DNA of 64,000 nucleotides from positions 1 through 64,000 of the forward strand of contig CAIURC010000208.1 of NCBI GenBank assembly GCA_903901425.1. The letters are read 5' to 3'. The notes beneath the pieces were generated by a model. It made no database searches and was not told where the DNA came from. It worked only from the letters and a program-made list of their open reading frames with translations. Of this stretch, positions 1-64,000 are shown piece by piece. The DNA comes from an uncultured Spartobacteria bacterium. GTDB lineage: Bacteria; Verrucomicrobiota; Verrucomicrobiia; Chthoniobacterales; Chthoniobacteraceae. Position 1 is the stretch's first letter, and the number at the start of each line of letters is the position of its first letter. A program made the translations under genes and the position numbers.

Positions 1-91
1 CCCCAGCGCTCCTCCCCAGCGCTCCTCCCCAGCGCTCCTCCCCAGCGCTCCTCCCCAGCGCTCCTCCCCAGTGCCATTCCCCAGTGCCATT
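1..91. repeat. 13-bp tandem repeat: 5 x CCCCAGCGCTCCT followed by 2 x CCCCAGTGCCATT; probably continues left of the window
   Basis: Direct reading: perfect 13-bp periodicity from base 1 to 91, with a unit-type switch at 66. Confidence 0.95.
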
Positions 92-226
92 CCCCGAGAT
101 CCCGCCCTTCAAGAAGGAAATCGCTGGAGGCGTGGCGGGCGGACGCCCCGGGCCGGGGTTCAGGTCCGAAGGCGGGGCGCCACACTCGGAGTTTGCCCCG
201 ATGGCGCTGCCAGCCCTCTGCGGCTA

Positions 227-898
227 ATGAATCGGGGCATCAACCTTCTTTTTCCCGTGCCCCAGCCACCCCAAGTTTCCGCCAAGAAAAAACGCGTGTT
301 CATTGTAGACGACCATCCGGTGATCCGGCATGGCCTGGCACAGACCTTCACCACGACACAGGACCTCGAGCCTGCGGGCGAGGCGGCGTCCTCCTCCGAG
401 GCGATTGGGCAGTTGCGCGCGTGCCGGGCGGACCTGGTTTTGGTGGACATCTCGCTGGCTGGGACCAACGGGATTGAACTGACCAAACAGATCCGGGCCG
501 AACATCCCCGGCTCCCCATCCTGATTCTGTCCATGCACGAAGCCAGCCTGTACGCGGGCCGGGCCCTGAGGGCGGGAGCGAACGGATACCTGATGAAACG
601 GACCGGCCCGGAGGAACTGCTCAGGGCGGTCCGGGCCCTGGTTTCGGGCGTGTCGTACACGAGTCCGCAGGCCGGCCCGGGGCCGGGCCCGGCCTTGGAG
701 GAACTCACGGACCGGGAACTGGAGGTGCTGCAACTGGTGGGCGAGGGGCAGAGCACCCGGGAGATCGCGGCCCGGCTAAACCTGAGCAACAAGACCATTG
801 AAACTCACCGGTTGAATCTGAAGGAGAAACTGCGCCTCAAGAGTGCCCCGGAACTGGTCCGGTACGCCGTGGACTGGGTCCGGACCCAGCACGGGTGA
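227..898 (+). CDS. NarL/FixJ-family response regulator (REC + LuxR-type HTH)
   Basis: KKRVFIVDDHPVIRHGLAQ, DLVLVDISLAGTNGIEL, LTDRELEVLQLVGEGQSTREIAARLNLSNKTIETHRLNLKEKL. Start moved to the in-frame ATG at 227, because the upstream part of the ORF covers the tandem repeat. Confidence 0.88.
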   Translation: MNRGINLLFPVPQPPQVSAKKKRVFIVDDHPVIRHGLAQTFTTTQDLEPAGEAASSSEAIGQLRACRADLVLVDISLAGTNGIELTKQIRAEHPRLPILILSMHEASLYAGRALRAGANGYLMKRTGPEELLRAVRALVSGVSYTSPQAGPGPGPALEELTDRELEVLQLVGEGQSTREIAARLNLSNKTIETHRLNLKEKLRLKSAPELVRYAVDWVRTQHG

Positions 899-914
899 AG
901 TTTCAGGGGCCGGT

Positions 915-2288
915 TTACGGATCGAGTTCCTCGGGTTCGGCCGGCGCGGCGAGAAGTTCCCGGCAGCGTTTGCGGAGTGTGACCCGGTTGATCCGCAGTT
1001 CCCGGGCAAGGACGGTAGGTTTGTGGTCGTACCGGTCCAGGAGTTTGCGGAGCACGCGTTTTTCGAGTTCGTCGAGGAGCGCCTCGTAGGAGACACCGTT
1101 CTGGAGCTGGCTGGCGAGCCAGTCGTCCAGAACCGGGTCAAGGATGTCCACGGGGTCAGTCTCGCGGATGGAACGCGGCAGGTCGCGCGGGAACAGGACG
1201 CTCTGTCCGGAAACGGCCAGAGCATGTTCGAGGGCGTTGCGCAGTTCGCGGACATTGCCAGGCCAGGGATGGTTTCGGAGCACCTCCAGGGTGTCCGGGC
1301 TGAGCCGGACCCGGCGGTCTGGGGCGAGGGTTCCGAGGAAAAAATGGGCCAGGGCGGGGATATCGCCGCGGCGGTCGGCCAGGGCGGGCATCCCGATTTC
1401 CAGGACATGGAGCCGGTAATAGAGGTCTTCCCGGAACCGGCCAGCGCGGACTTCATCCCGGAGGTTTTTGTGCGTGGCGGTAACCAGGCGCACATCCACG
1501 CCGAGGTCCTCCCGGCCCCCGATCCGGGTGAAAACGCGGTCCTCGACAAACCGGAGGAGCTTGGCCTGGACGGCGAGGGAGATGTCCCCGATTTCGTCGA
1601 GGAACAGGGTTCCCCGGTGGGCGCGTTCCAAATGTCCGGCGCGGCCGGCTTGGGCGCCCGTGAATGCGTGGCGTTCATGGCCGAAGAGTTCGCTTTCAAG
1701 AAGGGTTTCCGGGAGCGCACCGCAGTGGAGGGTGACAAATGGGCCGCTTTTTCTTGGGCTATTCTCGTGGATCAACCGGGCGGCCAGGGTCTTGCCGGTG
1801 CCCGTGGGGCCTGACAACAGGACGGCTGCCTCGGAGGCGCAGGCTTGGGCCATTTCCAAAAAAACGCGCTGCATCGGGGCGGATGCCCCCACCAGGAGGG
1901 AGATTCCGGTGCCTGGGGAGTCGGATTCCGGCTCGGAGAGCACCTGCCTGAGGGTTTCTTGGACCTCGTCCAGGGAAAGCGGTTTGAGGAGGTAGGCCGC
2001 CACCCCGTGGCGTTTGGACAACACGGCGGTGTCGAAGGTGGCATGTGCGGTGAGGATCACCACGGGCAGCCCGGGCCAGCGTTCCCGGAGGCGCCCCAGC
2101 AGTTCCATGCCGCTCATGTCAGGCAACCCAATGTCCAGAAGCACGGCGGCGCACTCGGCCGACTCCAGTTCCGCCCATGCGCTGGCTCCGGAAGCCGCAA
2201 TCCGGGCTGTCCGACCGAGCCGGCGGCAGACCACAGCCAGCGCGGCCGCCAGGGCGTGTTCATCCTCGACGATCAGAACGGGTTTCAT
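915..2288 (-). CDS. NtrC-family sigma-54-dependent response regulator (REC-AAA+-Fis HTH)
   Basis: N-terminal VLIVEDEHALAAAL, Walker A GPTGTGKT, ESELFGHERHAFTGA, GTLFLDEIGD, C-terminal HTH. Confidence 0.93.
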   Translation of the reverse strand: MKPVLIVEDEHALAAALAVVCRRLGRTARIAASGASAWAELESAECAAVLLDIGLPDMSGMELLGRLRERWPGLPVVILTAHATFDTAVLSKRHGVAAYLLKPLSLDEVQETLRQVLSEPESDSPGTGISLLVGASAPMQRVFLEMAQACASEAAVLLSGPTGTGKTLAARLIHENSPRKSGPFVTLHCGALPETLLESELFGHERHAFTGAQAGRAGHLERAHRGTLFLDEIGDISLAVQAKLLRFVEDRVFTRIGGREDLGVDVRLVTATHKNLRDEVRAGRFREDLYYRLHVLEIGMPALADRRGDIPALAHFFLGTLAPDRRVRLSPDTLEVLRNHPWPGNVRELRNALEHALAVSGQSVLFPRDLPRSIRETDPVDILDPVLDDWLASQLQNGVSYEALLDELEKRVLRKLLDRYDHKPTVLARELRINRVTLRKRCRELLAAPAEPEELDP

Positions 2289-3580
2289 GGGGTGTGCGGC
2301 AGGATCAGGTCAACCCGGGCCCCGCCCTCCTCCCGGTTGGCCACCCGGAGACGGCCGCCATGCGCGGTCAGGATCCCTGCGGTGACATTGAGACCGATGC
2401 CCATGCCGCCCTCTTTTTCTGAAAAAAACAACTCGGCATGCCGCTCCAAGGCAGCTGCGGAAAACCCGGGTCCGTCGTCGTCAAACCGCGCCGTCATTCC
2501 TGCCGAATCGCGCAGGAACGACACTTGGACCCTTCCACCGCCAGGCATGGATTGAATGGCATTGGCCAGCACGTTACCCACCGCCTGACCGATCCGGCGG
2601 GCATCCAGGGCGGTGCAGAATCCGGCACCCGGTTCCACCGTGAGGGCGACACCGGCGTGCCGGGCTGCGGGGGCATGCAGCGCCACTTGGTCCCGGACAA
2701 TCCCGGCCAGGTCGCCCGGAGTGCGCCGGGGGGGCTCGGGTCTGGCGAGGAACATCCACTGGTTGACCAGGCTCTCGATCCGCCGGTTTTCAGCCAGCAA
2801 CACCGGCCCGGATTCCTCCAGGGTCCGGGCCAGTTCCGGCCCGGGTGCGGAGAGGAGCAGTTCGGTGTGCATCCGCATGGCGGCCAGTGGATTGTGGATC
2901 TCGTGGGCAAGGCCGGTGGCCATCCGGCCCAGAATCGCCATCCGTTCCGCCCCCGCCCTCAGAGCGCGTTCCTCGGAAAGCTGGGCCCGGGTGCTCCGGT
3001 ACGCCCGGGCCAGTTCCCCAATCTCGTCAGGCCGGTCCACGCCCGGCACGGTTTCTTCGCGGTCCGCCTCGATCCCGGGCAGGCGGCGCACCAGCTGCCG
3101 GAGCGGGAGCACCACCCCCCGGGTGACGCCCCAAGCTGTGATGGCCGACACCCCCCAGAACGCCGACAGCACCCAGCCCGTGCGCGGATCCAGCCCGCCG
3201 GAAACCTTGGACCGGACCAGGACCAGATCCACACCCTCGCCGACTCCAGCGGCAACCGCCTCCTCCCCTTCCCCTTCCACCATCCTCCCCGGGGTCCTCC
3301 GGGCCCGCCCTTCCAGTCCGGAGCCGTGTTCGGCCCGGAAAAATCCGACCCGCATCCCGAGCACCTGCCCCAGGGCGTCGCCGGTCCGATCCGTAGCCGG
3401 GATCCGTTCCTGCCGGATGAAAGCCGCGTTGGTTCCAGCCAGATCCTCAAAGGCCCGGGCCCGGTCCAGCCGGACCCAGTGTTCGAGCCAGGCGGCAAGG
3501 GCCAGCGAACCGCCGACCACAAAGAGGAGAAACGGCCAGGCGATCTGGAAACGGAGGCTCTGGGTGAATCGCGCGGGCAC
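2285..3580 (-). CDS. Sensor histidine kinase (TM, HAMP-like, HisKA, HATPase)
   Basis: MATGLAHEIHNPLAAMRMHTELLL H-box; ARFDDDGPGF and GMGIGLNVTAGILTAHGG ATPase boxes; 4-bp overlap with the downstream NtrC-type regulator. Confidence 0.9.
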   Translation of the reverse strand: MPARFTQSLRFQIAWPFLLFVVGGSLALAAWLEHWVRLDRARAFEDLAGTNAAFIRQERIPATDRTGDALGQVLGMRVGFFRAEHGSGLEGRARRTPGRMVEGEGEEAVAAGVGEGVDLVLVRSKVSGGLDPRTGWVLSAFWGVSAITAWGVTRGVVLPLRQLVRRLPGIEADREETVPGVDRPDEIGELARAYRSTRAQLSEERALRAGAERMAILGRMATGLAHEIHNPLAAMRMHTELLLSAPGPELARTLEESGPVLLAENRRIESLVNQWMFLARPEPPRRTPGDLAGIVRDQVALHAPAARHAGVALTVEPGAGFCTALDARRIGQAVGNVLANAIQSMPGGGRVQVSFLRDSAGMTARFDDDGPGFSAAALERHAELFFSEKEGGMGIGLNVTAGILTAHGGRLRVANREEGGARVDLILPHTP

Positions 3581-3673
3581 GGACAGGTTCTATCCCGGAA
3601 GCCCGGGGCTGGCAAATTGTTATCCCGCCCCCCACCTTTCCCCGGACACTCCTTCCACCTATTTCCCCCCCGC

Positions 3674-4618
3674 CTATTTCCCGCCCGGCGCAGCGGCCCG
3701 GCGCGCAATCATGTCCTCCACGCGTTTTGCGATCTGGGCGGCGTTCTTGGCCTCTTCCGTGTCGGGAGCCAGCGCTTCCACCTTACGCAGGAGTTGCAAA
3801 ACGGTTTCGAGGTCGTTCGGGGGCCGGTAATACCGGAGCAGCCCCATGTAGACCTGCTGCCGCTGTTTGGGGGTGGCGTTGGGTTTGCCGGCCAGAAACT
3901 TGTCCGCCTCCGGCAGGAACACGGAAGAATCGCCTTTTGCAGCCAGCGCAGCCAGGCCTTCGCCGAACGCGGCGGCATCGGCCTTAAATGAGAACGCGGC
4001 GCCGGTGCCGGTCTTGTCTTCCGGGTCCAAGCCCCGGATCTCCTCAACGACCGGTTTGTAAAACTGGGCCACCAGATCCTCGTCCATGGCCTTGAGGCCG
4101 GCGGCAAGAAACCGGGCTTTCTCCGGGCCCTGAGCGGCAGCGGCCAGTTCCCAGTTTTTGTCCCGGGCCTGACGGACAGCGGCGAGTTCCTCGAGGTGTT
4201 TGAGGTAAGCCTCAGGGCCGCCTTCGCGGTAGCCGGTTCTGGCAAATGGGCGGCCCGAGGCGTCCAGGAGCAGGAGGGTGGGAAACCCCTGGATGCCGTA
4301 CTCTTTCTGGAGTTTCTCGTTCTGGGCCTTGGTTTCCGCGGGAAGCGTCTTGCCCTGCGGAAAATCCAGTTCCACCAGCACAAACTTTTCCGGGGCGGCT
4401 TTTACGAATGCGTCCGTGGTGAACACCTCTTTCTGGAGCCGGATACACCATCCGCACCAGTCGGACCCGGTAAAATCCACGAGCAGATCTTTGTGTTCGG
4501 CGGCAGCCCGTTTTTTTGCAGCCTCGAAATCCTGGCTCCAGAGGTCGCCTGCGGCGAACGCGGGCGAAACAAGGGCTGACACCACAGACAGAGCGGCGAA
4601 GACGTGGGGGGAACGCAT
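3674..4618 (-). CDS. Secreted thioredoxin-fold protein
   Basis: Signal-like N-terminus MRSPHVFAALSVVSALVSPAFA, then LLVDFTGSDWCGWCIRLQKEVF (WCGWC) and GIQGFPTLLLLD. Confidence 0.85.
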   Translation of the reverse strand: MRSPHVFAALSVVSALVSPAFAAGDLWSQDFEAAKKRAAAEHKDLLVDFTGSDWCGWCIRLQKEVFTTDAFVKAAPEKFVLVELDFPQGKTLPAETKAQNEKLQKEYGIQGFPTLLLLDASGRPFARTGYREGGPEAYLKHLEELAAVRQARDKNWELAAAAQGPEKARFLAAGLKAMDEDLVAQFYKPVVEEIRGLDPEDKTGTGAAFSFKADAAAFGEGLAALAAKGDSSVFLPEADKFLAGKPNATPKQRQQVYMGLLRYYRPPNDLETVLQLLRKVEALAPDTEEAKNAAQIAKRVEDMIARRAAAPGGK

Positions 4619-4679
4619 GAGAGGGAGACTGCCCGGGCAGGATCCAAAAAGCAATCCTGCGGCGCACCCGCGCGCGGGA

Positions 4680-5933
4680 TCAGGCGAAAAGGGCAGTCAC
4701 AGGTTTGCCCTTGTTCCCGACGCTCATGGGGCGGCCACTGGGGGTGGTAAACTCCTCTTCCAAGGGCAACCCGGCCGCCCAGCCAAGGGTGGCGTGCAGG
4801 TCGCCTGGGCTTACGGCCCCGCCCCGGGGCGCCTGGCCGCGGTCGTCCGTGGCGCCGTGCACGTAACCGCGCCGGACACCGCCTCCGGCCAGGACGCAGG
4901 AAAAGGCGATGGGATGATGGCCGCGGCCGTTCCCGTCGAGGGCCGGTTTCCGGCCGAACTCGGTGGTGACAGCCACCAGGGTGCTCTCCAGGAGTCCGCG
5001 CGCCTCCAGATCGGCCACCAGCGCGGCAAATCCGCGGTCGAGTTCGCCGCCCTTTTCCTCCATGCCGTCCTCGAGTTCTTTGTGCATGTCCCAACCGCCG
5101 CTGTGGATCTCCACGAACCGGACGCCGTGCTCCACCAGACGCCGGGCCAGAAGGCAGCCCTGCCCGAACCGTTGCCGGCCGTACCGGGCCCGGATCTCCT
5201 CGGGTTCCTGCCCGAGATCAAACGCCTTCAGGTCGCTGCTCTGCATGAGGCGGAGGGTGGAATCGTAGAAATCCGTGTACGCGCGGACGTTTTCATCCTG
5301 CATCCGGGACAGGTACCCCGTGTTGAGCCGGCGGAGAAGTTCGAGCCGTTTCTGTTCCATGCTGGAATCGACCAGGCTGCGGATGTTGGCCAGGCCGGTC
5401 TCGGGATCAAAAATGGGCAGCGGCGAATAGGTGGCCGGGAAAAAGCCGTTGCCGTGTTCGGACCCGTGATTGATCGTGACGGAGGAAGGCAGGGTTTTGC
5501 CATCAGCCCCGAGATAGTGCCGGGCCCAGGCTCCGAGGTTGGGATGAACAATGGTGCCGCGTTTTTCGTAGCCGGTGCGCATCAAATACCGGGCAGCGTC
5601 ATGGACGCCCACTTTGGCGCTCATGGAACGGATCACGGTGAGTTTGTCGGCCACCTTGGCGGTTTCGGGAAAGAACGAGGTGATCTGGAACCCGCCCTTG
5701 GTGGACACGGGATCCCCGGGGCCCTTGCCCGGGCCGGACTTGGGATCAAACGAATCGATGTGGCTCAGACCGCCGTCCAGGAAGATCATGATGATGCTCT
5801 TGGCCTTGCCGAAGCCGGGTCCGCGTGGCGCGGCGGCCACCGGATGCAGGGGAAGGACGCTCAAACCGAATGCGAGCTTGGCGCAGTGCCGGACAAAGAG
5901 CCTGCGGTCTAGGGGATCGTGGATGGGGTTCAT
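4680..5933 (-). CDS. DUF1501 domain protein
   Basis: RRLFVRHCAKLAFGLSVLPL N-terminus, KSIIMIFLDGGLSHIDSFDPK, EFGRKPALDGNGRGHHP: typical DUF1501 motifs. Confidence 0.9.
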   Translation of the reverse strand: MNPIHDPLDRRLFVRHCAKLAFGLSVLPLHPVAAAPRGPGFGKAKSIIMIFLDGGLSHIDSFDPKSGPGKGPGDPVSTKGGFQITSFFPETAKVADKLTVIRSMSAKVGVHDAARYLMRTGYEKRGTIVHPNLGAWARHYLGADGKTLPSSVTINHGSEHGNGFFPATYSPLPIFDPETGLANIRSLVDSSMEQKRLELLRRLNTGYLSRMQDENVRAYTDFYDSTLRLMQSSDLKAFDLGQEPEEIRARYGRQRFGQGCLLARRLVEHGVRFVEIHSGGWDMHKELEDGMEEKGGELDRGFAALVADLEARGLLESTLVAVTTEFGRKPALDGNGRGHHPIAFSCVLAGGGVRRGYVHGATDDRGQAPRGGAVSPGDLHATLGWAAGLPLEEEFTTPSGRPMSVGNKGKPVTALFA

Positions 5934-8098
5934 TCGGTGAAAAGAAACTCGCGGGTGTTGAGGAGGGTCCAGGCCAGGTCGCCTTCCGAGAGGCCGTTGC
6001 CCAGCGCTGCGCTGGCCGCCTCTTTTTCCCAGGCCAACGGGCGCCGACCGAGGAAACTTAGGTAGAGGGACTCGGCCTTTGCAGCCGGGGTCTGTGCCTG
6101 GGCTGCGCGCGTCACGGCAACCGATTCGGGTGCGGACACCCAGGTGCCAACCGGTCCGTTCAGAAGCATGAGAGCCTGCGGGACGCTCCCGTCGGTGGTG
6201 TTGGTGTCGGCCACGAGCCGGTCGCTTTCCCCGAACAGGCGGAGGAAATGGGTTTCTGGAGCCGGCTGGGGCAGTTCGCTGGCCCGGGCCAGGAGCAGTC
6301 CCTGACGTTTCTGGGGTTTGGGTCCCTCGTATCCGGCGAGGACGGCGCTTGAATCCGTGCCCGGTTTGCGTTCCGGATCCAGGCGCTGGGCGGCCTCCTG
6401 GATCTCCTTGGCGCTGGGGTGTTTGGACGGGATCGCCATGAGTTGGGAGCGGCCTCCGCGCCGGAGGAGAATCCGGTCGATGTCCGGACCGGTGGTGAGG
6501 ACGAGGATGCTGTCCCAGGTCTGCTCGGCGGTGAGCCTTCGGACCAGCGGTCCCGGGAACAAATAGGGACCCTTTTCAAGGTCTGGGGCGGGGCTGGCCG
6601 CCCGCTGGTACGTCTGGGAATTGAAAAGGACCCGCTGGAATTGCCGGAGATCGAACCGTGCGGCGCGCATGATCTGGGTGATGTGTCCCAGGAGCTCCGG
6701 GTTGCTGGATTTTTTGGGGTCATCCAAGTCCGTCACGGGTTCCTGGACAGCCAGACCAAAGATCCGTTTCCAGAGCCGGTTGGCGATTGCGGTGGCAAAG
6801 CGCGGGTTGTCCGGATGCGTCATCCAGCGGGCGAACTCGGTGCGGAGTTCGGCGGGATTGGAGGTGTTGATCCGGTAGATCGGGAGGTTTTTCTGCTGGG
6901 GCGTCCAGGTGATCAACTGGGGCACCACGGTTCCGCCGGGCTTGGCATCGTCGTATTTGTAGTCTTTGGGGTACGCGAGTTTCTGGGCGCCGAGATCTTC
7001 CAACCGGAACATGTTGGCTTCCACCACAGCCAGCCCGCGCTGGTAAACGGGGCCGCGCCCGGCGACCTTGACCAGTTCCTTGCGCCCCATGCGGAACCCG
7101 GCCTCGTTGTATCCGTCCGTGGCCCCGAAGAAGGCGGCCATCTGGTAAAAATCTTTCTGGGTCCAGCTGGCCAGGGGATGGTCATGGCACTGGGCGCAGG
7201 CCACGTTGGCCCCGAGGAAAGTGGTGAGGAGGTTGGACACGCCGTCCAGCGGCATTTGGGCGTCCCTGAGGAGCAGACCGGACGCGCCGTTCTCACAGAG
7301 TTTGCCGTCGGCGGTGAGCATCTCCCGGACCATGGCGTCCCAGGGGCGGTCCGCCGCGAGCTGGTCTTTCAACCAGTCTTGGAACAGATACGCGGGCGCC
7401 CGTTTCCCGTACTCGTCCTTGATCCGGAGCATTTCGGCCAGCCACGCGTACATGTGCATGGTGTAGCCCGGAGACTCCAGCAGGGTGTCGATCAGACGGC
7501 TCCGTTTGTCCGGGGCGGTGTCATCCAGGAACGCCGCGGCCTCGTCTGCGGTCGGGATCCGGCCAATGGTGTCGAGGTAGATCCGTTTGAGAAACACTTC
7601 CTCCCCCACGGGCGGATTGAACTTCAGGCCCCGTTTCACGAGGGTCGACCCGATGTGGTAGTCGATCTGGTAGGCGGCCTTCTTCACGTACTCGTCCTTG
7701 AACCGGCCAGCCGCCAGTTTGGAAGCGTAGGCAGCCGCGAACACCCGGTCCGCAGGGACCAGCAGATCCAGGCTCAACCGGTACACGGCACCTTCCCGGG
7801 TGCGCACCGTGCAGACCCGGCCTTGCAACGCACAAAATTCGGCCTCCAAACTTCGACCTTGGGTGTCGCTCCAGACCCGCCACGGCGAACTGACGTCCAC
7901 CGCCGGCGCCACCGGCGCCACCGGCGCGGCCGGCTTGCGCTCCGGCACGGCCGGGACCGTTTCCTGCGGAACCGCCTTTTTTTCCGGGGCACCCTTCTTT
8001 TTTTTCACCGGGGCAGCAGGCGCCGAGGCGCAGCACAGGAGACCGGCGAGAAAAAAACGCCACCAACCGATGAGACACCGGGACACTGGGGGAAACAT
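5930..8098 (-). CDS. DUF1549/DUF1553 domain protein with CxxCH motif
   Basis: FLKRIYLDTIGRIPTADEAAAFL, ANVACAQCHDHPLASWTQKDFYQMAAFFG, WMTHPDNPRFATAIANRLWKRIFG, RRLTAEQTWDSILVLTG-type motif; 4-bp overlap with the DUF1501 gene. Confidence 0.9.
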   Translation of the reverse strand: MFPPVSRCLIGWWRFFLAGLLCCASAPAAPVKKKKGAPEKKAVPQETVPAVPERKPAAPVAPVAPAVDVSSPWRVWSDTQGRSLEAEFCALQGRVCTVRTREGAVYRLSLDLLVPADRVFAAAYASKLAAGRFKDEYVKKAAYQIDYHIGSTLVKRGLKFNPPVGEEVFLKRIYLDTIGRIPTADEAAAFLDDTAPDKRSRLIDTLLESPGYTMHMYAWLAEMLRIKDEYGKRAPAYLFQDWLKDQLAADRPWDAMVREMLTADGKLCENGASGLLLRDAQMPLDGVSNLLTTFLGANVACAQCHDHPLASWTQKDFYQMAAFFGATDGYNEAGFRMGRKELVKVAGRGPVYQRGLAVVEANMFRLEDLGAQKLAYPKDYKYDDAKPGGTVVPQLITWTPQQKNLPIYRINTSNPAELRTEFARWMTHPDNPRFATAIANRLWKRIFGLAVQEPVTDLDDPKKSSNPELLGHITQIMRAARFDLRQFQRVLFNSQTYQRAASPAPDLEKGPYLFPGPLVRRLTAEQTWDSILVLTTGPDIDRILLRRGGRSQLMAIPSKHPSAKEIQEAAQRLDPERKPGTDSSAVLAGYEGPKPQKRQGLLLARASELPQPAPETHFLRLFGESDRLVADTNTTDGSVPQALMLLNGPVGTWVSAPESVAVTRAAQAQTPAAKAESLYLSFLGRRPLAWEKEAASAALGNGLSEGDLAWTLLNTREFLFTE

Positions 8099-8189
8099 AT
8101 TCGGGGAGCCTTTCACCCACGTAAACACCGCCAGCCCAAGGAAGTTGGACATTTATTTCGGAGCCACCCCAAAAAATCCGGCGTTCCAT

Positions 8190-9050
8190 TCATTTCCCAA
8201 ACACCCGTCCGAGAAACTCAAGGACCCGGCTGCCTGGGCCGCTGGCTTGGAGGCTGAACCCGTGCGGCATTCCCTCGAGCAGTTCCAATTCGGAGAGAGC
8301 GCCGGCTCTTCGGAGGGCGATATCCAGGCCCCGCGCGTGTTCGGGATCCACGGTGGCATCGGCGGTTCCGTGCAGGGTCAGCACGGGCGGATCGTTGGCA
8401 CTGGCGAAGTGGACCGGGGACGCCTGCTGGTAGAGTTCGGGGGCCTCGGCCCGGGACGGGCCGAGCATGGAAAGCCGGCTAAGCCCGGTGAGATCCGTGG
8501 GGCCGTAGAGATTGACGCAGGCAGAAACGCTGAAATCGGCTCCAGCCAGTTCCGGGGGTTGGAGACCATCTGCCGGGCCGGTCAAAGCCACCATGGCAGC
8601 CAAATGACCGCCGGCAGAGGCGCCCAGCACGGCGATTCTGGATCCGTCCACGTGAAGGCGGTCCGCATTTTGGCGCAGCCAGTGCACCGCCCATTTGCAG
8701 TCCCACAGGTTCTGGGGCCACACGGGCTGACCCCGGTCCGAAAGGGCGTAATCGGCGCTCATGGCGAGGTACCCCGCCTCCGCAAGAAACCTGCAGATTT
8801 CCTCCTCCCGGTCCCCTGCCCGGCTTCCCCCGTAAAAACCGCCTCCATGGAGAACGAGAACAGCCGGGACCCGGCTCCTGTTGGGGCCAGGATGCGGATG
8901 ATACAGGTCCGCCCGTTCCGGCCTGTCTGCGGGGAGAAACGGCACGTCCCGCTCGACCCGGATCTGGCGTGGAGGGGGGCCCTGGGCATGGACCACGGCC
9001 CCTGCAACAAGCCATCCGCAACGGGCCGCAAAAATCCAGGCCCGCATCAA
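8190..9050 (-). CDS. Secreted alpha/beta hydrolase (esterase/BD-FAE-like)
   Basis: VLVLHGGGFYGGSRAG (HGGG), AVLGASAGGHLAAMVAL (GxSxGG), PPVLTLHGTADATVDPEHA. Confidence 0.87.
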   Translation of the reverse strand: MMRAWIFAARCGWLVAGAVVHAQGPPPRQIRVERDVPFLPADRPERADLYHPHPGPNRSRVPAVLVLHGGGFYGGSRAGDREEEICRFLAEAGYLAMSADYALSDRGQPVWPQNLWDCKWAVHWLRQNADRLHVDGSRIAVLGASAGGHLAAMVALTGPADGLQPPELAGADFSVSACVNLYGPTDLTGLSRLSMLGPSRAEAPELYQQASPVHFASANDPPVLTLHGTADATVDPEHARGLDIALRRAGALSELELLEGMPHGFSLQASGPGSRVLEFLGRVFGK

Positions 9051-9130
9051 CTCGTCCTCCCCCGCTGGTTCCCGGGACAGTCGGGGATTTCGATTGCCCG
9101 TGCGGGCATGGGCGTGTCAGGAGAACAGGG

Positions 9131-9832
9131 ATGCGTCCCGTCCTGTTTCTGCAAAACGGCGAGGAAGACGGTCCCGGGCTGTTTGCCCGGGTCCTGACCG
9201 GCCTTGGCATTTCGCTGGAAGTGATCCACGCCTGGCGCGGAGACCGCCTTCCGGAAACGCTCGCGGCGTACAGCGGGCTGGCGGTGGGTGGCGGTGGAAT
9301 GAGCGCCTATCAATCCGACCGGTTTCTGGCGGAAGAAGTCCGACTGCTGCGCTGTGCACGGGAAAGCGGGATGCCGGTGCTGGGGTTTTGTCTGGGGGCG
9401 CAGCTCCTTTCCCTGGCGCTTGGCGGCCGTGTTTTCCCAAATTACACGAGGGAAATCGGCCTGTTTGAGGTCCGGTTCACTCCGGAAGCCGGCTCCGACC
9501 CGCTCTGGCAGGGGCACACGGCGGCCTTTCATCCGATCCACTGGCACGGGGACACTTTCTCGCTTCCGCCCGGGGCGGTCTGGCTGGCGTCCTCCCGGAT
9601 CACGCCCCACCAGTTGTTCCGCTGGGGCCAGCACATGTACGGGTTCCAGTTTCATCTCGAGTTTGATCTTCCCGTGGTCCGGGAAATGATCCGGAGCGAT
9701 GCGCCGCTTCTGGAAGCCAACGGGGTGGATCCTGACCGGCTTCTGGCCGATGCGGAACGGCATCTGCCCGGAGTGGAACCGGTGGGCCGCGCCGTGTTCA
9801 GCCGCTGGGCGGGCCTTCTGGATCCTCAGTGA
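9131..9832 (+). CDS. Class I glutamine amidotransferase-like protein
   Basis: VLGFCLGAQLLSLALGG nucleophile elbow and YGFQFHLEFD His/Glu motif; the ATG at 9131 precedes MRPVLFLQNGEEDGPG. Confidence 0.85.
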   Translation: MRPVLFLQNGEEDGPGLFARVLTGLGISLEVIHAWRGDRLPETLAAYSGLAVGGGGMSAYQSDRFLAEEVRLLRCARESGMPVLGFCLGAQLLSLALGGRVFPNYTREIGLFEVRFTPEAGSDPLWQGHTAAFHPIHWHGDTFSLPPGAVWLASSRITPHQLFRWGQHMYGFQFHLEFDLPVVREMIRSDAPLLEANGVDPDRLLADAERHLPGVEPVGRAVFSRWAGLLDPQ

Positions 9833-10398
9833 CGCACCGTTTCGTCCCACATCCGGTCCCATTCCCGCCGTTCGGTTTCGCCGAGTTGACGGCCACCGGG
9901 CACCACCAGCACCTGCCCGGCGCGCAGCCTGCGGGGATCCTTGATTCCGTTGGCCTTCTGGATCTCCTCCGCTGACACCTCGTACCGGGCGGCAATGGCG
10001 GTCAGTGTCTCGCCCGGAAGCACCTCGTGTTTCAACGCAGCCGACTGTCCCGGGTCCGCCGGTTGAAACCCGCCGGCCCGGGGTTGCTCCTGCGCGGCTT
10101 TGGAGCGGAAGATGGAAAAGAACCCGGATTTTTCAGGCTTGGCCGTCTTTTCCGGCTCCTGGCGGACAGGCTCCGCTGGCCGGAGCCTGCGGGCTTCGAG
10201 ATGCGGTTTGAGCGCGGGATCGATCTCAAGGATCTTGGCTTCGAGCTTTTTCTCGGCGGCCTCGAATGCGGCCCGGACCCTGGCATCGCGGAGCGCAATC
10301 TTGCGCACTTGTTCATACTCGCGCTCCCATTCCGGCTCTACCCCGACAACCACCGATGCACCGGCGCATAGAACCAGCAGAACGCGTGAAACGACCAT
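9826..10398 (-). CDS. LysM domain protein
   Basis: HEVLPGETLTAIAARYEVSAEEIQKANGIKDPRRLRAGQVLVVP near the C-terminus; N-terminal signal-like segment. Confidence 0.85.
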   Translation of the reverse strand: MVVSRVLLVLCAGASVVVGVEPEWEREYEQVRKIALRDARVRAAFEAAEKKLEAKILEIDPALKPHLEARRLRPAEPVRQEPEKTAKPEKSGFFSIFRSKAAQEQPRAGGFQPADPGQSAALKHEVLPGETLTAIAARYEVSAEEIQKANGIKDPRRLRAGQVLVVPGGRQLGETERREWDRMWDETVRH

Positions 10399-10430
10399 GG
10401 ACGCTATCCTGCCTCAAACCCGGCCCGGAC

Positions 10431-11216
10431 TCAAGCCCACCCGCTCTGCTTCCAATCGGCGTACCCGACCACCTCCGCGGTGAAGTCCGCACTCCGCTCC
10501 CGTTCCGGTGCAGGCGCGATTTCCCAGTCCCAGCGGTCTCCCCCCACAGGCAAAGCGATCCCCTGGAGCACCTCCCAGCGGTCGGTTTTCCCCGTGCGCA
10601 CCTCGCGACGGCGCCAGGCATGGTCCGTCACCAGAGCCGCCGCGCACGGCAGATCGTTCAACGCGTCCAAATGGGCCCGAACCACTCCGGCCAGAAATGT
10701 CCGGACCCGGTCCCGCTCCGGATACGGGTCCAAAATTCGGGTGGGTGCCCAGCAGAGCTGGGAGAGGAGGTTTACGGAAACGACCAGGTCCACGTCTGAC
10801 TCACCGCAGCGCAGATCGGGTCTTTGAATCTCCGGGAAACCGGGCCGGGCAAGGCGGGCCATCACGCCGCTCACATCCACCTCCAAGCGCCTCAGGTTCC
10901 TGTACCGCCGGGTTTGGAACCGGCTGGAGATCGGGTGCGCGAGGTCGGCAAGGAGCACCTCCCCGAAACTGGCACACAGTTCGGCCACGGGGACATCATG
11001 GATGAGCCCCCCGCCCAGAATCAGCACGCGTCCCCGGTCGGGGCAGAGTCTGGCCGCCTCCAGAATAACGCGCCGGGTCCGGGCGAGATGGGGTGCCCAG
11101 GCGTTCCGGCACCGGCCGTGCCGGCTCCGGATCTGGATGGCGCCGCGGAGGAACCCCTGGGTCCGGGCAAGCCGGCTGGCTGGTGTGAACGCGTACTCCA
11201 GGATTTCCCCGAGCAT
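10431..11216 (-). CDS. Uncharacterised protein, possible SAM-methyltransferase-like fold
   Basis: ORF starts 2 bp after the helicase stop; GRVLILGGGLIHDVPVAELC resembles a Rossmann glycine-rich loop. Family not recognised. Confidence 0.6.
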   Translation of the reverse strand: MLGEILEYAFTPASRLARTQGFLRGAIQIRSRHGRCRNAWAPHLARTRRVILEAARLCPDRGRVLILGGGLIHDVPVAELCASFGEVLLADLAHPISSRFQTRRYRNLRRLEVDVSGVMARLARPGFPEIQRPDLRCGESDVDLVVSVNLLSQLCWAPTRILDPYPERDRVRTFLAGVVRAHLDALNDLPCAAALVTDHAWRRREVRTGKTDRWEVLQGIALPVGGDRWDWEIAPAPERERSADFTAEVVGYADWKQSGWA

Positions 11217-11218
11217 GA

Positions 11219-13264
11219 CTATTCGGGGATGTTGTCCAGAAAAGCGAGCAACCGGTCGAAGCGGGCCTTGGCAGCCTCCTGAGCGACAGGCGCATTCAAA
11301 ATTTCGTCCACGTTGCGGTGTTCGATCCAGGCGGGATCAAGTTCCTTGACGAACGAGCTCATCATGCTGGGAGACGCCCCGCCGTACTTGACCCGGTTTC
11401 TGCACCAGCTCAGGCAGAGGGTTTTCCGGGCCCGGGTGATTCCAACGTAGAGGAGGCGGCGTTCCTCATCGACGGTGCCCTCGAGTTTGGACCGGTCATG
11501 GGGCAGGAGTCCTTCCTCGAGGCCGACCAGATAGACATGCGGATATTCCAAACCCTTGGCGGCATGGAGCGTGATCAGGGTCACGCCCCGTTGCTGTTCC
11601 TCCCCTTCTTCCGCCTCTTTCTCCTGGCGCAACAGCATGTCGTCCAGAAACCCGCGGAGACCGCCTTTTTCGCCGCCCTTTTCCCGGGCGAGATTTTCCT
11701 CAAACCACCGCATCATTTCCCGGACTTTGCCCTCGCGTTTGACGGCTTCCTCAGGGGTTTTGCAGGTCCGTGCGAGATCGGCCAGGTAGCCGGTTTCCTC
11801 GATGAACTCGCGGAGCACGGCGGCTTGATCGGCCAGCGGTTCGCACATCCGGGTTTCGTGCCGGTCGAGGAGTCCGACAAACGCGTCGACGGACTGCCGG
11901 GCACGCGGCCCGAGTTCTTCGAGGAACTCCGGGTCCTGAAGCATGGCATGGACGCTGCAGCCTTTGCGGATGCTGGCTTCGGTGGCGCGTTCGACCAGGG
12001 TGGCACCGATTCCTCGGGCCGGGGTGTTGATGATCCGGAGCAGGGACACATCGTCCCCCGGATCGAGCAGGCAACTGGCGTAGGCGAGGAAATCCTTCAC
12101 CTCGCGGGCGTCAAAGAAGCTCTTGCCGCCCACCACGCGGTACGGGATCCGCAGTTCACGCAACTGCTGTTCAATGGACCGGCTCTGGGCGTTCATCCGG
12201 TAAAGGATGGCGAAGTCCTCGTGTTTGGCGCCCTCGTTTGCAACCCGCTGATCGATTTCCTGAGCAATGAACTCGGCCTCCTGCCGGTCATCCGGCATCT
12301 GTAGGATCCGGACTTTGTTGCCGCCTTCGGTGGCGCTCCAGAGCTTTTTGGGGCGGCGCCGCGGGTTGTTCCGGATGAGGCTGTTGGCGGTGGAAAGAAT
12401 CGCGGTGGTGGACCGGTAATTCTGCTCGAGCTTGATGACAGCGGGATCTGGAAAATGGGCCTCGAACTCCAGGATGTTGGAGACCTCCGCGCCGCGCCAG
12501 CCGTAGATGGACTGGTCGTCGTCGCCGACCACGGCGACGTTGGGTTTGGTGCCGGCCGGCGCATCGGGTTCCCGTGCGAGGAGCGACACCAGTTCGAGCT
12601 GGAGGCGGTTGGTGTCCTGGAACTCGTCCACCATCAGGTAGCGGTATCTGCGGGTCCACCGGGTCCGGACGTCGGGATGTTCGTTGAGCAGTTTGACGGC
12701 GAGCAGGAGCAGGTCGTCGAAATCCACGGCGTTGAGCGTTTTTAACTCGGCTTGGTACCGGGCGAACACGGCCCCCACCAGGCTTTCCTCCCCTTCCGGC
12801 GCGGACCAACCGTTGTTCTTGGCCTTGGAGATAAATGCCTTGGCCACGCCGGGATCGAGTTTCTCGTCCTTGGCGGCGGTGCGGGTGATGATCTTTTTGA
12901 GGAGCCCGGTGGTGTCGCCCTCGTCATAGATCGCGAAGTTCTTTTTGTACCCGAGCCGTTCGATGTCCTGCCGCAGGATCCGCATGCAGAGCGCGTGGAA
13001 GGTCGACATGGTCACGCGGCGCGCCTGATCCGGATCGATCATGGAAGCCAGCCGCTCCCGCATTTCGTTGGCGGCCTTGTTGGTGAATGTCACGGCCAGG
13101 ATCTCGTCCGGCCCCACCCCCTGCGCAATCAGGTACGCCACCCGGGCCGTGATCACGCGGGTCTTGCCCGTGCCTGCACCGGCCAAAATGAGGAGCGGCC
13201 CCTCGGTGGTTCTCACCGCCTGCTCCTGTTCGGGATTCAGATCAAAAAGTCGAAAGCTCGCCAT
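11219..13264 (-). CDS. pcrA: UvrD/PcrA/Rep-type SF1 DNA helicase
   Basis: LNPEQEQAVRTTEGPLLILAGAGTGKTRVITARVAYLI, VDEFQDTNRLQLELV, VVGDDDQSIYGWRGAE, VTLITLHAAKGLEYPHVYLVGLEEGLLP. Assignment to pcrA rather than uvrD or rep is provisional. Confidence 0.93.
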   Translation of the reverse strand: MASFRLFDLNPEQEQAVRTTEGPLLILAGAGTGKTRVITARVAYLIAQGVGPDEILAVTFTNKAANEMRERLASMIDPDQARRVTMSTFHALCMRILRQDIERLGYKKNFAIYDEGDTTGLLKKIITRTAAKDEKLDPGVAKAFISKAKNNGWSAPEGEESLVGAVFARYQAELKTLNAVDFDDLLLLAVKLLNEHPDVRTRWTRRYRYLMVDEFQDTNRLQLELVSLLAREPDAPAGTKPNVAVVGDDDQSIYGWRGAEVSNILEFEAHFPDPAVIKLEQNYRSTTAILSTANSLIRNNPRRRPKKLWSATEGGNKVRILQMPDDRQEAEFIAQEIDQRVANEGAKHEDFAILYRMNAQSRSIEQQLRELRIPYRVVGGKSFFDAREVKDFLAYASCLLDPGDDVSLLRIINTPARGIGATLVERATEASIRKGCSVHAMLQDPEFLEELGPRARQSVDAFVGLLDRHETRMCEPLADQAAVLREFIEETGYLADLARTCKTPEEAVKREGKVREMMRWFEENLAREKGGEKGGLRGFLDDMLLRQEKEAEEGEEQQRGVTLITLHAAKGLEYPHVYLVGLEEGLLPHDRSKLEGTVDEERRLLYVGITRARKTLCLSWCRNRVKYGGASPSMMSSFVKELDPAWIEHRNVDEILNAPVAQEAAKARFDRLLAFLDNIPE

Positions 13265-13389
13265 GGTTTACCCGAAGAGAATGCCCGTCCGGACCGGGCC
13301 CGCAAGAATCGCGTCTCAGATTTTTCCATCCCCTGCGGCGCAAGTTTCACACGCCGCGCAGGCCAACCCAGTTTGCGGCGGCAGCTGCG

Positions 13390-14763
13390 TTATTCTTTCT
13401 TGGCATCCGCAGACTCTTCGCGCCGCGGGGGCAGTTCCCGGTGCGGCTTTTTCTCGCGGTACTGCTGGATCCGGCCCTGGATCTCGGCCTGAACCTCAGG
13501 GGGTTCTTCCTTGGAATGTTCAGCAGCCCGCTGTTGGAACCGGAGCGCCGCGTCAAAATCGCCGCTTTCGGCATAAGCTGCCGCGAGGGTGTCGATGTAA
13601 GCGCCCTTCTCCCACTGGGTGAGTTCACAGGCGCGGAGGGCCAGTTCCACGGCGCGTTTCCCGTTCCGAACGGGATCCTTGGGATAGGTGGCCAGCATCC
13701 ATGCGAGATCATTCCAGCCTTGGGCAAAATCGGGGTGCTGTTCCACCACGGCGGTGTAATCGACCAGCGCCTTTTCCACCTCGCCTTGGACGTAATAGAC
13801 GGAGGCCCGGCCCAGAAGCGCCTCCAACTCCGCGGGAACTGCCTTTAAAACGGCCGAGTAATCCTCCACCGCCTCCCGTTCCTTGCCTTCGGAGCGGTAC
13901 AACTGGGCCCGGCTCAGGAGTGCGGCAAGGTCGCCCGGCCGGATCTTGAGCGCGGCATTGAAATCCTCGAGCGCCTCGGTCTTGTTCCCAAGGCTGGCCT
14001 GGGCGTATCCCCGCTGCACCAGAGGGCGCGGGTCGCCCGGAGAAAGCCGCACTGCCTCATTCAGATCTTTGACGGCGTTTTCGTGTTCGCGTTTGGCCAT
14101 CCATGCCGCGGCGCGGCCGGTGAAAGAAACCGGGTCCCTGCGGTCCAGTTCGATGCAGCGGCCGAAATCCTCCGCGGCAGCATCCCACTCCTGCCGGAGC
14201 AACCGGGTCTGGCCCCGGGCCTGAAGAGCCGCCACGTTGCCCGGATTGACTTCCAGAGCGCCGTTGAGGTCCTGCAACGAGGAAAGCAGATTGCCCGCAA
14301 GGCCATGGAGAAGGCCCCGGCAGTACAACGCCAGTTCGTTGGCGGGATCAAACCGCAGGGCGAGGTTGAAATCCGCCATGGCAGCGTCCAGTTCCCGTTT
14401 TTTCTGGAGCACATAGCCGCGTGCGGCAAGCGCCTCAGCGTTTTGCGGAGCGAGCCGGACGGCCTCCATCAAATCTTCCAGGGCGCGATCCATGGCCCCG
14501 CGGTCGGCCCGGAGCCGGCCCCGCCAGAGTCTGCCCTCGACATTCTCGGGCTGTTCCTCAAGCAAGCGGTCCAGTTCCTGAAGGGCAGTGGCTTCGTCGC
14601 GGTTTGCCATCGCCTTGCGAGCCGCCTCGAGATGATCCACGACGGCCTTTCGGATCGCTCCAAAAGCCGTTTGAGATCCAAGGGGCAGGCTGCCGGAAAA
14701 TGGCAGGCAGTTCAGGGCGATCAACGCGATCGACGTCGGGCGGGAGAGGAGGGAGTGCTTCAC
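13390..14763 (-). CDS. Secreted tetratricopeptide-repeat protein
   Basis: Signal-like N-terminus followed by many about 34-aa TPR units (ALEDLMEAVRLAPQNAEALAARGYVLQ...). Confidence 0.88.
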   Translation of the reverse strand: MKHSLLSRPTSIALIALNCLPFSGSLPLGSQTAFGAIRKAVVDHLEAARKAMANRDEATALQELDRLLEEQPENVEGRLWRGRLRADRGAMDRALEDLMEAVRLAPQNAEALAARGYVLQKKRELDAAMADFNLALRFDPANELALYCRGLLHGLAGNLLSSLQDLNGALEVNPGNVAALQARGQTRLLRQEWDAAAEDFGRCIELDRRDPVSFTGRAAAWMAKREHENAVKDLNEAVRLSPGDPRPLVQRGYAQASLGNKTEALEDFNAALKIRPGDLAALLSRAQLYRSEGKEREAVEDYSAVLKAVPAELEALLGRASVYYVQGEVEKALVDYTAVVEQHPDFAQGWNDLAWMLATYPKDPVRNGKRAVELALRACELTQWEKGAYIDTLAAAYAESGDFDAALRFQQRAAEHSKEEPPEVQAEIQGRIQQYREKKPHRELPPRREESADAKKE

Positions 14764-14851
14764 AGCTCAGACATACTGATCCGGTTCTAGACGAAGCGCA
14801 AGGGGGACTCGCACCCCCGCTCGCCGCCAGCAATGGCCTTCCCTACTCCGC

Positions 14852-15877
14852 TCAAGCCCGCTCTGCCAGAATGTAGCTGCGGTCTGCCGCCGTGGGTTCG
14901 TGCGCAAGAAAATCGAATCCCGCCTCCTGAAGCCAGCTCCGGATCTCGGCCACCGAGTAACACCGCCCCTCGGTGGAGTGCATGAGGAGCGCCGAATAGT
15001 TGGCCACCGGGAGCGGCCCGGTTTTCTGAGGATTCAGATGGCAATCGTGCACGATGACGCGCCCCCCGATGGGGAGTGCCCGGGCGGACTTGGCGAGAAT
15101 CTCGCGCACAACAGGTTCGTCCCAGTCGTGCAACACATTCGAAATGAGGTGCACATCGAAACCTGCAGGCAGTTCGCCTTCAAAGAGGTTTCCGGCGATG
15201 ACCTCCACCCGATCCGAAGCCCCGCGGCGCTGCACGGCCTCCCGCGCGATCCGGTCCACGGGCGGTTTTTCGAACACAGCGGCCCGCAGATGGGGATGGT
15301 GCGCGGTGAGGCTGCATGCGTAAACACCCGACCCGCCGGCGATGTCCAGCAGGGCGGTGGAAGCGCTAAGGTCCAGCTTGGAGGCGAGGGCGCGCCCGAG
15401 GTACACGCCGCGGCAATCCATGGCCGCGGTGAACTGCTGCGCGAACTCGGGACGTTCCATTGCAACTGTCCATGCCTGCGGGTCGTAGCTGCCCCAGTTT
15501 GCGGGTTTGCCCGTCTTCAGGACCCGGAGCATGTCCAGAGTCTGGGGCCGGTCCCGGAGCGAGGCGTAGTACGGCACCAGGCTCCAGGGCGAACCGGCAG
15601 TCAGGTGTTCGCGCGCCCGGAGCGTCACATGAAAACAGCCGCCCGACTGCGTCACCAAGCCCATTGCGGAGAACAGGGTGAGCATCACATCGGCGGGCCG
15701 GACATGGATCTCGAAGTGCGCGCAAATGGCGCCGAGGGTGGATGGGTGGTCCGCCAGCCAGCTGAAAAAATCCAGATGCACAATGCCCGCCGCCAGGAGA
15801 TCGACGCCGTACAGGCCGTCCCGGGCACGGTAGATTTCAAGGGGATCAGTTGCCGGGATTGCCAGAAGGGGGTCCAT
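14852..15877 (-). CDS. O-methyltransferase-like protein (dimerisation + SAM domain)
   Basis: Start placed at MDPLLAIPATDPLEIYRARDGLYGVDLL; ALLDIAGGSGVYACSLTAHHPHLRAAVFEKPPV, ISNVLHDWDEPVVREILAKSARALPIGGRVIVHD. Confidence 0.85.
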   Translation of the reverse strand: MDPLLAIPATDPLEIYRARDGLYGVDLLAAGIVHLDFFSWLADHPSTLGAICAHFEIHVRPADVMLTLFSAMGLVTQSGGCFHVTLRAREHLTAGSPWSLVPYYASLRDRPQTLDMLRVLKTGKPANWGSYDPQAWTVAMERPEFAQQFTAAMDCRGVYLGRALASKLDLSASTALLDIAGGSGVYACSLTAHHPHLRAAVFEKPPVDRIAREAVQRRGASDRVEVIAGNLFEGELPAGFDVHLISNVLHDWDEPVVREILAKSARALPIGGRVIVHDCHLNPQKTGPLPVANYSALLMHSTEGRCYSVAEIRSWLQEAGFDFLAHEPTAADRSYILAERA

Positions 15878-15994
15878 GCCCCAACTCTGCCCCGGCCGGG
15901 GATGCGGCGCCAAGCCCTGATCCTGACGGAAATGGGGCCCGGCAATAATCCCCTTGCCAAATTGCCCCCGGCAGGGTCCAGACTGGCGGGGCGT

Positions 15995-16369
15995 ATGAAA
16001 CCCGCCATTCTCCTGGCCCTCGCCCTTTTCACCATGACCTCCATTGCCGACGAATCCCCCATCCGCCACGTGGTTCATTTCAAGTTCAAGCCCGACGCAG
16101 ACCCTGCAAAGGTGCAGAAAGTGGTGGACGAGTTTGCAGCGCTGCGGGGCAAGATCCCGGTGATTCAGGAGTTCGAGTACGGAACCAACGTGAGTCCTGA
16201 AGGCCTGGACAAGGGGTTCACCCACTGCTGGATCCTGACGTTCAAGAACGACAAAGACCGGGACGCGTACTTGGTGCACCCGGACCACAAGGCATTTGTA
16301 GAGGTGCTCAAGCCCGTGCTCGCCGAGCCTTTGGTGGTCGATTTTGTCGTCAAAAAAGTCAAAAACTAG
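15995..16369 (+). CDS. Secreted Dabb (stress-responsive dimeric alpha-beta barrel) family protein
   Basis: MKPAILLALALFTMTSIADESPIRHVVHFKFKPDADPAKVQKVVDEFAALRGKIPVIQEFEYG...; start at ATG 15995. Confidence 0.85.
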   Translation: MKPAILLALALFTMTSIADESPIRHVVHFKFKPDADPAKVQKVVDEFAALRGKIPVIQEFEYGTNVSPEGLDKGFTHCWILTFKNDKDRDAYLVHPDHKAFVEVLKPVLAEPLVVDFVVKKVKN

Positions 16370-16555
16370 ACGCCGTTCCGGAGTCTTCCACGGCGGAACC
16401 CGCTTTCCCCTGTGCGGCTCTGGAGTTTTTTCGCATTTCGCCTTTCGGAGCCTGAAGACGGGGCATTGACCCACTCAACAAAGAGCCTTGCCGGTGACGC
16501 TCCGTGACCTGCGAGACTCCCCGCCCGGCGGCTGGTGTCTCTCCGTGTCCCCGGC

Positions 16556-19500
16556 TCAGCGCATGCTGGCCAAGTATTCCACCAGATCCCGGAGTTCCCA
16601 GCGGGAGAGGCTGTCCTTGAGGTTCTCGGGCATCGGCGACGGCGCATTGAAGCGTTCCCGGACCTGATCTGCCGGAACAGAAATGCGCTGCGGTTTGCCT
16701 TGGGCATCGGCGGTTTCCACGGTCAGCGTCCCGTTTTCCTCCGCCAGAAGGCGGCCGGCCATGACTGAACCGTCCTTGAGCGTGAGGCTCACAATCGAGA
16801 ACCCCGCGGCAATCATCTGGTTGGGAAACACAATGCTTTCGAGCAGGTAACGCCGGTCTTTGCTCCGGCCGATCCGGGTCAACTCCGGCCCGACCGCGCT
16901 GTCACCGATCTCGCACTTGTGGCACCGCAGACACTGCACTTCGGCTTTCTCGCGGAACACTTTCCGGCCCCGCTCCGCATTTCCGCCCTCCAATGCATAG
17001 GAGTAAGGCCAGAGCGGAGTTTTTTCACGGGTCTCGTACTGGTTGAGTTTTTCAGCCAGTTCCGGGCGGTACCGTGCCGCATCCAGAACTTCCAGGTGCA
17101 CTGGGGCGGGAAGTTTCCCCTCACGGAGCCGGTCCAGCAGCCTCCCGATTTCGGCCGTGGCGCCGTCGTGTTTGATCCGGGAAAGGGCGTTGATGGCGGC
17201 CTGTTTTTCCACCAACTCGCCTTTTTCGAACGTGTCGACGATCAGGCGCACCGCGGCGCTCGGTTCAAGTGCCACCAAGGCCTGGAGGGCTTCCCCGCGC
17301 AGCTTGGCGTCCTTGGCCGTGAACGCGACCTTGGCGGCGCCGGCCAGGTGCGGATCTTTTAAGGCAGAAAGCGTCTGGAGCGCGGCGATCCGGGCGGCCG
17401 GGGCGGCTTTTTCGTCACCAGCCAACCCCTCGAGGGCCTCGCCGGCGTTGATCCCCAAGCGGGCCACCATGCGCGCGGCGGATTCCTGAACGGCGGCGTC
17501 CTTGAGCAGCTTGGGCACGACCGCGCCAACGGCAGCCACTGCATCGGTGGCCGGGCGCGCAGGGATGGGCCGCCACAGGTTCAAAAGCCGATCCTTGGGA
17601 CTTGGATCCTTCCACAGTCCGAGGAGTTCGATGGCCTCCCTGCGGGAAGCGGCAGGCACGGCTTCCCGCGCCGCAAATTCCGCCAGTGCGCGGGCGTGTT
17701 CGCCTCCGCCCAGCCTGTACCGCGCATTCGCGGCGCGTTCCAAGATCCGCGGATTTTTGAGCCGGACATCCTGGGTCAATCCGGCCAAGGCTTGAAGTGC
17801 CCCGTCCATGGAATCGTCGTACACGGCTCTGGCCGCCTCCAGAACCACTGACTCGTCGGCGTCTTTGAAGAAGACAGCGATTTCCGGGCTCCGCTGGCGT
17901 TTGAGCGCGAGAACGGCTCCAGCCCGGACCGCCGGGGAAGGGTCGCCTGCGCGGGCCACAAGTTCTGCGCTTCCGGCGGCTCCAGCCAAGCCCATGACCA
18001 GTCCATGGCGCAACACGGGATCGGCGTCGCGGTTGGCAGCCAGCGCCTCAAACAACCGAGGCACAGCCGGGGCGTGCCGCAGCTTGCCCAGACTCAACCC
18101 GGCAAAGAACCGGACCCGGGCGGATTCGTCGCCGAGGAGAGACACCAGCGCTGGACCTACTGGACCTACTGGACCTACTGGACCTACTGGACCTACTGGA
18201 CTGGATGGACTGGCTTCGCCAGCGGCTTTGGCGGCTTGGGCCCGGATCTCAGGATCGGCGTCCTTCATCCAATCGGTCCAAGGAACCTGCGCGGCTTTGT
18301 TTTTTGCGCAGATCTGGCCGATGCCCCAGAGGGCGTGTACCCGGGCCAGACGGGGCGCATTTTTTTCGCGGGCAACCTTAACCAGGCCGTCCAATGCGCC
18401 GCGTCCGGCGAGCGCAAACTGGGCGGCCTGCCGGACCCGCTGATCCTCATGACTGAGCAACTGGAGTTGGGCGTCCACGGGGCGGCTTTCCATGCCCTCG
18501 GCCAGCAACCGGGCGGTTTCAGCCTGTTTGGCTTGGTTGGCCGAGGCATCGGTGAGCCGGTAAATCCGGCCACGTCCGTTGCCGCTCCAACCGGCCACCC
18601 AGTCGAGCACGTAAAAGCCGCCGTCATTCCCAAACTCGCAGTCCGTGCTGAGAACCCCGCGGAGAAACGGGCGCGCCTCCTTGAGTTTGAACCCGGCGCC
18701 GTTGGGCTCGAGACGGATCACGTGCACCACGCTGTTGCTTGCGCCGCCCCTGAAATCCGAGAGGAAAAAGCATCCCTGATATTTCGGACCAAGTCCGGTA
18801 CCGGGGTTGTACGTCAGACCGCTGGGCCCGTTCCCGAGGTTGGCAATGGGCGGAACGATTGCGCGGGCTTTGGGGGCCTCCTTTTCGTCCCAGAGAAGCT
18901 CCCGGTTCCATGGGCCGCGGTCGGACAGGTACTGGAAAGTCATCCGCCAACCGCTGTCGGCGCCCTCCACGACGTGCACAAAACGGGCTTTGTCACCGGA
19001 ATCGGAGTTGTTGTCTCCGGTGAACAGGTTTCCGTACTCGTCAAACGCGAGTTCCTGGGGGTTCCTGAGACCGGTGGCGAAGACCTCAAACCCGGTTCCG
19101 TCGGGGTTGCAGCGCATGACGGCGCCGGTGTCGGGAAAGGCGGCCTCGCCGCCCTCCTTGGTTTTCACATGGATCCCGCGGTCACCGATGCTGAAATAGA
19201 GCCTTCCATCGGGGCCAAACCGGAGGCCGTGCATGTCGTGCCCGCGAAAAGCGAATTTGACGCCGAACCCTTCGAGCAGTTTTTCCCGCGCCTCCGCCTT
19301 GCCATCCCCGTCGGCATCCGTGAACCGCCAGAGGTTCGGGATGCAAGTCCACCACGCCTCAGTGCCGCGCACCAGGATGCCCGCGCCGGTTCCGTCCAGG
19401 GGGTCCCGGAACCCATCGGCCAGAATCGTCTGCCGGTCCGGACGACCGTCCCCGTTGGTGTCCTCGATGCGGACCACGCGGTCCTCGAACTTCGTGAACT

Positions 19501-19894
19501 CCTCGGCGAAGGCAGCGGCATCGGAATAAAACTTGCGGATCATGGCCAGACGATCCGCGGTGGTGCGGGCTGCGATGTCGGCATCCAACCAGTTGGCATG
19601 TCCGCGGTTGTCCTCGACCCCGTGTTCCTGCCGGTAGGTTTCGGCAATGTACCAGCGCCCCTTTTCGTCTGTGGCAAACGCCACGGGATTGGCCAGAAGC
19701 GGTTCCCCGGCAAACAACTCCGCTCGGATCCCTTCCTCCATCTTGAATGCTTTGAGCGCCGCATCCGGGGACTGCACAGCGCCTCCGGAATCGGCTCCAG
19801 CCCGTTCCGCGGCAGACGCAAAGCCGGCCCCAAAAACCAAGGTGGCGGAAAGACCCAGCCTGCAACAGGCCGCAAAAAAATCGGGGAAGTTCAT
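16556..19894 (-). CDS. PVC-type heme-binding (CxxCH) protein with NHL/propeller-like N-domain and HEAT repeats
   Basis: GIRAELFAGEPLLANPVAFATDEKGRWYIAETYR, DTNGDGRPDRQ, GHDMHGLRFGPDGRLYFSIGDRG, HEAT-like mid region, CLRCHKCEIGDSAVGPELTRIG. Confidence 0.9.
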   Translation of the reverse strand: MNFPDFFAACCRLGLSATLVFGAGFASAAERAGADSGGAVQSPDAALKAFKMEEGIRAELFAGEPLLANPVAFATDEKGRWYIAETYRQEHGVEDNRGHANWLDADIAARTTADRLAMIRKFYSDAAAFAEEFTKFEDRVVRIEDTNGDGRPDRQTILADGFRDPLDGTGAGILVRGTEAWWTCIPNLWRFTDADGDGKAEAREKLLEGFGVKFAFRGHDMHGLRFGPDGRLYFSIGDRGIHVKTKEGGEAAFPDTGAVMRCNPDGTGFEVFATGLRNPQELAFDEYGNLFTGDNNSDSGDKARFVHVVEGADSGWRMTFQYLSDRGPWNRELLWDEKEAPKARAIVPPIANLGNGPSGLTYNPGTGLGPKYQGCFFLSDFRGGASNSVVHVIRLEPNGAGFKLKEARPFLRGVLSTDCEFGNDGGFYVLDWVAGWSGNGRGRIYRLTDASANQAKQAETARLLAEGMESRPVDAQLQLLSHEDQRVRQAAQFALAGRGALDGLVKVAREKNAPRLARVHALWGIGQICAKNKAAQVPWTDWMKDADPEIRAQAAKAAGEASPSSPVGPVGPVGPVGPVGPALVSLLGDESARVRFFAGLSLGKLRHAPAVPRLFEALAANRDADPVLRHGLVMGLAGAAGSAELVARAGDPSPAVRAGAVLALKRQRSPEIAVFFKDADESVVLEAARAVYDDSMDGALQALAGLTQDVRLKNPRILERAANARYRLGGGEHARALAEFAAREAVPAASRREAIELLGLWKDPSPKDRLLNLWRPIPARPATDAVAAVGAVVPKLLKDAAVQESAARMVARLGINAGEALEGLAGDEKAAPAARIAALQTLSALKDPHLAGAAKVAFTAKDAKLRGEALQALVALEPSAAVRLIVDTFEKGELVEKQAAINALSRIKHDGATAEIGRLLDRLREGKLPAPVHLEVLDAARYRPELAEKLNQYETREKTPLWPYSYALEGGNAERGRKVFREKAEVQCLRCHKCEIGDSAVGPELTRIGRSKDRRYLLESIVFPNQMIAAGFSIVSLTLKDGSVMAGRLLAEENGTLTVETADAQGKPQRISVPADQVRERFNAPSPMPENLKDSLSRWELRDLVEYLASMR
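18151..18195. repeat. 9-bp in-frame tandem repeat, 5 x CTGGACCTA, encoding (VGP)5 on the minus strand
   Basis: Direct reading; matches SSPVGPVGPVGPVGPVGPALVSL inside the 16556-19894 CDS. Confidence 0.95.
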
Positions 19895-19989
19895 ATCAGT
19901 GGGGGGGGCGCCATCATTTTGAACAAAAACGCCCCTGTTTCTTCAACCCGCGACGACCCGCCAACCTTGGAAAGATTCGCGCCCGGAGT

Positions 19990-21114
19990 TCAGCCGCCGG
20001 CCAACTGGCGGAGGACGGCCGGATACAGAACGTGTTCGGCTTCCTGAATCCGGGCATGGAGGGTTGCCGGCGTGTCCCCGGGATGCACTGGGACGGTTTT
20101 CTGGGCAATCACCTCGCCGGTGTCCATGCCGCTGTCCACATAGTGCACGGTGCACCCGGAGACGGCGGAACCTGAAGCCACAGCCTGAGCCCACGCTTCC
20201 AACCCCGGAAACTCCGGCAGCAGCGAGGGATGGATGTTCACGATCCGCCTCGGAAACGCTTCCAGGAGCGGGGCCTTCACCATTCGCATGTAGCCTGCCA
20301 GAACCACCCAGTCCACGTCCGCCTCCTTCAAAAGTCGCACCACCTCCGCTTCTGCCGCCGGCTCCAGCCGGGTCCGGTATTTCCCGGGAGACACATGCAC
20401 TGCGGGGATTCCCCGTTCCCGGGCCAACTCCAGAATGCCGGCTTCCGCGACGTCCGAGATGACCACGCGCACCTCCGCATCGAGTTGCCCGGAGCGGATG
20501 GCATCTGCGATGGCCCGGAAATTCGATCCCTTGCCCGACCCGAGCACGCCGAGTCGCATCCGCTTTTTCTCTCCCTGCCCGGCGGCCCGGGCCAGGGTGG
20601 CGGTGGTGGAGCGGCCAGGCACCAACTGGAGCAACCGGATCCCGGCCCCTGCGGCTTCGAGGGCCGCGCGTTCGCCCGGATCCAGGGTTTCGAGGGTGTA
20701 ATCCCCGCCCTTGGCATAGAGTTGGGGGCGCACGGCGGCGATGAGAGCCGATACGCGGGTTTCTTCAAAAATGGTGACATAATCCACGCAGTCGAGGCCG
20801 GCCAAGACCTCGGCCCGGTCGAGTTCGCCGTTCACGGGGCGGCCCGGCCCTTTGAGGGCGCGGACCGAGGCGTCTCCGTTCACCGCAACGAGCAGGGCGT
20901 CCCCAAGGGCACGCGCCTCCTGAAGATACCGCACATGGCCCACATGCAGCAGATCAAAACAACCGTTGGTCAGTACCAGGCGCCGGCCCTGCCGCCCCAT
21001 TTCCCGGGCGATTTCTGCCAGTTCACCCGCCGATTTGAACTTGTCCTTGAACACGCGGGAAATCCTAGGGGACGCATCCCGGCGCTCAAGCCGCATCCCG
21101 CTCGATTTTTGCAT
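19990..21114 (-). CDS. RfaE2-type (ADP-heptose synthase) nucleotidyltransferase fused in frame to phosphoribosylglycinamide formyltransferase (PurN)
   Basis: LVLTNGCFDLLHVGHVRYLQEA...VNGDASVRALKGPGRPV...AKGGDYTLETL...PGRSTTATLARA, then MRLGVLGSGKGSNFRAIADAI...VVLAGYMRMV...RIVNIHPSLLPEFPGLEAW...DSGMDTGEVIAQ. No stop between domains. Confidence 0.88.
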   Translation of the reverse strand: MQKSSGMRLERRDASPRISRVFKDKFKSAGELAEIAREMGRQGRRLVLTNGCFDLLHVGHVRYLQEARALGDALLVAVNGDASVRALKGPGRPVNGELDRAEVLAGLDCVDYVTIFEETRVSALIAAVRPQLYAKGGDYTLETLDPGERAALEAAGAGIRLLQLVPGRSTTATLARAAGQGEKKRMRLGVLGSGKGSNFRAIADAIRSGQLDAEVRVVISDVAEAGILELARERGIPAVHVSPGKYRTRLEPAAEAEVVRLLKEADVDWVVLAGYMRMVKAPLLEAFPRRIVNIHPSLLPEFPGLEAWAQAVASGSAVSGCTVHYVDSGMDTGEVIAQKTVPVHPGDTPATLHARIQEAEHVLYPAVLRQLAGG

Positions 21115-21140
21115 CTCCTCCCGCCTATAGTCCGGCCCGC

Positions 21141-21974
21141 ATGCACCAGCGAACCCTCCCCCGCCCCGCCGCAATCGTCCCGGCATTGGCCGCGCTTCTT
21201 GCCCCGTTACTCTCCCCCGTTGCCCCGGCTCAGACAGCAACACCCAACGCCAAGACTTCGGCCAACACCGTTGCGGCGACCGAACCGGAAACCGTGGCGA
21301 TTGCGGCCCGCCTGGAACGACTCACGCAGGCACTCCAACAGACGCCGGACCGGATCCCGCTCTTGTCGGAACGGGGCGACTGCCATCTTTTCCTGGGACA
21401 CTTCAAGGAATCGGTGGCGGACTTTGAGGCCATGATTGCACTGGATCCGCGTCTGGACGCCGGACACTGGCGACTGGGGATTGCGTACCATTTCAACCGC
21501 CAGTTTGAGGCCTCCTCACGGCAGTTCGCAAAGTACCATGCCTATGACGGACGGGACCGGGAAAACGGGCTCTGGAAGTTCCTTGCGGATGCGAACCTCG
21601 CGGGGATCGATGCGGCCCGGCAAAGGATGCTGGAATACACGGCATTCGACCGGGAACCGTTCCCGCTTCTGTACGACCTGTTTGCTGGCCGGACAAACCC
21701 CGAAGCGTTTTTTGCGGACCTTGAAGCCCGGGGCGTTCTCAAGCGGCCTCTGGCGGCATTTTTCGCCCATTACTACTGCGGGCTTTGGGAAGCGCTTTCA
21801 GGCAGACCCGACGCTGCGCGCGAACACCTGAGCCGCGCGGTGTCCATGTTTCCAGCGGACACCGACGGGGGCCCGGGTTACATGGGCCGTGTGGCCCGGC
21901 TGCATCTGGCAGAGGGAAGATCTGGGTTTCCGACGCTGCGGCCGGGAACCGGGCCTACGCCTTCGATTCCTTGA
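21141..21974 (+). CDS. Secreted TPR-like protein
   Basis: Signal-like N-terminus; PDRIPLLSERGDCHLFLGHFKESVADFEAMIALDPRLDAGHWRLGIAYHF. Confidence 0.75.
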   Translation: MHQRTLPRPAAIVPALAALLAPLLSPVAPAQTATPNAKTSANTVAATEPETVAIAARLERLTQALQQTPDRIPLLSERGDCHLFLGHFKESVADFEAMIALDPRLDAGHWRLGIAYHFNRQFEASSRQFAKYHAYDGRDRENGLWKFLADANLAGIDAARQRMLEYTAFDREPFPLLYDLFAGRTNPEAFFADLEARGVLKRPLAAFFAHYYCGLWEALSGRPDAAREHLSRAVSMFPADTDGGPGYMGRVARLHLAEGRSGFPTLRPGTGPTPSIP

Positions 21975-22356
21975 GGGCCTTGAGGGCCTTCTCGGGGTTT
22001 TTGACGCGGAGCACGAGAAGCCCCTGTTTGGCGCCGGGACTCGTGGCGAGATAAGCGTACTCGATGTTGATCCTGGCTTTGGCCAGAGCCTTTGAGATCC
22101 GGCCGAGGGACCCGGGCTTGTTGCTGTTTTCAAGCACGAGAACATCGTTTTCAACGACCAAAACCCCGCGTTCCCCGAAAAGATGGAGGGCCGTGAGAGG
22201 ATCGCTCACCACCAGGCGCACCACCGCATGGTCGATGGTGTCGGAGATGGTCAGCGCATAGATGTTGATCTTCTTCTCCGCCAGCGCTTCGCACACTGTC
22301 GCCAGAGTTCCGGGCTTGTTGTCGAGAAACACCGAGAGCTGCTTGAGGATTTCCAT
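21955..22356 (-). CDS. ACT-domain protein
   Basis: KQLSVFLDNKPGTLATVCEALAEKKINIYALTISDTIDHAVVRLVVSDP and a second NKPGSLGRISKALAKARINIEYAYLAT. Confidence 0.9.
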   Translation of the reverse strand: MEILKQLSVFLDNKPGTLATVCEALAEKKINIYALTISDTIDHAVVRLVVSDPLTALHLFGERGVLVVENDVLVLENSNKPGSLGRISKALAKARINIEYAYLATSPGAKQGLLVLRVKNPEKALKALKESKA

Positions 22357-22436
22357 GAGTCAAAAGCATCAGGCTTGGGCCGGGATCGACAAGCCTTTTC
22401 CCTTCCCTCTGTGAGCCACTTGGGGGGCGACAGCGC

Positions 22437-25400
22437 CTACCCGCGCCACTGGGCCAGCAACTCGCTCACACGGCGCCGGTTCCGCAGCCCGAGCAGCATC
22501 CCGCCCAGACCACTCAGCAGCCATGTGGACGGCTCAGGCACTGGCACCAGTTCCACGTACCCGTTGTAACCGACCATGGTTGCACCCAGCGCGTAGTTGG
22601 TTCCGTCGTCTTTTTGGAACTGCACATTCCTCAGGAACGACTCGCTGAATCCGGGTGCCGTCCGGAACAACAACCGGTCATTCCCGGTCGCCCCGTCATC
22701 GGTCTGCGCTTTTCCGGTCCAGTTCGAGATGATCACGGAGGTCCCATCGGCAAAGGTCAACCCCTCAAACAGCAGCGTGCTGCCCAGCGCACCGTTTCCA
22801 AAGTCGATCTCCGCCCCGCTCTGCAACGTCAACATCCCCATTCCTGCCCCCTGGCCGGGCGCAGAACTTCCCTCGCTGAATCCGTTGGTCACCAACCGCC
22901 CCCCCGCACCCAGCACCACGGCGGCAAAGTTGTTGATCCGGTCGCTGTTGCCCGCCGCCCCCACAAACTCCAGACGCGCACCCGCCCCAGTCACGCTCAC
23001 CGCAGTGGTGGCCGAAAGGCTGTTGGCGACCTGCAGCGTGCCCCCGGTGACCGACGTTGTCCCGTTGAAACTGGTGTCCGAGGAATTGAGGCGAAGCGTC
23101 CCTGCCCCCTGCTTGACGAGGTTGATGTTCCCCTTCAACGAGCCGTCGTAGGTCCCGCTCTGCACCGAGAGCGTGTTTCGGCCCACCGTACTGTTGAGGA
23201 TCTGCGCCGCGGCGGAGTCCCCGTTCAGCGAGGAGACCGTGGCGTTGTTTCCGCTCAGGTCCAGCACCCCGTTTCCGCGCATCGTGAGGCTGCCGGTGGA
23301 CGGGAGCGCGGTGGAACTGCCCAGTTGCAGGAGCCCCTCACGCACGGCCACATTGAACCCGGTGTTGTTTCCAGCCAGTTGCACCACGTCCTGCCCAATC
23401 TTGGTCAGCGTCTGACTGCCGGTGCCGGTGATGTTGCCCATGACCTTCAGGTACCCGCCCTGCATCACCGGGTTGGCTGGTGACGCTGCGAAGTTCGCCT
23501 TGCCCATGTCATAAAACTTGTGGGTGCCAACGCCGTAGTACTGCTGGATTCCTGCCGGGTAAGGCTGGCCCAAGGAGGAGTCCGACAACAGGGTGAAGCT
23601 CACATTCGGCCCCACCGTATTGACCACCAGCGCGGTATCGATATCCACGGGCACATAGCCCATGATGGATCCCCCGTTCAACCCGTAGGTTGCAGTCTGG
23701 GTCTGGTCCGCCTCGATCTGCAGGTGCACGCCCGCAGGGAGATTGTAGTTGGTCGCCCGCGCACCGCGCACCGACCAGCGTTCAATCGAACCAGGCTGCA
23801 TCTGCAAAGTCCCGGCCTGCTGGAACCCGGCAACCCCCACCGCCAAGGCGCCGCCGTTCTCCACCACCGTGGTCATGCTTGCGTCTCCGAGAGCCCCGCT
23901 GTGTTCCACCCGGACAGAGCCTTCGCTGATCGTGAAGCGCCGGCTTCCGGTCAACCCTGGGTTATTGCCCAAGTACAGCCTCCCATCCCCAGTCTTGGAG
24001 AGGTTGTAAAGCCCCTGATTGGAGATCGAGTCCGGCCGGACTCCGGTAGTGACTCCCGCTTGGTCATACGAGCCCGCATCCACATGGAGGTTGTAGTCCG
24101 AAAAGAGGGTGATTGCCCCTGTATTCAGCCGGCTCCTTGCCCCATCCACGATGAACCACAGGTTGCCTGGAATCGCCAACTCTGCGGCCGCAGCGGTCGT
24201 GGACCTCAAATCCAGAGCCGAAATCCGGCTGACCCGGTCCGCCGTCGAGGTCACCCGGATCAGGTTCTGATCCAACGCGGTGATTTTGCCGGAGGTAAAC
24301 ACCAGTTCCTCGGGGGTGCCCGGATTGAAGTTCAACCGCAACTCGGTAAAGGTCTGGCCCGTGTTTCCGGTCCAACCGTTGAGGAACACGGCGTTGTTGG
24401 CGCCCCCTTGGCCCAACCCGCCCGGGGTCTGGACGATCAACTGGCCTTGGTTGAGGTTCCAAGGGCCGGTGAAACTGAGCTGATCCTGGTTCAATGTCAC
24501 GCTGCTGGTCCCGAACTTGGTAAATGCGCTGGCGGTGAACTGGCCGTTCAGGGTCAGGTTCTGGGAACTGGCATGCACCAGCGCCTCAACAGGCGTCGGC
24601 GGCACTGCGGTCATATTGCCAAAAAACAAGTCCGCCGAGATGGTCCGGGCTGTGCCTCCGTAGATGGTCAGACCGCCGCTCCGGATGCCGATCCGGCTGA
24701 ATGCACCATCGGGGTTGGCGGCGCTGATATCCCCCTGGGTCCGGAGGGCCCACAGATCCAAATTAGCGCCCAAAACAACGCCGCTCCCTGAATCATAGCT
24801 GAGGATGCCGGTGCCGTTGGTCAGGTTCGCGCTCAGTGCCCCGCTCAGGGGTGTGGTGTCAGCCCGAGCTACATAGTTGGCGGGGCTGGATGTCTGGGTA
24901 ACCACTTGAAATCCGTTGGTGGCGTCGTACTTCAGGAACTGGTTGTCCGAGCGACTAATCATGAACGGGCTGACCATGCCGTTGCTCATGGCAGGAGCGG
25001 TTCCCGTCACACGGACCCGATTCGCATTCGCCACACCCGCGACGCCGAGGTTTGCCGAGTCGTGAACGAGGGTCAGGGTCCCGTTTCCAACGCGGGTCAG
25101 GTTCCCGCCAATCACCAATTCGCTCCAAAAAGCGCCCCTCTTGCTGGAGCGGATTTCGCTTCCCCCCTCAAAAGACAAGGCGCCAACGGTTTCACTGTTG
25201 TAGGTGTTATTCGCATTCGACCCCACAATCTCCACTCCGCTGCTCCGGAGTGTGATGCCCACGCCGTCCGCCCAGCGGGCGTTGGTGTTTCCGGTCGGGT
25301 TCACATAAGCCACGTTGTTCTCGAAGATCAGCCGGGAACCAGGGTGAAACGTGTAGGCATTGCGGTTGGTGGAACCGTTGACCGGCGAATTCGATGTTGC

Positions 25401-28400
25401 AGAGCCGTTGTTTTCGAAACTGAGGTTCCCGTACACCGCCACCGCCCCGGTCCCCAGAGGGCTGTTGGCGTACCCGCCCTGAATGCCCAACTGGGCCACC
25501 GTAAAATTCCCATCCACATCCCGGACCCGGCTGACTGTGGTGCCGCCGGTGTAGGTGTTGTTCACGTTGCCGTTGAAATACACGGCCCCGGTCCCGAAAT
25601 AGGCATTCGGTTTTCCAACCAACAGCCGGCTGATGGCCGGGGTCCCGCCGGTCACGTCGGTCAGAACAGTCGCTGTGGAACCGGGATTAAAGTAAACATT
25701 GGCGCCCCCGCCTCCAAACCGATAGACGCGGGAACTGGTCCCGGGATCCGCTGCGCCCGGCAGAATGGCTGTCGTCCCGCCGATGTCCGTGTTGCTGGTC
25801 AACGCCCCGACAAACCAGTAGCCGTTCCCGAGAGTGGAGAGATCGCTTCCGTTCAACCAGTTGAACATTCCCCCGGTGGAATTGTCGCCTGCAAGCACCC
25901 CCCCCTGGCCCGTTGGACCGAATGCCGTTGATCCGAGGATCTGATTGACCTTTGTAATGCTGTCTATGCCGGTCCCGACCGCTCCGTTGCGGATGCCGAG
26001 GATCGCCAATGCGCTCGAGTTGTACGCAAAACTGGAGAGTCCCCCTGCGGCGAGGGCATTGGGAAAGCTCGGGTTGACGCTGATTGCTCCGCCCGGGAAG
26101 ACCCGGACGGCCCCGGTGCCAAAGGTGTCGTTCACCGTACCCGCACGAACCAACCCCTGATAGACGTTCAACCCACCCGAGAACGTATTGGCGGCGTTGC
26201 TGTTCAACACGAGGGTTCCAAAGCCCGTCTTGTCCAAGAAACCCGTCCCATGGATGACATCGCCGCCCAGCCCGTTGCCCAACTGGAAGAGACCGACATC
26301 GGAGCGTAGGAGAGACCGGGCCTCCAGCCGTGTGCTCCCATTCCAGATTCCGTTGACTGCAACGCCGCCGTCATTCTGAATCCGGACAAAGGAGTTGTTG
26401 ATAAAGCTCAGAACTGAAGTGTCACCGCCGAGGGTATGGGTCAGGTTGTTGGCGGTGGTGCCGGCTCTGTTGAGGGCAAGGATGGAAGGGCCGGCAAATG
26501 TCAGGCTACTTGAACTGAGCGGGTTGAAGAAGCTGGTATCCGAAAGAGTCCGCAACACGCCGCGGTTGATCACCACGGGTCCGGTGCCGCTCATCGGGGC
26601 ACTGGCCAACCCGAGGAAGAGGGCATTGACGTTCGCCACGGTGGCCGCGGCACTGAGCGTGATCTGGGTGGGAGAATCCACCGAGCGAATCGTGGTAGCC
26701 CCAGGAATCCCCGAGCCTCCTGGAATGTTGGCCACGCTCATCCCGGCATACAATCCTGCCGTGGAAGGCAGGGTAAGCACGGAGCTGCTCGCCGTGTTTG
26801 TAGCCGCCAGACGCAGGTTCTGGATACTTGCAAAGGTCGGAGCCGTGATGGCAAGGGTCGGTGCTGCGCTCAGGGTGACCTGAGTCGCCGAATCCACGCT
26901 GAGGATGTAGGCATTGGCGGGAACGTTGGTGCCCGTGACCTGCATCCCCGGGAAGAGGTTGGCCGTGGAGGCCAACCCGGAGATCACCGGACTGTTGGCC
27001 GAGTTGGTCACGCCTGCCGCCGACACCGTTCCTAGAGTCGCGAACTGCAATTCCCCTTCGTTGACCGTGAGTCCACCGCTGAGGCTGTTTGCGCCCATCC
27101 CAAAAGAGGGAGTGCCCGCGGTGTTGGACATGTTCAGGAAACGGATTGGGCCGTTTCCGTTCTTGGACAGGAGAGCCGGACCCGAGACCTGCCTCGCCAG
27201 AGTGATCTGATTAGTCCCGTTGTTGTTCTGAATGTTCAATCCGATCGGGGCGGTGCGACCGGGCAAACCAAAAACGGCAGGCCCCTGCACCGTGAGATTG
27301 TAATCGTTCCCGTTTTGGAAGAGCAACGCCGTCCCGGCGGCCCCGCCGCCCTCCACGGTCAATCCAGCCACGGTCATGGTGACATCCGTGCCGGCGGTCG
27401 CTGCACGGTCCACGGCAATTTCGGCGTAGGGCAACCCCTCGGCCAAGGTGATCCGGGGTGCAAAGGAGGCTGCGCTGTCGTTCCTCAACTCCAACCGGGG
27501 CATGATGTGGGTTCCGTCGTTGTTCAGATAAGCCCCGTGCAACCGGATTTCGCTCAGCGCGCTCACCGCCCCGCCCCCCCGAACATCGAGCACGCCGCCA
27601 TTCACCTGAGCAATCCCAGTGAGGTTGGGATTGGCACCACTCAGAATGAGCCGACCAGGGCCGTTCCGGGTCAGGTTTTGCGCGGTCAAAGCCCCCGAAA
27701 GGATGAGAGATTGGTTCCCTGTGTTGGTCCAAATGCTGGCTTCCACCGGCGCCGCCGCGCTTCCAAAAATCAGCGGGACACTGATGGTGGGGCTTCCACC
27801 GGTGTTGCTCGCAGCCAGTCCCCCGCTCCGGATCCGGATCGAATCGTTCTCGGCATCGGAGATGCTGACATCAGAGCGCAGCGCCCAGACATCCGCCCCG
27901 GCGATCACCGAGTTGACCCCAGTGGGGGACTGAAGCACAATCTCGGTGCCATTCGACAGACCGCCACTGTTGAATGTGGCGTTGTTGACGCTCCGGAACG
28001 CCGCATTGCTGAACCCGAGTCCCGCAGCGGGATCGTAGTCGATGAATGTCATCTGACCCAGGTTGAAAAACTGGGGTGAAACCATGTTCACGGTCGTCCC
28101 ATTGACCAAGCCCCGGTTGAGCGCGGCATTTGCGCCCGGATTGGCCAGGATGACCCGCTGGGCATTGGCCGTGCCCGGCAACCCCGCGGCTCCAAGCTCG
28201 TTGTTGACATTGGTCCGGAAAGCCAGAGTGCCAAGGCCGATCCGGGTCAGCGCCCCGTTGATCAGGACGACCGGTTGGGCATTGTTGCCGCGGCGTTCAA
28301 GCAGGATCTCGCTTCCACCGCCGTAGCTCAGTCCACCGATGGTTTCCAAGGTCTGCACGTTCGACGCATTGACCATGTTCAACTGGGAACCATCCAGGCG

Positions 28401-31400
28401 CATGGCCACGGTGTCTGCCCATTTGTTGGTGAATGCACCGGCGTTTCCAGCGCCGGCTCCTGTCGGGGCGAAAAATCCGCCTGGAAGATCATCCACGTAG
28501 TCCAGCCTGAGGGTGGATCCCGGCCGAGCCGTGTAGTTGAGCGCCTGTGCCTCGGTGAGTCGGCCGCCTCCGGTCAACTCAAACCGGCCATAGTTCTCGA
28601 TCCCGGAGGTCGCGAGCGATCCGCGCACCTGGAGCAGGGTGTTGCTGCCGCCACGGTTGGAAGCCCTGTAAATCAGGGTTGAACCGGTGTAATTCTGGTT
28701 CTGGTCCAGACGCACCAGCGCAAAGGTGTTGTCCTGAGTCACCGCGACCGGAGCCAGCGGACGGCCGAGTTCCAGCCCGTTCCCGCCGGTCAAAACGTTT
28801 TCGCCGTTGAGAATCAAGAACGCATCGCTCCGTCCGAAAAAGCGGTACCGGTTGCCAGCCCCGGCCCCGAGCGTGGACGGCATATAGACCGTGTCCTGGG
28901 TTGCGCTCAGCCCCCAGGTGCCGTCTCCAATCCGGCCCAGATCCAGCGGCTGCGTGTAGAGCCCGACGGGAGCCCGGTTGGAATCCCCGCGCGCACCGGT
29001 TCCCAGAGCCAGTGCCCCGGACCCAATTGCGCTCAGATTGTACTGTTCGAGCGGCTTGTCGGTTTGAATGTCGAACAACGGCGTGCCGGAAATCGAGCCA
29101 CCGAGCACCCGGACCATCTGGCCGGGATTGAGGTTGGTGGTGTCATTGAGCCGGACCCGGCCGGTCTGCATCAGGAAGATATCGCCGGTACCGGCTTTGG
29201 CTTCCCCACTGGGCACAAACGTGTTTCCCGCCTGGGTCACGGGATCCCCTCCCCGGGTGCCGAACAACAGGTACCCCGTGTGGACCACAGTGCCGCCGGA
29301 GTAGCTATTCGACGGGCTGTTGATGAGGAGGCTTGCCCCGTTAAACTTGTTGATGGAATAGCCGATACCCCCGTCTCCAATCGGGCCCTCCAAAGTCAGG
29401 TCAATGTCGTTCCCAATGTACGCGGACCCATTCAAAGTCGTGGTTCCAGTGAACTTCGGAAGGAATGCGCCGGCCCCGTTGTTTCTCGCATAAAGCTGGT
29501 TCTGACCGAGGGTCAGGCTTCCCAGCTCGAGAACTTTGTTGGAATCACTCGGCGTCAACCGCTCAACGATCAGCTGTCCATTTCCGTTCCCGACCGTGAT
29601 GTTGTTTCCCGCGACCACCCGCTGGAGAGAACCGCTGTTGTCTCCGGTGGCAAAGAACTCCAAGATGCCGCCTCTCAAGATAATATTGGTTCCTGTGACC
29701 GACCCTTGAGAAGCCACTGGCGCTCCGTTGCCCCCGTCTGTGCCGTACACGCGCAGCGTGCCTTGGTCGACGAAAATCCTGTCAACACTGTTTCCGGCTG
29801 TCCCCGTGCGGGTGTTGTCCAGCGTCAAAGATCCGGTCCCCAGTTTCCGGAGGGTGCTGCCGGCGGTGCCCGCGAGGCGGCCCGAATACACCATGTTTGC
29901 ACTGTTCCGCACTGTGACCGTCGAGCTGCCCATGTTGAGAACTGAGCCGAAATCTCCGGTCAGCCCCGAAAGTTCGACTGAATTTCCATTCAGGGTGACC
30001 GTGGCTGCATTGCCGATGGAAAGCGCTGTGGAGACGATGGCACCGGAATAGGTGTAGATCGGCAGGGCCGTAGCCGACCCGAGCACCAGTTCCCCCTCGT
30101 TTACCGTGGTTGCCCCCCGGTAGGTGTTGATCCCGCTCAATGTCAACTGCCCGGGACCGAACTTGGTGAATGCAGACAACTGCGTTGGGATGGGAAACCT
30201 TCCCTCGATATTCACGGGAATGGCTGACGTGCCAGCGACATACACGGCCGCCTCGCTCGTCCCCAACCGGAGAGCCCCCGTGCCAGTGATCCCGGCACCT
30301 CCGTTCAAGATAAGACCCGCGATTGAAGGAACGGGACTCACCCCGGCAGCAGACCCCAGATTGAACGGGTTCGTCCCCAGATTCAGCGTGCCATTCAAAC
30401 GCAACGCGTACGCGGAGCGCTCCGCCGTCAGCGTGGCCGCGCCCGAGTTGATCACCGAAGTGCTGGTCCCGGTGTTCACGTCCGTCACCGAGTACGTGGC
30501 ACGCACCAGGGAATTGACATTGTTCGCGACAAAATCCGCATCCGTGGCTCCCACGCCGGTTGCCGTCATGACCACGGAGGGGCTCAGGATCCCGTTGGTG
30601 GCTGTGGGAGTCGAGGCGACTGTAAAACGGGCATCCCCGCTTGGGGCCTGCGCCGTCACCACTCCGAAGTCTATGTTTTCAGGGATCAGGGTCAGCGTGC
30701 CGCTGCCTGACCGGGTCAAGGATCCCACGGCGAATCGGGTGCTGACGGAATCCGTCGCGCTGTCCACCACCATGATCCGGTTCCCGCCGCCGTAGGACAA
30801 TATCCCATTGTTGCTCCCGGAACTAGAACCGTCGAGTCCTTCCAGACGCACCGTTGCGCCGTTGAGAGTCAAGTTGGACCCACTGCCAAACGGGCCGCCT
30901 GTTCCAGTCTGCGCCGTTCCAATCAGGGTCCCGTTGTTGACCGTCAGTGCACCGGTGAATGTGTTGTTGGCGGTCAACCGAACCACCCCGGCAAGCGGGG
31001 CAGGCCCGCCAACCACCCCCCCAAACACTCCGCCAGTCGTCGCTCCCACCGTCACGGCTTGGCCCGCGGCACTCTCTGAAATCGCCCCGCTGAAAATCAC
31101 GTCCCCGTCCCCAGCACCCAGCAGAGTGACCCCGCGCCCCAGCGTCAGAGTGCCCGAAAATGTCCGCCCCCCACCGGTCCCGCCCACCAGACCGCCGGAG
31201 GTGATCCCCCCGATGGCTTGGGTACCCGTCGAACCCGCCGCCACCGTCAGGTTCCGGCTGAGGGTGCCGCCCCCGGTCATGAGCAGCGCGGCTGAAGCCG
31301 AAGAGTTCACGGTAACGCCCGCACTACTGGTTCCCAGACTGCTGTTTCCACGGATCACCAAGCTGCCGCCACTGACCGAAACCGCATCCAATGCGCCCGT

Positions 31401-34400
31401 CCCTCCCAGCACCAGAGTGCCCCCGGAGGACTTATCCAAGTTCAAGGCCCCGAGATTCATGACTCCGTTTTTCATCTCTGCGAAATCGGTGAAAGTGGCC
31501 GTTCCGGGCCCCAAATTTGCGAGCGTCAGGTCGAGGTTGTTGCTCAGAGTGACGGATTTTTCGATGAGGTTGATTGCTTCGATGACCGTGCCATCGACGG
31601 TGTCAGACGAGGTCACAGCCATCCCGAGTGCCAGCGTTTTGAGCACCTCAAACTGCGCATCCGAGGTCATGAACAGTTTATCCTTGTTGCCAACGCGGGT
31701 GACGCTGGAAAAACCGGCCCCGGGTTCCGTCAACCGGTCGACGGCGCCCAGGGTCACCACGGTTCCGCGCGACCCGATGGAAAATGTGGACCGGGTCGAG
31801 TCGGGCCGGAGGGTGGTCTGACCGGCCACGCTCAGGGTATGGCCGCGTTGACCCACTACGGTGACGCTGTTCGCCCGGGCGGCGCTCCCCGCCTGGAGGG
31901 GCTCGAACCGGAGGGCATTGATCTGGGTGTTGGTTCCCGCGATTCCCGCCGTGGTGTAACGCCCCACCCGAATCTCGCGGGTGCCAACGGTATCCCCGGC
32001 CAAGGTCAGGGTGCCAAAATCAAACTGCGCTCCCGGAGCGTCATCGCTGCGGAGCTCCAAAACTGAGCCGATTCCGTTGCCGGCTGCAGAGAGGATGACC
32101 TCGCTTCCCGCCACACCCGCTGCCCCCTTGTTGCCCAGCACAAGGACACCCCGGTTGACCCGGGTGCTCCCGGTATAGGTGTTGTCGTTTCCGAGGATCA
32201 GCCCGGTGACATTGTTTGCAGCCGATACGATCAGGGATTTGTCGCCCGATGAGCCGGGCAATCTGTTCTGCTCCACGACCCCTGAAAACCGCAGGAAACT
32301 TGAGTTCCCGCCCCACCCGCCACCGACCACCAACGTGCCCGCCGTCCCGGGATTGCTGCCTTCCAGACCCACGTTGCCGGTGAACCGCAGTTCCAGCTGG
32401 GCTGTGGCAGAGTTGCTGGCGACAAAGGAGTTGGCTGTGAGGGTGCGGTTCCCGCCTCCGTTGGGAGTGACGACCGTGAGCTTTCCGAGCGTCACCACGG
32501 CCTGGTTGGCGCCCCCCAACGAATCCACGCTCAGGATCGAGTCCTCCGTCATCCGGATGTTCCGATTCCGGTACTGGTCATCCACCTCGCCAAATGCGCC
32601 GGTGGTCCTGAGGTTCAACTCGCCTCCCGCCAACTGGATGTCGCCAGTCCCGGTGCCGAGTGCGCCGTTGGTTCCCACCACCAGACGCCCATCCCGCCCC
32701 ACCCGCACCGCGCCGCCGAAGGCCTGCGTCTTCGGGATCACCACTGTCCCGCCCAGCGCACGCTGGGTGTTGTCCAAAGACCCCACCAGAAGCCCGTTGA
32801 CAGCGCCTCCGTTCAACACGTTCTCATTCTCCACGATCAAGGTCCCTCCACCGCCCCCCAGCCGGTAGGTCCCCCCGGTTCCCAAGGCGCCTAGGCCTTG
32901 AGCTCCGCCCAATTGTCCCACCAGTTTGGCCGAACTCAATGTGGCGCCGCTGAAAACACCGTTCCGGTTGGTTGCACCCAGCCAAAGATCAAAATTCCCC
33001 GCAGTGTTGGTGACATTCTGGGCAAACCGGATCCCGTCCAGAGCCAGCACGGCATTGCCCCCGGAGATCACGCCCACACCCCCCAAACCGCCCGTGGCCG
33101 ACCCACTAAATCCCACAGTGGCTCCTGTGCCTTCCTGGAAGCCCCTCCCGATGCCCAGCACCGCCGAGGAAGTGCCCGACAAAGTCAACGGCTGGCTGGC
33201 TCCCAGATTCCCGGGATTTTCCAGCGCGAGCAAAACGCGAACATTGGCGGTGCTTGCCAAAACCCCAACCTCTCCAGTGCCAAGGGTTCCATTCCCGGCG
33301 ACCCGGACAGAGCCCTCCACCACATCCAGTCCAGCGGCAAACGTATTGACTCCCGTCAGGATCAGTTCCCCTGCACCCACCTTCCGGAAACCTCCGTTGT
33401 CGATGGTTCCGGAAACCCAGTGCTGGGTCCCCGCAACGTTGAGGATTCTTCCCGGATTGAGACCATCTGCGCCATCCCCCCCGCCAAAGTCGATTCCGCC
33501 CGCCAGTTCCAAGCCGGCCCCCAAACCCGCCCGGCTCAAATTCAAATCGGAAAGTGCGCCGGAGAAAACCACCCGGTTGTTGACTCTCACGGGGCTTCCT
33601 TGAAAGGAGCTCAGCGTGACGGTCTGCTTGGATGCGGTGGCCGGATCCAGATTATCCACAAACAGCAGCCCCGTGCCGAGAGCCCCCGCGGCCACATCCA
33701 GAGAACCGCCGCGCAGGTAGGTGCCGCCCGAATAGCTGTTGGCTCCCGTCAAAACCAGCACTCCTGCCCCGTCCTTGGCCAGCGCGCCGCGCCCCCCCGA
33801 ACCGTCCACCACCGCACCGGAGAGCGTCATGTAGCCGTTGGCCGAAAACACCGAGACCGCCCTGGTGCCTCCCGCCAGATCGATCTGTCCGGAGAGGGTC
33901 AACCTTCCCGTGCCCACATTGTCCCCGAGTTGAAGGCCCCCGTTCAAACGGAAATTGTTGGGAATAATCCGGGCCGTGGAATCCGTGGAAGCCAATCCGA
34001 GCACGGCATCGGCGGTGTGAATCACAACCAATCCGCCCCGGGTTCTGGATCCATTGGCCCCCACCGTCACCAAGCCGGTGCCCAGAGACTGCCCCCCAGC
34101 CAACCGCACCATGCCTTCGTTCAGGAACGTCCCTCCAGAATAGGTGTTGGTCGCGTTGCCCATGATCAGCAAGCCGGGTCCGGACTTGAGCAGCGTCACG
34201 GCTCCGGTGCCGTTGTTTTCCACCAGCGCGTTCACCCGCAGTTCAATGGCGGTGCTGAAATTGGCCAGATTGATCTCCCCCGCGGTGTTGTCATTCGGGC
34301 CGCCTGCGGTCAGCACCCCTCTGCTGGCTCCGTCCCGCCCCAGAACCAGACCCAGAGCCTGGGTGGTGTTCATCACGCCTCCCAGAGTTCCCAGCCTAAG

Positions 34401-36365
34401 TTTCTTGCCCGCAAAATCCACATACGCCGAGTCGTTGGCTCCCCCCCCCAAGCCGGTCGCCTGCACCAGCGTGTTGAGGTTGGTCACCGCCGCCCCCAGC
34501 GTCACGTCGCCGCCTGTCCCAAGCGCCTTGATCCGATAGTTTCCAGCCGGTGCGTTGGCCATCCCATCCCCATAGCTCACCGACGTGTACACGGGCGCCT
34601 GAATCACACCAGTCCCAGATACCGAGGCCCAATCCTGCGTCTGGTTGCCGTCCTGATCGAGACGCTCCAGAATCGCGTAACCGCCCAGAATCCCATTCGA
34701 ATTGGTGGTCGTCGTCTTGACCACAAACGAACCAGATGCCCCCGGACCACTGAACTCCAGAGTTCCACCCGGATTTCTGGTGATGCCTCCCAGGGAAATT
34801 TCATAACTCCCATTCGAATCCCCCACCAGGCGCGAACGCCCGCCGCCCAGTGTCAGACCCGCAAAATTCTGGACGATCGCTCCGGTCGCGTTCGAAAAAG
34901 CCAGTGCCCCCCCAGACAACTCCAAGGCTCCGCCATTGGAAAGGACACGGGTTCCGGTCGAAATCCCCGACGCATCGAACTCCAAGCCCCCACCCCGCAC
35001 CGCGGTCAACCCCGTGTATCCATGCGCAGCGCCGGGCGTCGAAACCCAGACCCCATTTCCCGTTTTCACCAGAGACGTCTTCCCGGAAACTGACGGGTTG
35101 TTCAGGATCGGGAAAAAAAAGTGGGGGCTAAAACCTGACAAACCCGGATTCGCCGCATTCAGCACCAACGTCCGGTCTACGCTTCCGGGAACCGCCACCG
35201 CAGCGGTGGATGAAAACCGGATCGAATCGGGAATCCCGTACCCGGCCTCAATCTGGCCGCCCGCAGCGGCCAGAGTGAAGTTTCGCTTCATTTCGCTGTC
35301 CCGGTACGAGGTACCCAGAAAGATTCGGAGCGCACCTCCGTTGAGCACCAGGTTCTGAGCTTGATCATCTGTGGAACCCAGATTGCCCGCTTCAGCCGGG
35401 GTTCCGAATGTCGTGGGATCCCCCACGCCGCTGGTCAGATCCCCCACGACCAACCGCCCCCCCCGGATCTCCGTCGATCCCGAGTACCAGTTGTTGCCCC
35501 GGAGGATCCACGTCGAATCCCCTTCCTTGACCAGACTGGTTGCACCCAAGCGGGTACTCCCCGAAACATTGTCTCCGATGGATCCTTCGAACAGGTTTCC
35601 CACCAGATTTCTACCATCCGCACCATCCGCATAGCTACCGCCCAGCGTGAGGGTCCGATTGCCAGCCCCGGTCACTGAAACATTCTGCCTCACGGCTAGG
35701 GAACCGGTCCCGGACGCCTCCACGCGCCCCCCGGCATTGGTCAAGGTCAGAGGCACATTCAAAAGCCCCCCCCGGGAGCCTTCGCCGGTTCCTGAGTAGC
35801 GGAGAGTGCCGCCCGCGAGGGAGATACTGGTTGCCGTGGACACACTGCGGAGATCCTCAAATGCCAGAGTCGTGGAGGCGCCAACACTCAGCGTGCCTGT
35901 CAGGGAGTTCACCCCAGTGAGCACCAGGGTCCCGCCCCCGGAAACCGTCATCCCGGCACTGCCCGCCACCCTCGCATCCAGAGCGGCCTGAAACCCGCTC
36001 CCTACCGTCACCGTTGCCGGCCCCGAGAGCGTCAGCACACCCGGGCCGCCCACCCGGTACCCGGTCGCGTTAAACACCAAACCGGTGGCACTCACCCCGC
36101 CAGTCCCAATGTCCAAAGAGGGAAAACTGCTCACCCCGAAAATCGCAAGATCCCCGTTCATCCATGCGCCGCCCGACCAGTTCGGCACCGTCAAATCCCA
36201 GCGCCCTGTCGCGCCGGAACTGCCCCCGGACCATGTTCTGTCCGCCGCCTGCATCTGGCCACTGGCCATGGCCAGTGCAATGCCCAAGGAAAGAACCGAT
36301 CCACAGCGTCCCAGAGACTCGCTCAGGGGGACCGGGCGGAAACCTACGGAAGAACTCAGTTTCAT
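22437..36365 (-). CDS. Giant (4642 aa) secreted beta-strand-repeat protein with C-terminal PEP-CTERM sorting signal
   Basis: Signal-like N-terminus; very many units of the type LTKxGxGxLxLSGxNTYxGxTxVxxGxLxxG (autotransporter-associated beta-strand repeat); C-terminus VPVPEPSTWLLSGLGGMLLGLRNRRR. Confidence 0.93.
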   Translation of the reverse strand: MKLSSSVGFRPVPLSESLGRCGSVLSLGIALAMASGQMQAADRTWSGGSSGATGRWDLTVPNWSGGAWMNGDLAIFGVSSFPSLDIGTGGVSATGLVFNATGYRVGGPGVLTLSGPATVTVGSGFQAALDARVAGSAGMTVSGGGTLVLTGVNSLTGTLSVGASTTLAFEDLRSVSTATSISLAGGTLRYSGTGEGSRGGLLNVPLTLTNAGGRVEASGTGSLAVRQNVSVTGAGNRTLTLGGSYADGADGRNLVGNLFEGSIGDNVSGSTRLGATSLVKEGDSTWILRGNNWYSGSTEIRGGRLVVGDLTSGVGDPTTFGTPAEAGNLGSTDDQAQNLVLNGGALRIFLGTSYRDSEMKRNFTLAAAGGQIEAGYGIPDSIRFSSTAAVAVPGSVDRTLVLNAANPGLSGFSPHFFFPILNNPSVSGKTSLVKTGNGVWVSTPGAAHGYTGLTAVRGGGLEFDASGISTGTRVLSNGGALELSGGALAFSNATGAIVQNFAGLTLGGGRSRLVGDSNGSYEISLGGITRNPGGTLEFSGPGASGSFVVKTTTTNSNGILGGYAILERLDQDGNQTQDWASVSGTGVIQAPVYTSVSYGDGMANAPAGNYRIKALGTGGDVTLGAAVTNLNTLVQATGLGGGANDSAYVDFAGKKLRLGTLGGVMNTTQALGLVLGRDGASRGVLTAGGPNDNTAGEINLANFSTAIELRVNALVENNGTGAVTLLKSGPGLLIMGNATNTYSGGTFLNEGMVRLAGGQSLGTGLVTVGANGSRTRGGLVVIHTADAVLGLASTDSTARIIPNNFRLNGGLQLGDNVGTGRLTLSGQIDLAGGTRAVSVFSANGYMTLSGAVVDGSGGRGALAKDGAGVLVLTGANSYSGGTYLRGGSLDVAAGALGTGLLFVDNLDPATASKQTVTLSSFQGSPVRVNNRVVFSGALSDLNLSRAGLGAGLELAGGIDFGGGDGADGLNPGRILNVAGTQHWVSGTIDNGGFRKVGAGELILTGVNTFAAGLDVVEGSVRVAGNGTLGTGEVGVLASTANVRVLLALENPGNLGASQPLTLSGTSSAVLGIGRGFQEGTGATVGFSGSATGGLGGVGVISGGNAVLALDGIRFAQNVTNTAGNFDLWLGATNRNGVFSGATLSSAKLVGQLGGAQGLGALGTGGTYRLGGGGGTLIVENENVLNGGAVNGLLVGSLDNTQRALGGTVVIPKTQAFGGAVRVGRDGRLVVGTNGALGTGTGDIQLAGGELNLRTTGAFGEVDDQYRNRNIRMTEDSILSVDSLGGANQAVVTLGKLTVVTPNGGGNRTLTANSFVASNSATAQLELRFTGNVGLEGSNPGTAGTLVVGGGWGGNSSFLRFSGVVEQNRLPGSSGDKSLIVSAANNVTGLILGNDNTYTGSTRVNRGVLVLGNKGAAGVAGSEVILSAAGNGIGSVLELRSDDAPGAQFDFGTLTLAGDTVGTREIRVGRYTTAGIAGTNTQINALRFEPLQAGSAARANSVTVVGQRGHTLSVAGQTTLRPDSTRSTFSIGSRGTVVTLGAVDRLTEPGAGFSSVTRVGNKDKLFMTSDAQFEVLKTLALGMAVTSSDTVDGTVIEAINLIEKSVTLSNNLDLTLANLGPGTATFTDFAEMKNGVMNLGALNLDKSSGGTLVLGGTGALDAVSVSGGSLVIRGNSSLGTSSAGVTVNSSASAALLMTGGGTLSRNLTVAAGSTGTQAIGGITSGGLVGGTGGGRTFSGTLTLGRGVTLLGAGDGDVIFSGAISESAAGQAVTVGATTGGVFGGVVGGPAPLAGVVRLTANNTFTGALTVNNGTLIGTAQTGTGGPFGSGSNLTLNGATVRLEGLDGSSSGSNNGILSYGGGNRIMVVDSATDSVSTRFAVGSLTRSGSGTLTLIPENIDFGVVTAQAPSGDARFTVASTPTATNGILSPSVVMTATGVGATDADFVANNVNSLVRATYSVTDVNTGTSTSVINSGAATLTAERSAYALRLNGTLNLGTNPFNLGSAAGVSPVPSIAGLILNGGAGITGTGALRLGTSEAAVYVAGTSAIPVNIEGRFPIPTQLSAFTKFGPGQLTLSGINTYRGATTVNEGELVLGSATALPIYTYSGAIVSTALSIGNAATVTLNGNSVELSGLTGDFGSVLNMGSSTVTVRNSANMVYSGRLAGTAGSTLRKLGTGSLTLDNTRTGTAGNSVDRIFVDQGTLRVYGTDGGNGAPVASQGSVTGTNIILRGGILEFFATGDNSGSLQRVVAGNNITVGNGNGQLIVERLTPSDSNKVLELGSLTLGQNQLYARNNGAGAFLPKFTGTTTLNGSAYIGNDIDLTLEGPIGDGGIGYSINKFNGASLLINSPSNSYSGGTVVHTGYLLFGTRGGDPVTQAGNTFVPSGEAKAGTGDIFLMQTGRVRLNDTTNLNPGQMVRVLGGSISGTPLFDIQTDKPLEQYNLSAIGSGALALGTGARGDSNRAPVGLYTQPLDLGRIGDGTWGLSATQDTVYMPSTLGAGAGNRYRFFGRSDAFLILNGENVLTGGNGLELGRPLAPVAVTQDNTFALVRLDQNQNYTGSTLIYRASNRGGSNTLLQVRGSLATSGIENYGRFELTGGGRLTEAQALNYTARPGSTLRLDYVDDLPGGFFAPTGAGAGNAGAFTNKWADTVAMRLDGSQLNMVNASNVQTLETIGGLSYGGGSEILLERRGNNAQPVVLINGALTRIGLGTLAFRTNVNNELGAAGLPGTANAQRVILANPGANAALNRGLVNGTTVNMVSPQFFNLGQMTFIDYDPAAGLGFSNAAFRSVNNATFNSGGLSNGTEIVLQSPTGVNSVIAGADVWALRSDVSISDAENDSIRIRSGGLAASNTGGSPTISVPLIFGSAAAPVEASIWTNTGNQSLILSGALTAQNLTRNGPGRLILSGANPNLTGIAQVNGGVLDVRGGGAVSALSEIRLHGAYLNNDGTHIMPRLELRNDSAASFAPRITLAEGLPYAEIAVDRAATAGTDVTMTVAGLTVEGGGAAGTALLFQNGNDYNLTVQGPAVFGLPGRTAPIGLNIQNNNGTNQITLARQVSGPALLSKNGNGPIRFLNMSNTAGTPSFGMGANSLSGGLTVNEGELQFATLGTVSAAGVTNSANSPVISGLASTANLFPGMQVTGTNVPANAYILSVDSATQVTLSAAPTLAITAPTFASIQNLRLAATNTASSSVLTLPSTAGLYAGMSVANIPGGSGIPGATTIRSVDSPTQITLSAAATVANVNALFLGLASAPMSGTGPVVINRGVLRTLSDTSFFNPLSSSSLTFAGPSILALNRAGTTANNLTHTLGGDTSVLSFINNSFVRIQNDGGVAVNGIWNGSTRLEARSLLRSDVGLFQLGNGLGGDVIHGTGFLDKTGFGTLVLNSNAANTFSGGLNVYQGLVRAGTVNDTFGTGAVRVFPGGAISVNPSFPNALAAGGLSSFAYNSSALAILGIRNGAVGTGIDSITKVNQILGSTAFGPTGQGGVLAGDNSTGGMFNWLNGSDLSTLGNGYWFVGALTSNTDIGGTTAILPGAADPGTSSRVYRFGGGGANVYFNPGSTATVLTDVTGGTPAISRLLVGKPNAYFGTGAVYFNGNVNNTYTGGTTVSRVRDVDGNFTVAQLGIQGGYANSPLGTGAVAVYGNLSFENNGSATSNSPVNGSTNRNAYTFHPGSRLIFENNVAYVNPTGNTNARWADGVGITLRSSGVEIVGSNANNTYNSETVGALSFEGGSEIRSSKRGAFWSELVIGGNLTRVGNGTLTLVHDSANLGVAGVANANRVRVTGTAPAMSNGMVSPFMISRSDNQFLKYDATNGFQVVTQTSSPANYVARADTTPLSGALSANLTNGTGILSYDSGSGVVLGANLDLWALRTQGDISAANPDGAFSRIGIRSGGLTIYGGTARTISADLFFGNMTAVPPTPVEALVHASSQNLTLNGQFTASAFTKFGTSSVTLNQDQLSFTGPWNLNQGQLIVQTPGGLGQGGANNAVFLNGWTGNTGQTFTELRLNFNPGTPEELVFTSGKITALDQNLIRVTSTADRVSRISALDLRSTTAAAAELAIPGNLWFIVDGARSRLNTGAITLFSDYNLHVDAGSYDQAGVTTGVRPDSISNQGLYNLSKTGDGRLYLGNNPGLTGSRRFTISEGSVRVEHSGALGDASMTTVVENGGALAVGVAGFQQAGTLQMQPGSIERWSVRGARATNYNLPAGVHLQIEADQTQTATYGLNGGSIMGYVPVDIDTALVVNTVGPNVSFTLLSDSSLGQPYPAGIQQYYGVGTHKFYDMGKANFAASPANPVMQGGYLKVMGNITGTGSQTLTKIGQDVVQLAGNNTGFNVAVREGLLQLGSSTALPSTGSLTMRGNGVLDLSGNNATVSSLNGDSAAAQILNSTVGRNTLSVQSGTYDGSLKGNINLVKQGAGTLRLNSSDTSFNGTTSVTGGTLQVANSLSATTAVSVTGAGARLEFVGAAGNSDRINNFAAVVLGAGGRLVTNGFSEGSSAPGQGAGMGMLTLQSGAEIDFGNGALGSTLLFEGLTFADGTSVIISNWTGKAQTDDGATGNDRLLFRTAPGFSESFLRNVQFQKDDGTNYALGATMVGYNGYVELVPVPEPSTWLLSGLGGMLLGLRNRRRVSELLAQWRG

Positions 36366-36408
36366 AAGCTACGGGGGTAGAAAAACAGGACCACTCACCT
36401 TTCTTAGT

Positions 36409-36424
36409 AGCAAACACCATTCCC
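36409..36424 (-). promoter_or_regulatory. Weak candidate sigma-54 -24/-12 element, GGGAATG-GTGT-TTGCT on the minus strand
   Basis: Read by eye: GG/GC spacing fits TGGCACG-N4-TTGC and the -12 is perfect, but the -24 is poor; about 45 bp upstream of the giant CDS start. Confidence 0.22.
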
Positions 36425-36555
36425 AAAACCCAGCCCATTTTGCATTTTTTTATCGCCCTGGGGCTTTCCCCTGTCCGAGGCCGTGTTCCAAAAGCCGTCC
36501 CACTCTGCCCGCAACCTGCCCCCCCCTTCGCCCCCCCCCCCACCACCCGCTTCCC

Positions 36556-36723
36556 CTATTCGTCCGCTGAACCGCGCCGCCCGGCGAGCAACTCACTTAG
36601 ACGCCGCCGGTTCCGCAACCCGAGCAGCATCCCGCCCAGACCACTCAGCAGCCATGTGGACGGCTCGGGCACTGGCACCAGTTCCACGTACCCGTTGTCC
36701 GCCGAGGATGAAAAACGGGCCAT
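36556..36723 (-). pseudogene. 55-aa orphan PEP-CTERM tail micro-ORF (duplicate of the giant protein's C-terminus)
   Basis: Translates as MARFSSSADNGYVELVPVPEPSTWLLSGLGGMLLGLRNRRRLSELLAGRRGSADE*. 36587-36698 is nearly identical to 22456-22567. Confidence 0.75.
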
Positions 36724-36746
36724 CCCGAAAATCTGCAGGAGGCCGT

Positions 36747-37850
36747 TTAACGGAGCACCAAATCCACCACTTCACCGGGACGGACCCGCATTCCCGCCGG
36801 GAGGCTCACCTCGATCGGCAACCCGAGCTCCAGCCCCGCCTCCGGGGTCCCCCCCGCCGCAGGCATCCAGGCCATGCCAACCCGCGGCGCACGAGGCATA
36901 ACCGACTCAAATCCCACCCCCACGTTCCTGACTTGCCCCTCTCCCCTCTGCCGCAGCGGGGTGCGGGTGCGGACTTCCACACTCATTCCCACCTTGGGCT
37001 CCACGGGAAGGGGCTGTTTGAGGTAACCCACGATTTTATCCGAGTGCCCCGCCTCAATCCGCAGGATGGTTTCCCCTGCCAGGACGTTCTCCCCGCGCAA
37101 CCGGGTCAACTCGACCACCATGCCGTCCATCGGAGCCACCAAGCTGGAGAGGCCCAAGTTTTTCTCAATCGCCAGCATCCGGGACCGCTGCACCCGAAGC
37201 AGATCCGCCAAGGGATCGTTGCCCTCCTGAGCCGGAGGAACTTCAGGAGTTTTGAGCGTTTCAAGCTCGCGACCGAGCTCGGTAACCAAATTTTCGCGTT
37301 CCTGAACCTCAGCCGAAAACCCGTCTCTGGCTTTTAAGCGGGATTCGAAGACGCGGCCGGTAATGGCGTTCGTTTCGAGGAGTTTTTCTGCGCGTTCAAG
37401 GTCACTGGCCGCGAACTGAAGGTTGATCCGCGCGGAGACGAGATCGACTTTCTGCTGGAGCCAGGAGAGGCGGAGTTTCTGGTAATCCACGGCGGCGCGC
37501 CTAGCTTCGGCCAGGGGATCCAAACCGGTCTGCTGCAGGGCCAGTTGATTGCGCATGAACTCGAGTTCGGCCCGTGAATCCTCAGGGCGAACCATGCCCA
37601 GCACGGTGCCCTGCTTGACCCACTGGAACCGTTCCACCGAGAGTTCCACCAAGCTGCCCGTGGCGGTGCTGACCACCCGCGCGGACACCGGCTCCACGAC
37701 ACCGGTCAGGACGGCAGGACTCACCGCGCTGCTCCACAGATGCACCACGCCGGCCACCGCAGCAGCGACCCCGAGCAGGGGGAGCAACCGCATCCGGAAC
37801 TCCCGGATTCTTTCCTTGAGGGGAATTGGAATGGGTTCGTAGTGCGGCAT
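36747..37850 (-). CDS. HlyD/membrane-fusion-like (biotinyl-lipoyl) protein
   Basis: One N-terminal TM, ARVVSTATGSLVELSVERFQWVKQGTVLGMV lipoyl half, long coiled coil, SSLVAPMDGMVVELTRLRGENVLAGETILRIE second half. Confidence 0.87.
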   Translation of the reverse strand: MPHYEPIPIPLKERIREFRMRLLPLLGVAAAVAGVVHLWSSAVSPAVLTGVVEPVSARVVSTATGSLVELSVERFQWVKQGTVLGMVRPEDSRAELEFMRNQLALQQTGLDPLAEARRAAVDYQKLRLSWLQQKVDLVSARINLQFAASDLERAEKLLETNAITGRVFESRLKARDGFSAEVQERENLVTELGRELETLKTPEVPPAQEGNDPLADLLRVQRSRMLAIEKNLGLSSLVAPMDGMVVELTRLRGENVLAGETILRIEAGHSDKIVGYLKQPLPVEPKVGMSVEVRTRTPLRQRGEGQVRNVGVGFESVMPRAPRVGMAWMPAAGGTPEAGLELGLPIEVSLPAGMRVRPGEVVDLVLR

Positions 37851-38536
37851 CAGGGTTCCTCCTCCTCTTTTGCCACCACGCTGGTGGCCCGCAGCACCCC
37901 TGGAAAGGCCCTCAATTCCGCCAGAAGATCCCCAGACCGATCCGGATCCCTCAACATGAGCCGGTAGGAGAGCTCGGCGCCCGGTTTACCCTCATGAAAC
38001 CGCTGGCTGGCACACTGGCTCTCCCGCGCGTGTCTCCGAAGCAGCAGGCCCAGTTCCGACAACTCCTCAGCCGTCCGATCCCACTGGATGTTGACAATCA
38101 AACCGTAGCGCAGGCGAGTTCCAAACGCACTGATGGAGAGGTAGCCCAGCACACCAGCAAGGATGGCGCACCCCACCACCGCGGTGGAGAACCGCTGCGC
38201 GCCACAGGCCATTCCCAGAATGATGACCCCCAGCACGTAAGCCGTGTCTAGAGTGTCCCTGAGCACGTTCCGGAACCGGACGATTGCCAGGATGGCCATG
38301 AGACCGAAAGCCGTGACCAGATTGTTGGACAACACCATCAGGACAAGCGCCACCAACATGGGCATCACGACCAGAGACTTCACAAAAGAGCGGGAATAGG
38401 AGATCCCCGAGTGGGTGGCCATGTACACCCAGGAGATGACGTGTCCGCACACAAACGCCAACAACAGAGCCAGCGCGACCAGCCGGTAATCCACCGGCGT
38501 CAGAACGTAGTCTCCTCTTAAAAACCAGTCTGGCAT
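37850..38536 (-). CDS. DUF4956 membrane protein
   Basis: Several TM segments and SFVKSLVVMPMLVALVLMVLSNNLVTAFGLMAILAIVRFRNVLRDTLDTAYVLGVIILGMACGA, recognised as DUF4956-like; 1-bp overlap with the HlyD-like gene. Confidence 0.85.
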   Translation of the reverse strand: MPDWFLRGDYVLTPVDYRLVALALLLAFVCGHVISWVYMATHSGISYSRSFVKSLVVMPMLVALVLMVLSNNLVTAFGLMAILAIVRFRNVLRDTLDTAYVLGVIILGMACGAQRFSTAVVGCAILAGVLGYLSISAFGTRLRYGLIVNIQWDRTAEELSELGLLLRRHARESQCASQRFHEGKPGAELSYRLMLRDPDRSGDLLAELRAFPGVLRATSVVAKEEEEP

Positions 38537-38539
38537 TCC

Positions 38540-39316
38540 CTAAATCTCCTCCGACTCATTTCCGCTCCAAGCAGTTTCTTCCACGCCGCCCGATCGGAAG
38601 TGCTTCTCGCCCCGTTGCCGGATTCCACCGGCATACTTGGCCCCACCCGACCGACTCAGGTTGAAGGAACGCACCAGATCGCGCATCCAATCCGGGAACC
38701 TGTTGAGAAACTTCAACTCCAGCACGACGTCCTGCCCGAAAACCACCACGGGATCTTTCATCCACGTCTTTGGCACAGGCTCGAAATACGGTTCGGATCG
38801 CACGTGGCGGTCCATGGTCACCCGAAAACTGTTGTTTTCAGTACTCACCCACGCCTCGCGTCGGTAAGCCACATGACTCTTGGGTTTGGCCCCCAAAGTT
38901 TGCATCAGCCCGTAAAAATCCTCCAAGCTTCTCCAGTCTTTCTCGCCTGAAACCAGCGCACTTTCAGGCAGTTGCCCCCCCAGAAAGGGCGCAATTTCGC
39001 TCTTGGGCAACCGGCACCTCGATTTCCGGATCACCTCGTTGAACCGCCTCTTCACCTCGACAAACACCGGGCTTTTCTCCGAGTCGTCGTAGTAACGCAC
39101 CCGCAGCTTGAACCGGTCTTTCTCCCCCTTGACGGTCGCCTCGTACGTGTCAAGCGCATCGGAGTCCAGATAGATGTTGTGGATGTCGTACGAGAAATCC
39201 TCCCCGGCAAACTCGTCCAATTCCAAGTAGGGCCGCACGTAATCCCGCACCTCAGTTGCGAGGGATTCGGGGATCAGGTACTTGATCTCAAAGCGTTGCG
39301 CCTGAAGCTCAGGCAT
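38540..39316 (-). CDS. VTC-domain polyphosphate polymerase-like protein
   Basis: RFEIKYLIPESLA, YDIHNIYLDSDALDTYEA, RFKLRVRYYDDSEKSPVFVEVKRRFNEVIRKSRC, HVAYRREAWVS, FRVTMDRHV, VVLELKFLNRFPDWM. Confidence 0.9.
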   Translation of the reverse strand: MPELQAQRFEIKYLIPESLATEVRDYVRPYLELDEFAGEDFSYDIHNIYLDSDALDTYEATVKGEKDRFKLRVRYYDDSEKSPVFVEVKRRFNEVIRKSRCRLPKSEIAPFLGGQLPESALVSGEKDWRSLEDFYGLMQTLGAKPKSHVAYRREAWVSTENNSFRVTMDRHVRSEPYFEPVPKTWMKDPVVVFGQDVVLELKFLNRFPDWMRDLVRSFNLSRSGGAKYAGGIRQRGEKHFRSGGVEETAWSGNESEEI

Positions 39317-39634
39317 ACTCGCCTCCCCTCTGGTGAGCGCCCAGAAAGCGGTCTGGGACTCCGGGAACCCTGAAAACCAAAGGCATCTTGTCACGCGATA
39401 CGAAAGCTTCTCTCTCGGAGAATTTTCTGAGACAAGTGTGCGGGTTCTTCATTCGGTTACAAACGTGTGACATTCTGGACTCTGAGGCGCCGACCGCCAA
39501 GCTTTCTGTGCATTTCCCGTAACTTTTTTGCCATTTCTAAGCCTGCCAAAGGACGGAACACCGACGAACTCCCCCGAGACCCCGGTTGGAACCCTCCTTG
39601 ACCTACAGGTGATCAACTCTTTATCCCTTCTGCA

Positions 39635-42600
39635 ATGTTTAATTTTCGCCACCTTTGCACCCAGACTCTTCCGCGTCTGTCGGTAGTTCTCCGTGCTTTT
39701 TTCTTTCTCCTCGCCGCCGATTGCCCCACCCGCGCCCAGTCCGCGACCGCTCACCGGGCTTTCATCACGGAATTTGCCGCCTCCAACAGCACGTTTCTGG
39801 ACGAGGACGGGGATCCCTCAGACTGGCTCGAGCTGCACAATCCCGGTGCATCGCCTCTGGTCCTGACAGGCTGGTTTCTTTCGGATGACCCGGCCCAACC
39901 GAGAAAGTGGCGGTTCCCGGAAACGGTGCTGCCTGCGGGCGACTTTTTGGTCATTTGGGCCTCGGGCAAGGACCGTCGGGCAGCCGGCTTGCCCCTGCAC
40001 ACCAATTTTTCGCTCTCAGGGACCGGGGAATCCCTGATTTTGAGCCGGCAGGACGGATCGGTTTCGCACCAGTTTCTCAATTACCCAGCCCTTGGAACCA
40101 CGGTCTCGTACGGGATGCAATTTGAGTCTGCTCGGTGGACTCCAGACCCGCTCCGCGGCGTGTACCGGGTTCCCCTGGGGCCGACACCGCGTTGGTTCGG
40201 ATCGGATTTTCCGGCCGGAGGTTGGCCCTCGTTTACGGGCCATCAAGGGTTCGGTCCCGCCGCGGTGCAACCGGGGATGCGCCTCAGGCAGGTGGGCGCG
40301 GCTCCGGGATTCGGGGAGGTCAACACTCTGGCCCGCTGTGACGCACTTTTGGCGCTTTCTGGGGACAGTCCCCTGATTGCCGTTCAGGCCACGGAAACGG
40401 TTTCCTCGGTGAACTACGGGGGATCCCATTACCCCGGCGACACCCTGCTACCCACGCCAGCCACCGATTTTTACGCAGTCCAAGCCACCGGGATGGTTCT
40501 GATCCCCACTGCAGGCACGTATTCTTTTGGACTGAACTCGGATGACGGCGGCCGGATCCGGATCGACGGGCAGGATGTGATGGTGGACGACTCCCTGCAC
40601 GGGGAGCAGGACCACATCGGGACGGTGACTCTGAGCGCCGGCTACCACGCGTTTGAAATGGTGATGTTTGAAAATGGCGGGGGCGATCTGGTCGAGTTTT
40701 ATGCCGCTCCCGGGGTTCACACTGAGTGGTCCGCGGCCATGAAACTGGTGGGGGACACGGTAAACGGCGGCCTTGCCACCGTCTTGGCATCGCCTTCCAA
40801 CGGCCTGACCGAAGCCGCCATGCGCGGCATCCAAGCGTCCTGCTATTTCCGGGTCGCGGTTCAACCGGCCTCCAGACCTGCCCTTCAGTCGCTGTCCACC
40901 CTCCGGCTTCATGTCCGGTACGATGACGGATTTGCGGCGTTCCTGAACGGCACCCGGGTGGCTTCCCAGAACGCGCCGCCCGCGCTCACGCACGCCTCCA
41001 CCGCCACCGCTCCGCACCTGCTCTCAGCGGATGCTCCATTCGAGGCGCACAACCTCACCCCCTTTCTTCCCCTGGTGCGCTCCTCGGGCAATGTTCTCGC
41101 GCTCCAAGGACTCAACGTCAGTGCCGGGGACGCCAGTTTCTTTCTGGATGCCGAGATGGTGGCGGGCCGGCTCCTGGTGGACGCTCCGCCGGTGGCGTTT
41201 GAAAACGGGCAGCGCACCCCGGGCACGGTGAACTCCCCGCAGACCGCGGTTCTGGGCAGCGCTCCCGTGCTTCTGAGCGTGCCAGCAGGCTACTACACGC
41301 AGCCATTTACGCTCACCCTGCAAAGCCCGACTCCGGGCAGCACCATCCGATACACGCTGGATGGCTCCACGCCGACCGCCACCTCCGGCACCGTGTATTC
41401 CAGACCACTGACGGTCGCCAAAACCTCCGTGCTCCGGTCAGCGGCATTCCGTGCGGGAAGCGCGGCCTCGGCCGTCACCACGGCCACCTACTTTTTCATG
41501 GACGACGTCCTGACCCAGTCCCCGACGGGGGCCAAACCCAGCCCGGCATGGCCGGCGGTAAACAACGGCCAACATTTCATCCGCTACGGGATGAGCCCGC
41601 TGATCGTCAACTCCACCGACCCCGAAATTGGCGGCAGAGCCAAGGTCCGTGAGGGGTTGCTCAGCCTGCCCGCGGTTTCTTTGGTCACGGATCTCCCCAA
41701 CTTCTTCGACTCCGAGACGGGCATCCTATTTAATCCCAACGGAAGAGGCAGCCAGTGGGAACGGCCCTGCTCGATGGAGTTTCTTTCACCTCCTGGAACT
41801 AACCGCCCCAACGGCTCCCAGGAGTTCCAAATTGACTGCGGCGCGCGCACCCGGGGCGGATTCAGCCGCGACCCCTCCAATCCCAAGCACGGCTTCCACA
41901 TGTTTTTCCGGAGCCGGTATGGCGCAGCCAAACTGGAGTACCCGCTTTTCGGGGAATCGGGCGCGCAAACGTTCGACCAGATCGATCTGCGGACTGCCCA
42001 GAACTATTCCTGGTCGTTTGGCGGGGATCTCAACAATTCGTTTCTTCGCGAGGAATCCTCCCGGCGCGCCCAGTTGGCGATGGGGCAACCGGCCTCGCAC
42101 GTGCGCTATTTCCACCTCTTCATCAACGGCCACTACTGGGGCCTTTTCAACTTTGACGAACGCAAGGAAGCCAGTTTTGGAGCGACCTATTTCGGCGGCA
42201 ATAAAGAGGAGTACGACGTCATCAAGTGCGAACAGAGCGAGGGGTACGTCACGGGCATCACCGATGGCCAGATTGACGCCTGGCGCGACCTTTGGGAAAA
42301 AGGTCGGGCCCACGCAGCAACCCCCTCCAACGCGGCGTATTTCAGCCTGATGGGCCTCCAAGCCGACGGAACCACCCCTTCCACGGATCCCGTCCTGCTG
42401 GATGTGGACAACCTCATCGATTACCTGCTGCTCACTTTCTGGACCGGCAACGAGGATGGATGCACCTCCGCCTTCCTCGGAAATGGCACTGCCAACAACT
42501 GGTTCGGACTCCGGAACCGGAACAGCACAGCCGGTTTCCGTTTTTTTGCACACGACTTCGAACACAGCCTCGGCCTGCCCAGCGGCTCCGCAGGAGTGGA

Positions 42601-45600
42601 CCGGACCGGACCTTTCGAGTCGGAAAACCAAGCCGTTTTTGAACTCTCCAACCCCTACTTCCTCCATCTGGATCTGCTTCCCAACCCCGAGTATCGGATC
42701 CGCTGGGCGGACCGCGTCCAGAAACACCTCTTCGGAACCGGGGCGTTGTCGACCGCCTCATGGACGAACCGGATTCAAACGCTGGCTGCGGAGATCAACT
42801 CCGCCATCACTGCGGAGTCGGCGCGCTGGGGAGGGGCAAAAACCCAAACCCCGCTCAATCGAATTCACTGGCTCGACTCCAAAAACTGGATCCTCAACAC
42901 CTTTATCCCGGCCCGACACGACATCGTTCTGGCTCAACTGCGCAAACCCGAGCTCGGCCTTTTTCCGCAGACTGACGCCCCCCAACTCTCCCCTTCCGGT
43001 GGCCGGGTGGCACCCGGAACACCCCTGAACGTCCTCTCGACCTCCACCGTGTACCGGATGCCGGACGGGAGCGACCCCCGGGCCATCGGAGGCGGCATCC
43101 GCCCCGGCGCAATCGCCTCGCCGCCCTCGACCGGATCCACCCAGACTCCGGTGGCCTTCGGGTCCCAGTGGCGCTATCTGGACACGGGCATGGATCAGGG
43201 CAGCGCATGGCGCACCGCGGGCTTTGATGATTCTGCATGGGCCCTGGGCAACGGCGAACTCGGCTACGGCGACGGGGATGAAACCACCGTTGTCCAAGGC
43301 GGCCCTGCCGATGCCCGACACGCCACCGCCTATTTCCGACGCACATTTTCGCTCGCCGGGGTGTCTGGAATTGTTTCCGCCACCGTCTCCCTCAAGTACG
43401 ATGACGAGGCATGGGTATACCTCAACGGACAGTTGGTGCACAAAACCACCGCCGGACTGCCCGACAACCCCAGGTTTGACGCCTACACCGGGACCGGAAA
43501 TGAGAACACCACAGCGACGTTCACAATTGATCCGGCACTTTTGCTGGAGGGCAGCAATCTTCTGGCCGTCGAAGTCCACCAAGGCAACGCCACCAGCTCG
43601 GACCTGAGTTTCGATCTGCAACTCCAAACCGGCACCGCTTCCGAAGGAACCTCCATCCTTGCCAGTGCCACCCCCGGAATTCAGACCCTCCGGCTCCGCG
43701 CCCTCAACGATTCCACAAACGAGTGGAGCGCACTGACTGAAACCACGCTTCTCGTCGGAGTCGAATCCCCCGCCCCAGGCTCCCTGGCCATCGCAGAACT
43801 CCTCTACGCACCCGCCCCCCCCACAGAGGCCGAAAAAAACGCCGGCTTCCGAAACGCATCGGACTTTGAATTTGTCCTGCTCCAAAACGTGAGTGCCAGC
43901 CACTTGGATTTGGCGGGAGTCCGGCTCGACAAGGCAGTGGAATTCACACTGACCGAGCAGTCCCCGCACCGAGTCCTGGCCCCTGGCGGACTACTCGTTG
44001 TGGCGGCCAACCCGGCGGCATTCGTGGCGCGCTCAGGCAGCGCCATCCCAGTGACGGGCCCCTTCAAGGGCAATCTTGCCAATGAGGGGGACCATCTCCG
44101 CGTTTTGTTTGGCTCCAGCCTCATCACCCAACTTTCCTACACCGCGGGCGGATTGTGGCCCCGGATTCCCGACGGTTCAGGCCATAGCTTGGTCCGGGCG
44201 CAACCCACCTCGCAGCCAGGCTCGGGGTCCACCCCGGGAGAATGGTTTGTGAGTTACCGCAGGGGCGGCGATTTCCAGCAGACGCCCCCCCCACAGGGTT
44301 CCATCCAGCTTGGAACCGCCTCCCTCGAAACCGTTGAAGCACCAGGAACGGTCCAAGTCCCCGTGTTACGCACCGGGCCGCTGAATACACCCGCCTCCGT
44401 CCAGTTCACCACGCAGCCCGGTTCGGCAATCGCCGGCAGCGATTTCACCGCCACCTCCGGCACGCTCTCGTTTCCCGTCGGGTCTGCCTCCAGCTCAGTG
44501 AATGTCACGATCTCTGGGGATACGCTCCACGAGGCGACGGAATCGTTCACCGTTGAACTTGCCAATCCGACGGGCGCTATCGCGGGCGCCCCGCTTTCAA
44601 CCGTGGTCCGGATCTTGGACGACGACTCCACCGCAGCACCTGCCAACGACCGCTTTGCTCAGGCCCAACCCATCGCCGGTTCCTCAGGCACGGTTGCCGG
44701 CTCCAATCTGAGTGCCACCCGGGAAACCGGTGAACCCCTCCATGGAGGCCCGGGCAGCACCTCCATCTGGTTCCGCTGGACCGCCCCAGCCAATGGAACC
44801 GTCCAGTTCCGCACTGCCGGCAGCGCCAACCCCGACGGTTCGCCCATGGACACCCTCCTGGCGGCATACACCGGCACCCGCCTCAACGCCCTGGTCCCCA
44901 TCGCCTCCAACCACGACGCAGCGCCCGGAGATCCCACCAGTTCCCTCCAATTCGCCGCATGCAAAGGCGACTCCTACCTGATCGCAGTCGATGGCGCCTT
45001 CGGTGCCGCCGGCACCGTTCTCCTCGATTGGAACAGCCCGAACGCCAAGTTCGAGTTCCGGTCCCCGACGTTCTCGGCACGGGAAGGGCGTCCCAGCGCC
45101 TCCGTGGAAGTCGTTCGCTCAGGCAACACTTCCAGCGCGGCGTCCGTTTCTGTTTCCACCGCATCGGACTCCGCCGCAGCCGGATCGGATTTCACCACCA
45201 CCAGTGTCCTGCTCGAGTTCCTTCCCGGACAACGGTCGATCCAAGTCGAGATCCCGCTTTTGGATGACACCGAACAGGAGGGACCCGAGTCTTTTCTGGT
45301 TTCGCTGCAGAACCCGTCCGCAGGCCATTCCCTGGGCCTCATCTCCAACGCCGCCGTCCAGATCTCGGATGACGAGGATGCACCCGCCCAGGATCACTTT
45401 GCGCTCGCTTCCACGCTCAGCGGGGAATCCGGTTCGGTTACGGTCAATAACGCCGGTGCAACGCTCGAGTCGGGCGAACCGGTCCATGGTCCGGATGGCG
45501 GCCGCTCGGTCTGGTTTGTCTGGACGGCTCCCCGGAACGGCCGCGCGACCTTTGAAACCATGGGGAGCCTGACTCCGGGCGGGATGCCTCTGGACACCCT

Positions 45601-47854
45601 GCTGGCCGTCTACACCGACACCGCGCTCGATGCGCTCGAGGTGGTGAACCGCAACGACAACGCGCCGCTGACTCCCACCAGCCGCGTCCAGTTCACGGCA
45701 AAATCCGGCCAGACCTATCGGATCGCCATCGACGACCGGGCCGGAGGCGGCACCGTGCTCCTCACATGGTCCCTTGTGGATTCCGACACCCTGCTTGAGT
45801 CGATCCCGGGCCTGCCCGCGCCATTTCTGGAAGTGACCGAGTCTTACTCGGAATCCCTTGCCGGTTCGATCGCCAGTGGGTTCACCGTGCAGCCAAGCCA
45901 GAAGCTGGTGGCGACCCTCAAGGCCCCCATGGGCAGCCTGACCCCGGCCTTCCTCACCCCAGAGGCGCCTTTTGAGATTCGGCTGGGCGATGTGCAATTC
46001 TCCGGAACGCTGGGCATGGACCCCGTGTTTTCCGCGTCCAAAACCAGCGCCAGAATTCCGCTGCTCCATTCGGACAACCAGCGGGCAGGCACGCTTCTGC
46101 TCTCGTGGACCAAAACCCAACTGACTCTGGTGCTGACCGTGGAGCATCCCGAACTGCTCTTTGAGGCCGGCGATCATTTCGGCCCCACGGGACCGTTTTC
46201 CGGACAGGTCGGTGCCTCTCAGGTCCGGTTCAGCATCGCGAATTTTGTGGCCAGCCGAAGGTTGTATTTTTCTGGAAACACCACGCGCACCCAACTCACC
46301 CGTGGCACCAGCAACTTCACCCTCCACGCGGTCTCCCTCCGGGCCAGCCCAGATCTTTCAGGGCCTTCCATCGCGTTACAAAGACCGCTGCCACCCGCCA
46401 GAACCACCGCTGCCACCGTCTCGATCGCCGGGACCATCTCGGATGCGCGCGGCGTCACTGACGCGCAACTGCTCCTGAACGGGTCGGTTTTTCCGACCCT
46501 GACCCTTGCCCCGGCGCTCCCGGCCAACAGCCTCAGCTTCAACGCCGCAAATTGCCCGCTGCAACCGGGCAAAAACACGCTGGAACTCCGCGCCACGGAC
46601 CGGGACAGCAATGTCTCCGTTTCAAAACGGGAGATCACCCGGTCGGTTCTCACGCCTGTCACTATCACCAGTCAGGGCTCAGGCAGCATTGCCGGAAAAC
46701 CCAGCGGCACTCTGCTGGAGATCCAATCCTCAGCCTCGTGGACCGCTTCCCCGGCGGCAGGCTGGCTTTTTGACCGCTGGAGCGGCTCCGTGGACAGCAC
46801 TTCCCCCACCCTGACGGCCGTCATCACGGAAAATTTCCTGCTCCAAGCCAACTTTGTTCCCAACCCGTTCCCGGCGGATTCCGGCTCGTACAGCGGCCTG
46901 ATTCGTTCCGGCGCCTCTGCGCCTGCTGGGTCCATGAGCGTCACCTTGAGTTCCTTGGGAGCGCTGACTGGAAAACTCATCCTTGCCTCGGGAACGGTCC
47001 AGTTCAAGGGATCGGTGCGTCCGGATGGCCTTTTTACCATCTCCATTCCAAGAAAGGGGCTTCCCCCGCTCTCTCTGAGACTCCAGTTCGCGCTTCGAGG
47101 ATCCGGCCAGGTCTCTGGCACTGTCTCAGACACCCTGACCGTTCTCCGCATCGATGCGGAACAGGATGCCACGTTCGCAACACCCCCGGAATCCGCGGGC
47201 GCCTACTCGGTGCTGTTCCAACCAGGTGTTCCAGCCTTCCCGGGCCACGGTTTTGCCGCTGGAACAGTCAGTTCCAAGGGGCGGATGACCCTTGCCGGCA
47301 GCCTCCCCGACGGGACCAAGTTCTCCGCAGGCGGGCAACTTTCCCGGGATTTCCTTTTCACATTTCTGACGGGACTCTCCAAACCCGCCGGGCAACTCAC
47401 CGGATTTCTTTCCCTACAAACTCCCTCCATGGGTGGAGATTGGACCTGGTCACGTGCTGCAGTGGGGAGCGTTTCTGGATTCACTGTTTCCGCCGAAACA
47501 ACGGTTCGCCGTTACCAGCCTCCAGCCGCCAACACCCGGCTCCTGGACGCGCTCAACGCCGCCAACGGCGCGGCTGTGCTCGCATTCTCCAGCACCGCCC
47601 TCGGCACCCATTCCCGCCCGTTCGTACTCGATGTGAAAAACAAGGCCGCGTTTTCCCCAACATCTCCCTCCCGGGCGGTCAGCCTCTCCTTTTCAACCGC
47701 TTCCGGAGTCTTTACGGGCTCGTTCCAGGATCCCGTTTCGGGTGCCAATCACTCGTTCTCGGGAATCGTGGATCAGGTGGCCGGGACTGGAGCCGGTTTT
47801 TTCCTCGGGCCGCAAGGCCCGGGCACGCTCACACTGGCGCCGGCAGCGGACTAG
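39635..47854 (+). CDS. 2739-aa secreted CotH-kinase mosaic protein (LTD, PA14-like, chitobiase-C-like, CotH, Calx-beta, PPC-like modules)
   Basis: ITEFAASNSTFLDEDGDPSDWLELHNPG (LTD), YSFGLNSDDGGRIRIDG (PA14-like), IRYTLDGSTPTATSGTVYS, CotH motifs LIDYLLLTFWTGNEDG...NNWFGLRN...GFRFFAHDFEHSLG, two Calx-beta units. Confidence 0.9.
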   Translation: MFNFRHLCTQTLPRLSVVLRAFFFLLAADCPTRAQSATAHRAFITEFAASNSTFLDEDGDPSDWLELHNPGASPLVLTGWFLSDDPAQPRKWRFPETVLPAGDFLVIWASGKDRRAAGLPLHTNFSLSGTGESLILSRQDGSVSHQFLNYPALGTTVSYGMQFESARWTPDPLRGVYRVPLGPTPRWFGSDFPAGGWPSFTGHQGFGPAAVQPGMRLRQVGAAPGFGEVNTLARCDALLALSGDSPLIAVQATETVSSVNYGGSHYPGDTLLPTPATDFYAVQATGMVLIPTAGTYSFGLNSDDGGRIRIDGQDVMVDDSLHGEQDHIGTVTLSAGYHAFEMVMFENGGGDLVEFYAAPGVHTEWSAAMKLVGDTVNGGLATVLASPSNGLTEAAMRGIQASCYFRVAVQPASRPALQSLSTLRLHVRYDDGFAAFLNGTRVASQNAPPALTHASTATAPHLLSADAPFEAHNLTPFLPLVRSSGNVLALQGLNVSAGDASFFLDAEMVAGRLLVDAPPVAFENGQRTPGTVNSPQTAVLGSAPVLLSVPAGYYTQPFTLTLQSPTPGSTIRYTLDGSTPTATSGTVYSRPLTVAKTSVLRSAAFRAGSAASAVTTATYFFMDDVLTQSPTGAKPSPAWPAVNNGQHFIRYGMSPLIVNSTDPEIGGRAKVREGLLSLPAVSLVTDLPNFFDSETGILFNPNGRGSQWERPCSMEFLSPPGTNRPNGSQEFQIDCGARTRGGFSRDPSNPKHGFHMFFRSRYGAAKLEYPLFGESGAQTFDQIDLRTAQNYSWSFGGDLNNSFLREESSRRAQLAMGQPASHVRYFHLFINGHYWGLFNFDERKEASFGATYFGGNKEEYDVIKCEQSEGYVTGITDGQIDAWRDLWEKGRAHAATPSNAAYFSLMGLQADGTTPSTDPVLLDVDNLIDYLLLTFWTGNEDGCTSAFLGNGTANNWFGLRNRNSTAGFRFFAHDFEHSLGLPSGSAGVDRTGPFESENQAVFELSNPYFLHLDLLPNPEYRIRWADRVQKHLFGTGALSTASWTNRIQTLAAEINSAITAESARWGGAKTQTPLNRIHWLDSKNWILNTFIPARHDIVLAQLRKPELGLFPQTDAPQLSPSGGRVAPGTPLNVLSTSTVYRMPDGSDPRAIGGGIRPGAIASPPSTGSTQTPVAFGSQWRYLDTGMDQGSAWRTAGFDDSAWALGNGELGYGDGDETTVVQGGPADARHATAYFRRTFSLAGVSGIVSATVSLKYDDEAWVYLNGQLVHKTTAGLPDNPRFDAYTGTGNENTTATFTIDPALLLEGSNLLAVEVHQGNATSSDLSFDLQLQTGTASEGTSILASATPGIQTLRLRALNDSTNEWSALTETTLLVGVESPAPGSLAIAELLYAPAPPTEAEKNAGFRNASDFEFVLLQNVSASHLDLAGVRLDKAVEFTLTEQSPHRVLAPGGLLVVAANPAAFVARSGSAIPVTGPFKGNLANEGDHLRVLFGSSLITQLSYTAGGLWPRIPDGSGHSLVRAQPTSQPGSGSTPGEWFVSYRRGGDFQQTPPPQGSIQLGTASLETVEAPGTVQVPVLRTGPLNTPASVQFTTQPGSAIAGSDFTATSGTLSFPVGSASSSVNVTISGDTLHEATESFTVELANPTGAIAGAPLSTVVRILDDDSTAAPANDRFAQAQPIAGSSGTVAGSNLSATRETGEPLHGGPGSTSIWFRWTAPANGTVQFRTAGSANPDGSPMDTLLAAYTGTRLNALVPIASNHDAAPGDPTSSLQFAACKGDSYLIAVDGAFGAAGTVLLDWNSPNAKFEFRSPTFSAREGRPSASVEVVRSGNTSSAASVSVSTASDSAAAGSDFTTTSVLLEFLPGQRSIQVEIPLLDDTEQEGPESFLVSLQNPSAGHSLGLISNAAVQISDDEDAPAQDHFALASTLSGESGSVTVNNAGATLESGEPVHGPDGGRSVWFVWTAPRNGRATFETMGSLTPGGMPLDTLLAVYTDTALDALEVVNRNDNAPLTPTSRVQFTAKSGQTYRIAIDDRAGGGTVLLTWSLVDSDTLLESIPGLPAPFLEVTESYSESLAGSIASGFTVQPSQKLVATLKAPMGSLTPAFLTPEAPFEIRLGDVQFSGTLGMDPVFSASKTSARIPLLHSDNQRAGTLLLSWTKTQLTLVLTVEHPELLFEAGDHFGPTGPFSGQVGASQVRFSIANFVASRRLYFSGNTTRTQLTRGTSNFTLHAVSLRASPDLSGPSIALQRPLPPARTTAATVSIAGTISDARGVTDAQLLLNGSVFPTLTLAPALPANSLSFNAANCPLQPGKNTLELRATDRDSNVSVSKREITRSVLTPVTITSQGSGSIAGKPSGTLLEIQSSASWTASPAAGWLFDRWSGSVDSTSPTLTAVITENFLLQANFVPNPFPADSGSYSGLIRSGASAPAGSMSVTLSSLGALTGKLILASGTVQFKGSVRPDGLFTISIPRKGLPPLSLRLQFALRGSGQVSGTVSDTLTVLRIDAEQDATFATPPESAGAYSVLFQPGVPAFPGHGFAAGTVSSKGRMTLAGSLPDGTKFSAGGQLSRDFLFTFLTGLSKPAGQLTGFLSLQTPSMGGDWTWSRAAVGSVSGFTVSAETTVRRYQPPAANTRLLDALNAANGAAVLAFSSTALGTHSRPFVLDVKNKAAFSPTSPSRAVSLSFSTASGVFTGSFQDPVSGANHSFSGIVDQVAGTGAGFFLGPQGPGTLTLAPAAD

Positions 47855-47902
47855 CCGTGCTTTTTTCTCCACTCCGTTGCGGAGACGGCTAGGGTGACGT
47901 CC

Positions 47903-50900
47903 ATGCGGTCCACCCCCCTGCGTCTGGTGCTTGCCGGCCTCCTGCTGCCGGCCGGTCTTTCCCGTGTTCATGCCGTTCCGCCTGGCGGCGCTCCGCCAAT
48001 GGCGGAGGGAATCACGGCCAGCAAATGGTCCGGCGCTCTGAACGTACCCGACCCGGTGGCCTGCAGCGTGGATCCCCGGGGCCGGGTCTATGTCACCTCC
48101 ACCCTGCGCAGGAAGGCTGCGGATCTCGACATCCGCGAACATCCGGAATGGATTCCAGACGATGTGGGGTTGCAGTCGGTGGAGGACAAATCGGCGTTTT
48201 TGAAAAAAGCCCTTGCGCCGGGCAAATACCGGACGCCCAAAGCCAGCGTGACCGACCTGAATCAGGACGGATCCGTGGACTGGAAAGACCTCACCATTCT
48301 CTCGGAACGGATCTACCAACTCCGGGATACGGACGGCGATGGTACGGCGGACCGGATGACGGTGTTTGCAGAGGGGTTCAACTCGGAGGTGACCGGGATT
48401 GCGGCCGGCGTCCTTTACCACAACGGCTGGGTGTACGCGACCATCGCCCCGGACCTGTGGCGGTTCAAGGACACCGACGACGATGGTGTGGCTGACCTCC
48501 GCGAGATTGTGGTCCACGGTTTTGGTCTGCACCTGGCCTATGCCGGCCATGACATGCACGGGCTCTCGGTGGGGCCAGACGGCCGCATCTACTGGAGCAT
48601 CGGCGACAAGGGAGTGCAGGTGGTCTCCAAAGAAGGCCGGAAGTTTTCCTACCCCAACCAAGGCTGCGTGCTGCGGGTGGAACCCGACGGAACCGGGTTT
48701 GAGGTGTTTGCCCATGGCCTGCGCAACCCGCAGGAACCTGCGTTTGACGCGTTTGGAAACCTGATCGCGGTGGACAACGATGCGGATTTCAAGGGGGAAA
48801 AAGAGCGGCTCGTGTTCATCCCGGAAGGCAGCGACCACGGCTGGCGCTGCAACTACCAGTACATGGGATCCCGTTCCCCATGGCTCATCGAGCGCCTCTG
48901 GGAAACGCCCTTCCCCGGCCAGTCCAGCCACCATCTCCCGCCCCTCGCCTACTCCACCAACGGCCCCGCCGGATTCAAACACGACCCGGGCACTGCGCTC
49001 GGCCCAGCACAGCGCAACGCCTTTTTCCTCCACGAATTCCCCAGCGGCGTTCTGCGCGGATTCACGCTCACCCCGCGAGGCGCCTCCTTTGAACTCAACC
49101 CCGTGGAAACCCTCTCCTCGGGCATCATGGTGGTCGGCAACGCCTGGCATCCCGATGGCTCACTCTACGCCGCAGACTGGGCCGGCGGTTACCCGCTGGA
49201 TGGCAAAGGCGCCGTATGGCGCTTCGATGCACCCGCTGGCAAAAACGCAGCCCTCCGCAGACAAACCCACACCCTGCTCTCCAAAGGCTTCACCGATCTC
49301 CCCCCTGAAAAACTCACCGAGCTTCTCGGGCACGCCGATCAACGGGTCCGACTGGGTGCCCAGTTCGAACTCGTCCGCCAGAAACAGTCCAGACCGCTCC
49401 TTGCCACCGCCAACAACCCCAAGTCCAAACCGTTTGCGCGCCTCCATGCCGTGTGGGGCTTTGGACAACTCCTTCGCCACCGGGAGGTGCACGCCACGGA
49501 CCTCCTGCCGCTGCTTCGGGACAACAGCCCCCTGATCCGCGTACAGACCGCTGCCATGCTCTCAGAGTCCGACCTCTCCGAGGAACAGGCAGCTCTTCTC
49601 CTGCCGCTCCTCTCGGACCCGGATCCCAAACCGCAACTCCACGCAGCAATCGCCCTCGGCCGACTCCGACTTGCTTCCGCAACACCGGCACTCCTCCGGT
49701 TCGCGGAAAAATCCGGCTCAGACCCGGTGCTCAGGCACGCCGCCGTCACAGGCCTGACCGGCTGCGCCACAGCGGCGCAACTCACGGACGCTTCCAGCCA
49801 TTCCTCCCCTGAAGTCCGAACCGCTGCGGTTCTTGCCTTGGGCAGACAGGCCAACCCCGGGGCTGCGCGCTTCCTTGAAGACGCCGATCCCGCAATCGCA
49901 GCCGAAGCCGCGCGCGCGATCCATGACGGGCCGGGAATTCCAGAAGCGTTGCCGGCTCTGGCCGCAAAAGCCGGAGCAGCAGCCCGGACCGGCCGCCGGG
50001 ACTTTGCGGCGCGGGCCATCAACGCCCAGCTCCGAATCGGTGCGCCGGAAGGCGCCTCGATACTGCTTCAGATTGCCCTGGAAGACGCTGTCCCCTTGGA
50101 GATCCGCGAGGAGGCGTTGGGCGCTCTGGTGGCCTGGAGCCAACCGCCCCGACTGGATCGCGTGGATGGATTTGCACGGTCCATGGCACCTGCCCCGATC
50201 CAGACTCTATTGGAGCCGGCATTAACCCGGTTGCTGGCAGTGCCAGAAGCCGAACTGCGTCAGGCTGCGGTTGAACTGATGCTGGGGCACGGCCTCAAAT
50301 CCACGCCTGAGCTCGTGGCCGGGCTGATTGCGGAATCTTCCTCTGCGGGAGCACTCCGGGCCGGCGCGCTCCGGTTGATGGGCGCTCATCACCGATCCAG
50401 TCCGCTCTGGGGAACCACTCTGGAGGCCGCGCTCGCGCCCGGAGCGCCGGCTGAAATCCAAGAGGCGGCTCTGGATCTGTTGCTCCCCGAAAAAGCCGGT
50501 TACCTCGCCGCACACGCGGAACGCCTGATTGCTGCGAGCCCCGTTCCGGTCAAGCAGCACGTAATCCGCGCCCTCGCCGCGGCGCGGACTCCAGAATGCG
50601 ACAGAATCCTCGGCGGCCTGGCCCGCCAGTTGGCGGGCCTGAAAGCCCCTCCAGCGCTGCAACTCGACATTCTTGAGGCCGCCCAGAGCCGGGGCAGCGA
50701 TGTCTCAGAGTTGGCGGACGCCGTTGCCGCTTACAGCCAGTCGCCGGCCAGCGCCGCGCACCGGGAACTGGAGGAGGGCGGCCGGGCGGACTCGGGCAAA
50801 GAACTGGTGGCCAACCATCTCGGAGCCAACTGCTTGGCGTGTCACGCCCTCGGAGATACCGGCAGCTCCGTCGGCCCCAACCTGCGCTCCATCGGTCTCC

Positions 50901-51220
50901 AGCATCCGCGCCCCTACCTCCTGGAATCGTTGATCCAGCCCAATGCCCGGATCGCAACCGGGTACGGAATCGCCTCTGCCACCCTCAGGGACGGCGCGAT
51001 ACTCACGGGCACGCCGGTGCAGGATTCCGACTCCCTCCTGCTCCTTCAACTCCCCGACAATTCCCGGCGCTCCATTCCAAAAACCGACATCGCCTCCTAC
51101 GCACCGCCAGTCTCCGTGATGCCGCCCATGCTCGGCATTCTTTCCCCGGCTCAAATCCGGGATGTCGTTGCCTATCTGTCCATGCTCCGAGTCAAACCCA
51201 AAGCAGCAGCCGAACACTGA
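47903..51220 (+). CDS. PVC-type heme-binding (CxxCH) protein with HEAT repeats
   Basis: GHDMHGLSVGPDGRIYWSIGDKG, GLRNPQEPAFDAFGNLIAVDND, HEAT-like region, NHLGANCLACHALGDTGSSVGPNLRSIG. ATG at 47903 preferred over GTG at 47894. Confidence 0.9.
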   Translation: MRSTPLRLVLAGLLLPAGLSRVHAVPPGGAPPMAEGITASKWSGALNVPDPVACSVDPRGRVYVTSTLRRKAADLDIREHPEWIPDDVGLQSVEDKSAFLKKALAPGKYRTPKASVTDLNQDGSVDWKDLTILSERIYQLRDTDGDGTADRMTVFAEGFNSEVTGIAAGVLYHNGWVYATIAPDLWRFKDTDDDGVADLREIVVHGFGLHLAYAGHDMHGLSVGPDGRIYWSIGDKGVQVVSKEGRKFSYPNQGCVLRVEPDGTGFEVFAHGLRNPQEPAFDAFGNLIAVDNDADFKGEKERLVFIPEGSDHGWRCNYQYMGSRSPWLIERLWETPFPGQSSHHLPPLAYSTNGPAGFKHDPGTALGPAQRNAFFLHEFPSGVLRGFTLTPRGASFELNPVETLSSGIMVVGNAWHPDGSLYAADWAGGYPLDGKGAVWRFDAPAGKNAALRRQTHTLLSKGFTDLPPEKLTELLGHADQRVRLGAQFELVRQKQSRPLLATANNPKSKPFARLHAVWGFGQLLRHREVHATDLLPLLRDNSPLIRVQTAAMLSESDLSEEQAALLLPLLSDPDPKPQLHAAIALGRLRLASATPALLRFAEKSGSDPVLRHAAVTGLTGCATAAQLTDASSHSSPEVRTAAVLALGRQANPGAARFLEDADPAIAAEAARAIHDGPGIPEALPALAAKAGAAARTGRRDFAARAINAQLRIGAPEGASILLQIALEDAVPLEIREEALGALVAWSQPPRLDRVDGFARSMAPAPIQTLLEPALTRLLAVPEAELRQAAVELMLGHGLKSTPELVAGLIAESSSAGALRAGALRLMGAHHRSSPLWGTTLEAALAPGAPAEIQEAALDLLLPEKAGYLAAHAERLIAASPVPVKQHVIRALAAARTPECDRILGGLARQLAGLKAPPALQLDILEAAQSRGSDVSELADAVAAYSQSPASAAHRELEEGGRADSGKELVANHLGANCLACHALGDTGSSVGPNLRSIGLQHPRPYLLESLIQPNARIATGYGIASATLRDGAILTGTPVQDSDSLLLLQLPDNSRRSIPKTDIASYAPPVSVMPPMLGILSPAQIRDVVAYLSMLRVKPKAAAEH

Positions 51221-52341
51221 TGAATCCCGCACCCCGTTTCCCCCGTCTTCTTGCCGCCGCCCTTCTGGGCGTTTTTGTCCCCCACCCGGTTCTGGCCAGT
51301 CCCGGGTCCGCCATCGAATCCCTGCTTGCCGTGGGCCCCGAGGGGGCGGGCAACGAGGCCGCCTCCGGGGCATGGAAAGAACTGGTGGATTCCGGGCCAG
51401 CCTCACTCCCGGCCATCCTCGAAGCCAGCGGCAAGGCGTCTCCGGTGGCCGCCAACTGGCTGCGTCTGGCTGCGGCAGCTTTGGTGGAACGCGCCAAGAC
51501 GACCAAAACACCCATTCCGCTGGATTCGTTGGAGGCCGCGCTCTCCCAGCCGACTCTTCCCGGTTCCCAGCGGGTACTGGCATTTGATCTTCTGCAACTG
51601 GCCGACCCGGCCCGGGCCAAAGCCGTTGAGCCCAGCCTCGCAGACGATCCGGTTCAGGAACTCCGCCGGGGCGCCGTCCAGCGCCTGATTGAAACCGCAA
51701 AAACTCTCGAAGGCGATTCCGCGAAGACCGCGTACCTGAAGGCCCTCCAATCCGCACGCGACGAGGACCAGACCCAGGCGGTGGCCGAAGCCCTCGAAAA
51801 ACTCGGCAGCCCGGTGGATCTGCAGAAACATTTCGGTTTCCTGACCCGCTGGCATGTGGTCGGACCCTTTGAAAACTCGGAGCGCCGCGGTTTTGAAACC
51901 GTGTTTCCGCCGGAGGAAAAAATCGACCTCAGCGCGGCGTATCCCGGAAAAGCCGGAGAAATCCGCTGGCAACCCTTCTCAAGTCAGGATCCGCGAGGGA
52001 AGGTGGATTTGAACAAACCGCTTGGATTGCTCAAGGAGGCAACCGCTTACGCCACCACCCTGTTCCACTCGGAAACCGAACGCCCCGCCGAACTCCGTCT
52101 GGGCTGCAAGAACGCCTGGAAAGTCTGGCTCAACGGGAAACTCCTTTTTTCCCGGGACGAATACCACCGCGGCCAGCAGATGGACCAGTACAAGCTCCCG
52201 TGCACCCTGCGCAAAGGCGCCAACACGCTCCTGATCAAATGCTGCCAGAACGAACAGAAGGAAACTTGGACTGTGGAATGGGAATTCCAACTCCGGGTTT
52301 GTGACTCCGCAGGCACCGCCATTCTTTCCACCCAAAACTGA
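51220..52341 (+). CDS. Secreted protein with HEAT-like N-half and galactose-binding-like C-terminal domain
   Basis: ATG overlaps the upstream stop by 1 bp; FLTRWHVVGPFENSERRGFETVFPPE...NAWKVWLNGKLLFSRDEYHRGQQMDQYKLPCTLRKGANTLLIKCCQNEQ. Confidence 0.78.
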   Translation: MNPAPRFPRLLAAALLGVFVPHPVLASPGSAIESLLAVGPEGAGNEAASGAWKELVDSGPASLPAILEASGKASPVAANWLRLAAAALVERAKTTKTPIPLDSLEAALSQPTLPGSQRVLAFDLLQLADPARAKAVEPSLADDPVQELRRGAVQRLIETAKTLEGDSAKTAYLKALQSARDEDQTQAVAEALEKLGSPVDLQKHFGFLTRWHVVGPFENSERRGFETVFPPEEKIDLSAAYPGKAGEIRWQPFSSQDPRGKVDLNKPLGLLKEATAYATTLFHSETERPAELRLGCKNAWKVWLNGKLLFSRDEYHRGQQMDQYKLPCTLRKGANTLLIKCCQNEQKETWTVEWEFQLRVCDSAGTAILSTQN

Positions 52342-52345
52342 ACCC

Positions 52346-53578
52346 ATGCTCCCCCGTCTCGCGCCCTTCTGCCTTGGATTGCTCTCAATCCTGCCCGTAC
52401 CCGCCACACATGCCGCCGCCGACTGGCTCCAGTTCCGCGGCCCAGCCAGCACCGCGGTTTCTGAAACCGGGCAAATCCCGGAAACACCCACAATCGACTG
52501 GAGCGTGCCGCTGCCGGGCCGCGGACTTTCCTCCCCCATCCTGGTGGGCGACCGGCTGTTTGTGACCTGCTCGAGTGGGTCGCGGCAGGACCTGCTCGAA
52601 CTGCTGTGCCTGGAGACCAACACTGGAAAAACCCTCTGGCGCCGCGCGCTGCGGGCCACGGGACGCACCATGACCTACCCCAAAACGTCGGTCGCCGCAC
52701 CGTCCCCGTGCAGCGATGGAAAACGGGTGTTCGCCACATGGAGCTGCAACGATGTGGCGGCGTTCGATCTGGAAGGCACCCTGCTCTGGACCCGGGGCAT
52801 CACCGCCGATTACCCCAACGTGAGCAACAGCCTCGGCATGGCTTCCTCACCCCTGGTCATCGGAAACACACTGGTGGTCATGGTCGAGAATGACAGCGAA
52901 AGCTATTCCCTCGGACTCGATGTCCGCTCCGGACGCAACCTCTGGAAGCTGGACCGCCCCAAGGCCGCGAACTGGACCAGCCCCGTGCTCTGGCAGCCGT
53001 CCCCGGATGCCCGGCCCGCGGCGCTTCTCCAGTCTTCCAAGGGCCTCACCGCCGTCGACGCCTCCACGGGCAGCGTCCTCTGGGATTTCCAAGGCAACGC
53101 CTCCAGCATGAGCTCCTGCGTGGTGTCGGGCACCCGGATCTTTGCCCCGGCGGGCGGCATCACCGCCCTGCAGCCTGCCCCGGACGGGGCACCGCCGGTT
53201 TCACTCTGGAACTCGCGCCAACTAAATCCCTCTACCACCAGCCCGGTGCTGATCGCGGGCCTGCTGCTGACCACCAACAACGCCGGCGTGCTCACTGCGG
53301 GCAGTCCGGAGGACGGCGCAGTCCGCTGGAAGCAACGGCTCACCGGGCCGTTCAGCGCAACGCCCGTTGGAGCGGGAAACCGGATCCTTGCGGTAAGCGA
53401 AAAAGGACTCGTGCAGGTCGTGGAGGTCAGCCCTGCCGAAGCCAAACCGCTCGGCCAGCTCCAGCTCCCACTCCAGGAGGACACCAAGGAACTCATCCTC
53501 TCCACCCCGGCGCTGCGCGGAAACCATGCCTACATCCGGACCGACAGCACGCTCTGGAGGATCGGCTCAGGACGCTGA
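52346..53578 (+). CDS. PQQ-binding-like beta-propeller protein
   Basis: DWLQFRGPASTAVSETG, WSVPLPGRGLSSPILVGDRLFVTCSSG, repeated GxxLW blades. Confidence 0.87.
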   Translation: MLPRLAPFCLGLLSILPVPATHAAADWLQFRGPASTAVSETGQIPETPTIDWSVPLPGRGLSSPILVGDRLFVTCSSGSRQDLLELLCLETNTGKTLWRRALRATGRTMTYPKTSVAAPSPCSDGKRVFATWSCNDVAAFDLEGTLLWTRGITADYPNVSNSLGMASSPLVIGNTLVVMVENDSESYSLGLDVRSGRNLWKLDRPKAANWTSPVLWQPSPDARPAALLQSSKGLTAVDASTGSVLWDFQGNASSMSSCVVSGTRIFAPAGGITALQPAPDGAPPVSLWNSRQLNPSTTSPVLIAGLLLTTNNAGVLTAGSPEDGAVRWKQRLTGPFSATPVGAGNRILAVSEKGLVQVVEVSPAEAKPLGQLQLPLQEDTKELILSTPALRGNHAYIRTDSTLWRIGSGR

Positions 53579-53664
53579 ACTCGAAGGGCCCGCGAGCGCC
53601 TCACTCTCAACGCCAGTCCCAACCAGCAAATAACCGGCACCTGACCGGACTCCTCTCCCCGGAA

Positions 53665-54030
53665 TCAATCCCCGGAATACTCGTGCGCCTTCAGAACCTC
53701 CAACTCCACAAACTCAAGAGCCGAAACGTGCGTGGCCTCCAGGACCACAGGCGGCGCGAATCCCGCCACCCGGGCCTCCTCCCAGCGGCTCACACAGAGG
53801 CACCATCCGTCCCCGGGCTTGAGCCCGGGGAACCCGTATTCGGGCCTTGGCGTGACCAAGTCGTTGCCGCGCTTCTGGGAAAACTCCAGAAACTCCCGGG
53901 TAACGCGGGCACAAACAGTGTGCAACCCGGTGTCCCCCGGGCCGGTGCGGCAGTAGCCGTCCCGGTAAAATCCAGTCACCGGGTTTTGGCAACAGCAGGA
54001 GAGGGCGGATCCCAGAACATTTGTGCGCAC
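53665..54030 (-). CDS. DUF2237 family protein
   Basis: MRTNVLGSALSCCCQNPVTGFYRDGYCRTGPGDTGLHTVCARVTREFLEFSQKRGNDLVTPRPEYGFPGLKPGDGWCLCVSRWEEA. Confidence 0.87.
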   Translation of the reverse strand: MRTNVLGSALSCCCQNPVTGFYRDGYCRTGPGDTGLHTVCARVTREFLEFSQKRGNDLVTPRPEYGFPGLKPGDGWCLCVSRWEEARVAGFAPPVVLEATHVSALEFVELEVLKAHEYSGD

Positions 54031-54146
54031 CCCGCTTTTCTAACGCGAGTGCCCCGGACTTTTCCAGAGGACATTCTTTCCCCCGACCGTTTTGCCATCT
54101 TTACTGCGTCCACAATTCCTCCGGCCGAAAGGTCCACCGCCATTTC

Positions 54147-55874
54147 ATGAAAAGCAGCATCGGCTCCAAAATCTTTGGCCTCGCCATCTTCCTTCTCTGT
54201 CTGACGCTGTCACTTTCCGGGTTTTTGCTCTGGCAGGTCAGTTCGCTGCAGCGGGACCTGCGGGTGATGGCCGAGAAAACGATCCCGCTGAGCGAAAACT
54301 TCGCCCTCCTCAACGAAACCGGGCTCCGGCGCAGGATCGCTTTCGAACGGCAGGTCGGCGCTTTTCTTTCAGCCCATCACGGACCCGAGCTTGAAACGTT
54401 CAATACGCGGATTCTCACGGAGGCCGTGGCCAACTACGAGCGGTTCACTGACGAAATCCAGAAACAGATCGCGCGCGCACGCGAACTTTTGGCCCTGCAC
54501 TTTGCCGAGGAAGCCGACCCGGAGAACCTCGGCCAGATTGAAGCGCTCCTGGAGGAAACCGCGCGGGTCTACCCGCTCATCACAGAGCAAGGATTGGAGG
54601 TGCTGGCGAAACTGCGGGAAGGCAAGGTCGCCGAGGCGCTCTCCCGGTTGTCCATTCTCAACGAACAACAATCCAACCTTCAGCAGGTCCGGGAAAAAAT
54701 GCAGGTGCTCTCCGCCGAGCGCGCCCAGAAGGCCGGGGAACGCCAGGAGAAACGCAACGACCAGATCCGGGGACTGACCATCAGCGCGGGAATTTCCCTC
54801 ATTCTGCTTGGCCTGGTGGTGGCCCGCATCGTCACGGTCAAACTGACGGCCCCTGTCCGCTCCCTGATCGAAGGCGTGCAAGGCGTCCGCAACGGCAATC
54901 TGGACCTGCACCTCACGGTGACGCAGACGGATGAAATCGGCGTCCTCACCGACGCCTTCAACCATTTCATCGCCGAACTCCGGGCCAAAGCCGAGCTCCA
55001 GCGCACATTTGGGAAATACGTCGACCCACGCGTCATCGAACACATGGCGCTCAAACCCAGCGACTCCATGCCGGCGGAAAGCCGCGTTGAAATGACGGTG
55101 GGATTCTCCGACCTGGTCGGGTTCAGCCATCTCGGCGAACAACTCACCCCAAAAACGCTCGTCACGCTTCTGAACCGCCACTTCACCCTCCAATCCGAGG
55201 CCGTCCACTCCCAGCGTGGAGTGGTCGACAAGTTCATCGGGGACGCCATCATGGCCTTCTGGGGGCCCCCGTTCACCACCCCGGAAGCCCAGGCACAACT
55301 GGCCTGCGATGCCGCGCTCGCACAATTGGATGCCGCCGCCATTCTCCGCCGGGAAACCCCGGAACTCACCGGCCTGCGCCGCAACACCCCGCTGCTCGAC
55401 ATCCGCATTGGCCTGAGCACCGGCGAGGTCATCCTCGGCAACCTCGGCTCGGAAAAAACACGGAGCTTCACCGTCATCGGCGACGCCGTGAACCTCGGCT
55501 CCAGAATCGAGGGCGCCAACCGCTTTTACGGCACCCACATTCTCGTCAGCGAGCGCACCGCCGAAATGGCTGGAACCAACTTCCTGTTCCGCGAAATCGA
55601 TCTTCTCACCGCCAAGGGCAAAAGCGAGCCAGCCAAAATCTTTGAACTCATGGGCCGGGCCTCCACCGCCTCCGAAGCCCAGATCGAACTCGCTCACCAG
55701 TTCTCCGTGGGGCTCGCCGCATACCGCTCCCAAGACTGGACCCGTGCAGAATCCGCATTCGCAGCGTGCGGGTCCGATGCGCCCTCCCAAGTCTTCCTCC
55801 AACGCATCGCAAAACTCAGACGAAACCCGCCTCCCACAGACTGGGCTGGGGTCTGGAAACTGGACGAGAAGTAG
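54147..55874 (+). CDS. Class III adenylate/guanylate cyclase with periplasmic sensor and HAMP
   Basis: TM, coiled sensor, TM, HAMP (LTAPVRSLIEGVQGVRNGNLDLHL), MTVGFSDLVGFSHLGEQL, GVVDKFIGDAIMAFWG, IRIGLSTGEVILGNLGSEKTRSFTVIGDAVNLGSRIEGAN. Confidence 0.92.
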   Translation: MKSSIGSKIFGLAIFLLCLTLSLSGFLLWQVSSLQRDLRVMAEKTIPLSENFALLNETGLRRRIAFERQVGAFLSAHHGPELETFNTRILTEAVANYERFTDEIQKQIARARELLALHFAEEADPENLGQIEALLEETARVYPLITEQGLEVLAKLREGKVAEALSRLSILNEQQSNLQQVREKMQVLSAERAQKAGERQEKRNDQIRGLTISAGISLILLGLVVARIVTVKLTAPVRSLIEGVQGVRNGNLDLHLTVTQTDEIGVLTDAFNHFIAELRAKAELQRTFGKYVDPRVIEHMALKPSDSMPAESRVEMTVGFSDLVGFSHLGEQLTPKTLVTLLNRHFTLQSEAVHSQRGVVDKFIGDAIMAFWGPPFTTPEAQAQLACDAALAQLDAAAILRRETPELTGLRRNTPLLDIRIGLSTGEVILGNLGSEKTRSFTVIGDAVNLGSRIEGANRFYGTHILVSERTAEMAGTNFLFREIDLLTAKGKSEPAKIFELMGRASTASEAQIELAHQFSVGLAAYRSQDWTRAESAFAACGSDAPSQVFLQRIAKLRRNPPPTDWAGVWKLDEK

Positions 55875-55902
55875 GAGCCTTTCGCGGAAAATTCCTCCCG
55901 GC

Positions 55903-56676
55903 TCACTCCGCCTTGCCTGCAGGCCGGCGCCCGGCGGCATCCCCCTTCGGCGCAAGGTCCCGCATTTTCTCCCGCTGTTCCGGAGTAAGCAAGGCTGCCA
56001 CTTCCTCCATCTGGCTCCGCATCGCTTCCCGGACTTTATCGCCCCCGGCAGAAAACGCCTCCCGCATTTTGGCCGCATTCTTCTCAAAAATCGCGCGTAC
56101 CTTCTGTTCCTGCTCTGCGGTGAGCCCGAGCTTTTGCTTCATCGCCGCCATGCGCTCCTCCATTTTGCCCGCACCGGCTCCACCGGCCGATCCGCCCGGA
56201 CTTTTCCCGCCCCTCTCCCCGGCCCGGGCTTTCATGGCTTCCTTAAACTTCTCCCGTTGCTCGGAATTCAAAACCCCGGCGATCTCCTCCATCTGCGTGC
56301 GCATCACGGCCCGGAACTTTTCCTTGTCGGCCTCGGAAACATTCTCGCGCCCTTTCTCCATCAACGCCCTCATTTCCGGCCCACTTTTTTCCAGAATCGC
56401 CCGCACCTTGCCCTGCTGGTCGGAACTTAACCCCAGCTTTTCGGTCATCATCTTGAGCCGCTCCTCCGAAGAGGGCATCCCCGGCCCGGCACCCGCCCCG
56501 TCCCGGAATCCCTTCCCGGGCGCACCCGGCCCAGCGCCGTCCGGCCGGCCCCTCTTCTGGGCCGGAGCGTTCCCTCCGTTCTCCTCCGAAAATACAGCCC
56601 ATGGCCCGGCACAGGCCAGACCCAGGATGGCAACCAGCAGAGGGCTTCCCGTCGGAATCAGTCGATGCGTCTTCAT
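55903..56676 (-). CDS. Periplasmic Spy/heavy-metal-sensor-like protein with internal duplication
   Basis: Signal-like N-terminus and two copies of MxxKLGLxxxQxxKVRAIxEKxxxxMR...M+xQMEExAxxLxxEQREKxxxx. Confidence 0.78.
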   Translation of the reverse strand: MKTHRLIPTGSPLLVAILGLACAGPWAVFSEENGGNAPAQKRGRPDGAGPGAPGKGFRDGAGAGPGMPSSEERLKMMTEKLGLSSDQQGKVRAILEKSGPEMRALMEKGRENVSEADKEKFRAVMRTQMEEIAGVLNSEQREKFKEAMKARAGERGGKSPGGSAGGAGAGKMEERMAAMKQKLGLTAEQEQKVRAIFEKNAAKMREAFSAGGDKVREAMRSQMEEVAALLTPEQREKMRDLAPKGDAAGRRPAGKAE

Positions 56677-56925
56677 ACCCTACGCTGACGCGGCTTCCCG
56701 TGCGCCGGTTACAACAAGACCTGTTTTTCTGGCACCCACCGATCCTGAAAACCTGCGCTCAAAATCCAACAGCCTCAAATTCGGGCTGAATCCCGTTGCG
56801 TCCTCCCTCCGGGTCCACGGATCGGATTCGTGATTTCAACACGCCCCATCCCGAGGCAAAAATGGTCTCCGGCTGACTTTTCGGCTTCTCTCTGGACACA
56901 TCCCTGATTCTCCTAGGGTCACCCC

Positions 56926-58206
56926 ATGAACCGCCTCCCCAGTCCCCGCCTCGCCACCGCCGCTGCACTCGCACTGTTTCTTCCGCTCGCTAGCCGCAGC
57001 GCGGAATGGCCCCAGTGGCGCGGCCCCAACCGGACCGGCGTGCTGTCCGACCCCGCTCATCCCCTTTCCAAAATCCCGGCTGAACCCAAGGTCCTCTGGA
57101 AAATCGATGCCGGGGACGGCCAGGCGTCCCCTGTGGTTTCCCAAGGCAAACTCGTGTTCCTCGATGCGCAAAACGGACAGGAAACCGTCCATTGCCTCGA
57201 TGCCACTTCCGGCAAAACCCTCTGGACGGTTCCGCTGGCTCCCACGGTGCAGTTCCAAAACAACTACGGGGATGGCCCACGCTGTACCCCACTGATCGAC
57301 GGCCAGAAAGTCTATGTTCAATCGGCCAGCGGCGAGTTCCGCTGTCTGGCGCTTCAGGACGGAAAAACTCTCTGGCGCACCAACTTCGAGAAGGATTACG
57401 GCGCCACTTTCCTCGGCAACTCAAGCAAAGATCCGGAGGCCAAGGAAACCGCGTCCCGCCGCCACGGAAACAACGGCTCGGCGGCCATCGATGGCGACCG
57501 GATTTTTGTCCCCGTGGGCAGTCCCAAAGGCGCAACCCTGGTCTGCTTTGACAAAAACTCATGCAAAGAACTTTGGCGCGCCGGCAACGACAACACCGCC
57601 TACGCCTCGGTCATGGTCGCCACGCTGGCCGGCACCCGGCAGGCCATCCATTTCACCGCAGACGCCCTCATGGGAGTGGATGCCGGTTCTGGCCAGATCC
57701 TCTGGCGTGTCCCGCTCAAAACCGGTGCCAAACGCCACGTCTGCACCCCGGTAATCTCAGGAGACCATGTGGTGGTGGCCTCCACCAGCATCGGCACGTT
57801 GAACTTCAAAATTTCCAAGTCCGGCTCCGAGTGGAAGGCAGAACAGGCTTGGGCCGCCCCAAAAGTCCAGACGGTCATTGGCACGCCGGTTCTCGCTGGC
57901 GATTTTCTTTACACGCTCGGAGCAGGCAGCCGCACCGACCTCCTCTGTCTGGATTTCAAAACCGGCAACCAACTCTGGGCACAACCCGGGTTTGGCGACT
58001 ACGCCTCGTTGACGGTCCTCAACGACAAACTTCTGGTCCTGAACTCCACCGGGGAACTCCACGTCGCCCAGCTCAGCTCCGAGGGCTACCAACCTCTGGT
58101 GCAATTCCAAGCCATCGGCAAGACTTGGGCCAGCCCGGCCTACGCCAACGGCGTTCTGTTCGTCAAGGACAGCACCCAGGTGGCAGCTCTGCAAATTGCC
58201 CCCTGA
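56926..58206 (+). CDS. PQQ-binding-like beta-propeller protein
   Basis: EWPQWRGPNRTGVLSDP, LWKIDAGDGQASPVVSQGKLVFLDAQNGQETVHCLDATSGKTLWTVPL. Confidence 0.9.
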   Translation: MNRLPSPRLATAAALALFLPLASRSAEWPQWRGPNRTGVLSDPAHPLSKIPAEPKVLWKIDAGDGQASPVVSQGKLVFLDAQNGQETVHCLDATSGKTLWTVPLAPTVQFQNNYGDGPRCTPLIDGQKVYVQSASGEFRCLALQDGKTLWRTNFEKDYGATFLGNSSKDPEAKETASRRHGNNGSAAIDGDRIFVPVGSPKGATLVCFDKNSCKELWRAGNDNTAYASVMVATLAGTRQAIHFTADALMGVDAGSGQILWRVPLKTGAKRHVCTPVISGDHVVVASTSIGTLNFKISKSGSEWKAEQAWAAPKVQTVIGTPVLAGDFLYTLGAGSRTDLLCLDFKTGNQLWAQPGFGDYASLTVLNDKLLVLNSTGELHVAQLSSEGYQPLVQFQAIGKTWASPAYANGVLFVKDSTQVAALQIAP

Positions 58207-58320
58207 CCCGGGACTTCTCCGGGCTTGGTCCACACAAACAGGATTGACCCCAAGATGAATCTTTTATAAGCATGCTTGCTTAAACCTACAGTCCGAGAGG
58301 TCCGGCTCCCAATATTTCGC

Positions 58321-58336
58321 TGGCACGAGCCATGCT
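58321..58336 (+). promoter_or_regulatory. Candidate sigma-54 promoter TGGCACG-AGCC-ATGCT
   Basis: Perfect -24 (TGGCACG), correct spacing, one mismatch in the -12 (ATGC instead of TTGC); about 30 bp upstream of the ATG at 58368. Confidence 0.4.
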
Positions 58337-58367
58337 TTAAATCCGAACAACTCTGATTCCCGCGGCC

Positions 58368-61300
58368 ATGAAAATCTCCCTCTCGCCTCTCCAACGCGTC
58401 ATCGCCGGTTCGGCCGCCCTCGGGCTGATCACTGCCGCGGCCCTCTGGCTCCAATCCTCGCCGGTTCCGGTCCCCGCCATTCCCGAAGACCCCACCCTCC
58501 GGTCCGCCGCGAACTCTGAAACCCCGACCATTTCAAGCCCAACAGCCGATCAGTCCCCGGGTGCGACTCCGAGCGGGGCTCCGGTTTCAAGACGGGTTTT
58601 TACCGCGATTGGTAAACCAAGCGGATCCCCGTTGCCCGCGCTGCCACCTGCTGTCCGGGACGGGCACGAGAAGGGGCGGATCCTTCCGCTGGAGAAGATT
58701 TCTCCGGAATCGCTTGGGGAGCTTGTCGCGGGCGATTCGCTGGCGCTTCCGACTCCCGAGGGGGATATCCGCGGGGTGGTCAATCTGGTTGTCCGGGACG
58801 AAAACGGCTGGGTGCGCGTGGGCGGAGATCTCCCGGACCGCGCGGGGACGTTCATGCTGGCGAGCAGCCCGGAATCGGCCGGCGGCAACCTGCTTTTGCC
58901 GAAGGACAGGCGGGCATACGAACTGTTGATGGACGCAGACCAGGGACTGCTCCTGGTAGAGCGACGGCTCTCGGACCTCCGCTGTTTTTCGATCCAGCCC
59001 CGGACGGAAGCCGCCGGCCCGGTTCTTCTGAATGCCTCAAAGGTGGCTCCGGTGGCCGGTGCGGCCCAGGCGCCCCCCCTGCTTTCCAGCCGGCCCAACG
59101 CACCGACCGTGGTCTATCTGGATTTCGACGGTGAAACGATCACTGACCCGAGCTGGAACGGGGGCCGCAGCATTGTGGCACCGGCCATGGCACTCACTGC
59201 GGCGCAGATGACGGAGATCTTCAACCGGGTGAAGGAGGATTACGCGCCGTTCAATGTGGACATCACCACGAATCTGGCTCGGTACAATGCGGTGCCGGCC
59301 AACCGCCGGACCCGCTGCATTGTAACTTCGAATGACGCGGCGGCACCTGGCGCGGGTGGTGTGGCATATGTGGATGCATTTTCGCAGGCGGGCAGCGTTT
59401 TCAGCTCCACGATTCCATGCTGGGTGTTCAACTCGGGAGTGGTGGGGATTGCCGAAGCCATTTCCCATGAAGTCGGCCACACGCTCGGCTTGGATCATGA
59501 TGGCCGCTCCAACCCGCGCGAGGAATACTATGCGGGCGCAGGTGCAGGCGCGACCGGCTGGGCGCCCATCATGGGGGTGGGGTACGACCGTCAACTCGTC
59601 CAATGGAGCAAGGGCGAGTACGCCAACGCGAGTAACCGGCAGGACGATCTGGCCATCATCACCAAGGCCGCCAATGGGGTCAGTTATCTGGCCGACGAGG
59701 CCGGCAACACCACGGCCGCGGCGGCGCCTCTGGCCCTCTCCAACAATACCATCAACCAGAGCGGTCTGATTACCGCGTCCACCGACTCCGATGTGTTCCG
59801 GTTTGAGGCCACGGGCGGCGCGCTCTCGGCTACGGCCAACCCGGCCACGACCTCCCCCAACCTCGACATCAAACTCGAACTGCTCAACTCCGCCGGGGTC
59901 GTCCAGGCCACCGGCAACCCGGTGGATGCGCTTCCCGCCTCGATCTCCTCCAACCTCGCCGCCGGCACCTATTACCTCCGCGTGTCGGGCACTGGAAAGG
60001 GCAACGTTCTCACCGACGGCTACTCCAGCTATGGATCCATCGGCGCCTACACCCTCACCGGATCGGTTAACGGAATTGCGCCCCCGCAACTACCGAGCAT
60101 CACCAGCGCAGGCAGTGCCTCTGGCCAGGTCGGCTCCCCGTTCTCCTACCAGATCATCGCCACCAACTCGCCCACCGGATACAGCCTCACGGGCACTCTT
60201 CCCGCCGGACTCGCCCTCAACTCGGCCACCGGCCTGATCTCGGGCACCCCCACCATTGCAGGCAACAGTGCGGTGACCCTCCGGGCTACCAACGCCCAAG
60301 GCACAGGTACCCTGGCCTTGAACATCGCCATTTCCGCGGCGCCCGTCCCGCTCTCCACCGCGATCGACCTCTCTACTGGCACGGTTTCCTCCACCGGCAC
60401 CCTCCCTTGGGTAACCCAGAACAGTGTCACCTTTGATTCGGTGGATGCAGCCGCCAGCGGGAAAATCACGCACAACCAGAAAAGCATCCTGGTGGTGGAC
60501 ATCAACGGCCCAGGCGTCCTTGACTTCCGGTGGCGTGTGGATTCCGAGGCCAATTACGACAAGCTCTCCCTCGTCCTCGATGGCGCAGTCAAAGAGTTCA
60601 TCAGTGGCAACACGGCATGGGCCCTCCGCAGCCTTCCCATCCCAGCCGGCCCCCACAAAGTCGAATGGCGCTATGAAAAGGACGTCTCCGTTTCCTCCGG
60701 TGCCGACACCGGCTGGGTCGACACCGTGGCGCTCCGCCCCGTGGATGCGCTCCGACTCTCCGGCCCCCTCGGGTTTGGCAAGGTTGCCGTCGGCGCCACC
60801 GCACAGCAGCAACTGACGATCTTCAACGACGGCACCAGCCCCATCGACGTTTCGGGCATCTCCTATCCACAGGGGTTCAGCGGACCGTTCACCGGCCAGA
60901 TCGCCTCGGGCTCCTCCAGAACGGTGCAAGTTACGTTTGCCCCAACCGCTGCTCAGCTCTATTCCGGCAACCTCACCGTCAACTCCAACGCCACCTCCGG
61001 CACCAAAACCCTGGCGGTCTCAGGGGAAGGCACTCCCTCGGCAACCCCGCTTTCCAACAACGTCCCGATTGCCAACCTCTCCGGAACTGCCGGTAGCCAG
61101 GCGGTCTACAGGATCACTGTCCCGGCAGGAACCACCAAGCTGGAGGTGTCCACCACCGGCCCGAACGGCGATGCCGACCTCTACCTCAAACGCGGCGCTG
61201 CACCGACTCTGGCCGTGTCTGACTTTAAAGCGGACGGCAACACCAGCAACGAACTGCTGACGGTCAACAACCCGGCAGCTGCGGACTGGTTTGTGCTCGT

Positions 61301-62627
61301 CCACGCCTACTCCGCCTATTCCGGGCTGACCCTCAAAGCGGTCTGTTCAGCATCGTTCCAAATCAACCTCGCCGCCAACGGACAGGGCAGCGTCTCTGGG
61401 GCAGGCGCATACGCCTCCGGCACCAACCTCACAGTCAACGCGACTCCCACGGCTGGAAACCGGTTCGTGAACTGGACCGAAAACGGAGCCGTGGCCAGCG
61501 CGTCGGCCGCCTACACCTTCACCGTAAATGCCGCCCGGTCTCTGGTGGCCAACTTCGCCCCGCTCAACGACGGATCCACCCTCGCGAATGGCGCCCCGGT
61601 CAACAACCTCCAGGCGACAGGCGGATCGATGGCGGTCTATAAGGTCACCGTTCCCGCCAACACGCGGTCCCTGACCATCACCACCTCGGGCGGTTCCGGC
61701 GATGTCGACCTGTACCTCAAACGCGGCTCCGCCCCAACCACGAGCAACTTTTACATCAGTTCTGCCGGGCCTACGACCAACGAATCCTTGGTGGTGATCT
61801 CACCTGCTGCTGGAGACTGGTACGTCCTGCTCCATGCCTATGCCCCCTACTCCGGTGTCTCGCTTCTGGCCAGAACCGCTCTCGCCGCAGGATTCACCCG
61901 CGCCGCAGACCGCGCCGCGAACCCCGCATTCCTAGACCGCGCAGGCGCTTACCAAGGGCTGGTGGGTTCCGAACTGACCGCCCCTGTGCTGGGGACTGCT
62001 TCGGTCGCCGTCTCCAAACGCGGCACGTTCACCATGGAAACCCGGCTCCCTTCCGGGGAACTGAGGTTCCGCGGAACGCTCGATGATTCGGGTTCATGGT
62101 CCGGTTCCATCACCAAAGGCCGAGTTCAGGCCAGCCTCCTGCTCAACTTGGATCTGACTGGAACCAGCGGTGTCACGGGCACCCTCTCTCTGAACGGACA
62201 AAACCTGCCCGTGGCGGCCCAAGCCCGCGCCAAGGACACCACCGCCATCGCCGGCCTCTACGAAGTGGCGCTGCCTGCCGATCCCGAACAGGACCCCGCC
62301 CTTTACCCTCAGACCACTGGAACCGCCCTCTGCCTGGTTCTCCCGAACGGACGCCTCCTCCTCAAGGGAATGCTCGGGGATGGCACTCTGGTCCAAACCA
62401 ACTCCACCGTGAGCGCCTCAGGCGAGAGCCCCCTGTTCGCCAAACTCTACCGCAACAGAGGCTTCCTCGGTGGGTGGGCCCGGTTCTCCACGGAACAAAA
62501 TTCCGTCGCCGGTTCCCTGCTCTGGATGAAACCCGCCAACTCCCGCGACGTGCTCTACCCCGCAGGATTCACCGGAGTCATCCCAATGACCGGGAACGTC
62601 CTCCCGTCCGCCCTCCGCCCGGAGTAA
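58368..62627 (+). CDS. 1419-aa secreted metzincin-like protease with PPC, Ig-like and other beta domains
   Basis: AISHEVGHTLGLDHDG zinc site (HExxHxxGxxHD) and APIMGVGY Met-turn; three PPC-like units (for example DADLYLKRGAAPT...WFVLVHAYSAYSG); He_PIG-like PTGYSLTGTLPAGLALNSATGLISGTPT. Confidence 0.88.
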   Translation: MKISLSPLQRVIAGSAALGLITAAALWLQSSPVPVPAIPEDPTLRSAANSETPTISSPTADQSPGATPSGAPVSRRVFTAIGKPSGSPLPALPPAVRDGHEKGRILPLEKISPESLGELVAGDSLALPTPEGDIRGVVNLVVRDENGWVRVGGDLPDRAGTFMLASSPESAGGNLLLPKDRRAYELLMDADQGLLLVERRLSDLRCFSIQPRTEAAGPVLLNASKVAPVAGAAQAPPLLSSRPNAPTVVYLDFDGETITDPSWNGGRSIVAPAMALTAAQMTEIFNRVKEDYAPFNVDITTNLARYNAVPANRRTRCIVTSNDAAAPGAGGVAYVDAFSQAGSVFSSTIPCWVFNSGVVGIAEAISHEVGHTLGLDHDGRSNPREEYYAGAGAGATGWAPIMGVGYDRQLVQWSKGEYANASNRQDDLAIITKAANGVSYLADEAGNTTAAAAPLALSNNTINQSGLITASTDSDVFRFEATGGALSATANPATTSPNLDIKLELLNSAGVVQATGNPVDALPASISSNLAAGTYYLRVSGTGKGNVLTDGYSSYGSIGAYTLTGSVNGIAPPQLPSITSAGSASGQVGSPFSYQIIATNSPTGYSLTGTLPAGLALNSATGLISGTPTIAGNSAVTLRATNAQGTGTLALNIAISAAPVPLSTAIDLSTGTVSSTGTLPWVTQNSVTFDSVDAAASGKITHNQKSILVVDINGPGVLDFRWRVDSEANYDKLSLVLDGAVKEFISGNTAWALRSLPIPAGPHKVEWRYEKDVSVSSGADTGWVDTVALRPVDALRLSGPLGFGKVAVGATAQQQLTIFNDGTSPIDVSGISYPQGFSGPFTGQIASGSSRTVQVTFAPTAAQLYSGNLTVNSNATSGTKTLAVSGEGTPSATPLSNNVPIANLSGTAGSQAVYRITVPAGTTKLEVSTTGPNGDADLYLKRGAAPTLAVSDFKADGNTSNELLTVNNPAAADWFVLVHAYSAYSGLTLKAVCSASFQINLAANGQGSVSGAGAYASGTNLTVNATPTAGNRFVNWTENGAVASASAAYTFTVNAARSLVANFAPLNDGSTLANGAPVNNLQATGGSMAVYKVTVPANTRSLTITTSGGSGDVDLYLKRGSAPTTSNFYISSAGPTTNESLVVISPAAGDWYVLLHAYAPYSGVSLLARTALAAGFTRAADRAANPAFLDRAGAYQGLVGSELTAPVLGTASVAVSKRGTFTMETRLPSGELRFRGTLDDSGSWSGSITKGRVQASLLLNLDLTGTSGVTGTLSLNGQNLPVAAQARAKDTTAIAGLYEVALPADPEQDPALYPQTTGTALCLVLPNGRLLLKGMLGDGTLVQTNSTVSASGESPLFAKLYRNRGFLGGWARFSTEQNSVAGSLLWMKPANSRDVLYPAGFTGVIPMTGNVLPSALRPE

Positions 62628-62694
62628 CCTGGAGCCCGGCTCAGGAATCCGCCCATCCGCAACTTCCAGCCCGGTCCGGGGTTGATGCGGGAGT

Positions 62695-64000
62695 ATGCAT
62701 TCTTCCCAGACCCTTGGAGCCCTGTTGCTGCTCTCGACCACCCTCAGAGCCGCAGAACTCACTCTCGGCACCCCATTCGCGGACCACATGGTGCTCCAGC
62801 GGGGAAAAACGGTCCCGGTCTGGGGCTGGGCGAATCCAGGGGAAAAAATCTCAGTGGAGTTTGCCGGATCCACCCAGTCCGGCACCGCGGCTCCGGACGG
62901 TTCCTGGCGGGTTGCGCTGCCGCCCATGGAACCCTCTGCTGAACCCCGCATCCTCTCGGTCAAGTCTGCCGACTCCCAAGAGCGCGCCTTGAAAGTCCAA
63001 GACGTTCTGGTCGGCGAAGTCTGGCTCGGATCCGGCCAGTCCAACATGGCCATGACCGTCCACGGCGCCCTCAATCCGGACCAGGAAGCTGCCAACTCCA
63101 ACCTGCCCCTGATCCGCGTCTTCACAGAAAACTCCAAGGCCATCGCCAGCCCTCAGAAAACCGGTTCCGGCGCCTGGGTGGTCTGTTCCCCGGAAACCGC
63201 TCCCCGCTTTTCCGCGACCCTCTACTTCTTTGGCCGGGAAATCCACCGACAACTCCAAATCCCGGTGGGCCTCATCAACTCCTCTGTGGGCGGCACCCCG
63301 ATTGAGTCTTGGATTCCTCGGGAAGCGCAGCTTCAGCACCCCTCTCTGGCGGAAAGCTCGAAGGCGACCACCGCCGAATTCCAAGGGTACGACTTCAAGA
63401 AAGCCGGGGAATCCTACCAAAAAATGCTCGCTGCATGGGAGGACCGCGTGAAATCCGCCAAGGCTGCGGGAAAACCGGCTCCGCAGAAACCGAAGGATCC
63501 AGCCGACCAACACCGGCGCCGGGGCGACTTGGGCTGGCTGTTCAATGGCAAAATCAATCCGCTGGTACCCTACGCACTCCGCGGCATGCTCTGGTACCAG
63601 GGCGAAGCCAACGCCCATCCCGGCAAGGGCGCACTCTACGCACACCAACTCCCTTTGCTGGTCACTGAATGGCGCAAGCTCTGGAACGAGGAACTCCCCT
63701 TTGCCTGGGTCCAACTGCCCAACTTTGACCGGGGCGAAGATTGGTGCCTGGTCCGGGAAGCCGCCCTCAAATCGCTCAGCCTGCCCAAAACCGGGATGGC
63801 CATCACCATCGACATCGGCAACCCCAAAAACATCCATCCCGAAAACAAACAAGAGGTCGGACGCCGCCTCTCCCTCTGGGCTCTCGCCGATGTCTATGGA
63901 CAGAAACTCGACTCCAGTTCCGGCCCGGTGCCCGTGCGGCATTCTGTTCAGGGCAGCGAGTTCCATGTCTCTTTTTCTCACGCCGATCAGGGTCTAAAAT
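62695..64000 (+). CDS. Sialate O-acetylesterase-like protein (truncated by window end)
   Basis: TLGTPFADHMVLQRGKTVPVWGWANPGE, VGEVWLGSGQSNMAMTV, VGLINSSVGGTPIESWIP, YALRGMLWYQGEANA, ITIDIGNPKNIHPENKQEVGRRLSLWAL. No stop before 64000. Confidence 0.88.
   Translation, partial: MHSSQTLGALLLLSTTLRAAELTLGTPFADHMVLQRGKTVPVWGWANPGEKISVEFAGSTQSGTAAPDGSWRVALPPMEPSAEPRILSVKSADSQERALKVQDVLVGEVWLGSGQSNMAMTVHGALNPDQEAANSNLPLIRVFTENSKAIASPQKTGSGAWVVCSPETAPRFSATLYFFGREIHRQLQIPVGLINSSVGGTPIESWIPREAQLQHPSLAESSKATTAEFQGYDFKKAGESYQKMLAAWEDRVKSAKAAGKPAPQKPKDPADQHRRRGDLGWLFNGKINPLVPYALRGMLWYQGEANAHPGKGALYAHQLPLLVTEWRKLWNEELPFAWVQLPNFDRGEDWCLVREAALKSLSLPKTGMAITIDIGNPKNIHPENKQEVGRRLSLWALADVYGQKLDSSSGPVPVRHSVQGSEFHVSFSHADQGLK

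Follow-up and report, generated by a model that had tools for sequence, protein, structure and literature searches.

A module of CotH, a polyphosphate polymerase and DUF4956, in some cases with DUF4832, has been described in association with Pel in streptococci, clostridia and bifidobacteria (PMC7112168), and in S. intermedius it corresponds to SIR_1592-1594 (PMC12345266). In Clostridium perfringens NELoc-2, VTC genes likewise adjoin genes for a membrane protein and CotH (PMC2879425). The VTC domain also forms part of the eukaryotic Vtc1/Vtc3/Vtc4 complex (PMC9911596), and the Bacillus CotH is a spore-coat kinase of solved structure (PDB 5jd9/5jda). The trio was not found outside Pel loci according to PMC12345266. 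Here we analyzed a window of 64,000 nucleotides from an uncultured Spartobacteria bacterium that carries these three families as neighbours, and found that the trio recurs in many Verrucomicrobiota loci, where clustering of neighbouring genes showed no recurrent pel-like genes; Pel-like domains were also absent from the window genes scanned with Pfam. The trio is already known from Pel loci, and its versions with HlyD/TolC or with a porin are without description in the literature that we found.

The VTC (38540..39316), DUF4956 (37850..38536) and HlyD-like (36747..37850) genes form a tight operon on the minus strand, and the gene for a secreted CotH mosaic protein of 2739 aa (39635..47854, plus strand) diverges from it across an intergenic region of 318 bp (39317..39634). 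Only 3 bp separate the VTC stop, whose last position is 38540, from the DUF4956 ATG at 38536, and the DUF4956 end and the HlyD start share position 37850, a 1-bp overlap. As in the Pel module, the three genes are contiguous, and the window differs from that module in having a giant LTD/Calx-beta mosaic as its CotH, on the opposite strand, and an HlyD-like adaptor after DUF4956, where relatives also show TolC or Porin_O_P, all in diderm hosts. NELoc-2 belongs to a monoderm, has no HlyD or OEP, lies beside a chitin-synthase-like glycosyltransferase and has a membrane partner annotated as tubulin/FtsZ. The genes, order, strands and spacing reported in an earlier note on this DNA agree with our coordinates and Pfam matches; the operon end, which it placed at 36556, has to be moved to 36747, where the HlyD gene ends. 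No promoter-like site was detected in 39317..39634 by a simple consensus scan, and a scan for promoters and terminators gave no signal exceeding that of shuffled sequence.

The product of the VTC-domain gene, a candidate polyphosphate polymerase (Pfam VTC, 1.7e-38), has 258 aa from its likely ATG at 39316, with a longer GTG reading starting at 39394. Vtc4 structures were its best PDB match, and its profile matched yeast Vtc4 (3g3q) at 1.3e-25. All columns invariant across 37 homologues are kept, leaving the catalytic columns intact, and R98, R100 and E226 align with R264, R266 and E426 of yeast Vtc4, as expected from the earlier note's view that the VTC motifs are intact. The locus thus has in common with the eukaryotic complex the catalytic tunnel domain and a membrane component as partner, but by Pfam the window proteins contain neither an SPX domain nor a VTC-type transmembrane domain, the partner is DUF4956 and the destination of the product would be the outside of the cell instead of the vacuole. 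PPK1 is encoded elsewhere in the same genome, so storage polyphosphate does not require VTC, and VTC as the sole polyphosphate maker of the cell is ruled out. DUF4956 (Pfam 1.4e-10), which might serve VTC as a membrane partner or as a channel, is composed of a helical membrane part and a C-terminal ACT-like domain in the AlphaFold2 model (pLDDT 88.8); these membrane helices plus ACT are common to the Pel module, as is a secreted CotH. Fold matches to the C-terminus were ACT-like, including the MgtC C-domain (2lqj), with weak E-values, and the only Pfam match to MgtC came from the Pontiella homologue at 0.0015, below the cut-off. A sequence search of DUF4956 against solved sequences returned only a designed protein (E 0.29).

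To follow the linkage of these families we surveyed 291 Verrucomicrobiota genomes, in which 70 VTC-DUF4956 loci were found. VTC and DUF4956 occurred together in 59 genomes, each alone in one and neither in 230 (P about 1e-59, a value that, like the other co-occurrence P values, is too small since genomes are not independent), which makes them an almost obligate pair in the phylum. CotH was present in 55/60 genomes with VTC versus 20/231 without it (odds ratio 116; 38/5/9/101 when counted by genus, P 7e-22), whereas the control family PATR gave an odds ratio of 4.4, a weak association. At the locus level, CotH lay near 9/35 HlyD-type loci when 0.8 were expected, about ten times expectation. Conserved linkage in relatives, on which the earlier note had made its proposal depend, is therefore observed for VTC with DUF4956 and, in locus counts as well as in genome counts, for CotH.

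The HlyD-like protein (Pfam HlyD_3, 5.7e-5) is predicted to have all the elements of a periplasmic adaptor, with an N-terminal membrane helix, a lipoyl/barrel-sandwich part, a long alpha-hairpin and a beta-barrel (AlphaFold2 pLDDT 87.9), and its best PDB fold matches were EmrA (4tko, 9.3e-18), EmrAB-TolC and MacA. EmrA and MacA adaptors working with TolC have in common with the HlyD-like proteins of VTC operons this predicted fold and the frequent adjacency of an OEP gene, but the window operon has no EmrB, MacB or RND pump and DUF4956 would be the inner-membrane partner. Among the 70 loci, the gene after VTC-DUF4956 was an HlyD-like adaptor in 35, 23 of them also with a TolC-family OEP, a relative of the phosphate porins O/P (Porin_O_P) in 6, all without HlyD, and CotH without HlyD in 23. 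The gene that follows the pair is thus usually an envelope component. Porin_O_P relatives exist in only 2-5 copies per genome, with one copy at VTC in 6/6 genomes. In Bacteroidota, BT3498 (DUF4956) is recorded next to BT3499 (DUF2490) (PMC10434189). A scan of named genomes, for which HlyD-type VTCs served as seeds, found HlyD in 76/80 and OEP in 64/80 VTC loci. The genes for CotH, VTC, DUF4956, HlyD and OEP follow one another directly in Pontiella sulfatireligans F21(T). A plasmid search for annotated neighbours gave three distant matches whose annotation was uninformative. No TolC-like, OEP or porin gene was found beside the window operon, nor beside that of several close relatives, and 18 OEP domain matches were located elsewhere in the window's genome. 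The HlyD-like gene, which the earlier note regarded as an addition of this version of the system, is indeed present, but as it follows VTC-DUF4956 in half of the loci it is a standard third gene in Verrucomicrobiota and not specific to this locus.

The CotH mosaic protein starts with a signal-like stretch, assigned as a signal peptide by eye, followed by LTD, PA14, CHB_HEX_C_1, CotH, a second LTD and Calx-beta repeats. Its CotH domain (aa 798-1082; 42026..42880, plus strand) was recognized by Pfam at 3.3e-17 and matched the Bacillus CotH structure 5jd9 at 1.3e-38, with D941 (codon 42455-42457) and D974 (codon 42554-42556) at the positions of Bacillus CotH D228 and D251. Both catalytic aspartates are thus common to the two proteins, which upholds the claim that the CotH motifs are intact, and the window domain would be a candidate kinase that differs from the Bacillus one in being embedded in a multi-domain secreted protein. 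Judged by Pfam score, the description of this CotH as divergent is fair, but other VTC-adjacent CotHs of Verrucomicrobiota share its AHDxEHS motif. In a tree that over-samples VTC-linked copies, it clusters (99/87) with the CotHs of VTC operons from Pontiella, an Opitutia MAG and another MAG, these being orthologues that flank VTC in other lineages, and its own paralogues fall outside. The same genome encodes nine CotHs; chance placement of one of them here is ruled out by this VTC-linked cluster together with the 9/35 loci noted above.

Behind the operon, 381 bp from the HlyD gene and with no listed gene between, lies the gene for a 4642-aa exoprotein (22437..36365, minus strand), in which Pfam recognized PATR repeats (2.1e-52) and, as its tail, PEP-CTERM (1.5e-5). 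The earlier note had proposed this protein as the substrate of the system. However, a giant PEP-CTERM gene behind HlyD is absent in the closest checkable VTC relatives and PATR proteins are present in 151/291 Verrucomicrobiota genomes, which rules it out as a component, and we judged it an unrelated neighbour of the operon.

Our preferred reading of these data is ATP-driven polyphosphate synthesis coupled to export, the polymer acting outside the cell, perhaps as a phosphoryl source for secreted CotH kinases, a reading that we hold to be evenly balanced. It builds on the observed gene content, conserved linkage and genome-level co-occurrence, on the intact catalytic residues and on the predicted adaptor fold. 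From these we infer that VTC would polymerise phosphate from ATP on the cytosolic side and that the growing chain would cross the inner membrane through DUF4956, a multi-helix protein whose ACT-like domain would lie in the cytosol and which would replace the transmembrane pore of eukaryotic VTC. From there the HlyD-like adaptor would take the chain across the periplasm. It would hand it to an outer-membrane protein of TolC type, whose gene is adjacent in most relatives and lies at another place in this genome. Once outside, the polymer would serve secreted CotH proteins and, as the most speculative step, it could be the phosphoryl donor of a CotH kinase acting without ATP. In favour of polyphosphate export are the coupling of synthesis to membrane translocation in eukaryotic VTC (PMC9911596), the envelope component that usually follows VTC-DUF4956, the presence of PPK1 elsewhere in the genome, and the inseparability of VTC and DUF4956, which behave like a soluble enzyme with its partner in the membrane. 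Since HlyD is the usual third gene and a TolC-family gene generally comes next, the operon would be primarily for synthesis and export, with protein modification secondary. Against it, the window operon has no OEP or porin, the fold search matched no solved channel to the membrane part of DUF4956, 20 genomes carry CotH without VTC, and PATR is also weakly associated with VTC. Deletion of the VTC gene in S. intermedius had no reported aggregation phenotype, whereas deletion of DUF4956 or CotH had one (PMC12345266), and Porin_O_P is a broad family whose relatives here may simply import phosphate. That the locus is a dedicated secretion system, with VTC, a DUF4956 translocase and a lineage-specific HlyD-TolC or OprO/OprP-like porin, polyphosphate being an extracellular ATP substitute for CotH, seems possible though doubtful.

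Other explanations appear less probable. The similarity of DUF4956 to MgtC (PMC12345266, and the weak fold and Pfam matches here) and the discussion of MgtC proteins as regulators of phosphate metabolism (PMC12345266) could point to cytosolic phosphate homeostasis, in which VTC makes internal polyphosphate or binds triphosphate, DUF4956 regulates phosphate or ATP, and HlyD/OEP and CotH are co-regulated but work separately. This is unlikely, because the genome already has PPK1, the pair repeatedly has an outer-membrane partner of one of two unrelated kinds (OEP or Porin_O_P) as its neighbour, and CotH, which is secreted, co-occurs with VTC at the genome level. The activity of B. subtilis CotH as a protein kinase (PMC7821199), the D228/D251 equivalents and the link of CotH to VTC would also fit a system for phosphorylating or, as the earlier note further suggested, perhaps polyphosphorylating surface proteins, with VTC, DUF4956 and HlyD assisting and the PEP-CTERM giant as substrate. 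We find this slightly less likely still, as the giant is not conserved at VTC loci, protein phosphorylation alone would not need a polymerase and HlyD/TolC, and HlyD, not CotH, is the third gene in half of the surveyed VTC operons.

By analogy with Pel, HlyD/OEP might instead export another polymer, such as a polysaccharide, or a protein, whose properties polyphosphate or CotH would modify or regulate. In streptococci, clostridia and bifidobacteria the trio lies next to pel genes (PMC7112168), and Pel levels change when the gene for DUF4956 or CotH is lost (PMC12345266), but clustering of neighbours at 69 loci, based on rough gene calls, showed no recurrent glycosyltransferase or other polymerase, and no such domain was present among the window genes scanned, which leaves this the least probable of the three.

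Our literature search found no described bacterial machine for polyphosphate secretion, with extracellular polyphosphate itself being discussed as a signal, and nothing on point about polyphosphate as a donor for secreted kinases; the source of ATP for coat phosphorylation in B. subtilis has been called unanswered (PMC7821199). Pontiella sulfatireligans F21(T), with its five genes in a row, makes the export reading accessible to tests in culture. If this reading is true, one conserved operon would explain both polyphosphate secretion and how secreted CotH kinases act without ATP, and the recurrence of VTC, DUF4956 and CotH in Gram-positive Pel biofilm loci would be explained as well.

In the window, the VTC gene (38540-39316, Pfam VTC), the DUF4956 gene (37850-38536, Pfam DUF4956) and an HlyD-like gene (36747-37850, Pfam HlyD_3) form one operon on the minus strand, and the CotH mosaic gene (39635-47854, plus strand) shows Pfam matches to CotH, LTD, PA14, CHB_HEX_C_1 and Calx-beta. 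These coordinates confirmed the gene set, order, overlap and gaps described in the earlier note, except that the HlyD gene ends at 36747 and not at 36556. A DUF7133/HEAT/cytochrome c gene (47894-51220, plus strand) begins only 39 bp past the end of the CotH gene, in the same orientation, so that the two may share a transcript; another DUF7133 protein is encoded at 16556-19894, and a HAMP and adenylate/guanylate cyclase protein (54021-55874, plus strand) has PQQ-propeller genes on either side (52301-53578, 56926-58206).

Among 291 Verrucomicrobiota genomes, VTC was found in 60, DUF4956 in 60 and both in 59. The surroundings of 70 VTC genes, in segments no longer than 20 kb, were surveyed with profiles built in this analysis, and DUF4956 adjoined VTC in 66/70 loci, showing that the proposed linkage of this pair is kept in relatives. 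HlyD was present at 35 of the 70 loci, 23 of which also had a gene for a TolC-family outer-membrane protein (OEP); a Porin_O_P gene occurred at six, all lacking HlyD, and 23 had CotH without HlyD (Pfam confirmed the family for three of the porins and four of the OEPs). At 4/70 loci none was found within the distance limits used; two of the four are cut by the end of a contig, and one has DUF4956 about 3 kb off. The six porin-type genomes, five from one family, carry 2-5 Porin_O_P copies each, with one copy at VTC in 6/6; phosphate and pyrophosphate are known to pass P. aeruginosa OprP and OprO (PMC9769906). The sole genome with DUF4956 but without VTC carries a DUF4956 that scores higher (9.3e-35) and immediately follows a CotH gene (G240:C59:95340-96975), possibly a VTC-free CotH-DUF4956 pair. 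One genome (L080, G158) carries two full VTC-DUF4956-CotH sets arranged back to back at a distance of about 6 kb, and at another locus DUF4956 and CotH are separated by a membrane-anchored protein of 374 aa that matches TPR weakly (L033:6798-7919, minus strand).

HlyD-type VTCs served as seed for a scan of named genomes, whose shares are therefore biased toward HlyD-type loci; it returned 80 loci, almost all from Verrucomicrobiota/Kiritimatiellae (DUF4956 at 79, HlyD at 76, OEP at 64, CotH at 15). CotH, VTC, DUF4956, HlyD and OEP are consecutive in Pontiella sulfatireligans F21(T). The HlyD-OEP form was also seen at a locus labelled Treponema sp., which may be mis-binned; in the order of its genome, VTC passed the cut-off in 48/296 genomes and DUF4956 adjoined VTC in 19/20 loci read.

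CotH matches (E<=1e-12 per genome) were detected in 55/60 VTC genomes versus 20/231 VTC-free ones (odds ratio 116; 38/5/9/101 by genus, a count that removes relatedness only partly), compared with an odds ratio of 4.4 for the control family PATR. CotH was also nearby at 9/35 HlyD-type loci, with 0.8 expected from copy number, in agreement with the linkage suggested earlier. When 78 CotH domains were placed in a tree, those of L158, L176 and L161 (the Pontiella locus) grouped with the window CotH (support 99/87), whose two nearest own-genome paralogues fell outside this group. L176, from an Opitutia MAG, has its CotH divergent from its own VTC operon, as in the window (36% identity over 1056 aa). 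This grouping supports the VTC linkage but is not conclusive, because the sampling favoured linked over unlinked copies. The window genome has nine CotH matches (loci L201-L207 among these), mostly within large open frames, and one of the nine lies on the window contig about 40 kb past the window CotH, outside the window (G000:C208:87262-88233).

The 4642-aa PATR/PEP-CTERM protein (Pfam), which the earlier note had included as a component, lies 381 bp beyond the HlyD gene; co-transcription with the operon is possible, since a scan of this gap recognised no terminator. Of the two linked partners proposed, HlyD recurred at VTC loci and the giant did not; PATR proteins are widespread in the 291 genomes, and the giant was rejected as part of the system.

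The VTC and CotH motifs had been judged intact, and alignments upheld this. Thirteen columns are invariant in 37 Verrucomicrobiota VTCs (E36, K38, R98, R100, Y102, E113, K115, K124, R179, D195, E226, K228 and K253 of the window protein). The VTC profile matched the yeast Vtc4 structure 3g3q (1.3e-25), placing R98, R100 and E226 at R264, R266 and E426, changes at which inactivate Vtc4 (PMC9911596). The CotH alignment matched 5jd9 (1.3e-38), whose NFDG and WDYD aspartates correspond to D941 and D974 of the window protein; their spacing is consistent with D228 and D251 of B. subtilis CotH, 23 residues apart (PMC7821199). The AlphaFold2 model of the HlyD-like protein (pLDDT 87.9) matches EmrA and MacA. 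That of DUF4956 (pLDDT 88.8) has membrane helices and a C-terminal alpha/beta domain that weakly matches ACT domains and the C-terminal domain of MgtC in the PDB, in agreement with the described SIR_1592 (PMC12345266).

DUF2490 is a predicted outer-membrane barrel. In Bacteroides thetaiotaomicron, BT3498 (DUF4956) and BT3499 (DUF2490) are listed as neighbours with a common iron response (PMC10434189). CotH, polyphosphate polymerase and DUF4956 have been published together for Pel loci (PMC7112168, PMC12345266) and for an older C. perfringens locus (PMC2879425), and no description of the HlyD/TolC or porin forms was found in the literature, preprints and most subscription papers being outside the search; DUF4956 is named in only three of the papers covered.

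Because the VTC-DUF4956 pair precedes envelope parts of unrelated kinds, its arrangement is best explained by a product that leaves the cell. Synthesis is coupled to translocation in eukaryotic VTC (PMC9911596), and PPK1 is present in the window genome and available for storage polyphosphate. No OEP gene stands beside the window operon; 18 OEP domain matches occur elsewhere in the genome, and by analogy with unlinked tolC one of them could stand in. Polyphosphate would be exported from the cell, with DUF4956 as the putative conduit, and may act as the donor for CotH.
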